Of a DNA stretch of 64,000 bases, positions 1 to 64,000 are shown one piece after another. The DNA lies in assembly GCF_002838765.1 (NCBI RefSeq), contig NZ_CP025120.1:62001-126000 (forward strand), read 5' to 3'. Position 1 is the first letter of the stretch. The number at the start of each line of letters is the position of its first letter. This DNA is from Kangiella profundi. GTDB taxonomy: Bacteria; Pseudomonadota; Gammaproteobacteria; Enterobacterales; Kangiellaceae. The position numbers and the translations under genes are program-made. The notes under the pieces are model-generated. The model was not told the origin of the DNA. It did no database searches and saw nothing but the letters and a program-made list of their open reading frames with translations.

Positions 1-338
1 GTTCATTGTTTTCCTATAAGCCCAGTGTCATCGTGACCTACTCGGCAGGACAGTGGGGCGGAGTTCGAGCGGCCATGTCCATGCGTGGTATTTTGTCTGA
101 GTTAGGTTGTTTGCCAGTATCGGCAATGACCAATATTCCAAAGGCTCAGGAAGTGTTTCATGAAGATGGTAGTTATCAGGAAGAACAAAACAGCGAGCGC
201 TGGAATAATTATCTAGCGCGTGGGTTTTTACAGCTAGAATGGTGGGCGCAGGCGACTAAACAGCATCGAGAAGCCGTGGACCCCGACAAAGTGATACAGG
301 CCTTTAAGAAATATCCTTCACAACGCAATGCACCTTAA
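1..338 (+). CDS. NADPH-dependent FMN reductase family protein, C-terminal part
   Basis: The reading frame is open from the left edge of the window, so this is the C-terminal part of a longer gene; no true start is visible. The segment SAGQWGGVRAAMSMR followed by a conserved MTNIP stretch resembles the second half of flavodoxin-fold NADPH-dependent FMN reductases (the azoreductase/ChrR/ArsH-like group), soluble enzymes that reduce flavins or quinones. The visible 110 residues would be somewhat more than half of a typical ~180-190 residue protein. The family call rests on the short glycine-rich motif and general pattern; the substrate cannot be told. Confidence 0.7.
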   Translation, partial: SLFSYKPSVIVTYSAGQWGGVRAAMSMRGILSELGCLPVSAMTNIPKAQEVFHEDGSYQEEQNSERWNNYLARGFLQLEWWAQATKQHREAVDPDKVIQAFKKYPSQRNAP

Positions 339-424
339 GCCAACAGGAATATGATAGCTAAAGCTTCTGATTTAATAGCAATTAGACTATCGTATAGAGT
401 AGTTCCCATTTAATTGAGCGAAAT

Positions 425-3118
425 ATGGCGCAGCAGGATTGGCATACAATCGATGTTGAAACAGTGCTCAATAAGCTCGAGTCTAGTCAGCAAGGACTGG
501 AATTGCAGCAAGTTGAACAACGCCAAAAAGATTTTGGCGCAAACTGTTTACCTCAGGCAGCAAGGCCTGGCTGGCTGATACGCTTTATACGTCAATTCCA
601 CAACACCCTGATCTATGTTCTTCTTATCTCTGCTGCGATAACAGCGCTATTACAGCACTGGGTCGATACTTCGGTAATAGTAGCCGTGGTTTTGATTAAT
701 GCCATGGTTGGTCTATTACAGGAAGGCAAAGCAGAGCGAGCATTGGATGCCATACGAAAGATGCTCGCCTTAAAAGCTGCAGTCATTAGAAATGATCAGC
801 GAATCACCATTGAAGCGGAAAATTTAGTACCCGGAGACATTGTCATACTCGAAGCAGGCGACAAAGTACCGGCGGATCTGAGGCTGATAAAAGCACATAA
901 CCTGAAAATAGAAGAAGCTATTTTAACAGGCGAATCACTTGGCGTAGAAAAACAAATCGAGGCAGTGGAAGAAAAAGCAGTACTCGGTGATCGAAGTTGC
1001 ATGGCCTACAGTGGCACCACAATAACCAGAGGGCAGGGACAAGGTGTTGTGGTAGCAACCGGAAAGCACACCGAAGTTGGTCGAATTAGCGGAATGCTGT
1101 CGGAAGTAAAAAGACTTACTACGCCGTTAATTGAGCAAATGGATACATTTGCTAAGTGGCTTAGCTTTGTCATTGTCATGATAGCCATCTTAATATTTGC
1201 AGCTGGCTATTGGCTACTCGGCTATGAGTTTAGTGAATTGTTCATGGCGGTTGTTGGCTTAACGGTAGCGGCTATCCCTGAAGGCTTGCCCGCAGTGCTA
1301 ACTATAACACTTGCTGTAGGTGTACAGGCGATGGCTAAGAAGAATGCCATTGTCCGACAGCTACCAGCAATAGAAACGCTAGGTTCAGTTTCGGTGATAT
1401 GTACAGACAAGACTGGAACTCTGACGCGTAATGAAATGAGTGTGGTGGCAGTCTGTACTTCGGAAAATAACTATGACGTAAGTGGTGATGGTTATATACC
1501 AATCGGGACAATCTCAAACCATGAGCGATCTGTTGAAATAGAGACAGAGCAACAATTAACAAGCATAGGCCTGACAGGCTTGCTGTGTAATGACTCGCAA
1601 CTACAAAAAGAAGGCAATGCGTGGAGTGTCGAAGGTGATCCAATGGAAGCGGCATTATTAACATTTGCCGGGAAGATTGGATTTGATTTGGAAGCTAGTA
1701 GAAAAGAGTGGGTGCGAACGGACCTCATACCTTTTGATGCCAGCCATCGATTCATGGCCACTTTAAATCATGATCACCAGGCTAATGCAGCAATCTATGT
1801 AAAGGGAGCACCTGAAAAAATACTAGAGCTGTGCACTAAACAAATGGCCGATCAGGATCAAGAGAAAGAAATTGATCAAAAATACTGGCAAACAAAAGCA
1901 GCCGAACTGGCCAGCAAAGGTCAGCGAGTTATCGCGCTAGCAATAAAAAAAGTACCGGTAGAACATATAATACTGACACATCGTGATTTAGAAGAGGGGT
2001 TAGTTTTACTGGGTCTTGTTGGTTTAATGGACCCCCCGCGAAGTGAAGTGATTGAGGCAATACAAGAGTGCTACAGCGCGGGTATTGATGTCAAAATGAT
2101 CACAGGTGACCACGCGTTAACAGCGTCATCAATTGGAGCTAAGATTGGTTTGCATAACCATGAGCGAGTATTGACCGGAGCAGAGCTCGATTTGATGGAT
2201 GATGATGCACTCGAGCAAGCGGTCAAGGAAGTGGATATCTTTGCCCGCACCAGTCCAGAGCATAAATTGCGACTGGTAACAGCGCTGCAAGCCAGCGGGC
2301 TGGTCGTTGTAATGACCGGGGATGGGGTCAATGATGCGCCAGCACTCAAGCGTGCGGATGCCGGAGTTGCAATGGGTGTCAAAGGAAGTGAAGCTGCCAA
2401 AGAGGCGTCTTCGATTGTATTGGCTGATGATAACTTCGTGTCGATAGTATCAGCAATAAAAGAAGGGCGAACGGTTTACGACAATACTAAGAAGGTGATC
2501 AGCTGGTCATTGCCGACCAGTACTGGTGAGGCCTTTACTCTTATTGTTGCATTGATGTTGAGTATGGCCTTACCAATAACCGCGGTGCAAATTTTATGGG
2601 TCAATATGATAACGGCCGTGACGCTTGGAATAGCGCTAGCTTTTGAACCAACAGAAGCCAACACCATGAAGCAAAGACCGCGACCAAGAAAACAGCCTTT
2701 GCTAACAGGAACATTAGTCTGGCATATATTTGTGGTGACACTACTGTTTGTATTGGGAGTTTTTGGAATATACCGTTATGCTGTGGAGCAAGGCTATTCC
2801 ATCGAGCTTGCCAGGACAATGGCAATGAACACGCTGGTGGTAATGGAAGTGTTTCATTTGTTCTTTATTAGAAATATGTATGGCACTTCACTAACCTGGA
2901 AAGCGATCAAGGGTACCAAAGTGATCTGGTATGCTGTGATATTAGTAACTGCGGGACAACTGGCAATTACCTATTTACCCTCGATGCAGGAAATATTTGC
3001 AACACGATCAGTGCCACTAAAGGATGGCATTCTGATAGTGCTGATAGGTGTTGCTGTGTTTGCCGTGGCTGAAACAGAAAAGCAGATTAGGCTGGGCTTG
3101 ACTAGAAAAAGAGAATAA
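425..3118 (+). CDS. Cation-transporting P-type ATPase (P2 type, Ca2+-ATPase-like)
   Basis: An inner-membrane pump of 897 residues that couples ATP hydrolysis to cation transport. The actuator motif TGES lies near residue 169, the phosphorylation motif DKTGT has its Asp at residue 328, and the hinge TGDGVNDAP is present, so all catalytic parts are intact. The M4 motif PEGLPA is typical of P2 pumps (SERCA/PMR1/Na-K type), and the M6 region reads NMITAVTLG. About ten membrane segments are seen in the usual 2+2+6 arrangement. Ca2+ is the default guess, but some bacterial members move other cations, so the ion is left open. The next gene starts 4 nt after the stop, suggesting cotranscription. Confidence 0.9.
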   Translation: MAQQDWHTIDVETVLNKLESSQQGLELQQVEQRQKDFGANCLPQAARPGWLIRFIRQFHNTLIYVLLISAAITALLQHWVDTSVIVAVVLINAMVGLLQEGKAERALDAIRKMLALKAAVIRNDQRITIEAENLVPGDIVILEAGDKVPADLRLIKAHNLKIEEAILTGESLGVEKQIEAVEEKAVLGDRSCMAYSGTTITRGQGQGVVVATGKHTEVGRISGMLSEVKRLTTPLIEQMDTFAKWLSFVIVMIAILIFAAGYWLLGYEFSELFMAVVGLTVAAIPEGLPAVLTITLAVGVQAMAKKNAIVRQLPAIETLGSVSVICTDKTGTLTRNEMSVVAVCTSENNYDVSGDGYIPIGTISNHERSVEIETEQQLTSIGLTGLLCNDSQLQKEGNAWSVEGDPMEAALLTFAGKIGFDLEASRKEWVRTDLIPFDASHRFMATLNHDHQANAAIYVKGAPEKILELCTKQMADQDQEKEIDQKYWQTKAAELASKGQRVIALAIKKVPVEHIILTHRDLEEGLVLLGLVGLMDPPRSEVIEAIQECYSAGIDVKMITGDHALTASSIGAKIGLHNHERVLTGAELDLMDDDALEQAVKEVDIFARTSPEHKLRLVTALQASGLVVVMTGDGVNDAPALKRADAGVAMGVKGSEAAKEASSIVLADDNFVSIVSAIKEGRTVYDNTKKVISWSLPTSTGEAFTLIVALMLSMALPITAVQILWVNMITAVTLGIALAFEPTEANTMKQRPRPRKQPLLTGTLVWHIFVVTLLFVLGVFGIYRYAVEQGYSIELARTMAMNTLVVMEVFHLFFIRNMYGTSLTWKAIKGTKVIWYAVILVTAGQLAITYLPSMQEIFATRSVPLKDGILIVLIGVAVFAVAETEKQIRLGLTRKRE

Positions 3119-3122
3119 CTGG

Positions 3123-4469
3123 ATGAATCAACGTTTTTATGACATTGCTTCGCGCGTTGTTGATCTATTGATGGATGTGGTCTGTGTGGTTGATGAGCAT
3201 GGGGTTTTTGTCTATATCAGTAGCAGTTGTGAAAAAGTGTTTGGCTATACCCAGCAAGAGATGCTGGGGACTAACATGATCAATTATGTTCATCCAGAAG
3301 ATCGAAATAAAACATTAGCCATTGCAGCACAGATCATGCGCGGAAAGGAGCAGCCGTACTTTGAAAATAGATACGTTCGAAAAGACGGTAGTACAGTTTA
3401 TATCATGTGGTCAGCGCGCTGGCAGGAAGAGGATAAGGTTCGAGTAGCGGTAGCAAGAGATATTACCGAATATAAACGATTCGAAAGGACACAGAACTCA
3501 ATTTACAAAATTTCTCAAATGGCGCATAAGTCGAGCAATCCTGAACAGTTGTGTCAGGACTCCTACCAGCTTATTAAAAGCTTCATTGATATAGAAACCT
3601 TTATAGTTTGCACCAGGCACTCTGAAAAAAATCAAATCAAATTTACCTACAGCAATGACCAACAATATCCAACAGGATCGTCTTTCACGGTTGATAGTAA
3701 TACTGCCATTTCGGAGATAGTTGAGAAAAGAAAAACACTGATGGCAAATAGTAAAGGCCACTCGCCTTTAGAGGTTGGTAAGGATGAAAAAGTAAGATTT
3801 CATCAGCACGGCAACTGGCTTGGTATTCCACTGACCACGCAGGAAAAAGTCATAGGTGTCTTGATAATAGGAGCAGCCAACAGCAAACGTTATTCGAACA
3901 ATGATATTAGCCTATTAGAGTATGTTGCAGAACAGTTTGCAGTTGCTATTGAGCGCAAAAATAATGAACAGAAACTGCACCACCTGGCGAGCCATGACTG
4001 GTTGACAGGATTACCGAACCGTATGCTTTTTAATGACCGATTGGAAGTGGCAATTAATAGAGCCAAAAGAATTGGTGAGAAGGTGGCCTTGCTGTACATG
4101 GATCTGGATGGTTTTAAAGAAGTTAATGATAGTCTGGGACATGCCAAGGGAGACTTATTGTTAAGTAAGGTGGCGGTTAGAATTAAATCCTGCGTTAGAG
4201 AGTCGGATACTATCGCGCGCATGGGTGGTGATGAATTTACCGTATTACTGACAGAAATTCATGGACGGGAAGCAGTGGAAAATGTGTCAAAAAAAATTAA
4301 AGATGCATTAAAGGAAGGCTTCAATCTCGAAGCTAATGAAGCGGTTATCGGTATTAGTATTGGGATTGCTGTTTATCCTGATGATGGTGAAAATAGTGAG
4401 TCGCTTCTCAAAATTGCTGACAATGCCATGTATGATGATAAGCGACGAATGAATGGTAAGAAACAATAA
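3123..4469 (+). CDS. PAS-GAF-GGDEF diguanylate cyclase
   Basis: A 448-residue cytoplasmic signalling protein with no clear membrane segment. An N-terminal PAS domain (about residues 10-125, with the PAC-like segment ending in VAVARDITE) is followed by a GAF domain (about 135-280) and a GGDEF domain (about 285-447). The active-site motif GGDEF is at 368-372, and RESD at 359-362 is placed exactly five residues upstream, matching the c-di-GMP inhibitory I-site RxxD. It should therefore be an active, product-inhibited cyclase making c-di-GMP. The ligand of PAS/GAF is unknown. The gene follows the P-type ATPase by 4 nt, so the two are probably transcribed together. Confidence 0.92.
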   Translation: MNQRFYDIASRVVDLLMDVVCVVDEHGVFVYISSSCEKVFGYTQQEMLGTNMINYVHPEDRNKTLAIAAQIMRGKEQPYFENRYVRKDGSTVYIMWSARWQEEDKVRVAVARDITEYKRFERTQNSIYKISQMAHKSSNPEQLCQDSYQLIKSFIDIETFIVCTRHSEKNQIKFTYSNDQQYPTGSSFTVDSNTAISEIVEKRKTLMANSKGHSPLEVGKDEKVRFHQHGNWLGIPLTTQEKVIGVLIIGAANSKRYSNNDISLLEYVAEQFAVAIERKNNEQKLHHLASHDWLTGLPNRMLFNDRLEVAINRAKRIGEKVALLYMDLDGFKEVNDSLGHAKGDLLLSKVAVRIKSCVRESDTIARMGGDEFTVLLTEIHGREAVENVSKKIKDALKEGFNLEANEAVIGISIGIAVYPDDGENSESLLKIADNAMYDDKRRMNGKKQ

Positions 4470-4504
4470 ACAGTAAAACTTATAAATGATATCTGGGGGA
4501 AATC

Positions 4505-5017
4505 ATGAGCGAGTTAACTAAAACAAAAGATCTTTTAGGTCTGCTGGCATGGCTGATATTGGCTTTTGCTACTGCCACCATAGGCGCAATAGCTTCCGTT
4601 GAGGCAGGTCAGTTCTATAGTCAACTCGAACAACCCTCATGGGCACCACCTGGCTGGCTCTTTGGCCCGGTATGGACAGTTTTATATGCTTTGATGGGTA
4701 TTGCAGCATGGCTGGTGTGGCGTCAACGATATAATTTAAATGCCTCATTAAAGAGAGTGCATGCTGCATTAACTATTTTCGTACTGCAGTTAATTTTAAA
4801 CGCCTTGTGGAGCTGGTTGTTCTTTGCCTGGCATCTAGGGGGCTGGGCTTTCGTAGATATCGTCATTTTATGGATCTTCATTGGCTTTACGCTGGTTGGA
4901 TTTTTACGGGTCAATAAATTGGCGGCAGTACTATTAGCGCCCTATCTACTTTGGGTTCTGTTTGCAGCAATTCTTAACTATGCTGTGTGGAAAATGAATC
5001 CAGCGATACTGGGTTAA
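4505..5017 (+). CDS. tspO: TspO/MBR family tryptophan-rich membrane protein
   Basis: A 170-residue integral membrane protein with five predicted membrane segments and many Trp residues. The stretch around residues 39-60 (PSWAPPGWLFGPVWT) is the diagnostic TspO signature, and a later NALWSWLFF-type segment also fits. TspO proteins bind porphyrins and have been tied to tetrapyrrole export or oxidative-stress signalling; which role applies here cannot be seen. A purine-rich GGGGGAA lies just before the ATG. The next gene, mntP, is in the same direction. Confidence 0.93.
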   Translation: MSELTKTKDLLGLLAWLILAFATATIGAIASVEAGQFYSQLEQPSWAPPGWLFGPVWTVLYALMGIAAWLVWRQRYNLNASLKRVHAALTIFVLQLILNALWSWLFFAWHLGGWAFVDIVILWIFIGFTLVGFLRVNKLAAVLLAPYLLWVLFAAILNYAVWKMNPAILG

Positions 5018-5101
5018 TAAAAACTTTCTTACACTCAGTCAGTCGCAACTGAAAAAGAATCGACCTACAATGTGCGTCATTAGCAATAACCTACGACTCA
5101 A

Positions 5102-5641
5102 ATGTTAGAAGTTATCATTTTGGCGCTTGCCTTAAGTATGGATGCCTTTGCGGTATCCATTGGCCTTGGTTCGAAGCCTGTGGATAGTCATAGAAAACTA
5201 GCTTTCCAGGCTGCGGTATATTTTGGTTTGTTCCAAGGTTTAATGCCGTTGATCGGCTATCTGGGTGGTAAAGGGTTGCTCGGCTGGATTGAGGTTTACG
5301 CACCCTGGATTGCCTTCCTGTTATTACTATTTATTGGCGGAAAAATGATCTTTGAAGCTTTCTCAGAAGGCATTGAAGATGATATTGCCCAGATTACTCA
5401 ACGGGTAATGCTGACACTAGCCATTGCAACCAGTATCGATGCCATGGCGGCTGGCTTTGCCCTGAATCTGTTAGAAGCCAACCCGTTTGTAGCCTGTGGC
5501 ATTATTGGTTTGGTTACGATGCTAATGAGTGCAATAGGTGTTTATATTGGCAAACGCAGTGGAACTTGGTTGGAAAGCAAGGCTGAACTATTGGGTGGCG
5601 TGATTTTGATTCTGATAGCGATCAAGCTCGTGTTAAGCTAA
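5102..5641 (+). CDS. mntP: Manganese efflux pump MntP
   Basis: A 179-residue inner-membrane protein with six hydrophobic segments. It shows the paired DUF204 signatures [15 protein letters not shown] near the N-terminus and [13 protein letters not shown] near the middle, each with the membrane-embedded Asp that is important in E. coli MntP. It exports Mn2+ to protect from excess manganese. The leader (84 nt) is too short and lacks the conserved sequences of the yybP-ykoY manganese riboswitch that precedes mntP in some bacteria, so its control is not visible. Confidence 0.93.
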
Positions 5642-5682
5642 CTCCTGAAGATAAACCAGTTTAATTAAAGAATATTGGAATT

Positions 5683-6870
5683 ATGCCGGTAATGAAAAAA
5701 TTGATTATTGTTGCAACTCTATGCCTATTAGGGTTGCTTTCTATTGAGCCTGCTCATGCCAGTACAGTTGCTTCTCAAATCAGTCAGGTCAGTAGCATTG
5801 ATTGGGCATTGCTTGCGCTTTACATTCTTATCGCAATTCTATTTTCTTTTTTATGCTCCATTGCTGAAGCGGTGCTTCTGAGCATTACCCCTTCATACAT
5901 TGAACACTTGCAGGAAAAGAATCCTAAGCGTGCCAAGGTATTGCGCACCCTGCGAATAACCAGTGTCGATCGATCGCTAGCGGCTATTCTGACGCTGAAT
6001 ACGATAGCTCATACAGTAGGTGCCATTGCTGCTGGGGCTCAGGCTACTGTTGTTTTTGGCAGCGCCTGGATTGGGCTATTTTCTGTGATCATGACCTTAG
6101 CCATTTTGTTCTTCTCAGAAATCGTTCCGAAAACGATTGGTGCTGTGTATTGGAAGCAACTTGCTACCATTACCGCATTATACGTTCAGTGGTTAATCAA
6201 GATTCTGTACCCGCTAATCTGGCTTTCAGAAATGATTACCAAGTGGATCTCGCATGGCAAGAAACAGCATATTTTCAGTCGTGATGAGTTTCTGGCGATG
6301 GCCGGGCTGGGTGAAAGAACGGGCCATATTGATGAACATGAGTTCAGGGTTGTCAGAAATCTGTTCCGGTTCCGTCAGTTACGGGCCAAGGATATTATGA
6401 CCCCACGCACGGTGATGGTGTCTCTTCCTGCCAGCGCAAAAGTAGAAGATGTATTTCAACAAGTGTTGGAAATTCGCTTCTCAAGATTACCTATCTACAG
6501 TGAAGACAATGATGACATTACCGACTTTGTCTTAAAAGACGATATTTTAATGACCCAGGCGAAAGATCATGGAGCAAGAACGCTGGGACACTTAAAGCGC
6601 AAGTTAATGGTGGTGTTGGCCGAGATGCCCTTACCGGATTTAATGGAAGTACTACTCAATGAGCGCCAACATATCGCACTAGTTGTGGATGAATACGGTC
6701 AGACCTCCGGGCTCGTTACCCTTGAAGATGTTGTTGAAACCTTACTGGGTTTAGAGATTATGGACGAGATGGACGAGGTCAAAGATATGCAGTTGTTAGC
6801 ACGCCAGCAATGGCGTAAGAGAGCGGAAAAACGCGGCCTCATCATCGATAATGACTCTGAAAGCCAATAA
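5683..6870 (+). CDS. CNNM/CorC-type transporter: DUF21 plus CBS pair
   Basis: A 395-residue membrane protein. An N-terminal hydrophobic segment that could be a signal peptide (ending near AHAS, residue 27) is followed by a DUF21 domain with about four membrane segments (residues 40-200), then a CBS pair (about 225-350; KDIMTPRTVMVSLP begins the first and ALVVDEYGQTSGLVTLEDVVE the second). The family (CNNM, CorC, YfjD, PaeA) is linked to Mg2+/Co2+ or polyamine efflux; specificity is unknown. The CorC_HlyC C-terminal domain common in longer relatives is absent. A second ATG three codons inside is an equal start candidate. Confidence 0.88.
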   Translation: MPVMKKLIIVATLCLLGLLSIEPAHASTVASQISQVSSIDWALLALYILIAILFSFLCSIAEAVLLSITPSYIEHLQEKNPKRAKVLRTLRITSVDRSLAAILTLNTIAHTVGAIAAGAQATVVFGSAWIGLFSVIMTLAILFFSEIVPKTIGAVYWKQLATITALYVQWLIKILYPLIWLSEMITKWISHGKKQHIFSRDEFLAMAGLGERTGHIDEHEFRVVRNLFRFRQLRAKDIMTPRTVMVSLPASAKVEDVFQQVLEIRFSRLPIYSEDNDDITDFVLKDDILMTQAKDHGARTLGHLKRKLMVVLAEMPLPDLMEVLLNERQHIALVVDEYGQTSGLVTLEDVVETLLGLEIMDEMDEVKDMQLLARQQWRKRAEKRGLIIDNDSESQ

Positions 6871-6880
6871 AGCAAGTCAA

Positions 6881-6901
6881 AACTGACAAAAAATGTCAGT
6901 T
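6881..6901 (+). terminator. Possible terminator after the DUF21-CBS gene
   Basis: The arms AACTGACA and TGTCAGTT form a perfect 8-bp hairpin with a five-A loop, 10 nt after the stop codon. The following TCTTAAG is only weakly T-rich, so termination efficiency is uncertain. Confidence 0.5.
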
Positions 6902-7124
6902 CTTAAGTCATATTTAACTTGCACTGGTCACAAAGCTACATTTCTCCATCAAAAGTATTTATTTTGAAACAATTTATAACTTGTTGATTTTTAAAATATT
7001 AAATTGTGTGTGATGTTTGGAGATTGTCAAAATCCCAGGCACTGTAAAAAATACTGACAGTGTGACCTATTTCTCATTCTTATTCTTTGCTAAAGTAAAA
7101 GAAGGTCAGACATGAGGAAATCCT

Positions 7125-9182
7125 ATGGCTCGTCGGTATCGATTAACTCAGACGGCTGTCTCGATTGTAGATTGTGAAAGGAACTCCATGCGCCGAGAGA
7201 GGCAACCTTCCCCAATGAATTTTTCATGCTTCCCTTTGTGGGCAGGCATCCTATTGTATTTGTTCAGCACCGCAATTGCTTATGCTAGTCATCACCCTGT
7301 AAATATTAAAGGGACTTTTGATGATCAACTTGAGAATCAAAATGCTGAAAGAAAAGATGAAAAGTTCAAAGAACTCACACCTGAACAACAGGCTTTTGAT
7401 GATTTCGTATATAAACTGGAGTCAGGTGAAATAGAGCTCAATAGCCAGCAAGACTTTGATCGTGAACTAAAAAAGATGGCGGCTTTGGTTCCTGCGGATG
7501 ATGAAGATCGCCGATTAACCTATGTTTATTACCAATGCATTTTAAGTCGTATGTTTGATCCTAGAGCAGGAATAAACCTGGCAAGGGATATGATCAGCAA
7601 GGCGAAAACAAAGGGTGATCGTTTAGAGGAGGGTGTTCTCTACATGTGCCTGGTCAATTACCAATCACGTGCAGGGGAAGTGTCCGAAGCATTGCAAACT
7701 ACCGAAAAAGCACTCGATATTGGCGAAGAGCTAAACGATAAGCTCTTGATAGCTGACGCACATGTAAGTCGTTGCTCGATGCGTTCTTTGATAGGTGAAA
7801 ATGATTTTGCCTTACAGGACTGTGTTAAAGCCGAAAAAATATATCGCGAAGAGGGGCTACTGGAAGGTTCGGAAGGTTTAATCTTTGATATTGGCATCAT
7901 CTACCGTCGCTTGGGCTTCCTGGAGCGAGCAGAAAAATATTTGAATCGTGCCCAGCAAATTGCTGAAAGGGACAATTTACGATTTGGTCAGTTGCAGGTT
8001 TATCTACAACAAGGTTTCCTCGAAGAGCAGCGCAACAACCTTGATAAGGCCATAGCAAAATATCAGGCGGCTATGAAAGTTGCCAGAGACGATGACATCC
8101 AGAGTGAAATGGTGCCGATTAGGATAGCCCTTGCTGGTGGCTATAATTTGCGCGGCGAATATAGTAAGGCAATTCGCGAACTGGAATTGGCAAGTGAAGC
8201 CAGAGAAAAGCTGGGCAACATAAATTATGACGGCATGGCAGCCATGCAGTACGGTATAGCCTTAAGTAATATTGAGCAACCGCAACAAGCGGAAGAGTTT
8301 TTCCTCGAAGCAGAAAGGCAAATGCTCAGAGATAATAATCGCCGTTATCTGGCTTTGCTGTATGAGGCTTGGGCAGAGAGTTACAAAAAAGCCGGAAATG
8401 AACAACAGGCATTGGATAAGTATCAGAAGTTTATGGTGCTCCAGAAAGAGCTAGATCGTCAACGCTCTGATCAACAAACTCAGGTACTGCGCTTCGAGTA
8501 TGATAGTGAAAAAACTGAACTGGAAAATGAGCAGCTACAGAAAGAGCAGAAACTCAAAGATGAGCAATTAGAATCTCTTCAAAAGGCACGTCAATGGCAA
8601 ATTCTAGCAATAATTTTGGGTGGCTTGTTAACTTTGCTATTGATCTGGTTTTCTTTGAGACAGGTAGCAAACTCACGTAAATTTAAACAACTGGCTTATA
8701 CCGACAGCTTAACTGGCCTGGCCAATCGTCGCCAGATAGAGCGAGCATTGAAAAAGTCTATGGAAGAAGCCAACCTGAACCGGAAGCCATTGAGCATACT
8801 GATGTATGACATTGACCACTTCAAAGTGATCAATGATAAACATGGTCACTCAATAGGTGATGTGGTTCTGACAAACCTTTCCAACTTTAGTAAAGAGCTG
8901 TTACGTGATAATGACGTACTGGGAAGAACGGGTGGGGAGGAATTCCTGGCGATTTTACCTAACGCCAATATTGATCAGGCCATTCAGGTGGCAAAAAGGT
9001 TGCAGCGAGAAGTGGATCTTAAGCAGTACACAAATATCGAAAGTGATCTTAATGCCACTATTAGTGTGGGCGTAACGGAATTTAAACCTGGCGAGAACAT
9101 GGACCAGTTGCTGCATCGCGTGGATGAAGCACTTTACCAGGCCAAGGAAAATGGTCGTAATCGCGTTGAATATGTTATTTAA
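7125..9182 (+). CDS. TPR-repeat membrane diguanylate cyclase (GGDEF)
   Basis: A 685-residue signalling protein. A signal-like hydrophobic segment at about residues 31-54 is followed by a long alpha-helical TPR region (about 90-440), a coiled coil rich in Glu/Lys/Gln (about 445-495), one membrane segment (about 490-510) and a C-terminal GGDEF domain. The layout suggests a periplasmic TPR sensor coupled across the inner membrane to a cytoplasmic cyclase. GGEEF is at 603-607 and an RDND I-site at 594-597, so both catalysis and product inhibition look intact. The start is uncertain: ATG at 7125 has GAGGA upstream, but ATG at 7188 (GGA upstream) and at 7215 give a more conventional signal peptide. 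Confidence 0.9.
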   Translation: MARRYRLTQTAVSIVDCERNSMRRERQPSPMNFSCFPLWAGILLYLFSTAIAYASHHPVNIKGTFDDQLENQNAERKDEKFKELTPEQQAFDDFVYKLESGEIELNSQQDFDRELKKMAALVPADDEDRRLTYVYYQCILSRMFDPRAGINLARDMISKAKTKGDRLEEGVLYMCLVNYQSRAGEVSEALQTTEKALDIGEELNDKLLIADAHVSRCSMRSLIGENDFALQDCVKAEKIYREEGLLEGSEGLIFDIGIIYRRLGFLERAEKYLNRAQQIAERDNLRFGQLQVYLQQGFLEEQRNNLDKAIAKYQAAMKVARDDDIQSEMVPIRIALAGGYNLRGEYSKAIRELELASEAREKLGNINYDGMAAMQYGIALSNIEQPQQAEEFFLEAERQMLRDNNRRYLALLYEAWAESYKKAGNEQQALDKYQKFMVLQKELDRQRSDQQTQVLRFEYDSEKTELENEQLQKEQKLKDEQLESLQKARQWQILAIILGGLLTLLLIWFSLRQVANSRKFKQLAYTDSLTGLANRRQIERALKKSMEEANLNRKPLSILMYDIDHFKVINDKHGHSIGDVVLTNLSNFSKELLRDNDVLGRTGGEEFLAILPNANIDQAIQVAKRLQREVDLKQYTNIESDLNATISVGVTEFKPGENMDQLLHRVDEALYQAKENGRNRVEYVI

Positions 9183-9205
9183 ATTATTCCGATAAACTGC
9201 AGGGG

Positions 9206-9862
9206 TTAAATCACTAACCCCTCATTGATTCGATACCAACCGGTGAGACTAAATCGAGACTTATTGGCTGGTAGCACTTCATGCGGAAACACTTCACTTA
9301 AAAACACAACCAAAGTACCAAACTCAGGTATCACTGTTTCTATTGGGGTTTTCTCGCGTTTACGATAAATCAGCAGCTCTCCGCCATCTTCTGGGTTCCA
9401 TTGAGGGTTGAGATACAACACTGTGGTTAAACGACGGTTAGTACTGCCTCGAAAAGCATCCAGGTGACGTTTATAGAAAGCGCCCTCGGGATAGTGTGCG
9501 AACATACATTCGTAATCAAACAGCCCAAGAAAAAGATAGCGATTCAAACGCAGACGCAGCTCTTCTATCCAGGCAAAATATTGGCTGGCAAAAGGCTGAT
9601 CTGGCTCTAACCATTGGATTTGGTCAGTGCGTACAAATTCATTGGTATGAAAATCTTGTTCACGTCCAATCCCAGCAAGATCGAATTGATGAGGGTTACT
9701 ATCAATAAGACCGGTGAACAGATGGTTAAGAGTATCAAGCGGTAAAGCGTTTTTCAGAACAATATAACCTTGATCGGTAATCGCATCGCAGATACGCCCA
9801 AAGACATCTTCATCAAAATAACCAGTAGAGCTGGAAGAAACGGTTTTTAAAACTGGGTTCAA
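9206..9862 (-). CDS. 2OG-Fe(II) oxygenase (prolyl 4-hydroxylase-like)
   Basis: A 218-residue protein of the P4Hc/2OG-Fe(II) oxygenase superfamily. The iron triad is visible as H133-x-D135 (in RHLDAF) and H194 (in FPHEV), and R203 is the expected 2-oxoglutarate-binding residue. It is a candidate protein or small-molecule hydroxylase; the substrate cannot be deduced. The start is a TTG at 9862: the frame has a stop five codons upstream and no ATG until far inside, and a GAGG lies at suitable distance. It is transcribed alone, convergent with the TPR-GGDEF gene. Confidence 0.85.
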   Translation of the reverse strand: MNPVLKTVSSSSTGYFDEDVFGRICDAITDQGYIVLKNALPLDTLNHLFTGLIDSNPHQFDLAGIGREQDFHTNEFVRTDQIQWLEPDQPFASQYFAWIEELRLRLNRYLFLGLFDYECMFAHYPEGAFYKRHLDAFRGSTNRRLTTVLYLNPQWNPEDGGELLIYRKREKTPIETVIPEFGTLVVFLSEVFPHEVLPANKSRFSLTGWYRINEGLVI

Positions 9863-10008
9863 TGCAGTAAAACCTCATGGAATCTATGCGCGCTTTATAC
9901 TCCAAAAAAACTGTTTTGTGAACAAAAATCGTACAGAGGGTGTGGTCGCAATTATGGACAAGGTGAATTAGACTGAATGGTATCGATAAGTAGTTTGAGA
10001 GTATTCCT

Positions 10009-11061
10009 ATGAGCTATAAGCAAAATGTTGCTGAATTAATTGGAAATACCGATTTATTGCGAATTCCTTCCCTGTCAGTATTAACTGGCTGTGAAATATT
10101 AGTTAAATGTGAATTTCAGAATCCCGGCGGATCCATTAAGGATAGAGCTGCCCTGCAAATGGTAAAGGATGCCATCGAATCGGGAGAGCTAAAACAGGGA
10201 ATGACTATTGTCGAAGGCACAGCTGGTAATACAGGAATTGGCTTAGCAGTAGTGGCAAAGGCTTTGGGCTACAAGATGCTGACGGTGATGCCAAAAGGGC
10301 AAACGCCGGAAAAAGAAAAAATGATTGCGCTGCATGGTTCAGAGCTAATGTTAGTCGACCCCTGTCCTTTCGCAAACCCTAATCATTTCTATCATACCGC
10401 CCGTCGGTTAGCAGAGGAGAATAACCATTACTGGTGGGCCAACCAGTTTGAAAATACCAGTAATGCAAAAGCTCATTATAAACACACCGGTCCTGAAATC
10501 TGGCAACAAACAGAAGGTAAGATAGATGCATTGGTGTCAGTGTCAGGTACAGGGGGAACCATTGGTGGAACATCCTGTTACCTGAAAGAACAGAAACCTG
10601 ACGTTCAAATCTGGTCTGTGGATCCAGACGGATCAGGTATCTACCACTATCTGAAAACGGGTGAATACAAGGCGCAAGGGAGTTCATTTACTGAAGGAAT
10701 TGGCATCATGCGAACGGTAGCCAATTTTGCTCAGGCAAAAATTGATAAAGGAATAACATTGCCGGATCAAGATCTGGTGACAGTATCGCGAGCTGTTAGA
10801 AACAATGATGGTCTGGTGCTGGGGAGTAGTTCAGCACTTAATCTGGCAGGTGCTCTATTTGCTGCGGCAAAAAGCGGTCCCGGCAAAACCATTGTAACTT
10901 TTGCCTGTGATGCAGGTGAGCGCTCATACTCTAAATTATGGAATCCCGAGTTCCTAACAGAAAAAGGGATACGCGATGATCTGGAAACAATCGAGCAGAT
11001 GCTTGAACGATACCGGGCAATGGATGAAGATGTCATCGTTAATGTAACAAGGAGAGGTTAA
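10009..11061 (+). CDS. PLP-dependent cysteine synthase family protein
   Basis: A 350-residue fold-type II PLP enzyme of the cysteine synthase/cystathionine beta-synthase family. The PLP lysine is K44 in GGSIKDRA, the substrate loop is EGTAGNTGIG, and the phosphate-binding loop is SGTGGTIGG. It is longer than CysK/CysM (about 310), with a C-terminal SKLWNPEFL segment found in a distinct subgroup of this family. It probably makes cysteine or a related beta-substituted product, but could act on another substrate. An ACT-domain gene starts 2 nt after the stop, suggesting a catalytic-regulatory pair. Confidence 0.87.
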   Translation: MSYKQNVAELIGNTDLLRIPSLSVLTGCEILVKCEFQNPGGSIKDRAALQMVKDAIESGELKQGMTIVEGTAGNTGIGLAVVAKALGYKMLTVMPKGQTPEKEKMIALHGSELMLVDPCPFANPNHFYHTARRLAEENNHYWWANQFENTSNAKAHYKHTGPEIWQQTEGKIDALVSVSGTGGTIGGTSCYLKEQKPDVQIWSVDPDGSGIYHYLKTGEYKAQGSSFTEGIGIMRTVANFAQAKIDKGITLPDQDLVTVSRAVRNNDGLVLGSSSALNLAGALFAAAKSGPGKTIVTFACDAGERSYSKLWNPEFLTEKGIRDDLETIEQMLERYRAMDEDVIVNVTRRG

Positions 11062-11063
11062 AC

Positions 11064-11450
11064 ATGGAGCAAAAGCCACGTCTAAAATTACTCGATGCGC
11101 AATTTGACGTACATAAACTGTCCTCAGTGATGCAATTGGAGGATCTACAGGGAAATTGGTTTTTATCATCGACGGATGAAGAGTTATCCCTGGTTTGTGA
11201 AAGCTTGAACCGAGAACTGATAAAAGACTCGGTACAAAAGAGTGAGCTGAACTGGCGGTCCATCAAAGTTGAAGGGCCGCTCGATTTTAGCATGTCAGGA
11301 GTTATTGCAGGCCTTAGCAATGAATTGGCTAAGGCTGATATCCCAATCTTTGTCGTATCAACCTTTGATACCGATTATCTTTTAGTGAAAGAACGCAACT
11401 TAGCAGAAGCATTGGTGGTTCTTAAGAAAGCAGGCTATGTGTTTGTTTAA
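11064..11450 (+). CDS. ACT domain-containing protein
   Basis: A 128-residue soluble protein. The pattern of a short N-terminal domain (about 1-60) and a C-terminal ACT-type half with GVIAGLSNELAKADIPIFVVSTFDTDYLLV fits the family of two-domain ACT proteins that bind amino acids. It starts directly after the cysteine synthase-like gene and both have AGGAG-like or GAGG ribosome sites, so it is probably translated from the same mRNA. A role as an amino-acid sensor for the partner enzyme is inference only. Confidence 0.8.
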   Translation: MEQKPRLKLLDAQFDVHKLSSVMQLEDLQGNWFLSSTDEELSLVCESLNRELIKDSVQKSELNWRSIKVEGPLDFSMSGVIAGLSNELAKADIPIFVVSTFDTDYLLVKERNLAEALVVLKKAGYVFV

Positions 11451-11918
11451 ATTGATAAAATAGGAAAGGTCTGTACTATTTTGGCTTGCATTGCAAATCG
11501 GTAGGCAAAATGGAATAAGTTCGAAAATAGAAGTAATTATCATCAATTGACATAATATTAGGGACATTTGGCGCCAATTTAAGCGAATTTATACCTTTAT
11601 TCCATTTTGTCGGCAAAAGAGAAAAAAAAATTAAATTAAAAAAATTAAATACCCTTTAATATCAACAGGTTAAATTTAAAAAAAAGGTATTCAAAGCATT
11701 CTGTTCAAAAAAAGGATGAATGCACATCACAAGCACCTTAAAAAATAATCATAAATTTCAATAAGTTAATTCAATAGCAAAAATAAATTGAAAGCACCGA
11801 TTTATCGTTAATTCCTATCACTCAAAGTAACATTTTGAAATATCACTCTTTGCTAGTCTGTAAATGAGCAGCGAATAAGGTCGTTGCCACACTTAGATTT
11901 CAGATGAGGAAAATAGTG
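11451..11918. other. AT-rich intergenic region with an inverted repeat
   Basis: This 468-nt stretch has no convincing coding frame. It is very AT-rich, with several poly-A runs between 11620 and 11720. A perfect 13-bp inverted repeat, CAAAATGGAATAA at 11506-11518 and TTATTCCATTTTG at 11597-11609, encloses 78 nt. The right part presumably holds the promoter of the next gene. No known RNA family was recognised. Confidence 0.5.
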
Positions 11919-12383
11919 ATGAACCACGAAGATGATAAAAAACCTGAAGGCACAGGCGACAGCAAGCCAGAACATGGCGGTGAAGGTAAAGAACGGGTCT
12001 ATGAAGGCGAAGCTGAGGTACTGGGTACTGAAGAGATTCGCGGTGAAGAGAAAACCTGGTCGATGTTTGCCCACTTAGCCGCATTTGTTGCCATGGTACC
12101 TCTGGTGCCGGTCATCGGTATGGTGCTTGGACCATTGGTTGTATGGTTACTGAAGAAAGATGAAATGCCACTGGTAGCGGAAAACGGTAAGCGTGCATTG
12201 AATTTTAATATTACCATGTTTATTGCTTACTGTGCGGCGTTGATTCTGTGCATTATCTTAATCGGTATCCCAATTCTATTTGGACTAATCATTTTCCACT
12301 TTATCGTGACAATTCTGGCAGCGATCAAGGCTAGCGAAGGTGGTGTATATGAATATCCCTTCTCAATGAAACTGATTCAGTAA
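11919..12383 (+). CDS. DUF4870 domain membrane protein
   Basis: A 154-residue protein from the ATG at 11919, chosen because GAGGAAAA lies at normal spacing before it; an in-frame ATG at 11904 would overlap this site. The first 50 residues are charged and low-complexity. From residue 50 on it has the DUF4870 pattern: WSMFAHLAAF, a first membrane segment, the sequence WLLKKDEMPLV, then KRALNFNIT and two further membrane segments. The family is of unknown function and related to Tic20-like small membrane proteins. It appears monocistronic, with a strong terminator about 95 nt downstream. Confidence 0.85.
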   Translation: MNHEDDKKPEGTGDSKPEHGGEGKERVYEGEAEVLGTEEIRGEEKTWSMFAHLAAFVAMVPLVPVIGMVLGPLVVWLLKKDEMPLVAENGKRALNFNITMFIAYCAALILCIILIGIPILFGLIIFHFIVTILAAIKASEGGVYEYPFSMKLIQ

Positions 12384-12476
12384 TCGGTTAGTAAATGAAA
12401 TTTTAAATTCTAATAATAAAAAATGACTCTCCACAGGGGGCGCTGTCGAATCAAAAACTTCGCCCCATTCTCCCCA

Positions 12477-12503
12477 GCGGCAACTTAGGTGCCGCTTTTT
12501 TTT
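12477..12503 (+). terminator. Rho-independent terminator after the DUF4870 gene
   Basis: GCGGCA at 12477-12482 pairs perfectly with TGCCGC at 12490-12495 over a 7-nt loop, followed at once by eight T. It is a standard intrinsic terminator and isolates the following TPP riboswitch from upstream transcription. Confidence 0.9.
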
Positions 12504-12607
12504 ATGTCTGAATAAAAGGACTGAGAAAAAATCTATGAACAAGTTTGTAAGCAAGTTTGTGAGATAGGGGCTAGGAATTTGTGACTTAGCATGTGTATAA
12601 TTCGAGC

Positions 12608-12724
12608 AACTCTCGGGGTGCGCCTGAAGTTGTTGCCATGCAGCAACAAGATGTCAGGAGCTGAGATGCATGAGCAAACCCGTATAACCTGATCCGACTC
12701 GCATCGGCGTAGGGAAGAGTAATG
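12608..12724 (+). promoter_or_regulatory. TPP riboswitch (THI element)
   Basis: The conserved thi-box pieces occur in order: CTCGGGGTGC at 12612-12621, the variable P3a hairpin (GTTGTTGC with GCAACAA), CTGAGA at 12661-12666, ACCC then ACCTGATCC around 12678-12695, and GCGTAGGGAAGAGT at 12707-12720, with P1 closing CTCT with AGAG. It binds thiamine pyrophosphate and should shut down thiC and the genes behind it. Downstream, GATCTA/TAGATC (12740-12754) forms a small hairpin and a T-run lies at 12767-12772, so the expression platform could act on transcription or on the thiC ribosome site. Confidence 0.95.
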
Positions 12725-12751
12725 CACAACCTATCTATTGATCTAATGTAG

Positions 12752-14686
<1,935 letters not shown>

Positions 14687-14706
14687 CAGAAGCAAATGGT
14701 GAGCCT

Positions 14707-15762
14707 ATGAAAGTCGGAATTGTTGGGGCAGGAATAGCAGGTCGATTACTAGCCTGGGAAATGGTCAAAAAAGGGTTTGATGTTACGCTGTTTGATAAGA
14801 ACGCAATAGACAGCGAAGCGGCCTGCTCCTTTGCAGCTGCGGGAATATTGTCACCAATAGCTGAGCTAGAAATGGCTGAGCCAACGATTTATGAATTAGG
14901 GAATCGATCACTCCAGTTATATCCTGATCTGATTCATGAATTAGACTCTGAAGTATTCTATCGGCATCAGGGTTCATTAGTCACAGCGCATGGTTCAGAT
15001 AAAGTTGAGTTAGATCGATATTATCGGTTACTTGAGACGAAACTTAAAAGCTGTGGTGAGCAAGTAAAAAAAATAAAAGTTGCAGATAAAGCACCTGAGT
15101 TGGCCCACCTGGGAGAAGGGTTATGGTTGGCGGATGAAGGACAATTAGACACCACTGCTATGTTAACAGCTTTGCAAAAGCAACTGCTAAAACACGGTGT
15201 TTCTTGGATAGAGCATACGGAAGTGAAAAGCATAGAGCCTGGCAAGGTTACAACAAAGAATAACACCTATGAATATGACTGGATCTTTGACTGTCGCGGA
15301 TTAGGCGCAAAAGAAACCATACCCCTGCGGGCAGTAAGGGGAGAGCTTTTATGGTTGCATGCACCGGATGTAAGTATTAAATACCTAACCCGTTTAATGC
15401 ACCCACGATATCGTATCTATCTGGTACCTCGTCCTAATAATATTTATTTAATTGGGGCAACCGAGATTGAGAGTGAAGATCGAAGTCCAGTATCCGTCAG
15501 ATCGACCTTAGAATTGTTATCAGCGGCTTACAGTTTGCATAAATCCTTCGGTGAAGCACGAATTATTAAACAGGTCGTAAACTGTCGACCGGCATTACCG
15601 GATAATCTACCTATGGTAGAGTTGAGCAACAGAATAGGAACAATAAATGGTCTCTATCGGCATGGCATTTTATTAGCGCCTGCGGTCGTAGAACAGATGA
15701 TGGATAAATTTGAACAAGCATTAACCGAAAATGATGAGGTTAAACATGCAGTTAATTGTTAA
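14707..15762 (+). CDS. thiO: FAD-dependent glycine oxidase ThiO
   Basis: A 351-residue D-amino-acid oxidase-like flavoenzyme. The FAD-binding GAGIAGRLLAWEM is at the N-terminus, and a C-terminal NCRPALPDNLPM segment is typical of ThiO/DAO proteins. ThiO oxidises glycine to the iminoglycine (dehydroglycine) needed by ThiG, the oxygen-dependent alternative to ThiH, which fits aerobic life. It lies 20 nt behind thiC and overlaps thiS by 17 nt, so it is part of the thi operon. Confidence 0.93.
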   Translation: MKVGIVGAGIAGRLLAWEMVKKGFDVTLFDKNAIDSEAACSFAAAGILSPIAELEMAEPTIYELGNRSLQLYPDLIHELDSEVFYRHQGSLVTAHGSDKVELDRYYRLLETKLKSCGEQVKKIKVADKAPELAHLGEGLWLADEGQLDTTAMLTALQKQLLKHGVSWIEHTEVKSIEPGKVTTKNNTYEYDWIFDCRGLGAKETIPLRAVRGELLWLHAPDVSIKYLTRLMHPRYRIYLVPRPNNIYLIGATEIESEDRSPVSVRSTLELLSAAYSLHKSFGEARIIKQVVNCRPALPDNLPMVELSNRIGTINGLYRHGILLAPAVVEQMMDKFEQALTENDEVKHAVNC

Positions 15763-15943
15763 TGATGAAGCTTTAGAATTAGACAAACCCATGAGTGTTG
15801 CAGAGTTCATCCAATGGTTTAAGCAAGAAGGAAATTTTGCGATCGCTGTAAATATGGAGTTTGTGCCACGCTCCTTATATGGCGAGACCTTGTTGAGAGA
15901 GGGGGATCGGGTTGAGATTGTTTTGCCGATGCAAGGCGGATAA
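15746..15943 (+). CDS. thiS: Sulfur carrier protein ThiS
   Basis: A 65-residue ubiquitin-like sulfur carrier ending in the required Gly-Gly (PMQGG). The terminal Gly is adenylated and thiocarboxylated, then donates sulfur to the thiazole made by ThiG. The ATG at 15746 is preferred because GAGG lies 6 nt upstream; an ATG at 15731 in the same frame has no such site. It overlaps the 3' end of thiO by 17 nt, indicating coupled translation. Confidence 0.95.
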   Translation: MQLIVNDEALELDKPMSVAEFIQWFKQEGNFAIAVNMEFVPRSLYGETLLREGDRVEIVLPMQGG

Positions 15944-16112
15944 AACAAAAAAATCGTCACAATTACTTTGTTATAAAACAGTATCCTGCAAGGTCATTTA
16001 CTAAAGTAAACTCCCTCTGGGACACTGTTTTTTGCCGCGTACTTGTTTAGCTTTTTTGTTTTATCAGGTAAATGGAATTTATGAAGTTATAAGCTCAAGC
16101 GTGCAGGATTGC

Positions 16113-16341
16113 TCCAAAAACCCCTTTTGATTGAGCTGAGTAGTAGCCAAGACATAGCAATTCAAAACAGGACGTTTTGAATAGTAAAATTCGGGCCAGG
16201 GATGGAACGTATTTTACGGTGCGTTAAGTGGCTTGGCGGATACGAAGGAAGTTGAACGAAGTGAAACCTCAATCACGGGGTGGTCTTCTTTTGGTTACTT
16301 TTCTTGACCACGCAAGAAAAGTAACTCGCTGAGTAGCGAAA
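16113..16341 (-). repeat. Structured dispersed repeat, copy 1 (between thiS and thiG)
   Basis: This copy lies in the 459-nt thiS-thiG gap and, read on the minus strand, aligns along its whole length with copies at 23650-23877 and 29745-29973. Hairpins: TCGCT/AGCGA with loop ACTC (16326-16339); a perfect 13-bp stem GTTACTTTTCTTG/CAAGAAAAGTAAC with a 6-nt loop (16294-16325); and ATTCAAAAC/GTTTTGAAT (16160-16182). The element ends near CTCAGCTCAAT (minus strand). The rest of the gap (15944-16112 and 16342-16402) holds nothing recognisable. Confidence 0.9.
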
Positions 16342-16402
16342 CAAAACTTATTAGTCGCTGATATGGTAAGAAAATGGAACGAAAAACTAATATGAGAATT
16401 AA

Positions 16403-17176
16403 ATGCTAAAAATCGGTAATAAAAAAATAAACAGCAGATTATTTGTCGGCACGGCGTTATACCCGTCGCCACAAATAATGCTGGATGCCATTAAGGCTAC
16501 TGAAGCAGATGTGGTGACTGTATCGGTCAGACGACAAGGTTTGGGTGGGGAAACTTTCTGGAGGCAGTTACAACAATTAGATTGTCATTGGCTGCCCAAT
16601 ACAGCCGGATGCCACTCTGCGAAGGAAGCTATCACGACCGCTGAAATGGCACGTGAAATTTTTCAAACCAACTGGATTAAGCTTGAAGTAATTGGTGATG
16701 AATACAATCTTCAACCGGATCCGTTTCAGTTGCTCGAAGCCACTAAAGAATTAGTTAAACGTGGTTTTGAGGTATTTCCTTATTGCACGGATGATTTGGT
16801 TTTATGCCAACGCTTATTGGATGCAGGGTGTAATATTTTAATGCCGTGGGGAGCGCCGATTGGAACGGGCCGAGGACTTAGTGACCCTTATGCTCTGCAA
16901 ACTTTGCGCAAGAGACTTCCGAATGTTCCGATGGTAATTGATGCAGGCTTGGGTCTGCCTTCGCATGCTACTCAGGCGATGGAAATGGGTTTTGATGCAG
17001 TATTATTAAATACAGCTATTGCTCAAGCTGATAATCCTGTATTGATGGCAGAAGCATTTAAAGATGCAGTGTCTGCAGGGCGCAAGGCTTATCAGGCAGG
17101 TGCTATGCCTCAGCGCGATCTGGCTCAACCAAGTACGCCCGTTTTAGGCACACCTTTCTGGCAACAGGAATCATGA
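16403..17176 (+). CDS. thiG: Thiazole synthase ThiG
   Basis: A 257-residue TIM-barrel enzyme that joins deoxyxylulose phosphate, dehydroglycine and ThiS thiocarboxylate into thiazole phosphate. The Schiff-base lysine is K93 in [10 protein letters not shown], and the phosphate-binding region [10 protein letters not shown] and the segment [12 protein letters not shown] are intact. It is separated from thiS by a structured repeat instead of the usual few bases, and overlaps thiDE by 4 nt at its 3' end. Confidence 0.96.
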
Positions 17177-18654
17177 GTAGGCAAACTAAACCGATGGTTT
17201 GGAGTCTTGCCGGACTGGATAATTCTGGTTTGGCTGGTCAACTTGCCGATGTCAAAACCATTCAGGCATTAGGAGCTCACGCTTGCAGTGTTACCACAGC
17301 GATAACTGCGCAAAATAGCCAGCGGGTAGTAGCGATCAACCCTTCAACAACAGAGCAGTTAGAATCACAACTCGAAGCACTACGCGAGTTAGGTGAGCCA
17401 AATGCTATTAAGGTGGGTCTTTTGCCCAGCATAAACTGTCTTGAGTTATTAATAGATTTCCTTGAACAAGCAGAAAAGTCCATTCCATTAGTATTCGATC
17501 CAGTCATAGAAACATCGTCGGGTACACAGCTAATGCCGGACGAAGTCATCGAACAATTATACAAGTTACTACCGCTCGTTACTGTCATCACTCCGAATAT
17601 TGATGAGTTGGCAAGGTTAACCGGACAGGACACCAAGTCGATAGAAGATATTGAAAGTCAGGCAAAAACACTAATCGATTGGGGTGTGGGTTCGGTATTG
17701 GTGAAGGGTGGGCATTGGCCATCTGAGCGGGCTTCGGATTTTTTCATAAACAGAAATAATAAGTTTTGGCTGCACAGTGATAGAAAAGAAACGGATAATT
17801 CGCGTGGAACCGGGTGTGTATTATCGTCAGCCATAGCGACATCTTTAGCCTTGAATTATTCCATCGAAGATGCGGTGGTGATTGGCAAAATGGCCTTGAA
17901 CCAAGGATTAAGGCATAGCTACCCTGTTAGGGAGCAAAAGGGACCCTTATCGGTTAAGTCATGGCCTATTGATGAGCAGGACATGCCACAACTCACCAAG
18001 CAGTATTCATTAAGTGAATACTACTTTCCTTCATTAGAAAAGCAGATATTGGGTTTATATCCAGTAGTGGATAGTGCCGAATGGTTGGAGCGGTTATTGC
18101 CCTTGGGTATTACGACCATACAGTTGCGAGTGAAGGACCTAAAGGGTGACTCATTAGAGAGTGAAATTCAAAAGGCAGTAGCTATCTCTAGACAATACAA
18201 TGCCAGGTTATTTATCAATGACCATTGGCAGCTGGCAATTAAGTATCAAGCCTATGGCGTACACTTGGGGCAGGAAGATCTGGATGATGCGGACCTCGCA
18301 GCAATCAGTCAGGCAGGATTGTACTTAGGAGTCAGCACCCACTGCTTTTACGAGGTGGCACGTGCTCACGCGATAAAACCAAGCTATCTGGCTTGTGGCC
18401 CCGTGTACCACACCGACAGTAAGCAAATGCCCTGGATTCCACATGGAATTGAGAATTTAAATTATTGGAAAAATTTGATGCAGAGTTATCCATGGGTTGC
18501 CATCGGGGGCATCAATACTGATAGAATCGCAGACGTAGCAAGCACGGGTGTGTCTGGTATTGCGATGATTTCAGCAATTACTAAGGCCCATAATCCTGAA
18601 CAGACAGCTACAAATATGATGCAACTGATTGAACAACACAGGCCTAGGGTATGA
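17173..18654 (+). CDS. thiDE: Bifunctional HMP(-P) kinase / thiamine phosphate synthase ThiDE
   Basis: A 493-residue fusion. The ThiD ribokinase-like half (about 1-265) shows [18 protein letters not shown] and the anion-hole motif [12 protein letters not shown]; the expected GG of the first motif is NSGL here, a mild deviation. A linker leads to the ThiE TIM barrel (about 290-490) with [27 protein letters not shown] and [10 protein letters not shown]. It phosphorylates HMP-P and couples it to thiazole phosphate to make thiamine phosphate. It overlaps thiG upstream and the rhodanese gene downstream by 4 nt each, so the operon is translationally coupled. Confidence 0.93.
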
Positions 18655-19007
18655 GCAAATTTGAGTGGCAGGAATCTGAAAAGGTACAGCTGATCAGTCC
18701 AGAGCAGTTAAAACAATGGGTAAGCCAGCAGGATGCACCCTTAGTGATCGATGTGCGAAACGGCGAAGAACATGATGCTGATAAGGCTTTACTGGAGTTT
18801 GCGACAGTAGGAACACTTAAAAACATTCCGATTACAGAGTTCGGCAGTCATATCAATCAACTGGATCCTGATCAGCCAACCGTGCTTGTCTGCCAAGTAG
18901 GACAGAAAAGCTTTAACGCTGCCAGCCTGCTGATTCAGGCAGACTTTTCCTGTGTCTACAGCTTGCATGGCGGCATGGAAGCGTTGAGGCGGGAAGCCGC
19001 CGAATAA
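18651..19007 (+). CDS. Rhodanese-like sulfurtransferase at the end of the thi operon
   Basis: A 118-residue single-domain rhodanese. VIDVRNGEEHD marks the first half and the catalytic cysteine is C81 in VCQVGQKSF, a six-residue active loop as in true sulfurtransferases. There is no signal peptide. It overlaps thiDE by 4 nt (ATGA). Because no thiF gene is present in the operon, a job in passing sulfur to ThiS is attractive, but this is inference from position only. Alternative: a general persulfide carrier. Confidence 0.85.
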   Translation: MSKFEWQESEKVQLISPEQLKQWVSQQDAPLVIDVRNGEEHDADKALLEFATVGTLKNIPITEFGSHINQLDPDQPTVLVCQVGQKSFNAASLLIQADFSCVYSLHGGMEALRREAAE

Positions 19008-19109
19008 TAGACTGTAACATTCTGCTACAGTCTTGTATGAGGTATTTCGATATACTCATGAGGTTTCTATTAAATCGAATAATAAAGTAAGCATTGGGGA
19101 TTTTCGTTT

Positions 19110-19661
19110 ATGAGCAGTGAACAAGAACAGCAGCAGGAAGCCCAGCAAACAAATGAACAAGGGCAGCCAGAACAGCAGGACAATCTTATTTCGCGCCTCC
19201 CAGAAAGCAGTCAGAGACTCCATCCTGACTCCATCAAGGTATCAAGAATTACAGTAGCATTTGTTAGTCTTATTATTATGTTGGTACCGACGGTAGTAGC
19301 ATTATTAAGCGAATCTTATCTGATCATCGCAATTGGTGTGGCGGCGGGACTCATCGTTTTTACCATTGGATTTATTTGGGCCAAAAAATCGTATGACTAC
19401 ACCTGGTACTGGCTGGCTGATGAAGGGCTGTATATTCAAAGCGGTGTCTGGTGGCGAAAAAAAACACTGATTCCTTTTAATCGAGTGCAACACACTGATG
19501 TGGCGCAAGGTCCATTAGAACGCAAGTATGAATTGGGCAAGTTGGTGACGCATACCGCGGGTACACGTGATGCATCAGTTTCGCTGGATGGCATATTGCT
19601 GGATACTGCTCATGAGTTACGTTCCGTGCTACAGGAAGAAGGCGAAAGCGATGCAGTCTGA
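19110..19661 (+). CDS. Bacterial PH-domain membrane protein (YdbS-like)
   Basis: A 183-residue protein with a Gln/Glu-rich N-terminus (1-50), two membrane segments (about 55-95) and a C-terminal bPH2 (DUF304) domain of about 80 residues, which carries LIPFNRVQHTDVAQGPLERKYELG, abbreviated here as its IPFNRVQHTDV core. This matches E. coli/Bacillus YdbS-type proteins. Function is unknown; in Bacillus YdbS/YdbT have been linked to resistance to certain bacteriocins. It overlaps the following YdbT-like gene by 11 nt. Confidence 0.88.
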   Translation: MSSEQEQQQEAQQTNEQGQPEQQDNLISRLPESSQRLHPDSIKVSRITVAFVSLIIMLVPTVVALLSESYLIIAIGVAAGLIVFTIGFIWAKKSYDYTWYWLADEGLYIQSGVWWRKKTLIPFNRVQHTDVAQGPLERKYELGKLVTHTAGTRDASVSLDGILLDTAHELRSVLQEEGESDAV

Positions 19662-21138
19662 AGTACAGGCCAATCGGCTGCACAAAATTTCCCCGTTATT
19701 TATTCTGTTCGAGAATATTAAGAAGCTGATATTCCCTATTGTATTAGCCTTGTTCAGTACCCGCAGTAGCTCGTGGGAGTGGTTTGCATTGGGTTTTGCC
19801 TTGATTATCAGTTTGGGAGCTATTATCCAATACCGTTTTTATCGCTACTGGTTAGAGGGCGATAAGATTCGAGTACAGGAAGGGATCTTTTTTCGCAACG
19901 TGCGCCAGGTTCCTTATAAAAAAATTCAGAATCTAAATTTAGTGCAGTCACCATTACACCGTTTGTTTGGGGTGGTTAAGGTACAGCTTGAATCGGCATC
20001 AGGTGGTAAACCCGAAGCGGTTATTAACGTGATCGATATGCAGGCTGTGAAGGTACTTAAACATAAAATTAATGATGAAGAAGAGCAGCTGAATGAAGAG
20101 GTCGCTCAACCTAAAGACAGTATCCTGAGCTTATCCTTTGGCGAGATTGTTCGTTACGGCATGATTACCAATCGAGGGCTCGTCGCTGTGGCCATCTTTT
20201 TTGGTTTCATCATGCAATTTATGGATGACCAGATTGAGCGATTGATCACTAACTATATCAGTCAATTCACACAATGGATTGATGGGCTGGTCAGCAGTAT
20301 CGAATTCGAAAATGGCTGGCTTTACTACACCCTGATAACCATCATTGGAGTTGTCTCGGCAATTATTGCCTTGTGGCTATTGTCGATTGCCATGGCGTTG
20401 CTCAAGTTTCATGGTTTCGTATTGGTAAAAAATAAAGACAAGCTACAGGCAACCATGGGATTACTGACACGCCTGCAGGCGACCATTCCCATGACCAGAA
20501 TACAAACCTTGACCATTCATGAGTCGTTATTGCACCGTTGGTTTAAGCGAATCGGTATCACCATCGAAACTGCCGGTGGCGTCAATAATGAACAGCAGGG
20601 TGTCAGTATGAAACAGGTGGTGCCGGTTGCTCCGAATGGCATGCGTCATGAATTGCTAAAAGAAATTCAGGGCGATGTTGATTGGGAGGCCATTGAATGG
20701 CAACCGATTAATCAGAAAGGCTGGCGTCGCGTGCTTAAAGTAATGGTTCTAATAGGTTTAGTCATAACTGCACCATTAGCATTATGGAACCTATATGCCT
20801 ATCCGATCGGCTTTGTAATATGGCTAATCTATAGCGTTTATTACTCAAAAGCCTATGTCAAAGGGGCGGGTTATCACATCAATGGTCAATTGGTGGCCTT
20901 TAAAGATGGAGTCATTTTTACCAAGTACACCTTTGTCAGGTTACCGAAAACTCAGACTATAACGGTTAAAGAAAGTCCATTTGATCGTCGTCATGGCATG
21001 GCCAGCCTTGTAATCGACACGGCCGGTGCCATGGTCGGTGCACATCATATCAATATTCCCTATCTGGACCTTGGCGTGGCTATAGCGATTAAAGATCGTA
21101 TCAGCGATAACATCAAAGGCACCAAGTTCAATTGGTAA
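19651..21138 (+). CDS. PH-domain membrane protein (YdbT-like)
   Basis: A 495-residue membrane protein from the ATG at 19651, chosen because GGAAGAAGG lies upstream and the upstream extension would only read through the neighbour. It has three bPH2 (DUF304) modules: the first ends around VRQVPYKKIQNLNLVQSP, the second around MTRIQTLTIHESLLHRW, the third around VRLPKTQTITVKESPFDRR, with membrane pairs between. The YdbS-YdbT pair is widespread and conserved together, so the proteins probably form a complex in the inner membrane. Function is not established. Confidence 0.88.
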   Translation: MQSEVQANRLHKISPLFILFENIKKLIFPIVLALFSTRSSSWEWFALGFALIISLGAIIQYRFYRYWLEGDKIRVQEGIFFRNVRQVPYKKIQNLNLVQSPLHRLFGVVKVQLESASGGKPEAVINVIDMQAVKVLKHKINDEEEQLNEEVAQPKDSILSLSFGEIVRYGMITNRGLVAVAIFFGFIMQFMDDQIERLITNYISQFTQWIDGLVSSIEFENGWLYYTLITIIGVVSAIIALWLLSIAMALLKFHGFVLVKNKDKLQATMGLLTRLQATIPMTRIQTLTIHESLLHRWFKRIGITIETAGGVNNEQQGVSMKQVVPVAPNGMRHELLKEIQGDVDWEAIEWQPINQKGWRRVLKVMVLIGLVITAPLALWNLYAYPIGFVIWLIYSVYYSKAYVKGAGYHINGQLVAFKDGVIFTKYTFVRLPKTQTITVKESPFDRRHGMASLVIDTAGAMVGAHHINIPYLDLGVAIAIKDRISDNIKGTKFNW

Positions 21139-21170
21139 TTAATCATTCCAATTGCTGATGACTAACCTAT

Positions 21171-21195
21171 CAGAGTCAGTCTTAGACTGGCTCTG
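21171..21195 (+). terminator. Hairpin after the PH-domain pair
   Basis: CAGAGTCAGTC and GACTGGCTCTG pair over 11 bp with a single T-G mismatch/wobble and a 3-nt loop, 32 nt after the stop. No clear T-run follows, so it may be a weak or Rho-assisted terminator or an mRNA 3'-end stabiliser. Confidence 0.5.
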
Positions 21196-21339
21196 AGTTC
21201 CATTGAAAGCATCTATCGGCGGTATATTTTTCATACCGTAATAGAGTAAATTTCAGGCGTAGATGTTAGAATGGCGTCAATTTTATCAGTTTCAAACTGC
21301 CTGCCATAAGCGGGTATCCAATATTCAGAAGGTTATTTC

Positions 21340-22536
21340 ATGAATCAAGAATTTCTCAAGCATATTCAGCAAAACATTGACGAAGTTAAGGAAGCCGGTC
21401 TCTATAAGAAAGAAAGGGTCATCGACTCACAACAGGCCGCCGATATTCATGTCACAACAGGTGAGAGTGTTCTCAATTTTTGCGCCAATAACTATCTTGG
21501 TTTGGCTAACAGTCCTGAGCTGATTAAGGCTGGTCAGGAAGCGCTGGACCATTATGGTTACGGCATGGCTTCCGTACGCTTTATCTGTGGTACGCAAGAT
21601 GTGCATAAAGAACTGGAAAAGCGTATAAGCGATTTTCTAGGTATGGAAGATACGATTCTTTATTCTTCCTGTTTTGATGCCAATGGTGGTTTGTTTGAAA
21701 CCTTATTGGATCCGGAAGATGCGGTCATTTCTGATGCATTGAATCATGCTTCGATTATCGACGGTGTTCGTTTATGTAAAGCAAAGCGTTACCGCTATGC
21801 CAATAACGACATGGCCGATCTTGAAAAGCAATTGCAACAGGCAGATGCCGATGGCGCACGCTATAAGCTGATTGTAACTGATGGGGTATTCTCAATGGAC
21901 GGCATCATTGCCGACCTTAAGTCAGTCTGTGACTTGGCCGATAAATACAATGCGTTAGTTATGGTTGATGATTCACATGCGGTGGGCTTTATTGGTGAGA
22001 AAGGTAAAGGCTCACATGAGTTCTGTGATGTGATGGGTCGCGTGGACATTATTACTGGTACTTTAGGTAAAGCACTTGGTGGCGCATCCGGTGGTTACAC
22101 CGCAGCCAGCAAAGAAGTCGTTGAATGGTTACGTCAGCGTTCACGTCCGTATTTATTCTCAAATACTTTGGCGCCAGTGATTGCCGCCGCCAGTCTGAAA
22201 GTTCTGGATATGCTGGAAAATGGCGATGAGTTACGCAAGAAACTGCGTCGTAACAGTGAATACTTCCGCGAAAAAATGACCGCTTTAGGTTTTGAATTGG
22301 TGCCAGGCGAACATCCTATTATCCCAGTGATGCTTGGTGATGCCGCATTAGCCAGCAAGTTTGCTGACATGATGTTGCAAGAAGGCATCTATGTTATCGG
22401 TTTCTCTTTCCCGGTTGTACCAAAAGGGCAGGCCCGTATTCGTACGCAAATGTCAGCCGCCCACGATATCGCACATATTGATCGCGCCATTGCCGCTTTT
22501 GAAAAAGTGGGTAAAGAGCTTGGCGTAATTAGCTAA
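21340..22536 (+). CDS. kbl: 2-amino-3-ketobutyrate CoA ligase (glycine C-acetyltransferase)
   Basis: A 398-residue PLP enzyme of the alpha-oxoamine synthase family that splits 2-amino-3-ketobutyrate with CoA into glycine and acetyl-Co[33 protein letters not shown] and the PLP-lysine motif GTLGKALGG are all present, and length equals that of E. coli Kbl (398). It stands 20 nt before tdh, the usual threonine-degradation operon. Confidence 0.96.
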
Positions 22537-22556
22537 TTTTGCTTGGGGTAGATTGA

Positions 22557-23582
22557 ATGAAAACATTAAGCAAAGCCAAATCTGAAAAAGGTATTTGGAT
22601 GGTCGATCAGCCCAGACCTGAGTTGGGCCATAACGACGTATTAATCAAGATTAAGAAAACCGCAATCTGCGGTACCGACATGCACATTTATCACTGGGAT
22701 GAGTGGGCACAGAATACCATTCCGGTGCCGATGACGGTTGGCCACGAATACGTGGGTGTGATCGAAGAAGTGGGCCAGGAAGTTAAGGGTTTTAACGTTG
22801 GCGATCGCGTGTCTGGCGAAGGCCATATCACCTGTGGCGTCTGCCGTAACTGTCGCGCAGGGCGACGTCACCTATGTCGAAACACAGTGGGCGTCGGTGT
22901 TAATCGTCCGGGAGCTTTTGGTGAGTATCTGGTTATTCCCGCAGAAAATGCCTACAAGATTCCAGATGACATTTCGGATGAAGTGGCATCCATTCTCGAT
23001 CCACTTGGTAACGCAGCGCACACAGCATTATCATTTGATCTGGTCGGGGAAGATGTACTAATTACTGGCGCAGGCCCAATCGGCATTATGGCGGCAGCAA
23101 TTGCTCGCCACGCTGGTGCACGTCATGTGGTGATTACCGATATCAATGACTACCGCCTGGACTTGGCAAAGCAGATGGGCGCAACCCGTACCGTTAATGT
23201 TAGCCAGGAAAAGCTCGAAGATGTCATGAAAGAAATCGGCATGAAAGAAGGTTTTGATGTGGGTATGGAAATGTCAGGCGTGCCGTCAGCTTTCCGCTCA
23301 ATGCTACAAACCATTAATCATGGCGGCAAGATTGCCATGCTGGGTATTCCGTCAAGTGATCTGGCGATTGACTGGAATCAGGTCATTTTCAAAGGCCTCA
23401 TCATCAAAGGCATTTATGGCCGTGAAATGTATGAGACTTGGTATAAGATGATCGCTATGTTGCAGTCTGGTCTGGATGTCTCTCCTATCATTACTCATCG
23501 CTTTAACATTGACGACTTTGAAACAGGCTTCGAAACCATGGCCAGTGGTCAGTCAGGCAAAGTGGTTTTGAGTTGGGATTAG
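22557..23582 (+). CDS. tdh: L-threonine 3-dehydrogenase
   Basis: A 341-residue zinc-dependent medium-chain dehydrogenase that oxidises L-threonine to 2-amino-3-ketobutyrate for Kbl. Catalytic zinc site [15 protein letters not shown] and VGHEYVG, structural zinc cluster [18 protein letters not shown], and the NAD-binding [12 protein letters not shown] are intact. Same length as E. coli Tdh (341). It forms an operon with kbl. Confidence 0.97.
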
Positions 23583-23649
23583 ATTAGTATAGTTTTATTT
23601 TGTGATAATGTAGATATGGAATAGTGCGTAGGAAAACTCTGACCAATGT

Positions 23650-23877
23650 TTTCGCTACTCAGCGAGTTACTTTTCTTGCGTGGCCAAGAAAAGTAACCAA
23701 AAGAAGGCCACCCCGATATTGAGGCCATTCTGCGAATGACTGCCTTCGTAGCTCTCAAGCCACTTAACGCACCATAAAATACAGGCCTTCCTTGGCCTGA
23801 ATTTTACTATCAAAATCATCCAAGATTTTGATTGCTATGACTTGAGATCTCCTCAGCTCAATATAAAGGGGATCTAA
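23650..23877 (+). repeat. Structured dispersed repeat, copy 2 (tdh-elaA gap)
   Basis: Occupies most of the 339-nt gap. Hairpins on the plus strand: TCGCT/AGCGA with loop ACTC (23652-23665); immediately after it GTTACTTTTCTTG/CAAGAAAAGTAAC with a 6-nt loop (23666-23697); CATTC/GAATG near 23726-23738; CAGGCC/GGCCTG (23782-23799); ATCAAAATC/GATTTTGAT (23809-23832). It ends with CTCAGCTCAAT and a GGGGATCT tail. It is close in sequence to copy 1 and more divergent from copy 3. Confidence 0.9.
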
Positions 23878-23921
23878 GATGTGCTTACTGATGATGGCCG
23901 AGTAAACTTACAAAAATTGAG

Positions 23922-24392
23922 GTGACTTTGGGTATAAGTATTCGCTGGCGAAGTTGGAACGGTTTATCCAAGAAGGAGTTGTATGACCTGATACAGCTTC
24001 GCCTTGCTGTTTTTTGTGTGGAACAGAATTGTCCCTATCAGGATCTTGATGGTCTGGATAAACTTGCTATGCACTTACTGGCTTACGATGATGGAAAGCT
24101 GGTGGGCTATTTGCGGTTATTTGAATCACTGGAGCAGTATCATGGGCTGGCTTCAATTGGGCGGGTGTGTACTGAAAGTGCTTATCGAGGCAAAGGTCTG
24201 GCGCGAGATATGATGCAACTGGCGTTGAGTTACAGTGATCAGAACTTTGCTAAAAACATCAAAATTAGTGCGCAGCACTATCTCGAAGATTTCTACTCCA
24301 GTTTGGATTTTGTCACGGTAACGGAACCCTATCTCGAAGATGGTATCCCACATATAGGCATGATAAGACAATACGAGGATAACGATGTTTAA
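23922..24392 (+). CDS. elaA: GNAT N-acetyltransferase, ElaA-like
   Basis: A 156-residue GNAT-fold protein. LRLAVFCVEQNCPYQDLDGLDK is the ElaA hallmark (core VEQNCPYQDLDG), and the acetyl-CoA loop is seen as GRVCTESAYRGKGLARDM. The substrate of ElaA proteins is unknown. The start is a GTG at 23922 or a TTG at 23928; GAGG just upstream suits the latter slightly better, and no ATG is near. The 3' end overlaps glpG by 8 nt. Confidence 0.9.
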   Translation: MTLGISIRWRSWNGLSKKELYDLIQLRLAVFCVEQNCPYQDLDGLDKLAMHLLAYDDGKLVGYLRLFESLEQYHGLASIGRVCTESAYRGKGLARDMMQLALSYSDQNFAKNIKISAQHYLEDFYSSLDFVTVTEPYLEDGIPHIGMIRQYEDNDV

Positions 24393-24984
24393 AGATTTTC
24401 TGGCTCAAGCCGGCTGGATGACCAAAACCCTAGTTGGTATCTCTATTCTGGTCAGTATTTTGACTATGTCTGGGACTAATGAATACACCTACTGGTTTGC
24501 CTTTAACTGGAATCTTATTTTACAAGGCGAAGTTCACCGACTGATTACTCCAATCTTTTTGCATTTTATGATCGGTGCTTTCCCAATTCATTTATTGTTT
24601 AACATGATGTGGTTATGGGATCAGGGTGGCTCAATTGAAAAAGCACGAAGTGCCTGGTATTTACTGGTAATAGTGCTCATTACAGGTGTCGCCTCTAATG
24701 TGGGTGAGTATTTCTCATCAGTTTATTTTGGCTCAGGAAGGTCTTATCTGTTTGGCGGAATGTCCGGTGTTGTATATGGCCTGTTAGGCTTTAACTTTAT
24801 ACGCCGTCGTTTCGATCCTTTCTTCCCTGTGCATGTCCATCCGGGTCTGATGCAGTTTATGTTGCTGTGGCTGGTACTTGGCTTCACTGGATTATTGGGT
24901 AACATCGCCAATGCTGCACACTTAGTCGGACTATTGAGTGGCGGCCTGTTAGGTTACATCACGGCAAAAACGCGAGCATTTTAG
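24385..24984 (+). CDS. glpG: Rhomboid intramembrane serine protease
   Basis: A 199-residue membrane protease with six predicted membrane segments. The catalytic dyad is S127 in GGMSGVVYG and H179 in ANAAHLVG, and the oxyanion-side HLLFNMMWLW motif is present. The N-terminal cytoplasmic domain of E. coli GlpG (276 residues) is missing, so this is the minimal rhomboid core. It is followed 2 nt later by glpE, the pairing also known from E. coli glpEGR, although glpR is absent. Confidence 0.93.
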   Translation: MFKDFLAQAGWMTKTLVGISILVSILTMSGTNEYTYWFAFNWNLILQGEVHRLITPIFLHFMIGAFPIHLLFNMMWLWDQGGSIEKARSAWYLLVIVLITGVASNVGEYFSSVYFGSGRSYLFGGMSGVVYGLLGFNFIRRRFDPFFPVHVHPGLMQFMLLWLVLGFTGLLGNIANAAHLVGLLSGGLLGYITAKTRAF

Positions 24985-24986
24985 CG

Positions 24987-25301
24987 ATGAATATGTTTAA
25001 AAGAATCAGCATTGAGCAGACCATACAACTGATGCAGAACAAGGAAGTTCTGCTAGCAGATATTCGCGACCCGCAGTCATTTGCCGCGGGACATATGCCT
25101 AAGTCAAAGAATATCAATAACCAGAATGCCGCAGAGTTTATTCAGGAATCTGACAAAGAAAAACCACTAGTTGTGGTTTGCTATCATGGTAACAGCAGTC
25201 AACCTGCGGCCCAATATTTTGCCGCTAATGGCTTTAAGGAAGTCTACAGCATGGATGGCGGTTTTGAGTTGTGGAAACTGAATAATCCGGTAGAGAAATA
25301 A
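24987..25301 (+). CDS. glpE: Thiosulfate sulfurtransferase GlpE (rhodanese)
   Basis: A 104-residue single-domain rhodanese. The active site VCYHGNSSQPAA has its cysteine at C65, the same position and nearly the same loop as E. coli GlpE. LLADIRDPQSFAAGHMP marks the first half. It transfers sulfane sulfur from thiosulfate to thiophilic acceptors in the cytoplasm. It is the second rhodanese of the window and is cotranscribed with glpG. Confidence 0.95.
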   Translation: MNMFKRISIEQTIQLMQNKEVLLADIRDPQSFAAGHMPKSKNINNQNAAEFIQESDKEKPLVVVCYHGNSSQPAAQYFAANGFKEVYSMDGGFELWKLNNPVEK

Positions 25302-25331
25302 TTCTCTATTAACCACAGATTCCTAACTGCA

Positions 25332-25565
25332 TTATGCAGAAAAGCTCTCGATAGGATCCGGTGGCAACTCGTCCGTTAATATCTCTCTAGCTCGAATATA
25401 ATTTTCTTCATCAACCATCAGCGGTACTTCACCAATAGTGAAAGAGTAGGTACTAAGGGAGTGCTCATGCAAGATTGTGGCCTGGATGCCATGAGATTCA
25501 AGAAGGCCACGGGCGATATGTGCCTGCATGGTGTTGGGATAAGTTTCGACAACCACTAATGACAT
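25332..25565 (-). CDS. DUF2007 domain protein
   Basis: A 77-residue soluble protein with the DUF2007 pattern: VETYPNTMQAHIARGLLESHGI, then a hydrophobic strand and PLMVDEENYIRAREIL. Such proteins have a ferredoxin-like fold and are annotated as putative signal-transducing proteins without proven role. It has a clear AGGAGG ribosome site. It faces glpE tail to tail. Confidence 0.85.
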   Translation of the reverse strand: MSLVVVETYPNTMQAHIARGLLESHGIQATILHEHSLSTYSFTIGEVPLMVDEENYIRAREILTDELPPDPIESFSA

Positions 25566-25626
25566 AAAAACCTCCTTGCATATGAATTATTAAGCCACGA
25601 ACAAAGAAGGATTGCAATTGGGGTTG

Positions 25627-25706
25627 TAGGGACAAGTCATGACTTGTCCGTACCAAAAGGTTGACTCAAAAAAGTAAGTAGGGCGGACACATAGGTCCGC
25701 CCCTAC
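25627..25706. repeat. Pair of palindromic GTAGGG-type repeats
   Basis: Two hairpin modules stand side by side in the gap after ahpF. The first contains the perfect 20-bp palindrome GGACAAGTCATGACTTGTCC (25630-25649). The second has GGGCGGAC/GTCCGCCC with a 6-nt loop (25681-25702). Both are bordered by GTAGGG on the left and a TACC on the right. Similar short palindromes are common in many bacterial genomes. They may also end ahpF transcription. Confidence 0.75.
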
Positions 25707-25719
25707 CAAGAGTGGTGTT

Positions 25720-27330
25720 TTATGCCGCTTCTGATTGGCTAGACTGATGATCCTGATACATCTTTTCAAGGCGTGATGAGTTAGCCAACAGGTATTCAAA
25801 AGATGCCAGTGAGGCTTTGGATCCTTCGCCCATCGCCACTACGATTTGTTTATAAGGTACAGTAGTTACGTCTCCACAGGCAAAGATACCCGGCTGTGAT
25901 GTTTCGCATTTTTCGTTGATCACTACCTCACCGAAGCGGCTCAACTCTACTAGGTCACCCAGGAACTTACTGTTCGGCACCAGTCCAATCTGCACAAACA
26001 CACCGTCTAACTTTTGTGTATGCAAGGCTTCGGTCGCTCTGTCCTGATACTCGATAGCAGACACTTTACCATTTTCTGAATGAATCTCTTTCGTCGCTAC
26101 ATTGCGCAGAATGGTGATGTTGTCACGAGCTTCTGCCTGATCGACCAGGACCTTGTCGGCTTTCAGTTCGGGCATGAATTCGAAGACAGTGACTGACTTC
26201 ACGATGCCTGCCAAATCAAGTGCCGCTTCGATGCCTGAGTTACCACCGCCAATGACGGCAACATCTTTGCCTTTAAAGAAAGGGCCGTCACAGTGAGGGC
26301 AGTAGGCAACTCCATTACCGATGTTTTCTTTTTCACCGGGGATGCCTAGCTCACGCCATTTAGCACCAGTAGCGATAATTAGCGTTTTACTGTCAATCAC
26401 TTCTCCTGACGAAAGAGTCACGCTTTTGATATCACCTTGTTCGATATCGGTAACACGTAGATGCTCTTTAACAGTAACGTCGTAATCATTCAGGTGCTGT
26501 TGTAAAGCACCCGATAATTCAGGGCCTGTCGTTTTTGGCACAGAAATCAGATTTTCGATACCCATGGTGTCTTTGACCTGACCACCGATGCGATCAGCAA
26601 TCAGGGTAACCTTAAGGCCTTTGCGCGCGCTGTAAATCGCGGCACCAACACCTGCAGGGCCTCCACCAATCACAACGACGTCCTGCAAAGGCATTTGCTC
26701 GTCAGAATTAGCCTGGGCAATGCTCGGATCTTTTTCCAGCAACTTATCAATCAGTTCCGCGGCAGTCACTTTACCGTTAGCGAACAGCTCACCGTTCATG
26801 TAGACACTTGGGACACCTTGAATGTCGCGTTCTTTGATCATGTCCTGGAACAAGCCACCATCAATCATTTCTGTCTTAATGTTTGGATTCAGTAGCGCAA
26901 ACTGATTTAACGCCTGAACCACATCAGGACAGTTATGGCAGCTGAGGCTGATGAAAACCTCAAAATTCATTTCCTGTTGTACTTTGGCCACCATCTTTTT
27001 CAGGGAATCATCCAACTTGACCGGACTTCCGGCTGCCTGTAATACAGCAAGCACCAGAGAGTTAAACTCATGGCCAGATGGGATGCCTGAGAATCGGATG
27101 CCTGTGTCGTTTCCGTCTACCTCAAGAATGAAGCTGATCGGACTGCGAACCTGACCTGACAGGTCACGTTCTTCTAATTGCAGTTTGTCGCTGACGCTGA
27201 CAAAGCTGGTTAGGAATTCTTTAAGTTCATTACGTTTTGAATGCTCACCGGTTTGCAAAACGAAAGTCACCGTCTTTTGCATCTTGGCGGTATAGCCCTT
27301 TAAGGCTTCTAAAATTTGATTATTCAACAT
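25720..27330 (-). CDS. ahpF: Alkyl hydroperoxide reductase subunit F
   Basis: A 536-residue flavoprotein disulfide reductase that recycles AhpC with NADH. The N-terminal tandem thioredoxin-like domain carries CHNC (in [10 protein letters not shown]), followed by an FAD-binding [10 protein letters not shown], the redox pair CPHC in [11 protein letters not shown], an NADH-binding [10 protein letters not shown] and a C-terminal [13 protein letters not shown]. Length is close to E. coli AhpF (521). The gene lies behind ahpC in the same direction with a gap of about 137 nt, and divergent oxyR is the expected regulator. Confidence 0.96.
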
Positions 27331-27467
27331 GGGGTATTCACCTTTGTCTTGCGTTGATTGTTTATTTCTCAGCCACTGAAAAAGCGGACGAAGAAATGCT
27401 CAAGCTCCGGAGAGCTGGTTGGCCGAAGCCAGCCAATTCTTAAGAGTACGACTGCAAACAGTCGGTC

Positions 27468-28031
27468 TTAGATTTTGCCTACCAGGTCTAATGAAGGAGC
27501 AAGTGTTTCTTCACCTTCTTTCCAGGCTGCTGGGCAAACCTGACCAGGGTTATTGCGTACATACTGAGCAGCTTTGATTTTACGTACTAGCTCTTCAGCA
27601 TCACGTCCAACACCTTCAGCAGTGATTTCCATGACTTGGATAACGCCGTCAGGATCAACAACGAATGTACCGCGGTCGGCAAGGCCTTGGCCTTCACGCA
27701 TAACGTCAAAGTTACGAGTGATTTCACCTGTTGGGTCACCGATCATTCCGTATTTGATTTTGCCAATAGTGTCTGAAGTTTCATGCCATGCTTTGTGAGT
27801 GAAGTGTGTGTCAGTAGATACTGAGAATACTTCTACGCCACGGCTTTGCAGTTCTTCGTAATGATCAGCCAGGTCGCCTAGCTCGGTAGGACATACGAAT
27901 GTGAAGTCAGCTGGGTAGAAGAAAAATACTGCCCATTTGCCTTCGATATCTTTGTTAGAAACTTCAACAAACTCACCATTTTTAAAAGCAGTTGCTTTGA
28001 ATGGTTTAATTTCAGTGTTAATAAGTGCCAT
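27468..28031 (-). CDS. ahpC: Alkyl hydroperoxide reductase subunit C (2-Cys peroxiredoxin)
   Basis: A 187-residue typical 2-Cys peroxiredoxin. The peroxidatic cysteine is in [11 protein letters not shown] and the resolving cysteine in [12 protein letters not shown], both in AhpC context, and the length equals that of E. coli AhpC (187). It reduces H2O2 and organic peroxides in the cytoplasm and is itself reduced by AhpF. A strong AGGAG ribosome site precedes the ATG. It is divergent from oxyR across a 144-nt AT-rich gap that must hold both promoters. Confidence 0.97.
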
Positions 28032-28175
28032 AGTTAGGATCTCCTAATAGTATTAATAAGTAGGTATTTAATTGACTTCGGGGACTACTTTAGAGGTTGC
28101 AGATAAATTAGTAAATTTGATTAATTTGATATTTATGTTCTAAAATATTGAACATCAAGGCTAATAGATATCATT

Positions 28176-29078
28176 ATGATTTCCTTCAAACAGCTAACCT
28201 ATGCACTGGCAGCAGCGGAAACACTTCATTTCAAGAAAGCTGCCGATAAATGCCATGTCAGTCAGTCGGCATTAAGTACGGCGCTCAGCCAGCTGGAAGA
28301 GCAACTGGGCGTTCAGATCTTTGAACGAGATAATAAAAAGGTGCTGGTAACGCCCATAGGGCAAGAAGTATTAGCAAGGGCAGCAGAGATTGTGGCGCAG
28401 GTGAACTCTTTACAGAACCTGTCCTCCAGCCTTAAAGAGCCATTGAGTTTTCCACTGTCCGTTGGAGTCATCCCAACCATAGCACCCTATCTGTTACCCA
28501 AAATGTTTCCGACCCTGAATAAGCGTTTCCCCAATGCAGAGTTGCGTATTGTAGAAGAGCAGTCGCACGTTCTAGTGGAAAAGGTCAGAAAAGGGGAGCT
28601 TGATACCGCAATTCTTGCTTTACCTTATGAATGTGAAGGCTTACTGACCCTGGAGTTCTGGCAGGAGGATTTTTTCTGGGTAACCCTTAAAGGCGACAGA
28701 TACAGTCAGCAGAAAGAAATCACCAGTGATGAAATGATGCACAGCAACCTAATGTTGTTGAAAGAAGGCCATTGTCTTAAAGACCATATTCTGGATGCCT
28801 GCAAATTAAGTGAAGAAGAAACCGAGCATGGCTTCGGGGCAACCAGCTTGAATACCCTGATTCAAATGGTACTGGGCAAGCTGGGAACCACTTTGATTCC
28901 TGAAATGGCATTGGAGCAGCTGATTTCACAGAATAAGGAATTAACAGCGGTCCATCTGAAAGAACCCGGCCCGCATAGACGCATTGCCTTTATTATTCGC
29001 CCTAATTTCACCCGACTATCGAGCGTGGAAGCGTTAAAGGACGTGTGCAAAGATGCTCTGGCCGGCAAGAGGGGTTAG
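28176..29078 (+). CDS. oxyR: Peroxide-sensing LysR regulator OxyR
   Basis: A 300-residue LysR-type regulator with an N-terminal helix-turn-helix (about 1-60: HFKKAADKCHVSQSALS). The redox pair is C200 and C209 in GHCLKDHILDAC, matching C199/C208 of E. coli OxyR, so it should form the disulfide on exposure to H2O2 and activate ahpC, ahpF and probably katG. It is divergent from ahpC, the usual arrangement for autoregulation and target control from one intergenic region. I could not pick out a confident OxyR box by eye. Confidence 0.94.
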   Translation: MISFKQLTYALAAAETLHFKKAADKCHVSQSALSTALSQLEEQLGVQIFERDNKKVLVTPIGQEVLARAAEIVAQVNSLQNLSSSLKEPLSFPLSVGVIPTIAPYLLPKMFPTLNKRFPNAELRIVEEQSHVLVEKVRKGELDTAILALPYECEGLLTLEFWQEDFFWVTLKGDRYSQQKEITSDEMMHSNLMLLKEGHCLKDHILDACKLSEEETEHGFGATSLNTLIQMVLGKLGTTLIPEMALEQLISQNKELTAVHLKEPGPHRRIAFIIRPNFTRLSSVEALKDVCKDALAGKRG

Positions 29079-29140
29079 GCCTTGGGTAATGTGATTAAGA
29101 TCCAGTACAATGACTCTACTTTAGTTTAGTCTGATAATTA

Positions 29141-29695
29141 ATGAATTTTAATAACTGGCAAAATGCAGATGATGCTGCAATAAAAGAGCTCCCTTTTTAT
29201 ATTGCAGAATGGCTGGCGGAATTTGGTTCCTTAACTGAAAAGTTATCGCGCTATGTGGAGCAGGTGAAACTTGATGTGTTGCATGAAGGAATCGGCATCT
29301 TAACCGCAGACGAAGCTAGTGCATTGCAATCTAAAGAAGCAAGTTGCCAGGTAAGGGAAGTCGTGCTCTTTGGTCCTGATAAACCCTGGATATTTGCACG
29401 AACCTGCATGCCTTTTACCAGCAAACACTTAATTGAAAGACTCGGCAATAAGCCATTGGGTAGCATATTGTTTTCTGACGAGGAGTTAAGACGGCAGTTT
29501 TTGCAGGTGTGCCAGCTGGAAGAATCCAATCCGCTATATCAAAGTGCTAGCAGTTATTTAGAAAAAGAAAACATGTTAGTAAATGGAGAGCAACCAACAT
29601 TGTGGGCAAGACGTTCACTTTGGAAGAAAAAAGATAGCAATGATGGGATGTTGGTGTGTGAGGTTTTTTTGCCGGATGCGCCTTTGTATCGATAG
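29141..29695 (+). CDS. ubiC: Chorismate lyase UbiC
   Basis: A 184-residue soluble enzyme that converts chorismate to 4-hydroxybenzoate and pyruvate, the first step of ubiquinone synthesis. REVVLFGPDKPWIFARTCMP holds the conserved core (WIFARTCMP), and the C-terminal LWARRSLWKKK contains the expected Arg. It is slightly longer than E. coli UbiC (165). ubiA follows in the same direction, but 338 nt away because a structured repeat fills the gap. Confidence 0.92.
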   Translation: MNFNNWQNADDAAIKELPFYIAEWLAEFGSLTEKLSRYVEQVKLDVLHEGIGILTADEASALQSKEASCQVREVVLFGPDKPWIFARTCMPFTSKHLIERLGNKPLGSILFSDEELRRQFLQVCQLEESNPLYQSASSYLEKENMLVNGEQPTLWARRSLWKKKDSNDGMLVCEVFLPDAPLYR

Positions 29696-29744
29696 CATTG
29701 TGTGTGTTGTTTTAATTAGTGTTTCGATCAAAGGTTGAGATAAT

Positions 29745-29973
29745 TTTCGCCCCTCGGCGACCTTCTTTTTCTTGTGTGCGCAAGAAAAAGAAGGCAAAAA
29801 GAAGCGCACCCGTGAATTGAGATCATTCTTCGAATGATTACCTTCGAAACGGTTTGTTCATAACGTACCGCGAAATACGTTCCATCCCTGGCCCGAATTT
29901 CGCTATTTGAATCGTCCTGATTCAAATTACTATGACCAAACAGTTCCTCAGCTCAATTCAAATGGGACTTTCC
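29745..29973 (+). repeat. Structured dispersed repeat, copy 3 (between ubiC and ubiA)
   Basis: Fills most of the ubiC-ubiA gap. Hairpins: TCGCC/GGCGA with loop CCTC (29747-29760); CCTTCTTTTTCTTG/CAAGAAAAAGAAGG with a 6-nt loop (29761-29794), a perfect 14-bp stem; ATCATTC/GAATGAT with loop TTC (29822-29838); ATTTGAATC/GATTCAAAT with loop GTCCT (29905-29927). Stem sequences differ from copies 1 and 2 on both arms at once. The segment CGTTCCATCCCTGGCCCGAAT is shared with copy 1, showing the copies have mixed similarity. The remaining bases up to ubiA hold nothing else recognised. Confidence 0.9.
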
Positions 29974-30033
29974 CGAGGCAAGATGGTTAGTTGAATACAA
30001 AAATTTTATAGGTTAATGCACTTATAAAAGGGG

Positions 30034-30900
30034 ATGAAATTGAATAAAGATAAGTGGCGTCAGTATTCGCTATTGATGCGGTTGGATAAGCCCATAGGGA
30101 CTTTTTTGCTGTTATGGCCAACTTTGTGGGCTTTGTGGATTGCGGCTGAGGGTTTACCACCTTTATGGATTTTGCTGGTGTTCTGTCTGGGTGTATTTTT
30201 AATGCGCTCGGCGGGTTGTGTGATCAATGATTATGCTGACCGCGATTTTGATGCGCATGTGGAGCGAACTCGGAATAGACCATTGGCGCAGAATAGGGTA
30301 TCGCCACGTGAAGCTATGAGCTTGTTTTTACTGCTGGTGTTGATAGCATTTGCATTAGCTTTAACCTTGAACTGGTTTGCGGTTAGTCTGAGTTTTGTAG
30401 CTATAGGTCTGGCAGCAACTTACCCTTTCATGAAGCGTTATACTTATTTCCCACAGGTAATTCTGGGCGCCGCTTTTGCCTGGTCAATTCCAATGGCGTT
30501 TGCTGCTATTCAGAATGAGATGCCTTTAATTGTCTGGGTTATCTATACCTCTACAGTATTGTGGGTTCTAGCATATGACACTCTGTATGGCATGGTCGAC
30601 CGCGAGGATGATTTGCGACTGGGTTTAAAGTCTACCGCGATATTGTTTGGTGAAATGGATCTGGTGATGGTGGGTGTTATACAGGCATTGTTCCTGACAG
30701 GCATGTATCTGGTTGGAGAGCAGCTGGAGTTCGGAATCTATTATTACAGTAGTTGGGTTGTAGCTGTGTTGTTGGTTGCGGTTCAGATGTGGCGTTGTCG
30801 CACCCGTGATCGTCAGGAATGCTTCAACGCCTTCTTAAATAATAATTATGTTGGATTAATCCTCTTTTTGGGAATCGTCCTGCACTTCCAGTTTGGGTGA
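30034..30900 (+). CDS. ubiA: 4-hydroxybenzoate octaprenyltransferase UbiA
   Basis: A 288-residue inner-membrane prenyltransferase with about eight to nine membrane segments. Both Asp-rich motifs are intact: NDYADRDFD near residue 70 and DTLYGMVDREDD near 190. It attaches the polyprenyl tail to 4-hydroxybenzoate made by UbiC. Length matches E. coli UbiA (290). Its last 45 nt overlap the 3' end of plsB on the other strand. An ATG with GGGG upstream (AAAAGGGGATG) is used. Confidence 0.95.
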   Translation: MKLNKDKWRQYSLLMRLDKPIGTFLLLWPTLWALWIAAEGLPPLWILLVFCLGVFLMRSAGCVINDYADRDFDAHVERTRNRPLAQNRVSPREAMSLFLLLVLIAFALALTLNWFAVSLSFVAIGLAATYPFMKRYTYFPQVILGAAFAWSIPMAFAAIQNEMPLIVWVIYTSTVLWVLAYDTLYGMVDREDDLRLGLKSTAILFGEMDLVMVGVIQALFLTGMYLVGEQLEFGIYYYSSWVVAVLLVAVQMWRCRTRDRQECFNAFLNNNYVGLILFLGIVLHFQFG

Positions 30901-33408
30901 GTTTTCATCGACAAGCAGAATCTGATCGCGGGCTTGCTGGCGTAAACTACGGGCAGCCTGCTGTAGACCTTGCTGAACAGGGACACTCAGCATGCTTAAA
31001 ATACTTTGATAAAGGTCGTCACAGCTTTTAGTGGCTCGCATACCAATTCCTTCTCTGTGTTCAACCCAACCCTGTTCTTTCAAAACCTTAACCTGAGTTT
31101 TAAACAAGTTTTTATCAAAGAATTCCGGTGCATTGATACCATAAAGAGCAGCAATACGTTGTGCCAGTTTCTGGCTTTCCTGTTCAAGCTCTGCGCGATG
31201 AATAACTTGTTCCGGTTTGAGGCTGAACAAAATAGTTAAACTCATAGCATATCGCTGAAGAGCAGGTTGAACAGCCTGGGCTAACAACATCAGACGAGAC
31301 CATTGTGGTGCTTCGCTGTCTGCCGGAACGTACTCATCGCCTCTCTTCAATAAAAGTTTATTATCAAGCATGGTCTGAATCAGTTGTTCTGCACGTTGAT
31401 CGAGTTCTTCTATGTTCCAGCGAACATACAGTTCCTGGTGAAGGAAAGGATAGACGGTCTTGACGGCATTGATGATGTGTTCGTGAGTAACATCATCGTG
31501 GCGCTGGAAGATAGAGGCAATCAAAGATGGCAGCGCGAAAACATGGAGAATATTGTTACTGTAGTAAGTGGACAGTATCGCTTCATCCCCTTCAATGGAA
31601 ATGACATCACCGGCGGGATCATTGATTTCCTGAACCATGCCAAGCTTTTGTGCAGTCTCTAATAGTTCCTCACCACTTTCTTCGGGAATATTGATGTGAT
31701 CACTGTAAGGTGCCTGACGTGCCAAGGTCATCAGAAGGTCTAAGTGTGCGATTAGTTCTTGTTTGTCCATGGCAAGACGAGGAGTAGCCAGTAAAGACAG
31801 GCTGACCAGACAGACACTATTAAGACTTACTGCGGCATTAATACGACGATTAATTTCATCGCCCAAATCAACCACGAAATTAGATAACCAATCAGGGCGA
31901 GCCTGAGCCTGACCCTGAAATTCATTCCAGTCAATCTGTTGTTGTTTAAGGTAATCTTCAAGCGCCAGGGGTTGGCCAAAGTTAAGATAGACCTTGCCGT
32001 AGAATCTTTTCAGTGCTTTGCGAACGCCAAGCAACTGGCCAACAGATTCCTGTTTCTTGGCATGACCGCGTAATTCGCCGACATAGCTTTTACCTTCGAA
32101 CATACGCTCATAACCAATGTAAACAGGAACAAATACGATTGGACGACGCACACCCCGTAACATGCTTTGCACGGTCATGGCCAGCATTCCGGTTTTTGGA
32201 GTCAACAATCGACCAGTACGGCTACGACCACCTTCCTGAAAATATTCGACGGGAATACCTTTATTAAATAGACGGTATAGATATTCATTGAAAACAGCGG
32301 TATACAATTTATTGCCACGGAAGCTACGACGCAGGAAGAAAGCACCACCACGACGTAGCACAGACCCAATCGGCCAGAAGTTTAAGTTAATACCGGCGGC
32401 AATATGAGGTGGCACAAGTCCTTCATGATAAAGCTGATAAGAGAGTAATAAATAATCGGCATGACTGCGGTGGCAGGGTACGTAAACCAGTTCATAATCT
32501 TTGGCTAGCTGGCGCACTTCTTTAAGGTTGTTGACCTCAATACCAGCGTAAATCTTATTCCATAATCGCGTCAGGGTGGTTGATAAGAAACGGATCATGC
32601 GAGGACTGAAGTTAGCTGCAATCTCTTTTACGTATTTACCTGCCTGTTTTTCAATCTGTGAACGAGATTTTCCAGTTTTACGCATTTCGCGTTCAAGTGC
32701 ATCTTGTACCAAATCAGAAGCTACAATTCCGTCTATAAGGTCACGACGATTCTGAGTGCGTGGCCCGACAGTAGCTACCCATTGACGGTTAAAGTGAACA
32801 CGCAAAATACGACTGATTTTATGAGCTGTTTTTTCAGCAGGATTATCGAGATTCACTTCAGATGAGTTAAGCGCGATAGGTTCGCCATATTGGACAAGGC
32901 ATTGACGACCCAAGAACAACAAAATGAAGAATTTGGCAATACGCCCAGATTGTTCAACATTGGACATGAAGTAGCGAAGGAAAGAATTTTCCTTGCCCGG
33001 GTTGCGCCCCCAGTAAATCGAAACAGGCACCAGTTTAAATGATTTTTCTGGATTAACTTTTTGAGCCTGAACTAATTTTGCTAATGACTGTTTATGTGCA
33101 GCATTAACCTTACTGCGACGAATAATTCCAGGACGAGTATTTAAGAATAAACAACTGCCTGACTCAGGAACAGCTAGTTTTTTATCTGTTGCGCGGGCAG
33201 AAGGAAGCTCAAGCTGTGATGCTTGACGACGCAACAGTTCAATGGCGGTCATCGATTGAGTTCTTAAAACATAAATAATGTGATCATCATTATTAAGTTC
33301 AAATTCTTTTTTAGGATCAGATGGCGCACCCTGTTCGCGAACCAATAACTTCAAAGGTAGACGCAACAGTGAAACGGTCAGGTTTTTTAAGGAAGATGAA
33401 ATCGACAT
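30856..33408 (-). CDS. plsB: Glycerol-3-phosphate 1-O-acyltransferase PlsB
   Basis: An 850-residue membrane-associated acyltransferase that starts phospholipid synthesis by acylating glycerol 3-phosphate. The catalytic HX4D motif is in CHRSHADYLLL, the substrate motif in EGGRSRTGRLL, and the following PVYIGYE is also typical. Length is near E. coli PlsB (807) with somewhat longer ends. It begins 24 nt behind the PLP decarboxylase gene, suggesting an operon with the two exosortase-type genes. Its 3' end runs 45 nt into ubiA on the opposite strand. Confidence 0.95.
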   Translation of the reverse strand: MSISSSLKNLTVSLLRLPLKLLVREQGAPSDPKKEFELNNDDHIIYVLRTQSMTAIELLRRQASQLELPSARATDKKLAVPESGSCLFLNTRPGIIRRSKVNAAHKQSLAKLVQAQKVNPEKSFKLVPVSIYWGRNPGKENSFLRYFMSNVEQSGRIAKFFILLFLGRQCLVQYGEPIALNSSEVNLDNPAEKTAHKISRILRVHFNRQWVATVGPRTQNRRDLIDGIVASDLVQDALEREMRKTGKSRSQIEKQAGKYVKEIAANFSPRMIRFLSTTLTRLWNKIYAGIEVNNLKEVRQLAKDYELVYVPCHRSHADYLLLSYQLYHEGLVPPHIAAGINLNFWPIGSVLRRGGAFFLRRSFRGNKLYTAVFNEYLYRLFNKGIPVEYFQEGGRSRTGRLLTPKTGMLAMTVQSMLRGVRRPIVFVPVYIGYERMFEGKSYVGELRGHAKKQESVGQLLGVRKALKRFYGKVYLNFGQPLALEDYLKQQQIDWNEFQGQAQARPDWLSNFVVDLGDEINRRINAAVSLNSVCLVSLSLLATPRLAMDKQELIAHLDLLMTLARQAPYSDHINIPEESGEELLETAQKLGMVQEINDPAGDVISIEGDEAILSTYYSNNILHVFALPSLIASIFQRHDDVTHEHIINAVKTVYPFLHQELYVRWNIEELDQRAEQLIQTMLDNKLLLKRGDEYVPADSEAPQWSRLMLLAQAVQPALQRYAMSLTILFSLKPEQVIHRAELEQESQKLAQRIAALYGINAPEFFDKNLFKTQVKVLKEQGWVEHREGIGMRATKSCDDLYQSILSMLSVPVQQGLQQAARSLRQQARDQILLVDENSPKLEVQDDSQKED

Positions 33409-33432
33409 AAATATCTCTATTCGTTAATACAG

Positions 33433-34659
33433 TTAGAGCAGCAGCTCTATAGGGTGCGGATGGCTTAAAAAATCGCGTGGACTGGCGGTGAAGCCGTAGG
33501 CGCCGGACTGAAAAACTGCCACCCAGTCACCAATTTCTGCCTTCGGGAGTTCCATCTTATTGGCAAGGATATCAAGTGGTGTACACAATGGACCGACGAT
33601 GTTCACCAGCTCGGTTTCAGATTGTTGCATACGATTGGCGATTGCAACAGGATAATTTTTACGGATGACCTGGCCAAAATTACCGGATGCAGCAAGATGA
33701 TGATGCAGACCGCCATTACAAATGAGATAGGTTTGGTCGCGTGAAGTCTTTTTATCGGTAATCTGACACACATATACACCAGCATTGCCCACCAGGTAAC
33801 GACCAAGCTCTAAAATGAGTTCGCAATCAGCAAGAAGTTTTTGATGCTCGGTAATAAGGTGATTAAGGTTGTCAGCAATTGGTTCGAGATCTAGCAGTTG
33901 ATCGCCAGGGAAGTAGGGAATACCAAAACCGCCGCCAATATTCAGATGTTTCAGCGAGAAGCGATACTCCTGCTGTAACCGATCAACCAGAGCAAAAATG
34001 CTGTTGTGTGCAGTAATGATTGAGCCTGAGTTAAGGTTTTGCGAACCTGTAAAAATATGCAAACCCATGAACTGGAGTTTGGGATGTTTCAGCAGATCAA
34101 AAACCTGCTCAAGCTGTTCGACGTCGATGCCAAACTGTTGCGATCCCCCACCCATCTTCATGCCTGAGGATTTGAGTTCAAAGTCCGGGTTTAGACGCAA
34201 TGCGACGTTAGCTGTTGTGTCGTTACTTTCGGCAATAGCCCTGATACGTTGGAGCTCGGTGATGGACTCAACATTGATAGTAATGCCTGCAGCAATTGCC
34301 ATGCTCAATTCTTGTTCAGACTTGCCTGGTCCCGCAAAGCTTACTTTACCAGGTGATATACCTGTAGATAACGCAATATGGAGCTCTTTCGCAGACGCCA
34401 CATCAAGACCATCGACCTGGTTTGACAAATAGTGAACCACAGCGGGCATCGGATTAGCTTTGATAGCGTAATGCAAACTGACTTTTGGAAAATAGTGGCG
34501 AAGAGTTTCGACGTTTTGATTTATAACAGCACGATCATAAACATAAAAGGGGGTTTGCCCAGCAATGGCAGCGACCTGATCAATGGAATGACCGGCAATA
34601 ACCAATTGGTTCTCGCGGCTATCAAATTGACTCATATCTACGTGCGTTTTAAGACTCAT
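33433..34659 (-). CDS. PLP-dependent decarboxylase, exosortase-system-associated type
   Basis: A 408-residue fold-type III decarboxylase (DAP/ornithine decarboxylase family). The PLP lysine is in HYAIKANPMP, the phosphate-binding glycines in GGGFGIPYF, and the dimer-interface catalytic Cys in GPLCTPLD. The overall pattern, and the acyl-CoA ligase partner upstream, match the pair usually annotated as exosortase A system-associated (TIGR03099-type). The likely substrate is an amino acid loaded on a carrier or a free diamino acid; not known. LysA itself is the main alternative, but the partner gene argues against it. Confidence 0.82.
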   Translation of the reverse strand: MSLKTHVDMSQFDSRENQLVIAGHSIDQVAAIAGQTPFYVYDRAVINQNVETLRHYFPKVSLHYAIKANPMPAVVHYLSNQVDGLDVASAKELHIALSTGISPGKVSFAGPGKSEQELSMAIAAGITINVESITELQRIRAIAESNDTTANVALRLNPDFELKSSGMKMGGGSQQFGIDVEQLEQVFDLLKHPKLQFMGLHIFTGSQNLNSGSIITAHNSIFALVDRLQQEYRFSLKHLNIGGGFGIPYFPGDQLLDLEPIADNLNHLITEHQKLLADCELILELGRYLVGNAGVYVCQITDKKTSRDQTYLICNGGLHHHLAASGNFGQVIRKNYPVAIANRMQQSETELVNIVGPLCTPLDILANKMELPKAEIGDWVAVFQSGAYGFTASPRDFLSHPHPIELLL

Positions 34660-34679
34660 GTAAAGGGTCCTTAAAGTGA

Positions 34680-36251
34680 TTAGCTAGCCATCGGGCCACT
34701 TGAGCTGCTGTGTTCAATTTGTAATTGTTTACGATCAATTTTGCCATTCGGATTACGCGGCAAATGATCGACAAAGACAATGTACTTAGGTTGCATGTAA
34801 TTTGGCAGCTGTTGCTGACAGTAGCGCTTAACATCCTGCTCCGTCAGTTCGCTATCAGTTCTAATGACTAACTTGATTGCCTGTCCGAGTTCTTCGTCAG
34901 CTAAACCAAAGGCAATAACTTCTGCAACACCATCCAGCTGATAAAGTGCCTCTTCAAGCTCGGCCGGACTGATGCGATATCCTGAGCATTTTATCATATC
35001 GTCCTGGCGACCGATAAAATAAAGAAAACCATCACTATCCCGACGAACGGTATCACCAGACCAGACTGCCAATTCAGGCAGGTAATTTGCTGTACTTCCA
35101 ATCGGTTTGAAGCGCTCGGCAGTCTTTTCTGGTGCATTCCAGTAACCGAGACTGACATGAACACCACGATGTACCAGCTCCCCTGGTTCGTCCACATCGC
35201 ACTCTGTTCCATCGGGCCTAAGCACCATAACTTCTGCGTTGGGAATAGCTTTACCAATCGAGTCAGGGTGTGAATCGATATAAGCAGGTTCAAGATAGGT
35301 TGAGCGGAATGCTTCGGTCAGGCCATACATCAGATAGGGCGAAGCATTGGATAAGTGTGACCTTAATTGCTGTAAGGTCGAAGTTGGCATAGCGCCTCCG
35401 CTGTTAGTGAAGTAACGCAGACAGCGAGCTTCTTCGGGCCATTCCAGTTTGGCCAATTGAATCCACAACGGGGGCACAGCTGCAAGTCCGGTAATTTGAT
35501 GTTTGGCAACCTGACGAATGACGTCACGGGGCAACAGGTATTCCATTAAGACCACGGTCGCACCGACCAGCAGGGCGGTGGTGATCTGGCTCAAGCCATA
35601 ATCAAAACTTAAAGGTAGAACCGCTAGAATTTTATCTTCAGGTGAATTATGTAAGTACTGACTGACGCTCTGAGCGCCTGCAATCAGGTTTCGGTGGGAC
35701 AGACAAACCCCTTTCGGTTGGCCCGTTGAACCAGATGTATAGAGGATTGCTGCCAGATTTTGATCGATAACCGAGATATCTGGGGCTACAACATTATTTG
35801 TTGGTATTTCTGGCCAGAGGTGCTGCTCAAGCTCAAGTTGATCGCTTTCCAGTGGTTTATCGACTAGAAGTATATGCTTAAGATTTGCTAATGGCTGCAG
35901 GGCATCAGCAATCAATGAGGCTCTTTGTTGGCTGGTGATAAGCAACTTAACATTGCAGTCGTTAAGGATATAAGCCACCTGGGCAGCTTTAAGAACCGGA
36001 TTAACAGGAACGAAGACCAGGCCTGCTCGGCTGGCAGCCAGAATGCTGATGACCGTCTCGATCTGCTTTGGCAGATAGACTGCAATGCGCTGCCCCGGCT
36101 TTAACCCCATATCAATGAAGGTATGAGCCACACGATTAATGGCCTGCTCAAGTTCGGTATAGGTCAATTGACGTTTGTTATCATCAATCGCGACTTTGTC
36201 CGCGAATTTTTGCTGGCTTGCAGTTACAATGGCGTCAAGCTGGCAATACAT
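34680..36251 (-). CDS. Acyl-CoA ligase (AMP-forming), exosortase-system-associated type
   Basis: A 523-residue ANL-family adenylating enzyme. The P-loop LYTSGSTGQPKG, the YGLTEAFRSTYLEP aromatic/acid region, the GRQDDMIKCSGYRI hinge and the catalytic C-terminal lysine in NPNGKIDRKQL are all intact. It should activate a carboxylic or amino acid as its adenylate. Together with the decarboxylase 20 nt downstream it resembles the TIGR03098/TIGR03099 pair found in exosortase/EPS loci. It is divergent from the VanZ-like gene across 169 nt. Confidence 0.82.
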   Translation of the reverse strand: MYCQLDAIVTASQQKFADKVAIDDNKRQLTYTELEQAINRVAHTFIDMGLKPGQRIAVYLPKQIETVISILAASRAGLVFVPVNPVLKAAQVAYILNDCNVKLLITSQQRASLIADALQPLANLKHILLVDKPLESDQLELEQHLWPEIPTNNVVAPDISVIDQNLAAILYTSGSTGQPKGVCLSHRNLIAGAQSVSQYLHNSPEDKILAVLPLSFDYGLSQITTALLVGATVVLMEYLLPRDVIRQVAKHQITGLAAVPPLWIQLAKLEWPEEARCLRYFTNSGGAMPTSTLQQLRSHLSNASPYLMYGLTEAFRSTYLEPAYIDSHPDSIGKAIPNAEVMVLRPDGTECDVDEPGELVHRGVHVSLGYWNAPEKTAERFKPIGSTANYLPELAVWSGDTVRRDSDGFLYFIGRQDDMIKCSGYRISPAELEEALYQLDGVAEVIAFGLADEELGQAIKLVIRTDSELTEQDVKRYCQQQLPNYMQPKYIVFVDHLPRNPNGKIDRKQLQIEHSSSSGPMAS

Positions 36252-36420
36252 GATTGTTCCTATTGAAAAGAATGCCGCTATTGTAGCTTTTTCAATGAAT
36301 TACGTCAGCAATTGACGCACATGGATGCCACCATCCGTACAAACATTAAAAGATAGGCTCAGCAGCAGGTTGAGCAGTTAACGACATTAGAAAAAGAAAA
36401 GGTTAAAAGAAAAGGGTTTT

Positions 36421-37548
36421 ATGCGGTTAATTTGGTACATCGTCATTTTATTCATCACCTACGGTTCTCTGTATCCATTTGATTTTGGACTGAGCCGCGA
36501 TCTACCAGATGACTTTTCGCAGTGGCTTTTCAGCTGGCACCATAGAACCATTCGCAGTGACCTGATTGCCAATATCCTGCTTTTTATCCCCTATGGATTT
36601 TTTGGCGCTCTAACCATCAAAGAAGAAAATCGACGTTGGCCGTTAATGTGGATTATTCTGACCTTTATCGGTGGTTTCTTATTTGCACTGTTCCTGCAAA
36701 TTCTACAATTTTATTTACCTTCCAGAATTCCTGAAGCGGCCGATGCTTTGACCAATTCGATAGGGATTCTAATTGGTTTTGCGCTGGCTGGGTTTACCAA
36801 CAGCCAGAGGGTACAGCGCTTAATTCCAAGGGGATTAAGGTTCCAGCTAACACCTGCTTTATTGGTATTGGTTTTATGGCTGGCCTGGCAGTTCTTTCCT
36901 TATATTCCAGTATTTGAAGGGAAACAGTTTGGTGATGGTTTGAGCCATATTGTCAGCAGTGGCTGGTCCTTGGTTATATGGTTGGAACGAATTTTATTCT
37001 GGATGGTATTTTATTATGTGCTGGAACGGGTGGTAGCCAAGAAATACAGCATGACTGTCATTATTGGCATTACCCTGTTTGTCCTGATCATTAAACTTGC
37101 CATGTATCGCAGCCAGCTAGGTTGGAGTGAAATCAGCGCGGTACCGCTAGCGATATTGCTACATGCCTATCTAGGTCATTCGGTAAAGGTAATGCTGATA
37201 ACAATAGGTGCGGCAACTTTGTTTGTCTGGCAGAATCTTTTCCCTTGGCATTGGCAAAGTTCCATTAACAGCTTTGAGTGGATGCCGTTTGATAACTTCA
37301 TGACCGGAAGTACCTGGAATAATCTCAGTGCCTTGTTGCGCGAATCCTTGCTACTGGCTTCCTTCGGTTATTTTCTTGGTAAGTGGCTATCAAGCTACAG
37401 AGCAGCAGGTACCGTACTGACGGTGTTCGTGATAGGTGTAACAGCACTTCAATTCTTTATCGCCGGTAAGCAGCCTGACAGCACCTCGATTGTAATGGCT
37501 CTGGTGTTAGCTATTCTGTTCCAGAGGCTGGCTAAAATAGCGCCTTGA
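36421..37548 (+). CDS. VanZ-like family membrane protein
   Basis: A 375-residue membrane protein with about nine to ten hydrophobic segments. The N-terminal third fits the VanZ-like family: YGSLYPFDF, then DLIANILLFIPYGFFG and SRIPEAADALTNSIGILIG, including conserved charged residues of the family. VanZ relatives occur in glycopeptide resistance and in exopolysaccharide/exosortase loci; here the divergent ligase-decarboxylase pair favours the latter context. The C-terminal half is hydrophobic and not recognised. Confidence 0.8.
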   Translation: MRLIWYIVILFITYGSLYPFDFGLSRDLPDDFSQWLFSWHHRTIRSDLIANILLFIPYGFFGALTIKEENRRWPLMWIILTFIGGFLFALFLQILQFYLPSRIPEAADALTNSIGILIGFALAGFTNSQRVQRLIPRGLRFQLTPALLVLVLWLAWQFFPYIPVFEGKQFGDGLSHIVSSGWSLVIWLERILFWMVFYYVLERVVAKKYSMTVIIGITLFVLIIKLAMYRSQLGWSEISAVPLAILLHAYLGHSVKVMLITIGAATLFVWQNLFPWHWQSSINSFEWMPFDNFMTGSTWNNLSALLRESLLLASFGYFLGKWLSSYRAAGTVLTVFVIGVTALQFFIAGKQPDSTSIVMALVLAILFQRLAKIAP

Positions 37549-37563
37549 GGTTCTAGGGGGTTA

Positions 37564-37608
37564 CGTAAAAAAATAGCACCTGACCTCGTTGGGAGCTTAG
37601 TCAGGTGC
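37564..37608 (-). terminator. Terminator for the hemerythrin-like gene
   Basis: GCACCTGAC (37576-37584) pairs perfectly with GTCAGGTGC (37600-37608) over a 15-nt loop. On the minus strand the hairpin is followed by TATTTTTTTACG, a good T-run, so it terminates the hemerythrin-like gene; it may also slow VanZ transcripts arriving from the other side. Confidence 0.85.
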
Positions 37609-37636
37609 TTCAAGGGAAGTGAAGCAAATAAAAAAC

Positions 37637-38173
37637 TTAGTTAGGCTGGTAAAGTGTGTACAGCTCGTTCTCTTCTAACGACACACGATGAGTCAGGACC
37701 TTACCTACGGTCTCAAAGTCCTTTTTAAATGACTCTTTCTGTTCGGCTGTGATAATCGGTTTTGAATAAGTTTTACAGAATCGTATAACTGCCTGAGCAA
37801 TATCATTCATCTCATTACGGAAATCTTTAACCAGATCCATGCTGGAAGAATCATCAGACAATTTCTGTTCGAGATAAACATAAAACTTCACGTTTTCTTT
37901 TAGCAGGTGAGCCTGAAAATCACGTTTGAACTGGGTGACCAGATCGGCAAGCTTTTGACGGTCATTCGCTTCAAAGCCTTCTGACCAGATACGACCATAA
38001 AGTGCTACCAAGTGATTATGATCACCTTTGAGATTATCAATCAGATGTGGATCATAACTGATGCCGTAGTGATTACGCTTCTTGGTGAAATCAACTTCTT
38101 GGATTGGGTTTGGCTCACGTGTATCGATGTTTTCTGGCCGATCACGAAAAAAGTTTTTAATAAAACCAAACAT
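37637..38173 (-). CDS. Hemerythrin-like (HHE) protein
   Basis: A 178-residue soluble protein, all alpha in prediction. From about residue 48 it shows the histidine/glutamate pattern of HHE domains: LKGDHNHLVALY, QAHLLKENVKFYVYLEQ and VLTHRVSLEENELYTLY, which could supply a di-iron site. Such proteins sense or handle O2, NO or iron. The first 45 residues are basic and unassigned. A perfect FNR-type palindrome lies 78 nt upstream of the start on this strand, which fits oxygen- or NO-dependent control. Confidence 0.78.
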   Translation of the reverse strand: MFGFIKNFFRDRPENIDTREPNPIQEVDFTKKRNHYGISYDPHLIDNLKGDHNHLVALYGRIWSEGFEANDRQKLADLVTQFKRDFQAHLLKENVKFYVYLEQKLSDDSSSMDLVKDFRNEMNDIAQAVIRFCKTYSKPIITAEQKESFKKDFETVGKVLTHRVSLEENELYTLYQPN

Positions 38174-38250
38174 GGTGCGACTCCTCAGCTATATGTAAAA
38201 AGTAGAAACAAAAATTTTATCTTTATAATCTCTCTAGTAGACACTAATTA

Positions 38251-38264
38251 TTGATATATATCAA
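38251..38264. promoter_or_regulatory. FNR/ANR-type binding site
   Basis: TTGATATATATCAA is an exact match to the FNR/ANR consensus (TTGAT-N4-ATCAA) and fully palindromic. It lies 78 nt upstream of the hemerythrin-like gene and about 300 nt upstream of the divergent DUF3050 gene, so control of the former is more likely. The rest of the 389-nt gap (38174-38562) is AT-rich; no other site or gene was recognised. Confidence 0.75.
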
Positions 38265-38562
38265 TAGCTTAGAATGCAAAAATGACCACTGCGTCAATGC
38301 AGAAATGCATCGATTAAAAAAGTATTTTTTATGCAGGATTTATAACAATTTTGTTAAAAACGCAGCCAAAAGTGATAACCATTTCATAAACCCTGCAAAT
38401 AACCCTTTGGTACATATGGTTATTTTAACGAGGGTATGATTATTTAGAGGGGCATAGAAAAACTGTAATAAAAAGAAGCAGTTAATGCATATCTGCATTT
38501 TTCGAATGTCAGATAAGGTAAAAGATTTTTAAAACAATATAGCTGAACGAAGGACGGAAATT

Positions 38563-39306
38563 ATGATTGAACAAAAGCTCTCACCATTAAAGCAGGCCTT
38601 ATCCCACCATAAAGCCTATGGACTATTAAACTCAACGGACAATATTCGCACATTTATGGAATATCACGTCTATGCCGTATGGGATTTCATGACCTTACTG
38701 AAAGCCCTGCAACGTCGTTTAACCTGCGTTGATATTCCGTGGCGGGAATCAAGTTATCCTACCGAGGTCGTGCGATTCATCAATGAAATTGTGATTGGCG
38801 AAGAAAGCGACCTCGACCAGAACGGACATCCAATCAGCCACTATTCTCTATATATCGAAGCCATGCAGGAAGTTGGAGCGGATGTATCTAAAGTACAGCA
38901 ATTTGTTGCCTCATTGGATACCAGCCTTATTCCAGAAGGTGCCCGTGAGTTTGTCGAATACAACTTGAAATTAGCCAAAGAGGGAACCGATGAAGAAGTG
39001 GCGGCGGCCTTCCTGTATGGACGGGAAAAATTGATTCCTGAAATGTTTACCGGCATTAAAGATGCGCTGATTAGAGAGAACGCTGACTGCCCAACCTTAA
39101 TCTATTATCTTGAACGTCATATTGAGCTTGATGGTGATGAGCATGGCCCACTGGCTGAAAAGTGCTTACAGGCTATCTGCGGTGACGACAAGGACAAGTG
39201 GCAGCGAGCAATAACAGTGGGTGAAGAGTGCTTACAGATGCGAGATGCTCTTTGGAATCAGGTTGAAAAAGCACTGGTGCAAAAATCGGGCATTAAAGCT
39301 GCCTAA
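38563..39306 (+). CDS. DUF3050 (haem-oxygenase-like fold) protein
   Basis: A 247-residue soluble, mostly helical protein of the DUF3050 family. MEYHVYAVWDFMTLLK, VIGEESDLD, and YYLERHIELDGDEHGP are conserved blocks rich in His, Glu and Asp. They resemble the ligands seen in haem-oxygenase-like di-iron enzymes, so a metal-dependent oxygenase is possible, but no activity is established. It has a GAAGGACGG ribosome site and is transcribed away from the hemerythrin-like gene. Confidence 0.82.
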   Translation: MIEQKLSPLKQALSHHKAYGLLNSTDNIRTFMEYHVYAVWDFMTLLKALQRRLTCVDIPWRESSYPTEVVRFINEIVIGEESDLDQNGHPISHYSLYIEAMQEVGADVSKVQQFVASLDTSLIPEGAREFVEYNLKLAKEGTDEEVAAAFLYGREKLIPEMFTGIKDALIRENADCPTLIYYLERHIELDGDEHGPLAEKCLQAICGDDKDKWQRAITVGEECLQMRDALWNQVEKALVQKSGIKAA

Positions 39307-39355
39307 ATTTAATATTTAAAAGTGTCTTAAGTTAGGTCATAAAGGCCAACCCCTC

Positions 39356-39385
39356 GCTACCTGTTCATTCCCATGGGCAGGTAGC
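39356..39385 (+). terminator. Hairpin between the DUF3050 gene and rpe
   Basis: GCTACCTG and CAGGTAGC form an 8-bp perfect stem with a 14-nt loop that is itself partly palindromic (CCCATGGG). There is no T-run, so it may be a Rho-type or regulatory hairpin and not a classical terminator. Confidence 0.4.
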
Positions 39386-39463
39386 ACCCTCTTGACCAGT
39401 CTTCATTAGCACTAAAATTCAAGTTTGGTTACAATGCCTTAAATCCAATCAATAAGTGCTGTT

Positions 39464-40141
39464 ATGCAAGATATCGTCATTGCCCCATCTATTTTGTCTG
39501 CCGATTTTGCCCGTCTTGGCGAAGAAGTTGAGAATGTATTAAAAGCCGGAGCCGACTGGGTTCATTTTGATGTAATGGACAATCATTATGTGCCAAACCT
39601 AACGATTGGCCCGATGGTTTGTGAAGCGTTAAGAAACTATGGTATCAAGGCACCAATTGATGTGCACCTGATGGTAGAGCCTGTCGATAGAATTATTCCT
39701 GACTTTGCCAAAGCTGGCGCTAGCTATATTACTTTCCATCCGGAAGCCTCTAAGCATGTTGACCGCACCATAAGCCTCATTAAAGAAGAGGGCTGTAAAG
39801 CAGGAATAGTCCTGAATCCAGCAACCCCATTGAGCGTTTTGGATTATGTGATCGATAAACTCGATATGGTCTTGTTGATGTCCGTTAATCCGGGCTTTGG
39901 TGGTCAAAGCTTTATTCCACATACCTTACAGAAGTGCCAACAGGTACGCCGATTAATTGATGAGCGTGGGCTGGATATTCGCTTGGAAATCGATGGAGGA
40001 GTTAAGGTCGATAATATCGAAGAAATTGCGGCTTGTGGAGCAGATACATTTGTTGCCGGCTCAGCCGTTTTTAACGCGGATGATTACGCCAAGGTGATTC
40101 ATAGCATGAAAGATAATGCTGCCAAAGGGCGCCTAGGATAA
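39464..40141 (+). CDS. rpe: Ribulose-phosphate 3-epimerase
   Basis: A 225-residue TIM-barrel enzyme of the pentose phosphate pathway that interconverts ribulose 5-phosphate and xylulose 5-phosphate. The metal/catalytic motifs [29 protein letters not shown]-like [18 protein letters not shown] and EIDGGV are all intact. Length equals E. coli Rpe (225). It stands 44 nt before a trpG-like gene; rpe next to trp genes is common in gammaproteobacteria. Confidence 0.97.
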
Positions 40142-40185
40142 TAGTCCAGTTTGAAAGTTGCTCTTTAGCTTGTTAGGTTGAAACT

Positions 40186-41046
40186 ATGAGAAAAGTTTGG
40201 TGGGTATTAGTAGCACTGGTGGTGGCAGCATTTATCGGCCACTATATTGCTGATCAGGCAGCAATTGATGCATGTAACGAAGCTGGTGGTAGTTATTTCT
40301 ACGACCAGCATTATTGTTCTAAAACAGAAGCCTATGCCGGATCGACTAACTATGTCTCGAACCATATTGGCTTCATCATTCTGCTGATATTAAGTGTCGC
40401 ATTTGCCATTGGCGCCTATTTCATCAAAGCTCCAAAACCTATGGTCGGCAAGCATAAACGTTTGCTCATGATCGACAACTACGATTCATTTACTTATAAC
40501 CTGGTTCAGTATTTTGCCGATTTGGGTTTGGATGTATTAGTTAAACGCAACGATGAGTTAACGGTCAAAGAAGCTCAAGAAATCAATCCAGACTACATCG
40601 TCATTTCACCAGGTCCTGCAACGCCAAACGAATCTGGAATTTCACTAGCAGTGATTGAGGAGCTGGCACATGACTATCCTATTCTTGGAGTCTGTTTAGG
40701 CCATCAGGCGATGGCACAGGTGTTTGGTGGGAAAATTGTCCGTGCTAAGCAAGTTATGCATGGAAAAACCTCTGAGATTCATCATGCCAATAAAGGCGTA
40801 TTTAAAGACCTGCCCAATCCGATAGAAGCAACGCGCTATCATTCCTTAGTGGTTGATAACGACAGTCTACCGCAAGAGTTTGAAGTCACTGCCTGGACAG
40901 AAGATGAAGAAGGCGAACTCGAGTACATTATGGGCATCAAGCACCGAAGTCTGAAATTGGAAGGCGTGCAGTTCCATCCTGAGTCGATTATGAGCCAGCA
41001 CGGCCACCAGATGTTGAAGAATTTTGTTTTGGAATATAGGAATTAA
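40186..41046 (+). CDS. trpG: Glutamine amidotransferase TrpG/PabA fused to an N-terminal membrane module
   Basis: A 286-residue protein. Residues about 92-286 are a complete class I amidotransferase of the TrpG/PabA type, starting at [13 protein letters not shown], with nucleophile C170 in GVCLGHQ and H264-P-E266 in QFHPESI; it should supply ammonia for anthranilate or aminodeoxychorismate synthesis. Residues 1-91 are not part of the family: two membrane segments (about 5-21 and 61-80) enclose a small loop with C30 and C44. The frame is open without interruption. An internal start at M86 (40441) would give a normal TrpG but has no visible ribosome site. No trpE or pabB is adjacent. Confidence 0.88.
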
Positions 41047-41063
41047 GGAAAAACCAACAAAAA

Positions 41064-41089
41064 AAAGCCATGTGTTTCCACATGGCTTT
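41064..41089 (-). terminator. Terminator for crp/vfr
   Basis: AAAGCCATGTG and CACATGGCTTT form an 11-bp perfect stem with a 4-nt loop. On the minus strand it is followed by TTTTTTTG-like sequence, a strong T-run, ending the crp/vfr transcript; on the plus strand only a short CTTTC follows, so it is at best a weak terminator for trpG. Confidence 0.85.
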
Positions 41090-41112
41090 CTAATCATAAC
41101 TAACCAGTAAAA

Positions 41113-41748
41113 CTAGCGGGCTCCGAAGATCACCATTGTCTTACCTTTTACATGAATATGGCCTTCTTCTTCCAACGCTTTAAGTACGCGTCCGACCATT
41201 TCACGAGAACAGCCAACAATACGGCTTAGTTCCTGACGAGTAACTTTAATTTGCATACCATCAGGATGGGTCATGGCATCTGGCTCTTTTGCCAACTCAA
41301 GTAGCGCATGTGCCACACGACCTGTCACATCCAGGAATGCCAAATCGCCAACTTTACGGCTGGTTTTACGCAGACGAGTTGCTAACTGAGTGGCCAAACG
41401 GAATAGTACGTCTGGGTTTTCACGAGTCAGCTGGCGGAATTTATCATAGCTGATTTCAGCTACTTCACATTCAGACTTTGTACGAACCCAGGCAGTGCGG
41501 TCATGATCATCGGTGAACAGACCCATCTCACCAAAGAAATCACCAGGGTTAAGATAAGCAAGTACCAACTCACGACCTTCGTCGTCTTCAATCAATACGG
41601 TAACAGAGCCTTCAAGCAGGAAATAAAGGGTATTTGACGAATCGCCGGCATAAATCAGAGTGCTTTTCGCTGGGAAGCGACGTCTTTGACAATGGTTGAG
41701 GAACCATTGAATGGTCTCGTCTTGTGCCAAATGATAAGGTAGCGCCAT
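41113..41748 (-). CDS. crp: cAMP-binding global regulator Crp/Vfr
   Basis: A 211-residue CRP-family regulator. The cNMP-binding domain has [10 protein letters not shown] and the phosphate contact RTAWV (Thr as in Pseudomonas Vfr), and the C-terminal helix-turn-helix [20 protein letters not shown] is nearly that of E. coli CRP, so it should read TGTGA-N6-TCACA sites. The segment [27 protein letters not shown], here only cited by its core [11 protein letters not shown], also matches CRP closely. It is divergent from yhfA, the neighbour also seen in E. coli. Confidence 0.95.
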
Positions 41749-41876
41749 GAAGTCGTCCTATTTTATTGTAATCTAATGAAAATATAGCATGAAATCTTAG
41801 TCATGTACCCCTTCAAAATCAAATTTGTTGTGGCACTATATAGCTACCTAATTATATAACTGAGTCACAAAACACT

Positions 41877-42275
41877 ATGAAAGTAACCTTAGACTGGGTC
41901 GGCGACCTGAATTTCGTCGGAAAGAACAGTAAACGTCAACGCGTTATGTTTGGTGGAGAAGGCGATTACGTCTCACCGATGGAGAATTTATTGATGTCCG
42001 CAGGTGCTTGCGCCTCTATTGATGTAGTCATGATCCTGGAAAAATCTCGTCAGAATATTACTGGATGTCATTGTGAAATCGAAGCTGATCGAGCCGATGA
42101 GCCACCACGCCGATTCACAGGCATAAAATTCCATTTTGTAGTCAATGGAAAGGATCTATCACCAAAGCATGTGCAGAAAGCAATCGATCTGTCAGTGGAA
42201 AAATATTGCTCGGTAATGCATTCGCTTGATCCCAAAATGCCAATCAAAACTTCATTTGATATCGTTCCAGTTTAA
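41877..42275 (+). CDS. yhfA: OsmC family protein, YhfA-like
   Basis: A 132-residue OsmC/Ohr-fold protein. The two conserved cysteines appear in SAGACASIDVV and EKYCSVMHSL, in line with the family's thiol peroxidase chemistry, although YhfA itself is uncharacterised. The position divergent from crp is conserved with E. coli and supports orthology. A weak hairpin (AAGGGGCGCG/CGCGTCCTT, 42293-42315) follows the stop. Confidence 0.88.
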   Translation: MKVTLDWVGDLNFVGKNSKRQRVMFGGEGDYVSPMENLLMSAGACASIDVVMILEKSRQNITGCHCEIEADRADEPPRRFTGIKFHFVVNGKDLSPKHVQKAIDLSVEKYCSVMHSLDPKMPIKTSFDIVPV

Positions 42276-42601
42276 ATAAAGAAATTGAAGAAAAGGGGCG
42301 CGAAACCGCGTCCTTAATCCGATAAAGCCTCGAGACTGTGCCATAGTATTAGTTTTTACGAATATAGGATTGAAATTGGCAATCTAGAAGAATACCCTAG
42401 TTTTTGTAAGGATATATTCTGACCAGTTTGCCGGTTTGGAAAGAGCTAGGGGTAGCGATTCCTAAGTGCATAATCTATGCATATATGACTTCTTATAAAT
42501 AAAATCTATCTATCTCATAGTTCTTTAAAAATGTTAGCAATTCTTTGGTAGGGGTATATTCAAAAGGAACCTTGTATTTCTCATACAGAAGGAGTCGTAA
42601 A
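42276..42601. other. Intergenic region upstream of katG
   Basis: About 326 nt without a gene. It starts with the weak GC-rich hairpin after yhfA, then holds small inverted repeats (GATTG/CAATC near 42370-42388 and GCATAATCTATGC near 42469-42481). The katG promoter must be here. I looked for the four-part OxyR motif (ATAG/CTAT spacing) but found only scattered CTAT/ATAG pieces around 42508-42523, too weak to call. Confidence 0.4.
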
Positions 42602-44833
42602 ATGTTAAGAAAATCAATCCCTTTAATCTCTGCATTGGCAGTAGCGGTGTCACTGGGAATGGCATCGACACATGCTGTCGCGGCAGATGAGACTGGGTCC
42701 ATGGCAAACGAGTATTGGTGGCCTAACAAACTGGACCTTGAACCCCTCCGCCAGCATAGTCCCGAATCCGATCCCTACGGCGATAACTTTGACTATGCCG
42801 AAGCATTCAGCAAATTAGATCTCAACGAAGTTAAAAAAGATATTGAAGCCCTGATGACGTCGGATCAGGAATGGTGGCCGGCTGACTATGGTCATTATGG
42901 TCCATTCTTTATTCGTATGGCTTGGCATGGTGCGGGAACATACCGCGTACAGGATGGCCGTGGTGGTGCCGGTGGTGGCCAGCAGCGATTCGAACCGCTC
43001 AATAGTTGGCCAGACAATGTCAATTTGGACAAGGCGCGCCGCCTATTGTGGCCAGTAAAGCAAAAATATGGTCGTAGCCTTTCCTGGGCTGACTTGATGG
43101 TACTGACTGGTAACGTAGCACTGGAATCAATGGGCTTTAAAACCTTTGGTTTTGCAGGTGGCCGCGTCGACCAATGGGAACCTGATATTGTTTATTGGGG
43201 TCCTGAAAAAGAATGGTTAGCTGACAAGCGCTACAAAGGTGACCGTAAGCTGGATAATCCATTGGCGGCAGTGCAAATGGGTTTGATCTATGTAAATCCA
43301 GAAGGTCCTAATGGTAATCCTGATCCATTACTGGCGGCTAAAGATATTCGCGATACATTCGGTCGTATGGCAATGAATGATGAAGAGACCGTTGCTTTAA
43401 TCGCAGGCGGTCACACTTTCGGTAAGGCACACGGTGCGCACAAGCCAGATGAATGTGTAGGCGTTGACCCTGCAGGTGCACCTACCGAGAACCAAGGTTT
43501 CGGTTGGATGAACAAATGCGGTAAAGGCAATGCGGAAGATACTGTAACCAGTGGCCTTGAAGGTGCCTGGTCGGTAAATCCGATTGCGTGGACAACTCAA
43601 TATCTTGATAACCTTTTTGGTTTTGAGTGGGAACAGACTCGTAGTCCGGCTGGAGCAGTGCAGTGGATTCCTAAAGATGGTCAGGCATCGAACCTGGTTC
43701 CTGATGCACACATCGAAGGTAAGCGTCATGCACCTATAATGTTTACCACGGACTTATCGCTAAAATTCGATCCAGAGTACCGAAAAATTGCTAAGCGATT
43801 CCATGAGAACCCAGAAGAGTTCGAATTGGCATTTGCCAAAGCATGGTTCAAATTGACTCATCGCGATATGGGCCCTAAAGCGCGTTATCTGGGTGATGAA
43901 GTACCAAAAGAAGATTTGATATGGCAAGACCCGGTTCCAGCTGTTGACTACACCTTAATTGATGAAGACGATATTGCTGATCTGAAAGAAGAAATTCTGG
44001 ACTCAGGTTTGTCTGTCGATCAGTTAGTAAGAACAGCATGGGCATCTGCGGCAACATTCCGTAATACCGATATGCGCGGTGGTGCTAATGGTGCGCGCTT
44101 ACGTCTAGCTCCGCAAAAAGACTGGGCGGTAAATGATCCAAAAGAGTTGGCTAAAGTATTGAAGAAGCTTGAGTCGATTCAGAAAAGCTTTAATAAAAGC
44201 TTGAAGAGCGGTAAAAAAGTATCGTTGGCTGATGTCATTGTATTGGGTGGTGCTGCTGGAGTTGAGAAAGCAGCGAAAGATGCCGGTTATGACGTAACAG
44301 TTCCGTTCTATCCTGGCCGCACTGATGCAACTTCTGAAATGACGGAAGTGGATTCGTTCCAATATCTTGAACCAAAAGCTGATGCATTCCGTAACTACTT
44401 TGGCGAAGACAATCGCTTATCGCCAGCACAGATGATGGTCGATAAAGCCGATACCTTAGGCCTGACTGTGCCAGAAATGACGGTATTGGTTGGTGGTATG
44501 CGTGCATTAGGTGCTAATACAGGTGGCGCTAAGCATGGTGTCTTTACTGACAAGCCTGGAGCCTTGACCAACGAATTCTTTGTGAATTTGTTGAGCATGG
44601 ATACCAAATGGCAAAAAGCCAAAGGTAAAGACGGCTTGTACGAAGGTTATGACCGTGCATCGGGTAAACTGAAGTGGACAGCCACGCCAGTGGATCTGAT
44701 TTTCGGTTCGAACTCAGAACTTCGTGCAGTGTCAGAAGTGTATGCGCAAAGTGACTCGAAAGAGAAATTTGTGAATGACTTTGTGGCTGCCTGGAGTAAG
44801 GTAATGACCAATGATCGCTTTGATCTTGAGTAA
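42602..44833 (+). CDS. katG: Catalase-peroxidase KatG with signal peptide (exported form)
   Basis: A 743-residue haem enzyme that destroys H2O2. The ATG at 42602 follows AAGGAG and yields a clear Sec signal peptide: MLRKS, a hydrophobic core, and cleavage after AVAA near residue 24. The distal haem motif [10 protein letters not shown], the proximal [12 protein letters not shown], and the Trp-Tyr-Met adduct residues (in [20 protein letters not shown]) are intact, and the second, non-catalytic half is present. Exported KatG (KatP-type) is known in some bacteria. A frame extension to 42545 exists but lacks a ribosome site. A strong terminator follows. Confidence 0.96.
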
Positions 44834-44861
44834 TTACAGGTAAGACAAATAGCTGTAAGAT

Positions 44862-44890
44862 AAGAAACCACCTTTGGGTGGTTTCTTTTT
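44862..44890 (+). terminator. Rho-independent terminator after katG
   Basis: GAAACCACC (44864-44872) pairs with GGTGGTTTC (44877-44885) over a TTTG loop, 30 nt after the stop codon, followed by TTTTT. A standard intrinsic terminator. Confidence 0.92.
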
Positions 44891-44972
44891 GGGTGTCACT
44901 TCGGAATAACGAAGGAAATTCTCAGTCCTCACTTACCATGGTGCAGTGTGACTTTAAATAAAAAAGACGAGC

Positions 44973-44994
44973 GGTGCGTCGCGACGCACCCTAC
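44973..44994. repeat. GTAGGG-type palindrome before the cytochrome c gene
   Basis: GGTGCGTCGCGACGCACC (44973-44990) is a perfect 18-bp palindrome, followed by CTAC, so the minus strand reads GTAGGG plus palindrome. This is the same design as the modules at 25627-25706. It sits only about 13 nt before the ATG of the cytochrome gene and could hide or present its ribosome site. Confidence 0.7.
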
Positions 44995-45003
44995 GGAAGA
45001 AGT

Positions 45004-45444
45004 ATGAAGAAGATATTGCTATTAACGTTGTTCATGGTTCTGGCTGGCTGTACCTTATCAGCCAATCAAGAGCAAGAAGAATTAAAGCTACAACCAACAA
45101 AGCAAATGGTTGTGGACGGCTCTGCATCAAAAGAACTGATCACACAGGGCGCAAAATATTTCCGCTTTCGTTGTGGCGGCTGCCATGAAATGAGCGCTGA
45201 AGCGGGTTCCAACTTTGGCCCTCATCTGGAGGGAATTATTGGGCGAGAAGTGGCAGCGGTAGAAGGTTATGATTATTCAAAAGCAATAAAAGAAGCTGAT
45301 TTTGTCTGGACAGAAGAGGTCATGGAAAGTTGGTTAAAAGACCCTGAATCATTATTGCCCGGTATGTGCATGACGTTTAAAGGTGTGCCTGACGAAGAAG
45401 TTCGTAAAGCGATGATCGCGTTTATGAAAGCTACAAGCCAATAG
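45004..45444 (+). CDS. Cytochrome c-type lipoprotein
   Basis: A 146-residue protein. The ATG at 45004 gives a lipoprotein signal (MKKILLLTLFMVLAGC, lipobox LAGC, lipidated Cys 16); an upstream frame extension through the palindrome lacks a ribosome site. A class I cytochrome c domain follows with haem motif CGGCH near residues 56-60 and a likely axial Met in PGMCMTF. The protein is expected to be membrane-anchored in the periplasm and to carry electrons; the partner is unknown. Its stop is 5 nt from the convergent aroE stop. Confidence 0.9.
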   Translation: MKKILLLTLFMVLAGCTLSANQEQEELKLQPTKQMVVDGSASKELITQGAKYFRFRCGGCHEMSAEAGSNFGPHLEGIIGREVAAVEGYDYSKAIKEADFVWTEEVMESWLKDPESLLPGMCMTFKGVPDEEVRKAMIAFMKATSQ

Positions 45445-45449
45445 AAGTT

Positions 45450-46244
45450 TTATAGCTTAATCAGGCCTGTGTCCGGATACTTGCCAGTCCACAAACCAAA
45501 AGCTTCGGCTCCTTGTTCAATTAACATACCAAGCCCATCGAACTGTTGCTGTGTGAAGTTTTTAGAAGCTACTAAAAAACTTTCTGCTTTAGGACCATAA
45601 TTTAAGTCGTAGGCGACAGCGTTGCTATCGAAGTTGATTTGTGGCAAAAACTGGTCTGCATTAAAACTCACTGAATTCACCACTAAATCAACCGCAATAT
45701 CGTTAGTATAAAGTTGGATTGGCCCAAGGTGTTTTAAGGCATCGGCCATGTCCTTGGCTTTACTTTGTGTGCGATTAATCAGACAAACTTCAAATCCATC
45801 AAGCAATAATGACTGAGCAATGCAGCGGGCAACGCCACCGGCTCCTAATAGAACTGCGCGCTTGTTTTGAAAGACGAGCTGCTTATGGTGAAGATCCTTA
45901 ACAAATCCGATGCCATCTGTACTGTCTCCAAGGATGCCTTCCTTAGTTTTGACCAGTGTATTAACGCTTTGCGAATCTTCAGCGCGCTGAGTAATGATGG
46001 TGGCGTATTGTAAAGCTTGTTGCTTAAAAGGTGCGGTTACATTTAGGCCATAACCACCACTTTGGAAGTAATCATTCATCACCCGATTAAAGCCTTTTGC
46101 CGTGGGGCAGATTTTCCCATAAAAAATATCAATACCAAACTGCTGGGCAAATTGTTGATGCAGTTGCGGCGACAAGCTGTGCGATATTGGGTTTCCAACA
46201 ACGCCGAGTCGTAATGGCTTATTAGGATCGATAATTTGTGTCAT
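45450..46244 (-). CDS. aroE: Shikimate dehydrogenase AroE
   Basis: A 264-residue NADP-dependent enzyme that reduces 3-dehydroshikimate. Substrate motif GNPISHSLSPQLHQQF, catalytic lysine in NVTAPFKQQ, nucleotide-binding GAGGVARC and the basic NRTQSKA pocket for NADP are visible. It is slightly shorter than E. coli AroE (272). It lies 10 nt behind the NhaC-type gene, so the two may be cotranscribed. Confidence 0.94.
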   Translation of the reverse strand: MTQIIDPNKPLRLGVVGNPISHSLSPQLHQQFAQQFGIDIFYGKICPTAKGFNRVMNDYFQSGGYGLNVTAPFKQQALQYATIITQRAEDSQSVNTLVKTKEGILGDSTDGIGFVKDLHHKQLVFQNKRAVLLGAGGVARCIAQSLLLDGFEVCLINRTQSKAKDMADALKHLGPIQLYTNDIAVDLVVNSVSFNADQFLPQINFDSNAVAYDLNYGPKAESFLVASKNFTQQQFDGLGMLIEQGAEAFGLWTGKYPDTGLIKL

Positions 46245-46254
46245 GAGAAGCTAC

Positions 46255-47607
46255 CTAACCTATAAAACCAAAGACAATATAAAGAACAATACTAATACCA
46301 CCTGCAAACAAGGCATAGGGTAGTTGAGTTTTTACGTGGTCCAAAAGATCACAACCAGCAGCCAAGGAAGAAATCACTGTGGTATCGGAAATAGGTGATG
46401 CGTGATCACCGAAAACGCTACCACCTAGAACTGCGGCTAACACCAGGCTGGGTGAAATCCCCAGACTGACCGCTAGGGGAATGGCAATAGGGATTAATAT
46501 CCCGAAAGTACCCCACGAAGTTCCGGTAGTAAATGAAATAAACCCTGCCAATACAAAAATAAGAGCTGGGATAATCCACAATGGAAGGAAGTCACCAACT
46601 GCGCCCGCGACAAACTCACCAGTTTTGAGGTCAGTCATTGAGTCTGAAAGCGCAAAAGCTAATAAGACTAACGTTACAAGTGGTAACAGATGACCAAGTC
46701 CCTTAAACGACTCTTCCATCAACACTTTGGTTTTGCGTTTGGCGTCAAAGCGTAGAAGACCAAAAATCAAAAGCGTTGATAAAATTACAGACCAAAGAAC
46801 AGACTCGGAACCAGAACCTTTACGTAGGTCGCCATCGCCAGTGATATACATAAACAAAAGAATACTCAATACCATAAAAGCCAGTGGCCATAGCATATAG
46901 CGCTTCTTGGTGGCTGGCGGCAATGGCTCACTGGGTACTTCCAGTGCTTTAGATTCTTCAGCTTTCATGGGGCCATAGACCTTGCCGGTATAAACGGTAT
47001 AAAACACAATAAGCAGAGTCACTATGGCATAAAAATTAAGACCAATACTGGTAACCAATACTTCAGTAGGATTCGTTACGCCGGTTTTTTCAACATGTCC
47101 TAAAATGGCGGCACCCCAGCCATTTAGTAGAATCAGCACGCTAATTGGAGCGCAGGTCGAATCAATAATATAAGCCAGTCTTGCTCGACTCATTTTGAAT
47201 TTATCAAATAATGCTTGCGAGGAAAGGCCTGCAGTTAAAACGCTCATATTAGTATCGATGAAAATACTGCTACCTAAGATAGTCGGCAACATTCCAGCGC
47301 GACGCTGATTGTGAACATACTCTTTACGAGTTAACCAATTAACCAGTGCAGAAACCCCACCGGAAATCTTAATTAATTGGATTAAGGCACCAATCAAAAG
47401 ACTAAACATCAAAATACGAGTGTTGTAAGCGTTGGAGAAGACACTGACCAATCGGTCTACAGTATCGGTAAACGCGTAGATAGGGTTACCGCCCACCAGA
47501 ATCAACTCGGCAGTGAAAATTGCCATCAACAAAGCGATGATGACTTGGCGTTTCCAGACAGCAATTAAAATCGCTACAATGGGTGGGAGGATGCTTAACC
47601 AGGACAT
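46255..47607 (-). CDS. NhaC-family Na+/H+ antiporter-type transporter
   Basis: A 450-residue inner-membrane protein with about eleven to twelve membrane segments. Features include SSIFIDTNMSVLTAGLSSQALFDKFK (core FIDTNMSVLTAG), the STCAPISVLILLNGWGA segment, FTTGTSWGTFG and GSVFGDHASPISDTTV, all characteristic of the NhaC/YfcC ion transporter superfamily. It may exchange Na+ or an organic acid against H+; the substrate is not fixed by the sequence. Gene order with aroE gives no functional clue. Confidence 0.88.
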   Translation of the reverse strand: MSWLSILPPIVAILIAVWKRQVIIALLMAIFTAELILVGGNPIYAFTDTVDRLVSVFSNAYNTRILMFSLLIGALIQLIKISGGVSALVNWLTRKEYVHNQRRAGMLPTILGSSIFIDTNMSVLTAGLSSQALFDKFKMSRARLAYIIDSTCAPISVLILLNGWGAAILGHVEKTGVTNPTEVLVTSIGLNFYAIVTLLIVFYTVYTGKVYGPMKAEESKALEVPSEPLPPATKKRYMLWPLAFMVLSILLFMYITGDGDLRKGSGSESVLWSVILSTLLIFGLLRFDAKRKTKVLMEESFKGLGHLLPLVTLVLLAFALSDSMTDLKTGEFVAGAVGDFLPLWIIPALIFVLAGFISFTTGTSWGTFGILIPIAIPLAVSLGISPSLVLAAVLGGSVFGDHASPISDTTVISSLAAGCDLLDHVKTQLPYALFAGGISIVLYIVFGFIG

Positions 47608-47675
47608 ATTAGGTAATGGTTTTGTTATTCGAGTTTTCCGTCAAAGCACCATATAGCAATCATCAGGTAAATTCA

Positions 47676-47879
47676 ATGCAAGAGAAAACTACCCCCAAAC
47701 GTTTCGTCGCTGGTGCGGTCTGCCCCAAATGCCAGACCATGGACAGCACCGTGTGTTATTACGAAGATGAAATCTTTGTCCGAGAATGCACCGAATGTAG
47801 CTTTATTGAAAGAATTGGTCACGATGAAGAACCAGAAGACAATTCAAAACCGCAGATTATTAAGGTCAAAGAGTTATAA
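47676..47879 (+). CDS. Zinc-ribbon protein, YheV-like
   Basis: A 67-residue soluble protein starting at the ATG 47676 (AGGT upstream). Two Cys pairs, CPKC near residue 17 and CTEC near 38, form a zinc ribbon of the YheV/DUF2387 type: KRFVAGAVCPKC and FVRECTECSF are the family marks. Function is unknown. It is divergent from the NhaC-type gene. Confidence 0.88.
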   Translation: MQEKTTPKRFVAGAVCPKCQTMDSTVCYYEDEIFVRECTECSFIERIGHDEEPEDNSKPQIIKVKEL

Positions 47880-47990
47880 ACAAATAAAACAAAATTCTAA
47901 GATTTAACTGTCACGATTAACGGCAAAGCTTCGTCTGAAGATAGAAGCCGAAAGAGATGGCAATAACCATAAACAACAAAGGATGATCTT

Positions 47991-48653
47991 ATGACGAGGA
48001 AAATATTCAAATCGTTAATTTTAATTGGCTCCATTATCTTTATCTCATCTACAATAGCTGATGACTCTTCATTTTATCTTGGCATTTCAGGTGGTAGTGC
48101 GCAGGTTGAAGGTGAAACGGTGCAGGAGTTTGGTGTGCTACCGGGACAGTCGCTGAATGATGATACCGATAGTTATGGTGTCTATGCTGGTTATAAGCTG
48201 AATGATTACTTTGGATTTGAGCTTGAATATATGGACCTGGACGATGCGAGAAAAACCTATTCGCTAGATCCTGATGTAGTCTATATCGTTGCCCCAAATG
48301 ACACTATCACTACCAATATACAAGGCATTAAACTTTCTTCTCTATTTGAATATCCATTTACTGATGGATTTGGTATTTACGGAAAGTTAGGAGTGGCGCG
48401 AGTAACAATGGAGAATGATCTCTTTATTGGTGCAGCCGGCCCCGGACAAAACCTCTCTGCTTATTCATCTGATGACTCTGAGGTCGAAATTATATATGGT
48501 GCTGGTCTAAGATTTGAATTAGTTGACCGACTAAATCTAAAAATAGAGTGGGAAAAGTTCAATGCAAATTCACCAACACAGACAGCAACCCCCAATTTGG
48601 AAACTGATGTTGATGTGACCTTGATAGGCATAAAGCTCGATTATTTATTCTAG
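47991..48653 (+). CDS. Outer-membrane beta-barrel protein
   Basis: A 220-residue protein with a Sec signal peptide (MTRKIFKSLILIGSIIFISS, cleavage near TIA-DD) followed by alternating amphipathic strands, about eight, and a C-terminal Phe (GIKLDYLF) as required for BAM insertion. FYLGISGGSAQVEG and GVYAGYKLNDYFGFELEYMD are typical of OmpA-like/OmpW-like small barrels (porin family OMP_b-brl). Its role cannot be told. AAAGGATGA forms the ribosome site. Confidence 0.88.
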   Translation: MTRKIFKSLILIGSIIFISSTIADDSSFYLGISGGSAQVEGETVQEFGVLPGQSLNDDTDSYGVYAGYKLNDYFGFELEYMDLDDARKTYSLDPDVVYIVAPNDTITTNIQGIKLSSLFEYPFTDGFGIYGKLGVARVTMENDLFIGAAGPGQNLSAYSSDDSEVEIIYGAGLRFELVDRLNLKIEWEKFNANSPTQTATPNLETDVDVTLIGIKLDYLF

Positions 48654-48674
48654 TTTAGGATTGTTTAAAATAAA

Positions 48675-48698
48675 AAAGGCGGTTCTTGAACCGCCTTT
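48675..48698 (-). terminator. Terminator for the haem operon, possibly bidirectional
   Basis: AAAGGCGGTTC and GAACCGCCTTT form an 11-bp perfect stem with a 2-nt loop (4-nt after fraying). On the minus strand it is followed by TTTATTTT, ending the hemCDXY transcript; on the plus strand only a short TTT follows, so it would act more weakly for the barrel gene. Confidence 0.88.
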
Positions 48699-48715
48699 AC
48701 ACACAAAAGACTCAA

Positions 48716-49942
48716 TTAACCTTTCTGTGTTAAATCCCCAATCAAATCATATTCCCTTCTAGGCTTTACTTCATTAGCCAATCCTTTTTGATAAGCTTCC
48801 TGCGCCTGGATTGGATGCCCGAGTTGATTATAGGCCTGGGCGAGATAGTAGTGTGCCGTAGGCGTTGGAATAATAGCCAGACTTTGCTCTAGATAGTTTT
48901 TGGCTTTGCCCCAAAGCTGTGCTTTTAGGGAAAGCTTACCGAGAGTGGTGAGCAGCACTGCGTTGTGGGGTTTCTGTTTAAGCCAGGTTTCAGCATAAGC
49001 CAGAGTTTTATCAGGTTGTGGTGTCTCAATATCGCCAAACAGTTGAATCAGCTCATCTTGCCATTGATGTTTTACGGCATCTTTAACCAGTACTTCTAGC
49101 TCCTGATCCTGTTGCAGTTGGGCAAGAGCTTTACCGTAGGTTAGTTCTAGCTCAGGCGACTTGCGAACATGAGCAGGAATGCCGTTCCAGAATGCCGATA
49201 GCTTATCGAAGTTAGCGCTTTCGGCATGTTTCTGTAGCTGATGTTTCCAGGCAGTGATTTCAATGCTTGTCAGTTGTTCTGAATCAAAGACTCGGTTCTT
49301 ACGTAGTTTGGGTAAAATATCGATGACGTGCTGCCAGTCATTTAATCGTGCATATAACTGATATAACAGTTTAAGTACATAAGGATGATGTGGTGACAGA
49401 TCGCGAAGATGCGATAAGGTAGCCAGTGCCTGTTCATATTGCTTGTGCTGCATTTGCAGTTGGGCTTGAGTTAAACCAATCGCAACCTGTGCATCGGGTT
49501 GTGTTTTGGCAGCGATATGCAAATAGTGGTCGCGCCCTTTGTCATCGCCCTGTTCTTGAGCTGCGCGCGCAGCGGCAAGGTAATTAATCAATTTGGTATT
49601 GCGAATCTGAGCACCTTTAGCCAGAAGTTTCTCGGCAGTTTTCCAATGACCTTCTGCCAGTGCAATCATACCATCGATGGTGTTCTGGCGAGCTATGCGA
49701 AGGTTTCGATCGCCAAACCAGTTGAGTGTCAGGTTGCTGGTGCGTAATAAATATCGAACCAGTAACCAGACCAACCATAATAATACAAAGGCTAAAACTA
49801 AAAGCCCTAATGCCACATTGTTTTTGAATTCGATGGCGGTCTTATCGAGCAGGATGTAAGTCGAGCCAGGAATTTTACTGATCAGTGGACCAATAATCAG
49901 ACCACCCAACAATCCGAATAACAGATACCATTTTAATTTCAT
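48716..49942 (-). CDS. hemY: HemY N-terminal/TPR protein
   Basis: A 408-residue inner-membrane protein with two N-terminal membrane segments (about 3-22 and 40-65) and a TPR-rich periplasmic or cytoplasmic region. The conserved GDRNLRIARQNTIDGMIALAEGHWKTAEKLL segment (core GMIALAEGHW) is the HemY_N hallmark. It belongs to the proteobacterial HemY of the hemCDXY operon, not to protoporphyrinogen oxidase HemY of Gram-positives; it may assist haem synthesis. It overlaps hemX by 4 nt. Confidence 0.92.
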   Translation of the reverse strand: MKLKWYLLFGLLGGLIIGPLISKIPGSTYILLDKTAIEFKNNVALGLLVLAFVLLWLVWLLVRYLLRTSNLTLNWFGDRNLRIARQNTIDGMIALAEGHWKTAEKLLAKGAQIRNTKLINYLAAARAAQEQGDDKGRDHYLHIAAKTQPDAQVAIGLTQAQLQMQHKQYEQALATLSHLRDLSPHHPYVLKLLYQLYARLNDWQHVIDILPKLRKNRVFDSEQLTSIEITAWKHQLQKHAESANFDKLSAFWNGIPAHVRKSPELELTYGKALAQLQQDQELEVLVKDAVKHQWQDELIQLFGDIETPQPDKTLAYAETWLKQKPHNAVLLTTLGKLSLKAQLWGKAKNYLEQSLAIIPTPTAHYYLAQAYNQLGHPIQAQEAYQKGLANEVKPRREYDLIGDLTQKG

Positions 49943-51264
49943 TGGGCAACCTCCTCTGAGGTTGCTGTCACTTCTGAGTCAGCTTCCTGTTGAGGTTGTG
50001 GCTGTTGAATTTGATCTTGAGATTGAGTCTGAGTCACCTGCGACTGGCGTCCGGTCATTTGCTCAATAACACCTAATGACTCTAGTTGTTGTGGCAAATT
50101 AAGCTTCACACTCATTTGGGTCAGTTCGTCCAATTGCTGTATAAAAGCAGTAGTGGTTGCAGGTTCACTTTTGAAAAATTGGTTCACCCAGCCTTCAACT
50201 TCACTCAGTGCATTGTGGTACATGGCATCGTTATGCTGAATTGCTGCCAGTTGTGCAGTTTGTAGATTCAACAGGATGTTTTGACGAAGCAGGGCATCAT
50301 GTTGTGGTGAGATAAAGGGTTTCATCGACTCATCATAATGATGCACTGTGTAATACTGGCTCAGTGCAGAGCTGAAAGAATTTTTAAAGCGCTGCCAAGC
50401 CGAAATCTCTTCCTCATTAGCTGCTTCAGAATCGTTAGTCTCCTCAGTCGTTTCGCTATCAGGAAGTTGTACGGTAGCTAATTCTAGATCGGCAACCAGT
50501 GACTTGAGACTTTGTAACTTAATGGTTACGCCTTCGGTATCAAGTGCACCGCTGGCGCGCACTTTATTGATGTCATTATTGATAGCCTGACGGAGTCTTT
50601 GCAGACTGGAGTCATTCATGGCCAGAACCTGACGATCGGCTGCCTGCAATAAACCAACGATAGTTTTGGCGTTATCTGTGTAGTGCAATTTGTAGGATGC
50701 CTGGCGGATCAGGTATTCAGCCTCAGACAGCATCCACTGGTTCTGCTGTTCGTCAGTAGAAGTAATCTTTTGCTGAGTTTCTGTTAATTCCTTCTGAAGT
50801 TGTTCCAGTTGTAACGAGAGCTGATGATTGACTTGCGACAGTTCGTTAGCCTGTTGCTTGCTATCGCTTTCAAGGATATCGATAACATTTTGTTGTTGCT
50901 GAACTTGCTGGTTTAGTCGATCGAGAGTACTGGCCTTGTCCTGAGCCGTTTGATAATTGTTCCATAGTGTCCAGCCATAGTAAGAACCAGCGCCAAGGAT
51001 TGCCAGAATGATAACGATGATGATCCACTTAAAAGGAGAGGATTTTTTAGAACTGGTGATATTGCCCGGAGGTGTCTTTTTGCCAGAGTTAGCATTTGTG
51101 TCGGAGCCAGAACCGGTTACTTTATTGTCTGACTCTTTTTTTTCTGACTTAGTCTTACTATCAGCGTTAGAATCTGTGCTGGAGGTCGCTTTGTTGTCAT
51201 CCTGGCTGGCAGGAGTCGACTCTTGCTTAACCATATCTTTTGCGTCCTTATCCTTTTTGCTCAT
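49939..51264 (-). CDS. hemX: HemX-like uroporphyrinogen-III C-methyltransferase-annotated protein
   Basis: A 441-residue membrane protein: a hydrophilic Ser/Asp/Lys-rich N-terminus (1-72), one membrane segment (about 75-95), a coiled coil rich in Gln (about 105-165), a helical HemX domain (about 170-390) with WMLSEAEYLIRQASYKLHYT, core SEAEYLIRQA, and a Gln-rich tail. Although often annotated as methyltransferase, it lacks the SAM methylase motifs. It is likely a scaffold in haem synthesis. Position between hemD and hemY is standard. Confidence 0.9.
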   Translation of the reverse strand: MSKKDKDAKDMVKQESTPASQDDNKATSSTDSNADSKTKSEKKESDNKVTGSGSDTNANSGKKTPPGNITSSKKSSPFKWIIIVIILAILGAGSYYGWTLWNNYQTAQDKASTLDRLNQQVQQQQNVIDILESDSKQQANELSQVNHQLSLQLEQLQKELTETQQKITSTDEQQNQWMLSEAEYLIRQASYKLHYTDNAKTIVGLLQAADRQVLAMNDSSLQRLRQAINNDINKVRASGALDTEGVTIKLQSLKSLVADLELATVQLPDSETTEETNDSEAANEEEISAWQRFKNSFSSALSQYYTVHHYDESMKPFISPQHDALLRQNILLNLQTAQLAAIQHNDAMYHNALSEVEGWVNQFFKSEPATTTAFIQQLDELTQMSVKLNLPQQLESLGVIEQMTGRQSQVTQTQSQDQIQQPQPQQEADSEVTATSEEVAQ

Positions 51265-51366
51265 AGTGTCTCTCTCTTTATTTATTCATTATCGGTTACT
51301 TATTCATATCAGAAATAAAACATTGCTGAACGAACTTCGCAAGCTGCTGTTTTCAGGTGCCTTTAA

Positions 51367-52125
51367 TCAGGCTTTTTGCCATTCCTGACAGGCGCGGATG
51401 ATTTCAGCATTGGATGCGTCTTTTGCAGTATAACAATTTGTATAACCCTTTTGTCGAGCCAAATCGCTAATTCGTGCACTTCCCCCGATAATAGCAACCT
51501 GTTCGGCTTTTATCCCTGCAGTTGAGAGCATCTTATCGGTTAGTTCAAGGAGTTGGCCACTGGTAACCACCCAGGCGACGGGTTGGCGTGGTGTTGCCTG
51601 CTGCATGATGGGCGGCATGGCTGCTGTTAATTCAATACGATGATAAACCGGCAGAATGCCAAGCTTGTGAGGGCCGCTAAGCTGCTGTTCAAGCAGACCA
51701 CGGCCTTTGTCGCCGCGAATTAATAGAATCGGGTAGTGAGCAGGTAACGAGAACTGATCAATTAAAGCCAGAATCCCTTCGCTATCTGGGGTTTTTGGAA
51801 TCAGCGCTGACAGGCCATAAGGTTGTAATGCTTTCTGGGTTGCTTTCCCCACGGCTATGAGGGTATGACCAAGAAACTGATCAAGCTGCGCTCGGCTGAG
51901 ATCCTTCAATGCATAATCTACAGCCTGCTTACTGACAAAGATCCATAGCTTGTGCTGCGTTAATAAATCCAACTGTTGTTCAGGCGAGTAATCGGTATTG
52001 GCTGTGAATCGGATTAAAGGACAGTGAATGGCTCGGTAACCCTGTTCGCTCAGTTCCTGACAAAGCTGTTCGCCCATCGGGGATGGGCGAGTGACAATAA
52101 TGGTTGGCGTGTTGGCCATGATCAC
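51367..52125 (-). CDS. hemD: Uroporphyrinogen-III synthase HemD
   Basis: A 252-residue soluble enzyme that closes hydroxymethylbilane with inversion of ring D. HemD is poorly conserved; seen here are VTRPSPMGEQLCQELSEQG at the N-terminus, FVSKQAVDYAL (the FTSxxAV motif), AVGKATQKAL and WVVTSGQLLELT. The gene is between hemC (9 nt gap) and hemX, which supports the call. Confidence 0.93.
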   Translation of the reverse strand: MIMANTPTIIVTRPSPMGEQLCQELSEQGYRAIHCPLIRFTANTDYSPEQQLDLLTQHKLWIFVSKQAVDYALKDLSRAQLDQFLGHTLIAVGKATQKALQPYGLSALIPKTPDSEGILALIDQFSLPAHYPILLIRGDKGRGLLEQQLSGPHKLGILPVYHRIELTAAMPPIMQQATPRQPVAWVVTSGQLLELTDKMLSTAGIKAEQVAIIGGSARISDLARQKGYTNCYTAKDASNAEIIRACQEWQKA

Positions 52126-52134
52126 TAAGACTCG

Positions 52135-53070
52135 TTAATGATCCGCAGAGGCGGCCAGTTCCTGAATGAGTTCCCTTGCGCCTAAATCCAATAATTCTTG
52201 TGATACTTTTTGACCGATTGCCAAAGCGTCTTCAGCAGAGCCTTCGGCACTCGCTTGAATGATCTGATGATCGACACCACCAACTAAAGCGCGTAAGGAA
52301 AGAACTCCACTGTCAATAGTCGCAAAAGCGGCGACCGGTACCTGACAGCTGGCTTGCAGTGTCTTAGTAATGGTCCGTTCGGCTAGAACACGTAGACTGG
52401 TGGTTTCATCCTGCAATGGCTTCAAGATAGCATCCAATTCAGGATCGTTGGTGCGGGCTTCGATGCCCACCGCGCCCTGACCAGGCGCTGGCAACATCAA
52501 TTCGGGTGCAAACTGGCTGCGGATTCGCCCTTCAAGGCCTAAGCGCTTTAGCCCTGCCGAGGCAAGAACGATAGCGTCATAATTGCCATCATCCAGTTTG
52601 GATAGACGGGTGCCTACATTGCCTCGCAGATCGGTGATTTTGAGATCGGGCCGGGCTTTCAATAACTGAATTTTACGACGCAAACTGGAAGTACCGACAT
52701 TGGCACCACACGGCAACTCATCCAGATTGTGATATTTGTTCGAAACAAAGGCATCGGTTGGATCTTCGCGCTCACAGATCACTTTAAGTTCAAGCCCTTC
52801 AGGGAACTGGTAGGGTACATCCTTCATCGAATGCACTGCAATATCGGCGCGTCCTTCAAGCATCGCCTGCTCCAGTTCTTTAACAAACAATCCCTTCCCA
52901 CCGATTTTGGTCAATGGCGTACCAAGGATTTTGTCGCCCTGAGTGGTCATGGGAACCAGTTCGACAGTGAGATCAGGATGCAATTGTTGTAAGCGGGATT
53001 GAACGTACTCAGCTTGCCACATGGCTAACGGACTTTGGCGGGTGGCGATACGCAGGGTCGAAATACTCAT
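52135..53070 (-). CDS. hemC: Porphobilinogen deaminase HemC
   Basis: A 311-residue enzyme that condenses four porphobilinogens into hydroxymethylbilane. [48 protein letters not shown] and the dipyrromethane cofactor cysteine in [10 protein letters not shown] are all intact. Length equals that of E. coli HemC (313) within two residues. It is the first gene of hemCDXY and is about 98 nt behind the AlgR-like regulator. Confidence 0.97.
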
Positions 53071-53168
53071 AATTTGATCATTAACTCTTAACAGTTAAGC
53101 GCTAGCCAAAGCTTAAGGTTCATTGGCGAAGCATACATTTGCGCGGATCTTAGCATAATCTAATTTGC

Positions 53169-53873
53169 TTAAGCAGAATTTGCGGTCAAAAATTGACGTA
53201 CATCAGGCTGATGGCGACGACTGATTTCCGGCTTAGATTTACTGCCTTTAATCAAAGCCAGACAAGCATTGTCATCCTGCTCTATACCAATCAGGTGATG
53301 GCGATTGACCAGCGTTGAGCGATGAATACGGATAAAGTCATTGGCAAAGCGCTGTTCCAGATCTTTGAGGCTGTCGCTGGATAACAGTACTTCGTTGGCC
53401 AAATGCACTTCGGTATATTTCTGATCCGAGTGCAGGAACAGGATGTCTGCTATGGGTATGCGACGAACGGTATCGCGTTCGCGAATACTCATAAATATAG
53501 GCTTGCCAGATGTCGGCTGCCGCTCCAATTTTTGCAGGGCTTTAGATAGACGTTCCTGACGAATGGGTTTCAGCAGATAGTCTTGAGCATCGACATCAAA
53601 AGCCTGTAAGGCGTATTCATCATAGGCGGTGGTGAAAATGATATGCGGCTGGTGAGCTTGCTGATTGAGCTGCTTAGCTACCTGCATGCCATTCATTACG
53701 GGCATCGATATATCAAGAAAGATCAGGTCTGGCTGTTGCTGCTCGATTAATTCGAGCGCAGTTTGACCATTATCTGCTTCACCAACAATATCCAGCTGTG
53801 GATGCTCATCCAGTAGGCGACGCAAGCGTTGGCGGGCAGGTTGTTCGTCATCGACAATCAGTACGGAAATCAT
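53169..53873 (-). CDS. algR: LytTR response regulator, AlgR-like
   Basis: A 234-residue response regulator. The receiver domain (1-120) has phosphoacceptor Asp in LIFLDISMPVMNG and the TTAYDEYALQAF and KP (LLKPIRQ) switch residues. A C-terminal LytTR DNA-binding domain (about 130-230) has FIRIHRSTLVNRHHL. Position between the LytS-type kinase and hemC matches the algZ-algR-hemC order of pseudomonads, where AlgR controls surface behaviour. Targets here are unknown. Confidence 0.92.
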   Translation of the reverse strand: MISVLIVDDEQPARQRLRRLLDEHPQLDIVGEADNGQTALELIEQQQPDLIFLDISMPVMNGMQVAKQLNQQAHQPHIIFTTAYDEYALQAFDVDAQDYLLKPIRQERLSKALQKLERQPTSGKPIFMSIRERDTVRRIPIADILFLHSDQKYTEVHLANEVLLSSDSLKDLEQRFANDFIRIHRSTLVNRHHLIGIEQDDNACLALIKGSKSKPEISRRHQPDVRQFLTANSA

Positions 53874-53879
53874 AATCTA

Positions 53880-54917
53880 TCAGCTTAGACGTTTGGGAAT
53901 GGTCAGGGTGCAGTAAAAACGACCATTTGCCTGATGATAATTAACTGATGCCTTGTTGCCAAATAGAACATCAAGTCTTTGCTGAATATTACTCAAAGCC
54001 AGTGAATTGCCTTTGTGACTTTTAGCGCTTTCTTCAGGTAGCGGGTTGATGACTTCCAACTGGATATGCTTTTGATAACTGACACCTTTAATAATAATGG
54101 AGCCGCCCTGTGGACAGGCCTGTATGCCATGATAGACGGCATTCTCAATAATAGGTTGAAGTAATAATGGCGGAACTAATAAGCTCGGGTCGATAGTATC
54201 GGTTTGCCATTCAAAGCGCAATTTGTCACCGAGCCGTTGTTGCTCAAGATTCAGGTACTGAGAACACAGGTGCTTTTCTTCATTGAAAGGAATAAGCACG
54301 TCCGAGCGCTGCATACTGGCACGAAAAATATCCGCCATATCGAGGATCATGTGTTCGGTTTTTACCGGATCAGTAATCGCCAGATTAGCCAGCGTATTAA
54401 GGCTATTAAACAGAAAATGCGGTCGAATGCGTGACTGCAGGGCCTGAATACGAGCCTCAGCCTCGGAGCGAATGCGGCGCAGGCTTTCTTCTCGAAGGTA
54501 GAAGTAGCGAAAGAAAACGCCGCTGACGATTAAGGCAATGAACAGGTTGCGGAGCAAGAACCACAGCGAAGGCTCCTCGCTTAAATAGAAACTGATAAGT
54601 AGGCTATAACACAAAGTGACCAGCAGGATGATGCCTATCGCCAGAGCAGAAAAGCGTTGCAGGCTGACATTGGGCAGCTTTAAGAGAATATAGCGTCGCA
54701 ACAGACACAGAATGCCTAGACTGGTCAGTGAGGTCCACAGAATAAAAAGAGAGTATAGGCTGAGGTGTATCCAGAATTGCTGTTGCCAGTTGGCAGTGGC
54801 AAAACTGAGCAGCAAAGCCAGAATAACGCTGGCAATTACTATCAGATATAGCGTGGCCGCCTGACAGAAGTCGGGAAGCTGATTTATAGAGCTGTCAGTC
54901 TGTTTTGCAGCATTCAT
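53880..54917 (-). CDS. algZ: LytS/YehU-type sensor histidine kinase, AlgZ-like
   Basis: A 345-residue membrane kinase with about four N-terminal membrane segments (25-145), then a His_kinase domain: the phosphoacceptor is in RPHFLFNSLNTLANLA, and the ATP-binding N-box is QPIIENAVYHG with the G-box near GNSLALSNIQQRL. It lies 6 nt before algR and surely forms a two-component system with it. It is missing a sensor domain apart from the membrane part, as in AlgZ/FimS. Confidence 0.9.
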   Translation of the reverse strand: MNAAKQTDSSINQLPDFCQAATLYLIVIASVILALLLSFATANWQQQFWIHLSLYSLFILWTSLTSLGILCLLRRYILLKLPNVSLQRFSALAIGIILLVTLCYSLLISFYLSEEPSLWFLLRNLFIALIVSGVFFRYFYLREESLRRIRSEAEARIQALQSRIRPHFLFNSLNTLANLAITDPVKTEHMILDMADIFRASMQRSDVLIPFNEEKHLCSQYLNLEQQRLGDKLRFEWQTDTIDPSLLVPPLLLQPIIENAVYHGIQACPQGGSIIIKGVSYQKHIQLEVINPLPEESAKSHKGNSLALSNIQQRLDVLFGNKASVNYHQANGRFYCTLTIPKRLS

Positions 54918-55070
54918 GAAGCTTATAGTCGCGCAAAAATGCTGGAAAATCCATAAGTTAGTTTAAAAACAGTAAAGTTTAACGGGTGATTAGATATCAG
55001 CCTTACATAACTGGCAATAGCCCACCTGCAACCATTAACAAGGTGCTGGTTGCAGGAAAAGATAAAAGAG

Positions 55071-55739
55071 TTACTTCAAAATCGATTGAATAAAATTACC
55101 CAAAGCCTGGATTTCTTCTAAACACACTGCGTGTGGCATTGGATAGTCGCTCCATTGGACTTTAAAGCCGTTCTCTTCAAGCACTTTGGCGCTGTATTGA
55201 CCGCGTTGCATAGGAACCACGGGATCTTGCTGGCCGTGGGCCATGAAGATTGGGGTATCTAGATTGGCGTCTGATTTTTCATCGGCAAGTTTGTCTGGAA
55301 TAGTCAGATAGGTGGAGAGGGCGATAATGCCGGCAAGCTTTTGATTAAGGCGAGTAGCCAGGTGCAAAGTCACTGCACCGCCTTGCGAGAATCCTGCAAG
55401 GATGATTCTATCTGCGGGAATACCTTGCTCTATTTCGTGCTTGATCAGTAGTTCCACTTGATCGGCAGACTGGCGAACTCCTGCTTCGTCTTCGCGCTGA
55501 GACAGATCAGCGTTGCGGATGTCATACCAGGCGCGCATCTGGTAACCGCCATTAATGGTAACCGGTATCACTGGCGCATGAGGAAAGATGAACTTAACTC
55601 CCAGCTCAGCAGGAAGTTTTAACTCAGGAACAATCGGCTCAAAGTCATGACCATCAGCCCCTAGTCCATGAAGCCAGATCACGGTAGCTTTATGTTCATC
55701 AGTCGGTTCAACGGTAACGCAAGGAAGTAATTCAGACAT
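55071..55739 (-). CDS. Alpha/beta-hydrolase carboxylesterase (phospholipase/EstB type)
   Basis: A 222-residue cytosolic esterase of the acyl-protein thioesterase/carboxylesterase II family. The oxyanion segment WLHGLGADGHDF, the nucleophile in AGFSQGGAV, the catalytic Asp in GQQDPVVP and His in MPHAVCLEE are in order and spacing. It hydrolyses short-chain acyl esters or thioesters; natural substrate unknown. It lies alone on the minus strand. Confidence 0.93.
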   Translation of the reverse strand: MSELLPCVTVEPTDEHKATVIWLHGLGADGHDFEPIVPELKLPAELGVKFIFPHAPVIPVTINGGYQMRAWYDIRNADLSQREDEAGVRQSADQVELLIKHEIEQGIPADRIILAGFSQGGAVTLHLATRLNQKLAGIIALSTYLTIPDKLADEKSDANLDTPIFMAHGQQDPVVPMQRGQYSAKVLEENGFKVQWSDYPMPHAVCLEEIQALGNFIQSILK

Positions 55740-55769
55740 AGTAAGAAGCTTATAGTTATAAGGTAATGG

Positions 55770-56087
55770 TTATAAAGTTATGGTCACTGACTCGCCAGAC
55801 TGCTGAGTCATAACGCGTGATAATAATTGAGAAAGCGGTTCCTGATCTTTGTCAGTAACCCATTGTTCATCAACCCAGTCTAAATGATAGCCGCCATCTT
55901 TGGCTGCTAACCACAATTGTTTAACTGGTGTTTGACGATTGATGATGACCTTGGTGCCGTTTTCTAGCGTGATAGTCAAAATCCCGCCGCTGGTTTCATA
56001 GTCAATATCAAGATCCAGCTCGTCCAGCGCCTCTTCGATGGCAATAAGGGTGTCATCAACCTGTTGATTGAATTCAGATTCAGTCAT
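55770..56087 (-). CDS. cyaY: Iron donor protein CyaY (frataxin homologue)
   Basis: A 105-residue frataxin-fold protein. The acidic first helix (EFNQQVDDTLIAIEEALDELDLDID, core IEEALDELD), the strand GGILTITLENG, INRQTPVKQLWLAA and the GYHLDW motif are characteristic. It binds iron and regulates iron-sulfur cluster assembly. It is divergent from lptM-dapF, the same neighbourhood as in E. coli. Confidence 0.95.
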   Translation of the reverse strand: MTESEFNQQVDDTLIAIEEALDELDLDIDYETSGGILTITLENGTKVIINRQTPVKQLWLAAKDGGYHLDWVDEQWVTDKDQEPLSQLLSRVMTQQSGESVTITL

Positions 56088-56264
56088 AGCAATTCCTAAT
56101 AATCTTAATGATTAATGCTGGCACATTGTGCCAGATTGGTGGCACAGGGTTAAGTGAAAATAGTCTATCAGGCCAGATTTTATGGGCGATGTGAACTTGC
56201 AGGAAACGGCAAGCTGTAGGAAGATAGAGCTAATTCTAAAATTGATGAAAAAAATCGACACACA

Positions 56265-56492
56265 ATGTGTAAAAATCGAATCGGACAGTTATTAGCACTG
56301 TCATTGCTGGCCTTGATTAATACAGGCTGTGGCCAAAAAGGTGACTTGTTCTTGCCGGAACCTGAAACTACTGAAAGCGAACTAGAGAAGAAAGATTCGC
56401 CTGAAGAGCAGGATCCAAAAGATGGACCTATCATGGAAGCCGAGCAACAGCTTGAACAGGAGCCTGTTCAGGCAAAAGGTGACCAGCCATGA
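56265..56492 (+). CDS. lptM: LPS translocon maturation lipoprotein LptM
   Basis: A 75-residue small lipoprotein (formerly YifL). The lipobox is in ALINTGCGQKGDLFLPEP; the sequence CGQKGxLxLP directly after the lipidated Cys is the LptM hallmark, which helps LptD mature at the outer membrane. The rest is a charged, disordered Glu/Pro/Gln tail. It overlaps dapF by 4 nt (ATGA), the pairing seen in E. coli. Confidence 0.92.
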   Translation: MCKNRIGQLLALSLLALINTGCGQKGDLFLPEPETTESELEKKDSPEEQDPKDGPIMEAEQQLEQEPVQAKGDQP

Positions 56493-57319
56493 TTATGCCT
56501 TTCAGCAAAATGCAGGGGCTGGGAAATGATTTTGTGGTAGTGGATGCGATATCGCAGCCGGTCTATTTAAACCAAGGACAGATCGCCAATTTGGCCCATA
56601 GAAATTTTGGTATTGGATTTGACCAGTTACTGATTGTCGAAGCACCGCAACACCCGGAATCTGATTTCCATTTTCGGATATTTAATGCCGATGGTAGTGA
56701 AGCTGGGCATTGTGGCAACGGTGCGCGCGCTGTTGCAAAGTATGTTCGTCAAAAGGGGCTAACCTGGAAGAAACAGCTCAAATTGTCGACTAATACTGCG
56801 ACCATGCAGGCGACACTGGAAGATAATGGCTTGATAACCATTGATATGGGTAAGCCAAGATTGGAACCGGCACAGATCCCATTGCGTTTTGCGGAAAAAC
56901 AGATCCTGTATTCAATAGACGCTGGTGGAATTAGTTATAAGGTGGGTGCGGTTTCAATGGGTAATCCTCACTGTGTCCTTAAAGTAGACAGTGTGGAAAA
57001 AGCACCGGTTCAAGCCGTTGGCCCATTGCTGAGTCAGCATAGTTATTTTCCTGCACAAGCCAATGTTGGCTTTATGGAAGTCATTGATCGTCAGAATATT
57101 AAACTGCGTGTGTATGAGCGTGGTGTCGGTGAAACACTGGCTTGTGGAACAGGGGCCTGTGCTGCGGTGGTGGCTAGTCGTTTGCAAGGGCTGACAGATG
57201 AAAAGGTTAAAGTAACGCTACCAGGTGGTAGCCTATGGATTACATGGCAAGGTGAGGGCTCTACAGTATTAATGAGTGGTCCTGCCAAAGTCGTTTTTGA
57301 AGGTCAGGTAGAGATTTAA
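56489..57319 (+). CDS. dapF: Diaminopimelate epimerase DapF
   Basis: A 276-residue PLP-independent racemase that makes meso-DAP for lysine and peptidoglycan. The two catalytic cysteines are in GHCGNGARA and ACGTGACA, and MQGLGNDFVVVDA is at the N-terminus. Length close to E. coli DapF (274). ATG at 56489 or 56495 (M3) are both possible; the first overlaps lptM's stop. Confidence 0.97.
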   Translation: MIMPFSKMQGLGNDFVVVDAISQPVYLNQGQIANLAHRNFGIGFDQLLIVEAPQHPESDFHFRIFNADGSEAGHCGNGARAVAKYVRQKGLTWKKQLKLSTNTATMQATLEDNGLITIDMGKPRLEPAQIPLRFAEKQILYSIDAGGISYKVGAVSMGNPHCVLKVDSVEKAPVQAVGPLLSQHSYFPAQANVGFMEVIDRQNIKLRVYERGVGETLACGTGACAAVVASRLQGLTDEKVKVTLPGGSLWITWQGEGSTVLMSGPAKVVFEGQVEI

Positions 57320-57432
57320 TAGTTGGCATTTAACAGGTTAGATTATTAATAATAAAAATAGCGCGAGTTGCGCACTAGTTGGGAAATGGTTTTAGTAATT
57401 TATCAAGGGAATACCTTTTTCGGGGAAGTAAA

Positions 57433-58110
57433 ATGACAGAAGGCAATTCAGCAGAAGACCGATTGAAAAAAGAACAGGAAGTAGCTGCTTATTTAGAACG
57501 GCATCCAGAGTTCTTTGAGAATCATCAAGAAATTTTAGAGAAGCTGAGATTACAGCATAAAGTGTATGGTTCGGTTTCTTTGGTTGAGCGTCAGATTTTG
57601 GGTCTAAGAAATAAGGCAGAAAAACTGCAAGCGCAACTTAACACTCTAATCGATAATGCTCACAGCAATGGCGAGTTACTCAATAAATGTGCAGAATTAT
57701 TTGTTGCCATGATCGCTTCGCACTCCACTCAGGAAATGGTTGATCGATTGCTGGAGCATCTACGAGATAATTTCGAATTGGATAATGTTCAATTATGGTT
57801 ATGTGATGATGTGGGAACATTGCATCATGTGAACTACAGTGATATTGAAATTATTCGACAGCTTACCGATCAGCATTTCATTCAAAACGATCCTGTTTGT
57901 GGCAGAGTCACTGAGAGTATTTCACAACTTTTTGGTGGTGACCATGAACTGGAATCTTATTCAATGATACCGCTTGGTGAAAATGCCAGCATTGGCGTTA
58001 TTGCATTAGGCAGTAAAGATGTTGATTTGTTTACCGCTGATATGGGCACTTTATTTTTACGCTTAATTGGTGATGTAACAGAAGCGTGCCTGGCTAAACA
58101 GGAGAGTTAG
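57433..58110 (+). CDS. DUF484 family GAF-like protein
   Basis: A 225-residue soluble protein starting at ATG 57433, because GGGGAAG precedes it while the upstream extension has no such site. The N-terminal VAAYLERHPEFFENHQEILEKLRLQH segment (core LERHPEFF) is the DUF484 mark; a coiled coil (about 50-80) and a GAF-like domain (about 80-220) follow. Function is unknown. The gene sits between dapF and xerC as in other gammaproteobacteria (yigA). Confidence 0.9.
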   Translation: MTEGNSAEDRLKKEQEVAAYLERHPEFFENHQEILEKLRLQHKVYGSVSLVERQILGLRNKAEKLQAQLNTLIDNAHSNGELLNKCAELFVAMIASHSTQEMVDRLLEHLRDNFELDNVQLWLCDDVGTLHHVNYSDIEIIRQLTDQHFIQNDPVCGRVTESISQLFGGDHELESYSMIPLGENASIGVIALGSKDVDLFTADMGTLFLRLIGDVTEACLAKQES

Positions 58111-58119
58111 TTTTAACTG

Positions 58120-59025
58120 GTGACCATGGAATCTGATATTCAACGCTATCTGAACAGACTTTTGCATGAAAAAAGGTATTCAGATCACACGGTCAAAAAC
58201 TACCGACGTCAGCTGGAAAAGTTGTTAGCATTCTGCCAAAACGTTGACTATAACAACTGGCAACAAATCACAACTCAGGATATTCGAATGCTCATTGCCA
58301 AACAACATCGGCAGGGAGCATCACCTTCAACCTGTGCATTGCTATTATCAGCATCACGACGCTTTCTAGAATTCTTGCTTAGCGAAAAGAAAATTAAAGT
58401 TAACCCTGCTGTTGGTGTGCGTGGACCTAAGAAAGCAAAACGTCTTCCCAAAAATATTGATGTCGATAGCTTGAATCATTTTCTTGACCAAATGCCCGAA
58501 GATGAACCATTACAGATTCGTGATAAGGCGATGATGGAGCTTTTATATTCATCTGGAATTCGATTATCAGAACTCAGCGGCATGGATGTTAATGATTTAA
58601 GCTTCTCGGATCAGACACTACGAGTACTCGGAAAAGGAAATAAAATTCGCGAAGTACCCTTTGGCAATAGCGCACAGAAAATTTTAAGCCGATGGGTGAA
58701 AGAGCGGAATCAGTTGATAAAAAACAATCAAGAAAAAGCACTCTTTGTCAGCCAGCAAGGTAATCGATTAACCAATCGTGCGATTCAGCAGAGGCTTTCT
58801 CACTGGGGAAAACATCTGGGATTAAATGATCGATTACACCCGCATAAGTTAAGACACTCCTGTGCGACCCATGTACTAGAATCTTCCAGTGACTTGCGAG
58901 CGGTACAGGAGTTGCTAGGCCATGCAAGCATCTCAACCACCCAGATTTACACGCACCTTGACTTTCAGCATCTCGCGAAAACCTACGATGCAGCGCATCC
59001 TCGAGCTAGAAAAAAGAAAGATTAA
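58120..59025 (+). CDS. xerC: Site-specific tyrosine recombinase XerC
   Basis: A 301-residue tyrosine recombinase that resolves chromosome dimers at dif together with XerD. An N-terminal SAM-like core-binding domain (about 5-90) is followed by the catalytic domain with Arg in [21 protein letters not shown], and [14 protein letters not shown], that is, R, HxxR, H and Y all present. GTG at 58120 or ATG at 58126 may be the start. Its place between DUF484 and yigB confirms xerC and not a mobile integrase. Confidence 0.96.
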
Positions 59026-59028
59026 ACC

Positions 59029-59694
59029 ATGACCGAAAAGCTTAAAGAAATCGACTGGCAAAAAGTTAAAGTTATTAGTTTTGATTTAGATGATACTCTG
59101 TGGGATAACCAGGGAGTAATAGAGAAATGCGAACAGGATTTGTTGAATTATCTGGCCAAAGAACATCCTCCCATTGGCGAGCAGTTTGACATCGAAGACA
59201 TGCAGGCTATCTCGAACAAACTGATTCAAGAAGATCGTTCTGAACTCGATAACATGACTGTTTTGCGAAAAGAAATGATTCATCAAATGCTTGAGCAAAC
59301 TGGTGGTGACCTTGCGTTGATTAACCCAGCTTTTGCAGTCTTCTATCGTTGTCGCAGCCAAATTGACATTCCGAAACTCACTCATGATTTATTATCAACT
59401 CTAAAATCAAAATACAGTTTATTCGCTACCAGCAATGGTAATTCCAATTTGTATGCACTGGGATTAATGGATTACTTTGAACAGCACTTCATTGCAGGTA
59501 TCCATGGCCGCGCCAAACCATCGCCAGAAATGTTACATAAAATCTGTGAACTCAAGAAGATTGAGCCACAAGAACTTCTGCATATTGGTGACAGCTATGA
59601 AACCGATATTAAAAGTAGTATCGCTGCCGAATGTCAGCACCTAGAAATCCATGTAAAGGATATTGGGAAGCTATATGAGTGGGTGGTGGGTTAA
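59029..59694 (+). CDS. yigB: HAD-superfamily hydrolase, YigB-like
   Basis: A 221-residue soluble HAD phosphatase. The four motifs are present: ISFDLDDTLWDN with nucleophile Asp, LFATSNGN, GRAKPSPEML with the Lys, and HIGDSYETDI. It matches YigB (FMN phosphatase in E. coli riboflavin metabolism) by position, although slightly shorter than 238 residues. It starts 3 nt after xerC. In E. coli uvrD follows directly; here a 3-kb insert separates them. Confidence 0.88.
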   Translation: MTEKLKEIDWQKVKVISFDLDDTLWDNQGVIEKCEQDLLNYLAKEHPPIGEQFDIEDMQAISNKLIQEDRSELDNMTVLRKEMIHQMLEQTGGDLALINPAFAVFYRCRSQIDIPKLTHDLLSTLKSKYSLFATSNGNSNLYALGLMDYFEQHFIAGIHGRAKPSPEMLHKICELKKIEPQELLHIGDSYETDIKSSIAAECQHLEIHVKDIGKLYEWVVG

Positions 59695-59708
59695 TCTAAC
59701 CTTTTCAT

Positions 59709-59771
59709 ACCGCGGCTCTGTGGGAACTTCCTCCAATAGCTAACCGCGGTCAAAATCGTCTGAAGCGATTT
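59709..59771. repeat. Small inverted repeats downstream of yigB
   Basis: ACCGCGG (59709-59715) and CCGCGGT (59744-59750) form a 7-bp inverted repeat around 28 nt, each arm containing the CCGCGG palindrome. Directly behind, AAATCG (59753-59758) and CGATTT (59766-59771) form another 6-bp stem. The pair may be a terminator remnant or a REP-like element at the border of the inserted accessory region. Confidence 0.45.
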
Positions 59772-59828
59772 AGAACAGCGCAGCTGACTTTGGGTGGAAT
59801 ACAAAGACGTATTTAATTGGATTATGTG

Positions 59829-60392
59829 ATGAATAAAATTATATTGCTATTGCTTGCACTAAGCTTACAAGCTTGTGGACCCTCCATAGATCAAAATTCT
59901 TCGTTAGAAAAAGTAATTAGAGTTACTAAGCAGAACTTTCAGGATAACGTTGAGGAATTTGAGTTTATTAAGAATTATTACTATGACAATAATCACAAAT
60001 TTATAGGTGAAGAACACTGCATTTATTACTTTGATGGAGAGGATGTAAGAGAAGATGAGTACTTTAAATCACTATCTCTACAGGAGCAGAAAGAAATATT
60101 AAACTATGAAGAGATTTGTACAGCTTTATATAATGCTAAGGCTAATCCCTTAGGTGGAGGTGACCCTAATAGATTCGTTCTTTTGACGTTTGATACTGTA
60201 AAGCAAAATCGGTCTCATTCATTTTCTTATGAGTATTATAAGTCACCTGTAGCAGAATCTTATTTGTGTGAGGAAGATTACTTAGAAAATTTAGGTGAGA
60301 GTGGCATTTGTTACTTTGAACTCGATAAAAACTGGACTTTAGTACATCGATACATTGTTATTCCACCAAGAACACGAATAGATAAAAACTAG
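59829..60392 (+). CDS. Hypothetical lipoprotein
   Basis: A 187-residue protein not recognised as any family. The ATG at 59829 gives a short lipoprotein signal (MNKIILLLLALSLQAC, lipobox LQAC). The mature part is acidic with many Tyr, Glu and Asp and holds several Cys (for example EEHCIYYF, YEEICTAL, YLCEEDY, GICYFEL), which may form disulfides in the periplasm. Base composition is more AT-rich than the xerC-yigB neighbours, a hint of recent acquisition. Confidence 0.7.
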   Translation: MNKIILLLLALSLQACGPSIDQNSSLEKVIRVTKQNFQDNVEEFEFIKNYYYDNNHKFIGEEHCIYYFDGEDVREDEYFKSLSLQEQKEILNYEEICTALYNAKANPLGGGDPNRFVLLTFDTVKQNRSHSFSYEYYKSPVAESYLCEEDYLENLGESGICYFELDKNWTLVHRYIVIPPRTRIDKN

Positions 60393-60429
60393 ACTTAGTA
60401 GGGTAGCCAGTGGGTTAGACCCTACTTAA

Positions 60430-60819
60430 CTATTGACTCACTTGTAATTGTTGGATTTGGTCACTCCAGTTTTTTGCATGAGCTCTTCCATATTCAAAAA
60501 GATCCTTAGCTACTCCATTGCAGTCTTGATATTTTTCTTCTTGAGTCGCCTGTTTAGCACCCGCCTGAATCATAAACAACATTTGTGGATTGCCTATATC
60601 ATTACCAAGCGCAACAGTAATATTGGCAACATTATCTTCAAAAGCTTTAAGTTCTTGTCCTGTAATATAAAGACATCGTTGATTAAGAAACCAGGCGCCG
60701 GCAACTTTTCCATATTCATCCAGAGCGGAGGCAAGCATATTTTGTTGATTGGTGGACTCAGCTGCTTGCGTGGAAAAAGAGAGTAAGCAAAACAGGCTTA
60801 GAATAGAAAAGGCTTTCAT
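60430..60819 (-). CDS. Hypothetical secreted protein
   Basis: A 129-residue protein from the ATG at 60819, chosen over a TTG four codons upstream. A Sec signal peptide (MKAFSILSLFCLLSFSTQA, cleavage near QAA-ES) precedes about 110 residues predicted helical, with three Cys (in NQRCLYIT and YQDCNGVA, plus the signal Cys). The C-terminal half reads ...ATQEEKYQDCNGVAK. No family recognised. It is convergent with the lipoprotein gene. Confidence 0.65.
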   Translation of the reverse strand: MKAFSILSLFCLLSFSTQAAESTNQQNMLASALDEYGKVAGAWFLNQRCLYITGQELKAFEDNVANITVALGNDIGNPQMLFMIQAGAKQATQEEKYQDCNGVAKDLFEYGRAHAKNWSDQIQQLQVSQ

Positions 60820-60877
60820 ATAAATATCCAACTATTAATAAAGAAAAGTACTAATCATTACTTATAGATCCATGCAG

Positions 60878-61840
60878 TTATTGATTTGAAGCTATAAAAT
60901 TTTTCATGTTTTCAGCCATACCATCTATCAGTCGAATTTTTGCTTCGTGACTGGCCCAGGCGATATGCGGCGTAATGCAAGTGCTAGGCACATCGTTTTG
61001 TAACAGTGGATTGTCCGGACTTGGTGGTTCAACGGAGAGTACATCGAGTCCGGCGCCGGCGAGTTTGCCACTTTTGAGAGCGTCCGCCAGATCCTGCTCA
61101 TTGATAATAGGGCCGCGTGCGGTGTTGATGATAAAGCTGCCGGTTTTCATGAGATCTATAAAGTCTTTGTTGACCAGCTCTTTAGTTTCCTTGGTCAATG
61201 GGCAGTGGATGGAAACAAAGTTGGCTTGCGGTAATGCGGTATGCAGTGGTACCTGATTCTCGCGCATGGGTCGTCCGGGAATATTGGCAATCAGTACGCG
61301 CATACCAAATGCTTTGGCTAACGCTTCAACTTGTTGTGCGATGTTGCCATAACCGATCAGCACTAATGTTTTGTCTGCCACTTCCATGGTTGGGAAATCA
61401 GTAAGCGTAAACATGCGGCTTTCCTGCCACGCACCTTGACGAGTCAGATTGAAGTGATCGCTGGCACGGGTGGCGAAGTTTAAAATAAACTGCATGGTCA
61501 GCTGCGCTACTGCAAAAGTTGAGTAGTCGGCGACATTAAAACATTGGATGCCTTTTTCTTTAGCTGCTTCCAGATCAATGTTGTTCATGCCAGTGGCAGC
61601 CAATTGGATCGCTTTAAGATTGGGCAGTTGATCCATCAACTCACGATCAATAACCACCTTGTTGGTGATTATGACATCAGCATCCTGGCAACGCTCTAGT
61701 CGCTGCTCCGGGCTGGTTAGTCCATACAATTTGCATTCGTCAAAACAGCTGGTAAGTGGTGATAAATCCACTTTGGCTTTTTGGTGGTCACTATCCTGCC
61801 ATTGACCCAAAGTGTCTGCATCAAGAAAAACTGCGCGCAT
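60878..61840 (-). CDS. D-2-hydroxyacid dehydrogenase (glycerate/hydroxypyruvate type)
   Basis: A 320-residue NAD(P)-dependent dehydrogenase. Rossmann motif VLIGYGNIAQQVE, catalytic Arg in INTARGPIINEQ, Glu in GLDVLSVEPP and His in TPHIAWASHEA are all intact. It resembles glycerate dehydrogenase/hydroxypyruvate reductase (HprA) most in the N-terminal TGMNNIDLEAAKEKGI segment, core ATGMNNIDL. Exact substrate unproven. It belongs to the insert between yigB and uvrD. Confidence 0.9.
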   Translation of the reverse strand: MRAVFLDADTLGQWQDSDHQKAKVDLSPLTSCFDECKLYGLTSPEQRLERCQDADVIITNKVVIDRELMDQLPNLKAIQLAATGMNNIDLEAAKEKGIQCFNVADYSTFAVAQLTMQFILNFATRASDHFNLTRQGAWQESRMFTLTDFPTMEVADKTLVLIGYGNIAQQVEALAKAFGMRVLIANIPGRPMRENQVPLHTALPQANFVSIHCPLTKETKELVNKDFIDLMKTGSFIINTARGPIINEQDLADALKSGKLAGAGLDVLSVEPPSPDNPLLQNDVPSTCITPHIAWASHEAKIRLIDGMAENMKNFIASNQ

Positions 61841-61885
61841 AAATATCGTTCCTGTCTAAATTTTTTTTCAAGTAAATTAATCATT

Positions 61886-61957
61886 GTCATTCCCGCGAAG
61901 GCGGGAATCCATAAAGCTCTATTATAAAAAATAGATTCCCGCCTTCGCGGGAATGAC
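61886..61957. repeat. Perfect 24-bp inverted repeat of TTCCCGCGAAGGCGGGAA type
   Basis: The left arm at 61886-61909 begins GTCATTCCCGCGAAGG and the right arm at 61934-61957 is its exact reverse complement, over a 24-nt AT-rich spacer. Each arm is itself a short palindrome (TTCCCGC/GCGGGAA). Repeats with this core are widespread in proteobacteria and resemble neisserial dRS3 elements (ATTCCC-N8-GGGAAT). It lies between the hydroxyacid dehydrogenase and the hydratase-like gene, 46 nt upstream of the former. Confidence 0.88.
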
Positions 61958-61973
61958 ACAAAAGCTAGTAAAG

Positions 61974-62738
61974 CTATCGAATGGAGAAAGCCAGTTTACC
62001 GAGTTTACCAAAGTCGGCGTCGTATTGACCTCGCTCGGCCGGGATCATCGGACCTAAAGAGCCGGTAATCAACAAGTTGCCTTCACTGACTGGATAACCG
62101 GTTTTTAGGCTACGATTAATCAGCCAGGCCAGTGCCTGCCATTGATCACCCATGGCATCGGTGGCTTTGCCTTCAATTACCGTCTGACCATTTCGTGTAA
62201 GTAGCGTAGTAATTTGATTAATATCGACGGAGTTTACATCGACCGGTTTACCTACCAGAACGCTATTAGATGCTACATTATTAACGATCAAGCCATGTCC
62301 TGAAATGCTGGATGGATCTTCAAATCGAAGGTCGGGTAATTCGATCACCGGTACCACGCTTTTGATCATGGCGGGTAGCTGTTCTGCAGTCACTAGCTGG
62401 GTAATGTTTTGATTGAGAATAAAACCAATTTCCGTTTCCAGCATGAGGTTGGTGTAATTGCTGAGTAAATATGCGCTACGGTCAAAAGCAAGACCTTCCT
62501 GGAACAAGGCTCCAGCCACTGGCTCGCTGACATTAAACTTCTTTTGCCCTGCTTCACTGGTTAGTCCTGCCTTGTAGCCTATGACAGGAAAGGCAACTCC
62601 TTGAACTAATTGATATTGTAGCTGATAAGCTGATTCTAGGTCGTCAGCCGATGGATTCTTTTCTGGTGCATTCGTAGAGACGCATGCGACAACTAATGAC
62701 GAGAAAACGAGGCTAATACCGAGCAATGCTTTTTTCAT
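61974..62738 (-). CDS. 2-keto-4-pentenoate hydratase-like lipoprotein
   Basis: A 254-residue protein of the hydratase/4-oxalocrotonate decarboxylase (MhpD/FAH-like) family. The metal-binding signature is in LETEIGFILNQNI, with VIELPDLRF, GHGLIVNNVASNS and NGQTVIEGKATDAMG further on, typical of this family. Unusually, the N-terminus is a lipoprotein signal (MKKALLGISL..., lipobox VVAC, lipidated Cys near 19), so it would act in the envelope instead of the cytoplasm. Substrate unknown. GAAAAAG-type ribosome site. It is divergent from uvrD. Confidence 0.82.
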   Translation of the reverse strand: MKKALLGISLVFSSLVVACVSTNAPEKNPSADDLESAYQLQYQLVQGVAFPVIGYKAGLTSEAGQKKFNVSEPVAGALFQEGLAFDRSAYLLSNYTNLMLETEIGFILNQNITQLVTAEQLPAMIKSVVPVIELPDLRFEDPSSISGHGLIVNNVASNSVLVGKPVDVNSVDINQITTLLTRNGQTVIEGKATDAMGDQWQALAWLINRSLKTGYPVSEGNLLITGSLGPMIPAERGQYDADFGKLGKLAFSIR

Positions 62739-62794
62739 AGTGGCTTTTTCCCTACAATAGGCCGATTATTTTCAATAGAAGCAAGCATACCCTA

Positions 62795-64000
62795 ATGGAT
62801 GCCAGTAGCATAATACAACCCCTGAATGACGCCCAGAAAGAAGCGGTCACCGCGCCCAATAAAGCCTTGTTGGTGCTGGCCGGTGCCGGTTCGGGTAAAA
62901 CTCGCGTCTTGGTTCACCGAATCGCCTGGCTGGTACAGGTGGAGCGCGTTTCTGCTCATTCTATATTGGCTGTGACTTTTACCAATAAAGCGGCCAAGGA
63001 AATGCTGGGTCGTGTTGAGGATATGCTGGCCATGCCTGCACGAGGTATGTGGATTGGAACTTTCCACAGTATTGCCCATCGCCTGTTGCGAGCTCATTAT
63101 CGCGATGCAGGATTGCCCGAAGGCTTCCAGATTCTCGATGCACAGGATCAGCTAAGGGTTATCAAGCGGGTCATGAAAGAGCTCAATCTGGATGATAACG
63201 AATGGCCACCCAAGCAGGCACAATGGTTTATCAATGCCAAGAAAGACGATGGTCTGCGTCCCGGTGATATTCATCATCACGGTGACTTCTTTGTCAGTAC
63301 TATGGTCAAAGTTTATTACGCCTACGAGGAAGCCTGCAAAAGAGGCGGCCTGGTCGATTTCAATGAGCTGCTGCTGCGAGCCTATGAATTGTGGGCCAAT
63401 AATCCACATCTACTAAAACACTACCAGGATCGTTTTCAGCATATTCTGGTGGACGAGTTTCAAGATACCAACGCCATTCAGTACGCCTGGATTCGCCTGT
63501 TATGCAATGACAACAACCGGATTACCATTGTAGGGGATGATGACCAGTCGATTTATGGTTGGCGTGGCGCGCGCATCGAAAACATTCAGCAGTTTGAAAA
63601 AGATTTCCCGGACTGCAAGGTGTCTCGCCTTGAGCAGAACTATCGCTCCACCTCGACCATTCTAAAAGCAGCCAACGCGGTGATTGCCAACAACCAGGAT
63701 CGCATGGGTAAGAGTTTATGGACTGAGGGCAACGAGGGCGAACCGATTATTCTGTATTCGGCGTTTAACGAGCAGGAAGAAGCTCGTTTTATTGCTGCCA
63801 GGATTGAAGACTGGGTGCAGCAGGGCAACAGTTACGACGATATAGCCATTCTGTACCGCAGTAATGCTCAGTCACGGATTCTGGAAGACGCGATGCTACA
63901 AAAAGGCATTCCTTACCGAATCTATGGCGGTTTACGCTTCTTCGAGCGTGCTGAAATTAAAGATACGCTGGCTTATATGCGCTTAATGGCCAATCGCGAT
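62795..64000 (+). CDS. uvrD: UvrD/Rep-type DNA helicase (N-terminal part)
   Basis: An SF1 helicase whose frame is still open at the right edge (402 codons visible). The ATG at 62795 begins MDASSIIQPLNDAQKEAV, the Q-motif region. Walker A is AGAGSGKTR, followed by TFTNKAAKEM (Ia), DEFQDTN (II), GDDDQSIYGWRGA (III) and QNYRST (IV). UvrD is favoured over Rep because of the N-terminal LNDAQKEAVTAP pattern and the position behind xerC-yigB, as in E. coli. It unwinds DNA in mismatch and excision repair. Confidence 0.95.
   Translation, partial: MDASSIIQPLNDAQKEAVTAPNKALLVLAGAGSGKTRVLVHRIAWLVQVERVSAHSILAVTFTNKAAKEMLGRVEDMLAMPARGMWIGTFHSIAHRLLRAHYRDAGLPEGFQILDAQDQLRVIKRVMKELNLDDNEWPPKQAQWFINAKKDDGLRPGDIHHHGDFFVSTMVKVYYAYEEACKRGGLVDFNELLLRAYELWANNPHLLKHYQDRFQHILVDEFQDTNAIQYAWIRLLCNDNNRITIVGDDDQSIYGWRGARIENIQQFEKDFPDCKVSRLEQNYRSTSTILKAANAVIANNQDRMGKSLWTEGNEGEPIILYSAFNEQEEARFIAARIEDWVQQGNSYDDIAILYRSNAQSRILEDAMLQKGIPYRIYGGLRFFERAEIKDTLAYMRLMANRD

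Follow-up and report, generated by a model that had tools for sequence, protein, structure and literature searches.

Three intergenic copies of one element lie in the window, the 64,000-nucleotide stretch of Kangiella profundi DNA analysed here, and they raise the question of what kind of repeat keeps its arms paired while its sequence drifts. Copies reported in an earlier note at 16113-16341 (minus), 23650-23877 (plus) and 29745-29973 (plus) were confirmed, with the stems quoted there and the CTCAGCTCAAT segment all present; sequence is kept for about 10-15 bases beyond that segment (GGGG...TTGGTGC). Read on what is argued below to be the folded strand, the whole element spans 16111..16341 (+) in copy 1, between a thiS-like ORF (15731-15943) and thiG; 23650..23884 (-) in copy 2, between tdh and a GNAT gene; and, with approximate ends, 29745..29985 (-) in copy 3, between ubiC and ubiA. 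Within the whole genome of 2,653,010 bases, copy 2 used as a DNA query gave 20 matches, including some that are fragments of one copy, and the structural model R1 matched 20 places.

Fold and covariation of the element

On the folded strand the core of the element is predicted to be a closed junction, with an outer stem (P3) enclosing P4 and a long arm (P5) that carries two GGA-loop hairpins (P7 and P6). The core lies at 16116..16282 (+) in copy 1 (R1 match G000:C1:78116-78282:+), 23709..23876 (-) in copy 2 and 29807..29971 (-) in copy 3 (R1 match G000:C1:91807-91971:-). Copy 2 scored 186.2 bits, the best score of the R1 search, and is itself a row of the R1 training set.

That pairing is kept under sequence drift, beyond what a duplicated spacer would show, was upheld by covariation far above both shuffled and slid controls. 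In 38 MAFFT-aligned copies and over 66 pairs, the pseudoknot described below included, 290 double-change cells were counted against a shuffled mean of 82; none of 500 shuffles reached as high, and sliding the structure along the alignment gave at most 52. In 111 model-aligned copies the count was 990, against 290 in shuffles and at most 226 for the slid structure. The model-fitted alignments (A3, and A4 with 26 Kangiella rows new relative to A3) lean towards the structure, and the MAFFT alignments (A1, A2) agree with smaller numbers. GGA was identical in both hairpin loops across the 34 rows of A2, which are the 38 rows of A1 less four: two of these had inserts in a loop, one had a deletion and one an insert elsewhere. 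Some copies carry inserts within the GGA loops, and one copy (L244) has lost both hairpins. The earlier note had overlooked the outer stem, as well as the pseudoknot with its loop triple, and had taken the other strand than the folded one.

Folding energies were better than those of shuffled sequences on both strands (z -4.8 and -5.1) and so were uninformative as to strand. Mismatches were uneven. On the strand of the Rfam match, G-U exceeded A-C by 128:31 and G-A exceeded T-C by 275:16, and this asymmetry recurred in three row sets. It was weaker in the alignment not fitted to the model (A1; 36:14 in core helices) and absent there over P1, the long stem and the pseudoknot stem (24:23). Taken with the covariation, the asymmetry shows the Rfam strand to be the folded strand.

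The earlier note had proposed either a folded RNA or a DNA cruciform. Selection on a fold was borne out, and the strand-symmetric cruciform was disfavoured, as mismatch asymmetry speaks against it and a single strand is required for both the loop triple and a pseudoknot stem that is interleaved with another. A double-stranded DNA structure in general (cruciform or H-DNA), bound by a chromosome or transposition protein, would suit the palindromes and mirror repeats and the placement between genes. It would also predict even counts of G-U and A-C, which were not seen, and it would not, as a simple cruciform, require the covariation found in the long-range stems P3 and P5 and in the interleaved stem of the pseudoknot; we regard such a structure as very unlikely.

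The core matches the TwoAYGGAY family

The earlier note knew of no named family for the element, and this was overturned by an Rfam search. RF01731 TwoAYGGAY (clan CL00106) matched all three window copies, at 16139-16244 (+), 23734-23867 (-) and 29823-29963 (-), with 49.1, 48.2 and 47.1 bits against a gathering cut-off of 43, each time on the strand opposite to that given in the earlier note. The family scored above its cut-off in 11 of the 15 genome matches listed, and reached it in 11 of the 56 distinct pseudoknot loci scanned outside the window. In Psychromonas, Aeromonas-like, Pseudomaricurvus, Chromatiales and Thiotrichales loci it lies on the strand of the pseudoknot and within about 80 bases 5' of it.

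Family and element have in common two GGA-loop hairpins in one arm, on the same strand, and the Rfam outer stem includes P5. The outer part of that stem differs, however, from the covarying P3 of the Kangiella element, and RF01731 covers only the middle of the element, without P4, the 3' pseudoknot, the loop triple, P1 or divergent pairing. The core belongs to this named but functionally unexplained family; what had not been noticed before is a conserved knot at the tail of the element, probably of three strands. TwoAYGGAY thereby gains a different outer architecture and, in Kangiella, copies that are mobile and mostly not leaders. The family has been on the list since 2010 without a function, and the 2010 source table carries an 'n' in its cis column. 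A literature search covering mostly papers outside subscription turned up no recognisable account of the pseudoknot or of mobility in TwoAYGGAY, and no Rfam family matching the 3' pseudoknot was found.

A second family, RF02902 (AaHKsRNA22), matched inside one Aggregatibacter actinomycetemcomitans copy, on the same strand and directly 5' of the pseudoknot. It is only 101 nt long and ends before the pseudoknot, unlike the full element, and it gave no match in another copy of the same genome (L125) or in one A. kilianii copy (L118).

A 3' pseudoknot with a putative loop triple

Directly 3' of the core, the sequence predicts an H-type pseudoknot of the order a-L1-b-a'-b', followed by hairpin P1 and a GCGAAA end; in many taxa P1 is part of a second pseudoknot. 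In copy 1 this domain occupies 16279..16343 (+) (model R2 match G000:C1:78279-78343:+). In copy 2, all on the minus strand, the first strand of the pseudoknot stem (a, GTGGCC, 23706..23711) covaries with the second (a', GGCCAC, 23680..23685), and covariation likewise supports the long stem formed by b (GTTACTTTTCTT, 23686..23697) and b' (AAGAAAAGTAAC, 23666..23677) and the P1 hairpin at the 3' end (TCGCT...AGCGA, 23652..23665). Loop L1 (TTCTTTT, 23699..23705) stands in parallel register with the AAGAAAA of the long stem, and b' would supply the purine tract of the proposed triple. In copy 3, relative to copies 1 and 2, the b/b' stem, the pseudoknot stem and L1 change in concert.

Across loci, including those of other taxa, the first strand of the pseudoknot stem pairs with its own partner over 4.61 bp on average, whereas shuffled partners reached 3.57 at most. 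L1 matched its own stem at 860 of 912 positions (shuffled maximum 764) and followed it at two A/G-variable positions in 110 of 114 and 112 of 114 loci. Agreement with b' was 94.3% in the parallel register and 84.7% in the best antiparallel one; among 84 tracts without mirror symmetry, 62 matched 7/7 in parallel and one in antiparallel. At the level of sequence, L1 follows the purines of b' in the parallel register, in the manner of a pyrimidine-motif major-groove triple helix, and we infer about seven consecutive triples from the covariation. In the H-type pseudoknots of telomerase RNA, SAM-II and preQ1-II, a pyrimidine loop occupies the second stem's major groove. They resemble the present element in pseudoknot type and loop placement, with no homology claimed, and differ from it in that here about seven triples would follow one another in a repeated bacterial element. 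Confirmation would make the loop triple a triple helix widespread among bacteria.

Insertion, orientation and copy number

Copy 2 was present in two of the 18 genus genomes read, and in the other 16 its flanking genes adjoin without it; the insertion boundary was placed approximately. At the copy 1 locus the element occurs in both orientations among Kangiella genomes, and copy number per Kangiella genome ranges from 0 to 50. The empty sites, the orientation switch and the range of copy number together indicate that the element is mobile. By sequence comparison, its insertions lie in intergenic gaps and can face either way, and divergent 5'-to-5' pairs are common. Inverted ends were seen only in paired copies, and no clear target-site duplication was found in 13 copies of one genome (G924), where repeats form a mosaic and have inverted ends.

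REP elements have GTAG/GTGG-based hairpins and a RAYT transposase. REP/BIME repeats, MITEs and IS200/IS605 derivatives are, like the window element, short, non-coding, intergenic, multi-copy, palindromic and mobile; the window element differs in its multi-helix junction and proposed triple-helix pseudoknot, and neither a target duplication nor a mobilising gene came to light. The earlier note had named a match to a transposon or MITE end as a finding that would count against it. Mobility was indeed found, but simple palindromes that bind a transposase would leave the multi-helix fold and the loop covariation unexplained.

We favour, with modest confidence, a mobile element that is non-coding and non-autonomous, measures about 235-240 bases and has a structured RNA encoded on its Rfam strand. 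The folded molecule would be RNA, its triple-helix pseudoknot may protect or define the 3' end, and the two GGA loops may hold a CsrA dimer in gammaproteobacteria, so that copies would add CsrA-titrating RNA.

Alternatively, the fold could be selected as single-stranded DNA, the Rfam strand being a substrate or intermediate of transposition or replication and any RNA incidental. IS200/IS605-type and attC-type sites fold as single-stranded DNA in this way, and pyrimidine-motif triples also form in DNA. Mobility would suit this alternative, as would the near absence of wobble pairs from P7 (7 G-U in 990 cells, rare for an RNA stem), the P4 loops, which by eye are triloops in most copies, and the pseudoknot modules, which face outwards in divergent pairs like inverted ends. 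Against it stand the small RNA family on the same strand of the Aggregatibacter copy, the CsrA type of the GGA-loop hairpins, and the single element match in five of seven Aeromonas-like genomes. On balance we consider it possible but unlikely. More doubtful is a SINE-like bacterial element, in which the folded RNA would be the mobile form and the triple-helix pseudoknot and the second pseudoknot would mark its 3' end for recognition by RNA-dependent machinery, such as a cellular reverse transcriptase. Selection for the fold would then arise because RNAs that fold poorly would not be copied back into the chromosome.

Gene context and CsrA

Rfam gives the type of RF01731 as 'Cis-reg', which would make the element a cis-regulatory leader. 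Among 130 Kangiella copies, with long ORFs taken as genes, the next gene in the direction of the RNA lay on the same strand in only 31, of which 21 were co-directional and 10 divergent, while in 99 it lay on the opposite strand; three of the 130 overlapped an ORF of at least 90 aa. A leader was rejected for Kangiella on this count, and despite the Rfam annotation we hold that reading to be extremely improbable. A promoter scan of one Aeromonas-like locus gave two hits against 1.1 expected, both opposite to the RNA strand.

To our knowledge, the CsrB/CsrC/RsmX/Y/Z small RNAs are not mobile repeats. They carry GGA in hairpin loops, as the window element does, but the latter has two GGA loops per unit, a large junction and a pseudoknot. 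For TwoAYGGAY, a role as a CsrA-titrating small RNA has been proposed (PMC4333381). The element might accordingly be read as a CsrA-titrating small RNA gene family that spread by ordinary duplication and has no mobility of its own. Its two GGA loops and this published proposal would fit, as would CsrA itself, which is encoded in 20 of 20 Kangiella genomes; three of these are without the element, and CsrA presence in all of them is uninformative as a correlate. Insertion polymorphism and orientation switches at fixed loci, 0-50 copies within one genus, internal insertion modules and the apparent loss of GGA hairpins in some lineages argue against ordinary duplication, and a non-mobile gene family appears distinctly improbable. 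The present results make both the CsrA-sponge proposal and the reason for an RNA-like fold in a mobile repeat directly testable.

Distribution across genomes

Model R2, which describes the pseudoknot, matched 95 of 369 sampled genomes of the class, about a quarter, and the TwoAYGGAY core is now tied to it. The pseudoknot often occurs in divergent pairs. Of 80 pseudoknot loci from a pattern scan, the Kangiella core model R1 matched six; with this and the 11 of 56 loci reached by RF01731, core and pseudoknot were linked by eye outside the matched loci. Inspection by eye also suggests that beta-proteobacterial and Aggregatibacter copies have no GGA hairpins.

With a Kangiella copy as query no phage match was obtained, and the plasmid collection gave one record, from Variovorax, covering 22% of the query; for genus g16, the array unit had no plasmid match. 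The Aeromonas-like query matched a plasmid-labelled record of 4.9 Mb, at a position that carries no annotation.

Identity and genomic setting of the element

Inspection of the sequence found the three intergenic copies where the earlier note had placed them. Read on the folded strand, the whole elements span 16111..16341 (plus strand), 23650..23884 (minus) and 29745..29985 (minus; ends approximate), hereafter copies 1 to 3. That note had matched them to no named family, but cmscan identified RF01731 (TwoAYGGAY) above the gathering score on all three, in each case on the strand opposite to that first read (hereafter the Rfam strand). In a 2010 table TwoAYGGAY is listed as probably an RNA, with "n" in the cis column and with human gut, gammaproteobacteria and Clostridiales as sources (PMC2864571). 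CsrA binding was proposed in a 2014 paper, which describes the external stem as poorly conserved (PMC4333381), and two covarying pairs were added in Rfam 15 (PMC11701678). Neither mobile repeats nor a pseudoknot are mentioned for this family in the excerpts of these three papers.

The genome of K. profundi is a single contig of 2,653,010 bases, in which a structural model located the element at 20 places; a DNA search also returned 20 matches, some being fragments of one copy. The model found the element in 17 of 20 Kangiella genomes, at 2 to 50 places each, and at none in the other three. Seventeen further family genomes gave no match in a DNA search, and the structural model matched one family member outside Kangiella (G027). 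Flanking genes are co-directional at all three loci: a thiS-like open reading frame (by eye; after thiO) and thiG for copy 1, tdh and a GNAT gene for copy 2, and ubiC and ubiA for copy 3. At 12604-18654 a TPP riboswitch is followed by thiC, thiO, the thiS-like frame, thiG and a thiD-thiE fusion, an apparent operon with copy 1 inside it. At 29141-30900 copy 3 splits ubiC from ubiA, which are expected to be co-transcribed, and its RNA strand opposes both genes.

Comparison of the loci among Kangiella genomes shows that the element has been inserted. The copy 2 locus was readable in 18 of 20 genomes, K. profundi included; the element is present in K. profundi and K. aquimarina, and in the 16 others the flanking genes are adjacent once the second gene's unaligned start is taken into account. 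In the two element-bearing genomes the genes lie 339 and 336 bases apart, which exceeds the length of the element by about 100, and the insertion boundary is accordingly approximate. At the copy 1 locus (18 of 19 readable), three loci carry the element in one orientation, two carry it in the opposite orientation, a further locus contains what by eye is an internally deleted copy in that second orientation, and 12 lack it. Two of the 12 element-free loci (L245 and L247) retain a short remnant resembling P1, the 3'-end hairpin. Among 130 Kangiella copies, the neighbouring long open reading frames were convergent in 55, divergent in 10, both against the RNA in 44 and both with it in 21. Three of the 130 overlapped a frame of at least 90 amino acids by more than 60 bases, and in two of these the frame lay mostly inside the element.

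Core fold and covariation

On the Rfam strand the outer stem, P3, pairs CCCC...ATATTGAG with CTCAATAT...GGGG. Helix P5 encloses two hairpins, P7 and P6, whose loops both contain GGA, and the P5 arm is followed by the well-conserved segment ACGGTGCGTTAAG, helix P4, a pseudoknot and P1. The earlier proposal that pairing is kept while sequence drifts was borne out by comparison of copies: in a MAFFT alignment of 34 core copies, 93.0% of the cells were paired and 244 showed double changes, against a shuffled mean of 72 and at most 45 for slid structures. Corresponding values were 92.9%, 990, 290 and at most 226 for 111 model-aligned matches, and 91.8%, 290, 82 and at most 52 for core plus pseudoknot in 38 MAFFT-aligned copies. 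P5 was the worst-paired helix (79.2% in the 38-copy alignment, 85.6% in the 111-row alignment); within P6 the two inner pairs were frequently G-A or otherwise non-standard. In copy 2 the predicted centroid fold contained P3, P5, P6, P7 and P4; the minimum-free-energy fold formed P6, P7, P4, the long stem of the pseudoknot and P1, with the outer parts paired otherwise. Its z-score was -4.8, against -5.1 with a weaker energy for the opposite strand, so folding energy does not decide between strands.

Mismatch counts show that the Rfam strand is the one that folds. The earlier note had also allowed for a DNA cruciform, a strand-symmetric structure that predicts even counts. On the Rfam strand of the 111 rows, which like those below are related copies and hence not independent, G-U exceeded A-C by 128:31 and G-A exceeded T-C by 275:16, a skew that argues against the cruciform. 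It recurred in 26 further Kangiella rows (29:9 and 40:6; 32 aligned, six repeated rows omitted) and in 42 rows of other genera (50:17 and 36:12). In the 38-copy alignment, which was not model-fitted, G-U to A-C was 36:14 in the core helices and even, 24:23, in P1, the long stem and the pseudoknot stem, where that alignment is partly misaligned.

The pseudoknot and its loop

The segment 3' of the core has the order a-L1-b-a'-b', in which L1 is a loop and b/b' the long stem. In copy 2 the parts are GTGGCC, TTCTTTT(G), GTTACTTTTCTT(G), GGCCAC and AAGAAAAGTAAC; in copy 3 they are GTGCGC, TTCTTTTT(G), CCTTCTTTTTCTT(G), GCGCAC and AAGAAAAAGAAGG, all changed in concert. A pattern scan of species genomes, in which b (from its preceding G), b' and the start of P1 were fixed and a, a' and the remainder of L1 could vary, yielded at least 119 stretches (80 listed) and at least 128 matches. 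Those listed included Methylobacter, Xanthomonas, Lysobacter, Thiobacillus, Methylotenera, Aggregatibacter, Psychromonas, Kangiella and others, as well as one Verrucomicrobia and one Myxococcota-type (Cystobacterineae) assembly that may be mis-binned.

When L1 was set parallel to b' (T over A, C over G), 860 of 912 positions matched in 114 distinct loci among the scan matches listed; L1 dealt out randomly gave a mean of 733 and a maximum of 764 in 2000 shuffles, which ignore kinship. Both tract types were, however, found within a single contig (L172) and a single bin (bin-499). At two b' positions that vary between A and G, L1 matched in 110 and 112 of the 114 loci, and at the outermost of the eight L1 positions, where b' is often C, in only 78. 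The parallel register gave 94.3%, against 84.7% for the best antiparallel one. Among 179 model-aligned copies, 158 had a hairpin and 151 were parseable, with L1 matching at 7/7 positions in 110 and at least 6/7 in 134; for 84 tracts without mirror symmetry, 7/7 matches were parallel in 62 and antiparallel in one. A triplex-type contact is the only process known to us that would yield covariation in a parallel register, and the comparison suggests that L1 and b' form a major-groove RNA triple.

When each strand was set against its own partner, stem a/a' averaged 4.61 base pairs, whereas shuffled partners averaged at most 3.57 (113 loci, 200 shuffles); 21 of the 113 had three or fewer. P1 was present in 105 of these loci, and a second pseudoknot spanning P1 averaged 4.21, against at most 3.32 when shuffled.

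Occurrence in other taxa

A structural model of the core matched 52 of 394 genomes of the order, Kangiella included, and 10 of 114 genera. Seven genomes of one genus, termed Aeromonas-like because an A. caviae record matched at 88%, had one or two matches each; in one match of 67% G+C every helix is retained with other letters (by eye), followed by the pseudoknot. In Psychromonas, Aeromonas-like, Pseudomaricurvus, Chromatiales and Thiotrichales loci and one further gammaproteobacterial locus, RF01731 was placed no more than about 80 bases 5' of the pseudoknot and on its strand. The core model matched just six of the 80 pseudoknot loci listed, four of them Kangiella, and RF01731 scored at its cut-off or higher in 11 of the 56 distinct loci examined, so homology of the core elsewhere is a by-eye reading. 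A pseudoknot model trained on 54 of 74 chosen sequences matched 95 of 369 genomes of the class (77 of 272 genera) and 72 of 398 in an overlapping phylum sample; the 21 of these 72 that fell outside the class belong to a single family and are weak matches (E 3e-6 to 7e-4). No Rfam family covered the pseudoknot in the 56 loci, and the only families inside the element as read were TwoAYGGAY and AaHKsRNA22. In five betaproteobacterial, Thiotrichaceae and Aggregatibacter loci (L102, L119, L127, L172, L109) a TGTYTGAGC...GCGAGTT-like arm seemingly replaces the gammaproteobacterial GGA hairpins (by eye).

Proposed mechanism

The element is most likely a non-autonomous mobile unit that would yield a structured RNA, with the triple-helix pseudoknot serving as a stable 3' end and the GGA loop pair holding CsrA in gammaproteobacteria. 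Both the 3'-end function and CsrA binding are put forward here as candidate roles. RNA, rather than single-stranded DNA, is presumed to be the folded molecule. The chief difficulty for RNA is that P7 has so few wobble pairs: 7 G-U and one mismatch in 990 cells of the 111-row alignment (columns 49-57 with 94-102), though most positions vary. So low a count would be easier to explain if the fold were in single-stranded DNA or if copies had been corrected against one another. The sole sign of transcription is an indirect one, AaHKsRNA22 (RF02902; Rfam type sRNA), which lies on the predicted strand inside one Aggregatibacter element and had no match in two other Aggregatibacter copies scanned.

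Divergent pairs, arrays and inserted modules

Comparison across genomes shows a paired arrangement. Among the best 270 places listed in 73 genomes (own genome excluded), 32 neighbouring pairs lay within 1500 bases: 28 were divergent with pseudoknots outward (17 genomes), four tandem and none convergent. All 14 Kangiella pairs within 300 bases were divergent (counted by eye). One genus (g16) had divergent pairs and also tandem arrays that repeat about every 363 bases, and L066 had two divergent pairs side by side, inner members facing. Twelve of the listed places begin no more than 40 bases into their contig, a pattern to be expected of repeats that are recent and nearly identical.

In genome G924, 13 fetched copies (L365-L377) are divergent composites of about 0.8 kb. 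They share a centre that appears to be non-coding, and their outer ends are inverted and resemble TTGATACCGGACTGGCAAGTTTGTG, both ends matching in nine of the 13. A TCCCTAAGGGATTTCCTTCGGTCAC-like module, about 25 bases long, lies within the P6 or P7 GGA loops of L011, L016, L017, L031 and L048 and near the pseudoknot of L030, as if the loops were sites of insertion or exchange. A 19-base insert (AGGGTCTGCCCCTTTGGGT-like) occupies the same internal ACGC^ACC site in L011, L014, L016 and L017, and so marks these as one lineage of related copies. At L013:1380-1520 the pseudoknot is seemingly lost and another repeat, which brings GGA hairpins of its own, takes its place; one of these hairpins, GTACAAGGATGTAC, is CsrA-consensus-like. 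A GTCATTCCCGCGAAGGCGGGAATCC-like repeat adjoins the RNA 3' end, just outside it, in L002, L005, L010, L011 and L016.
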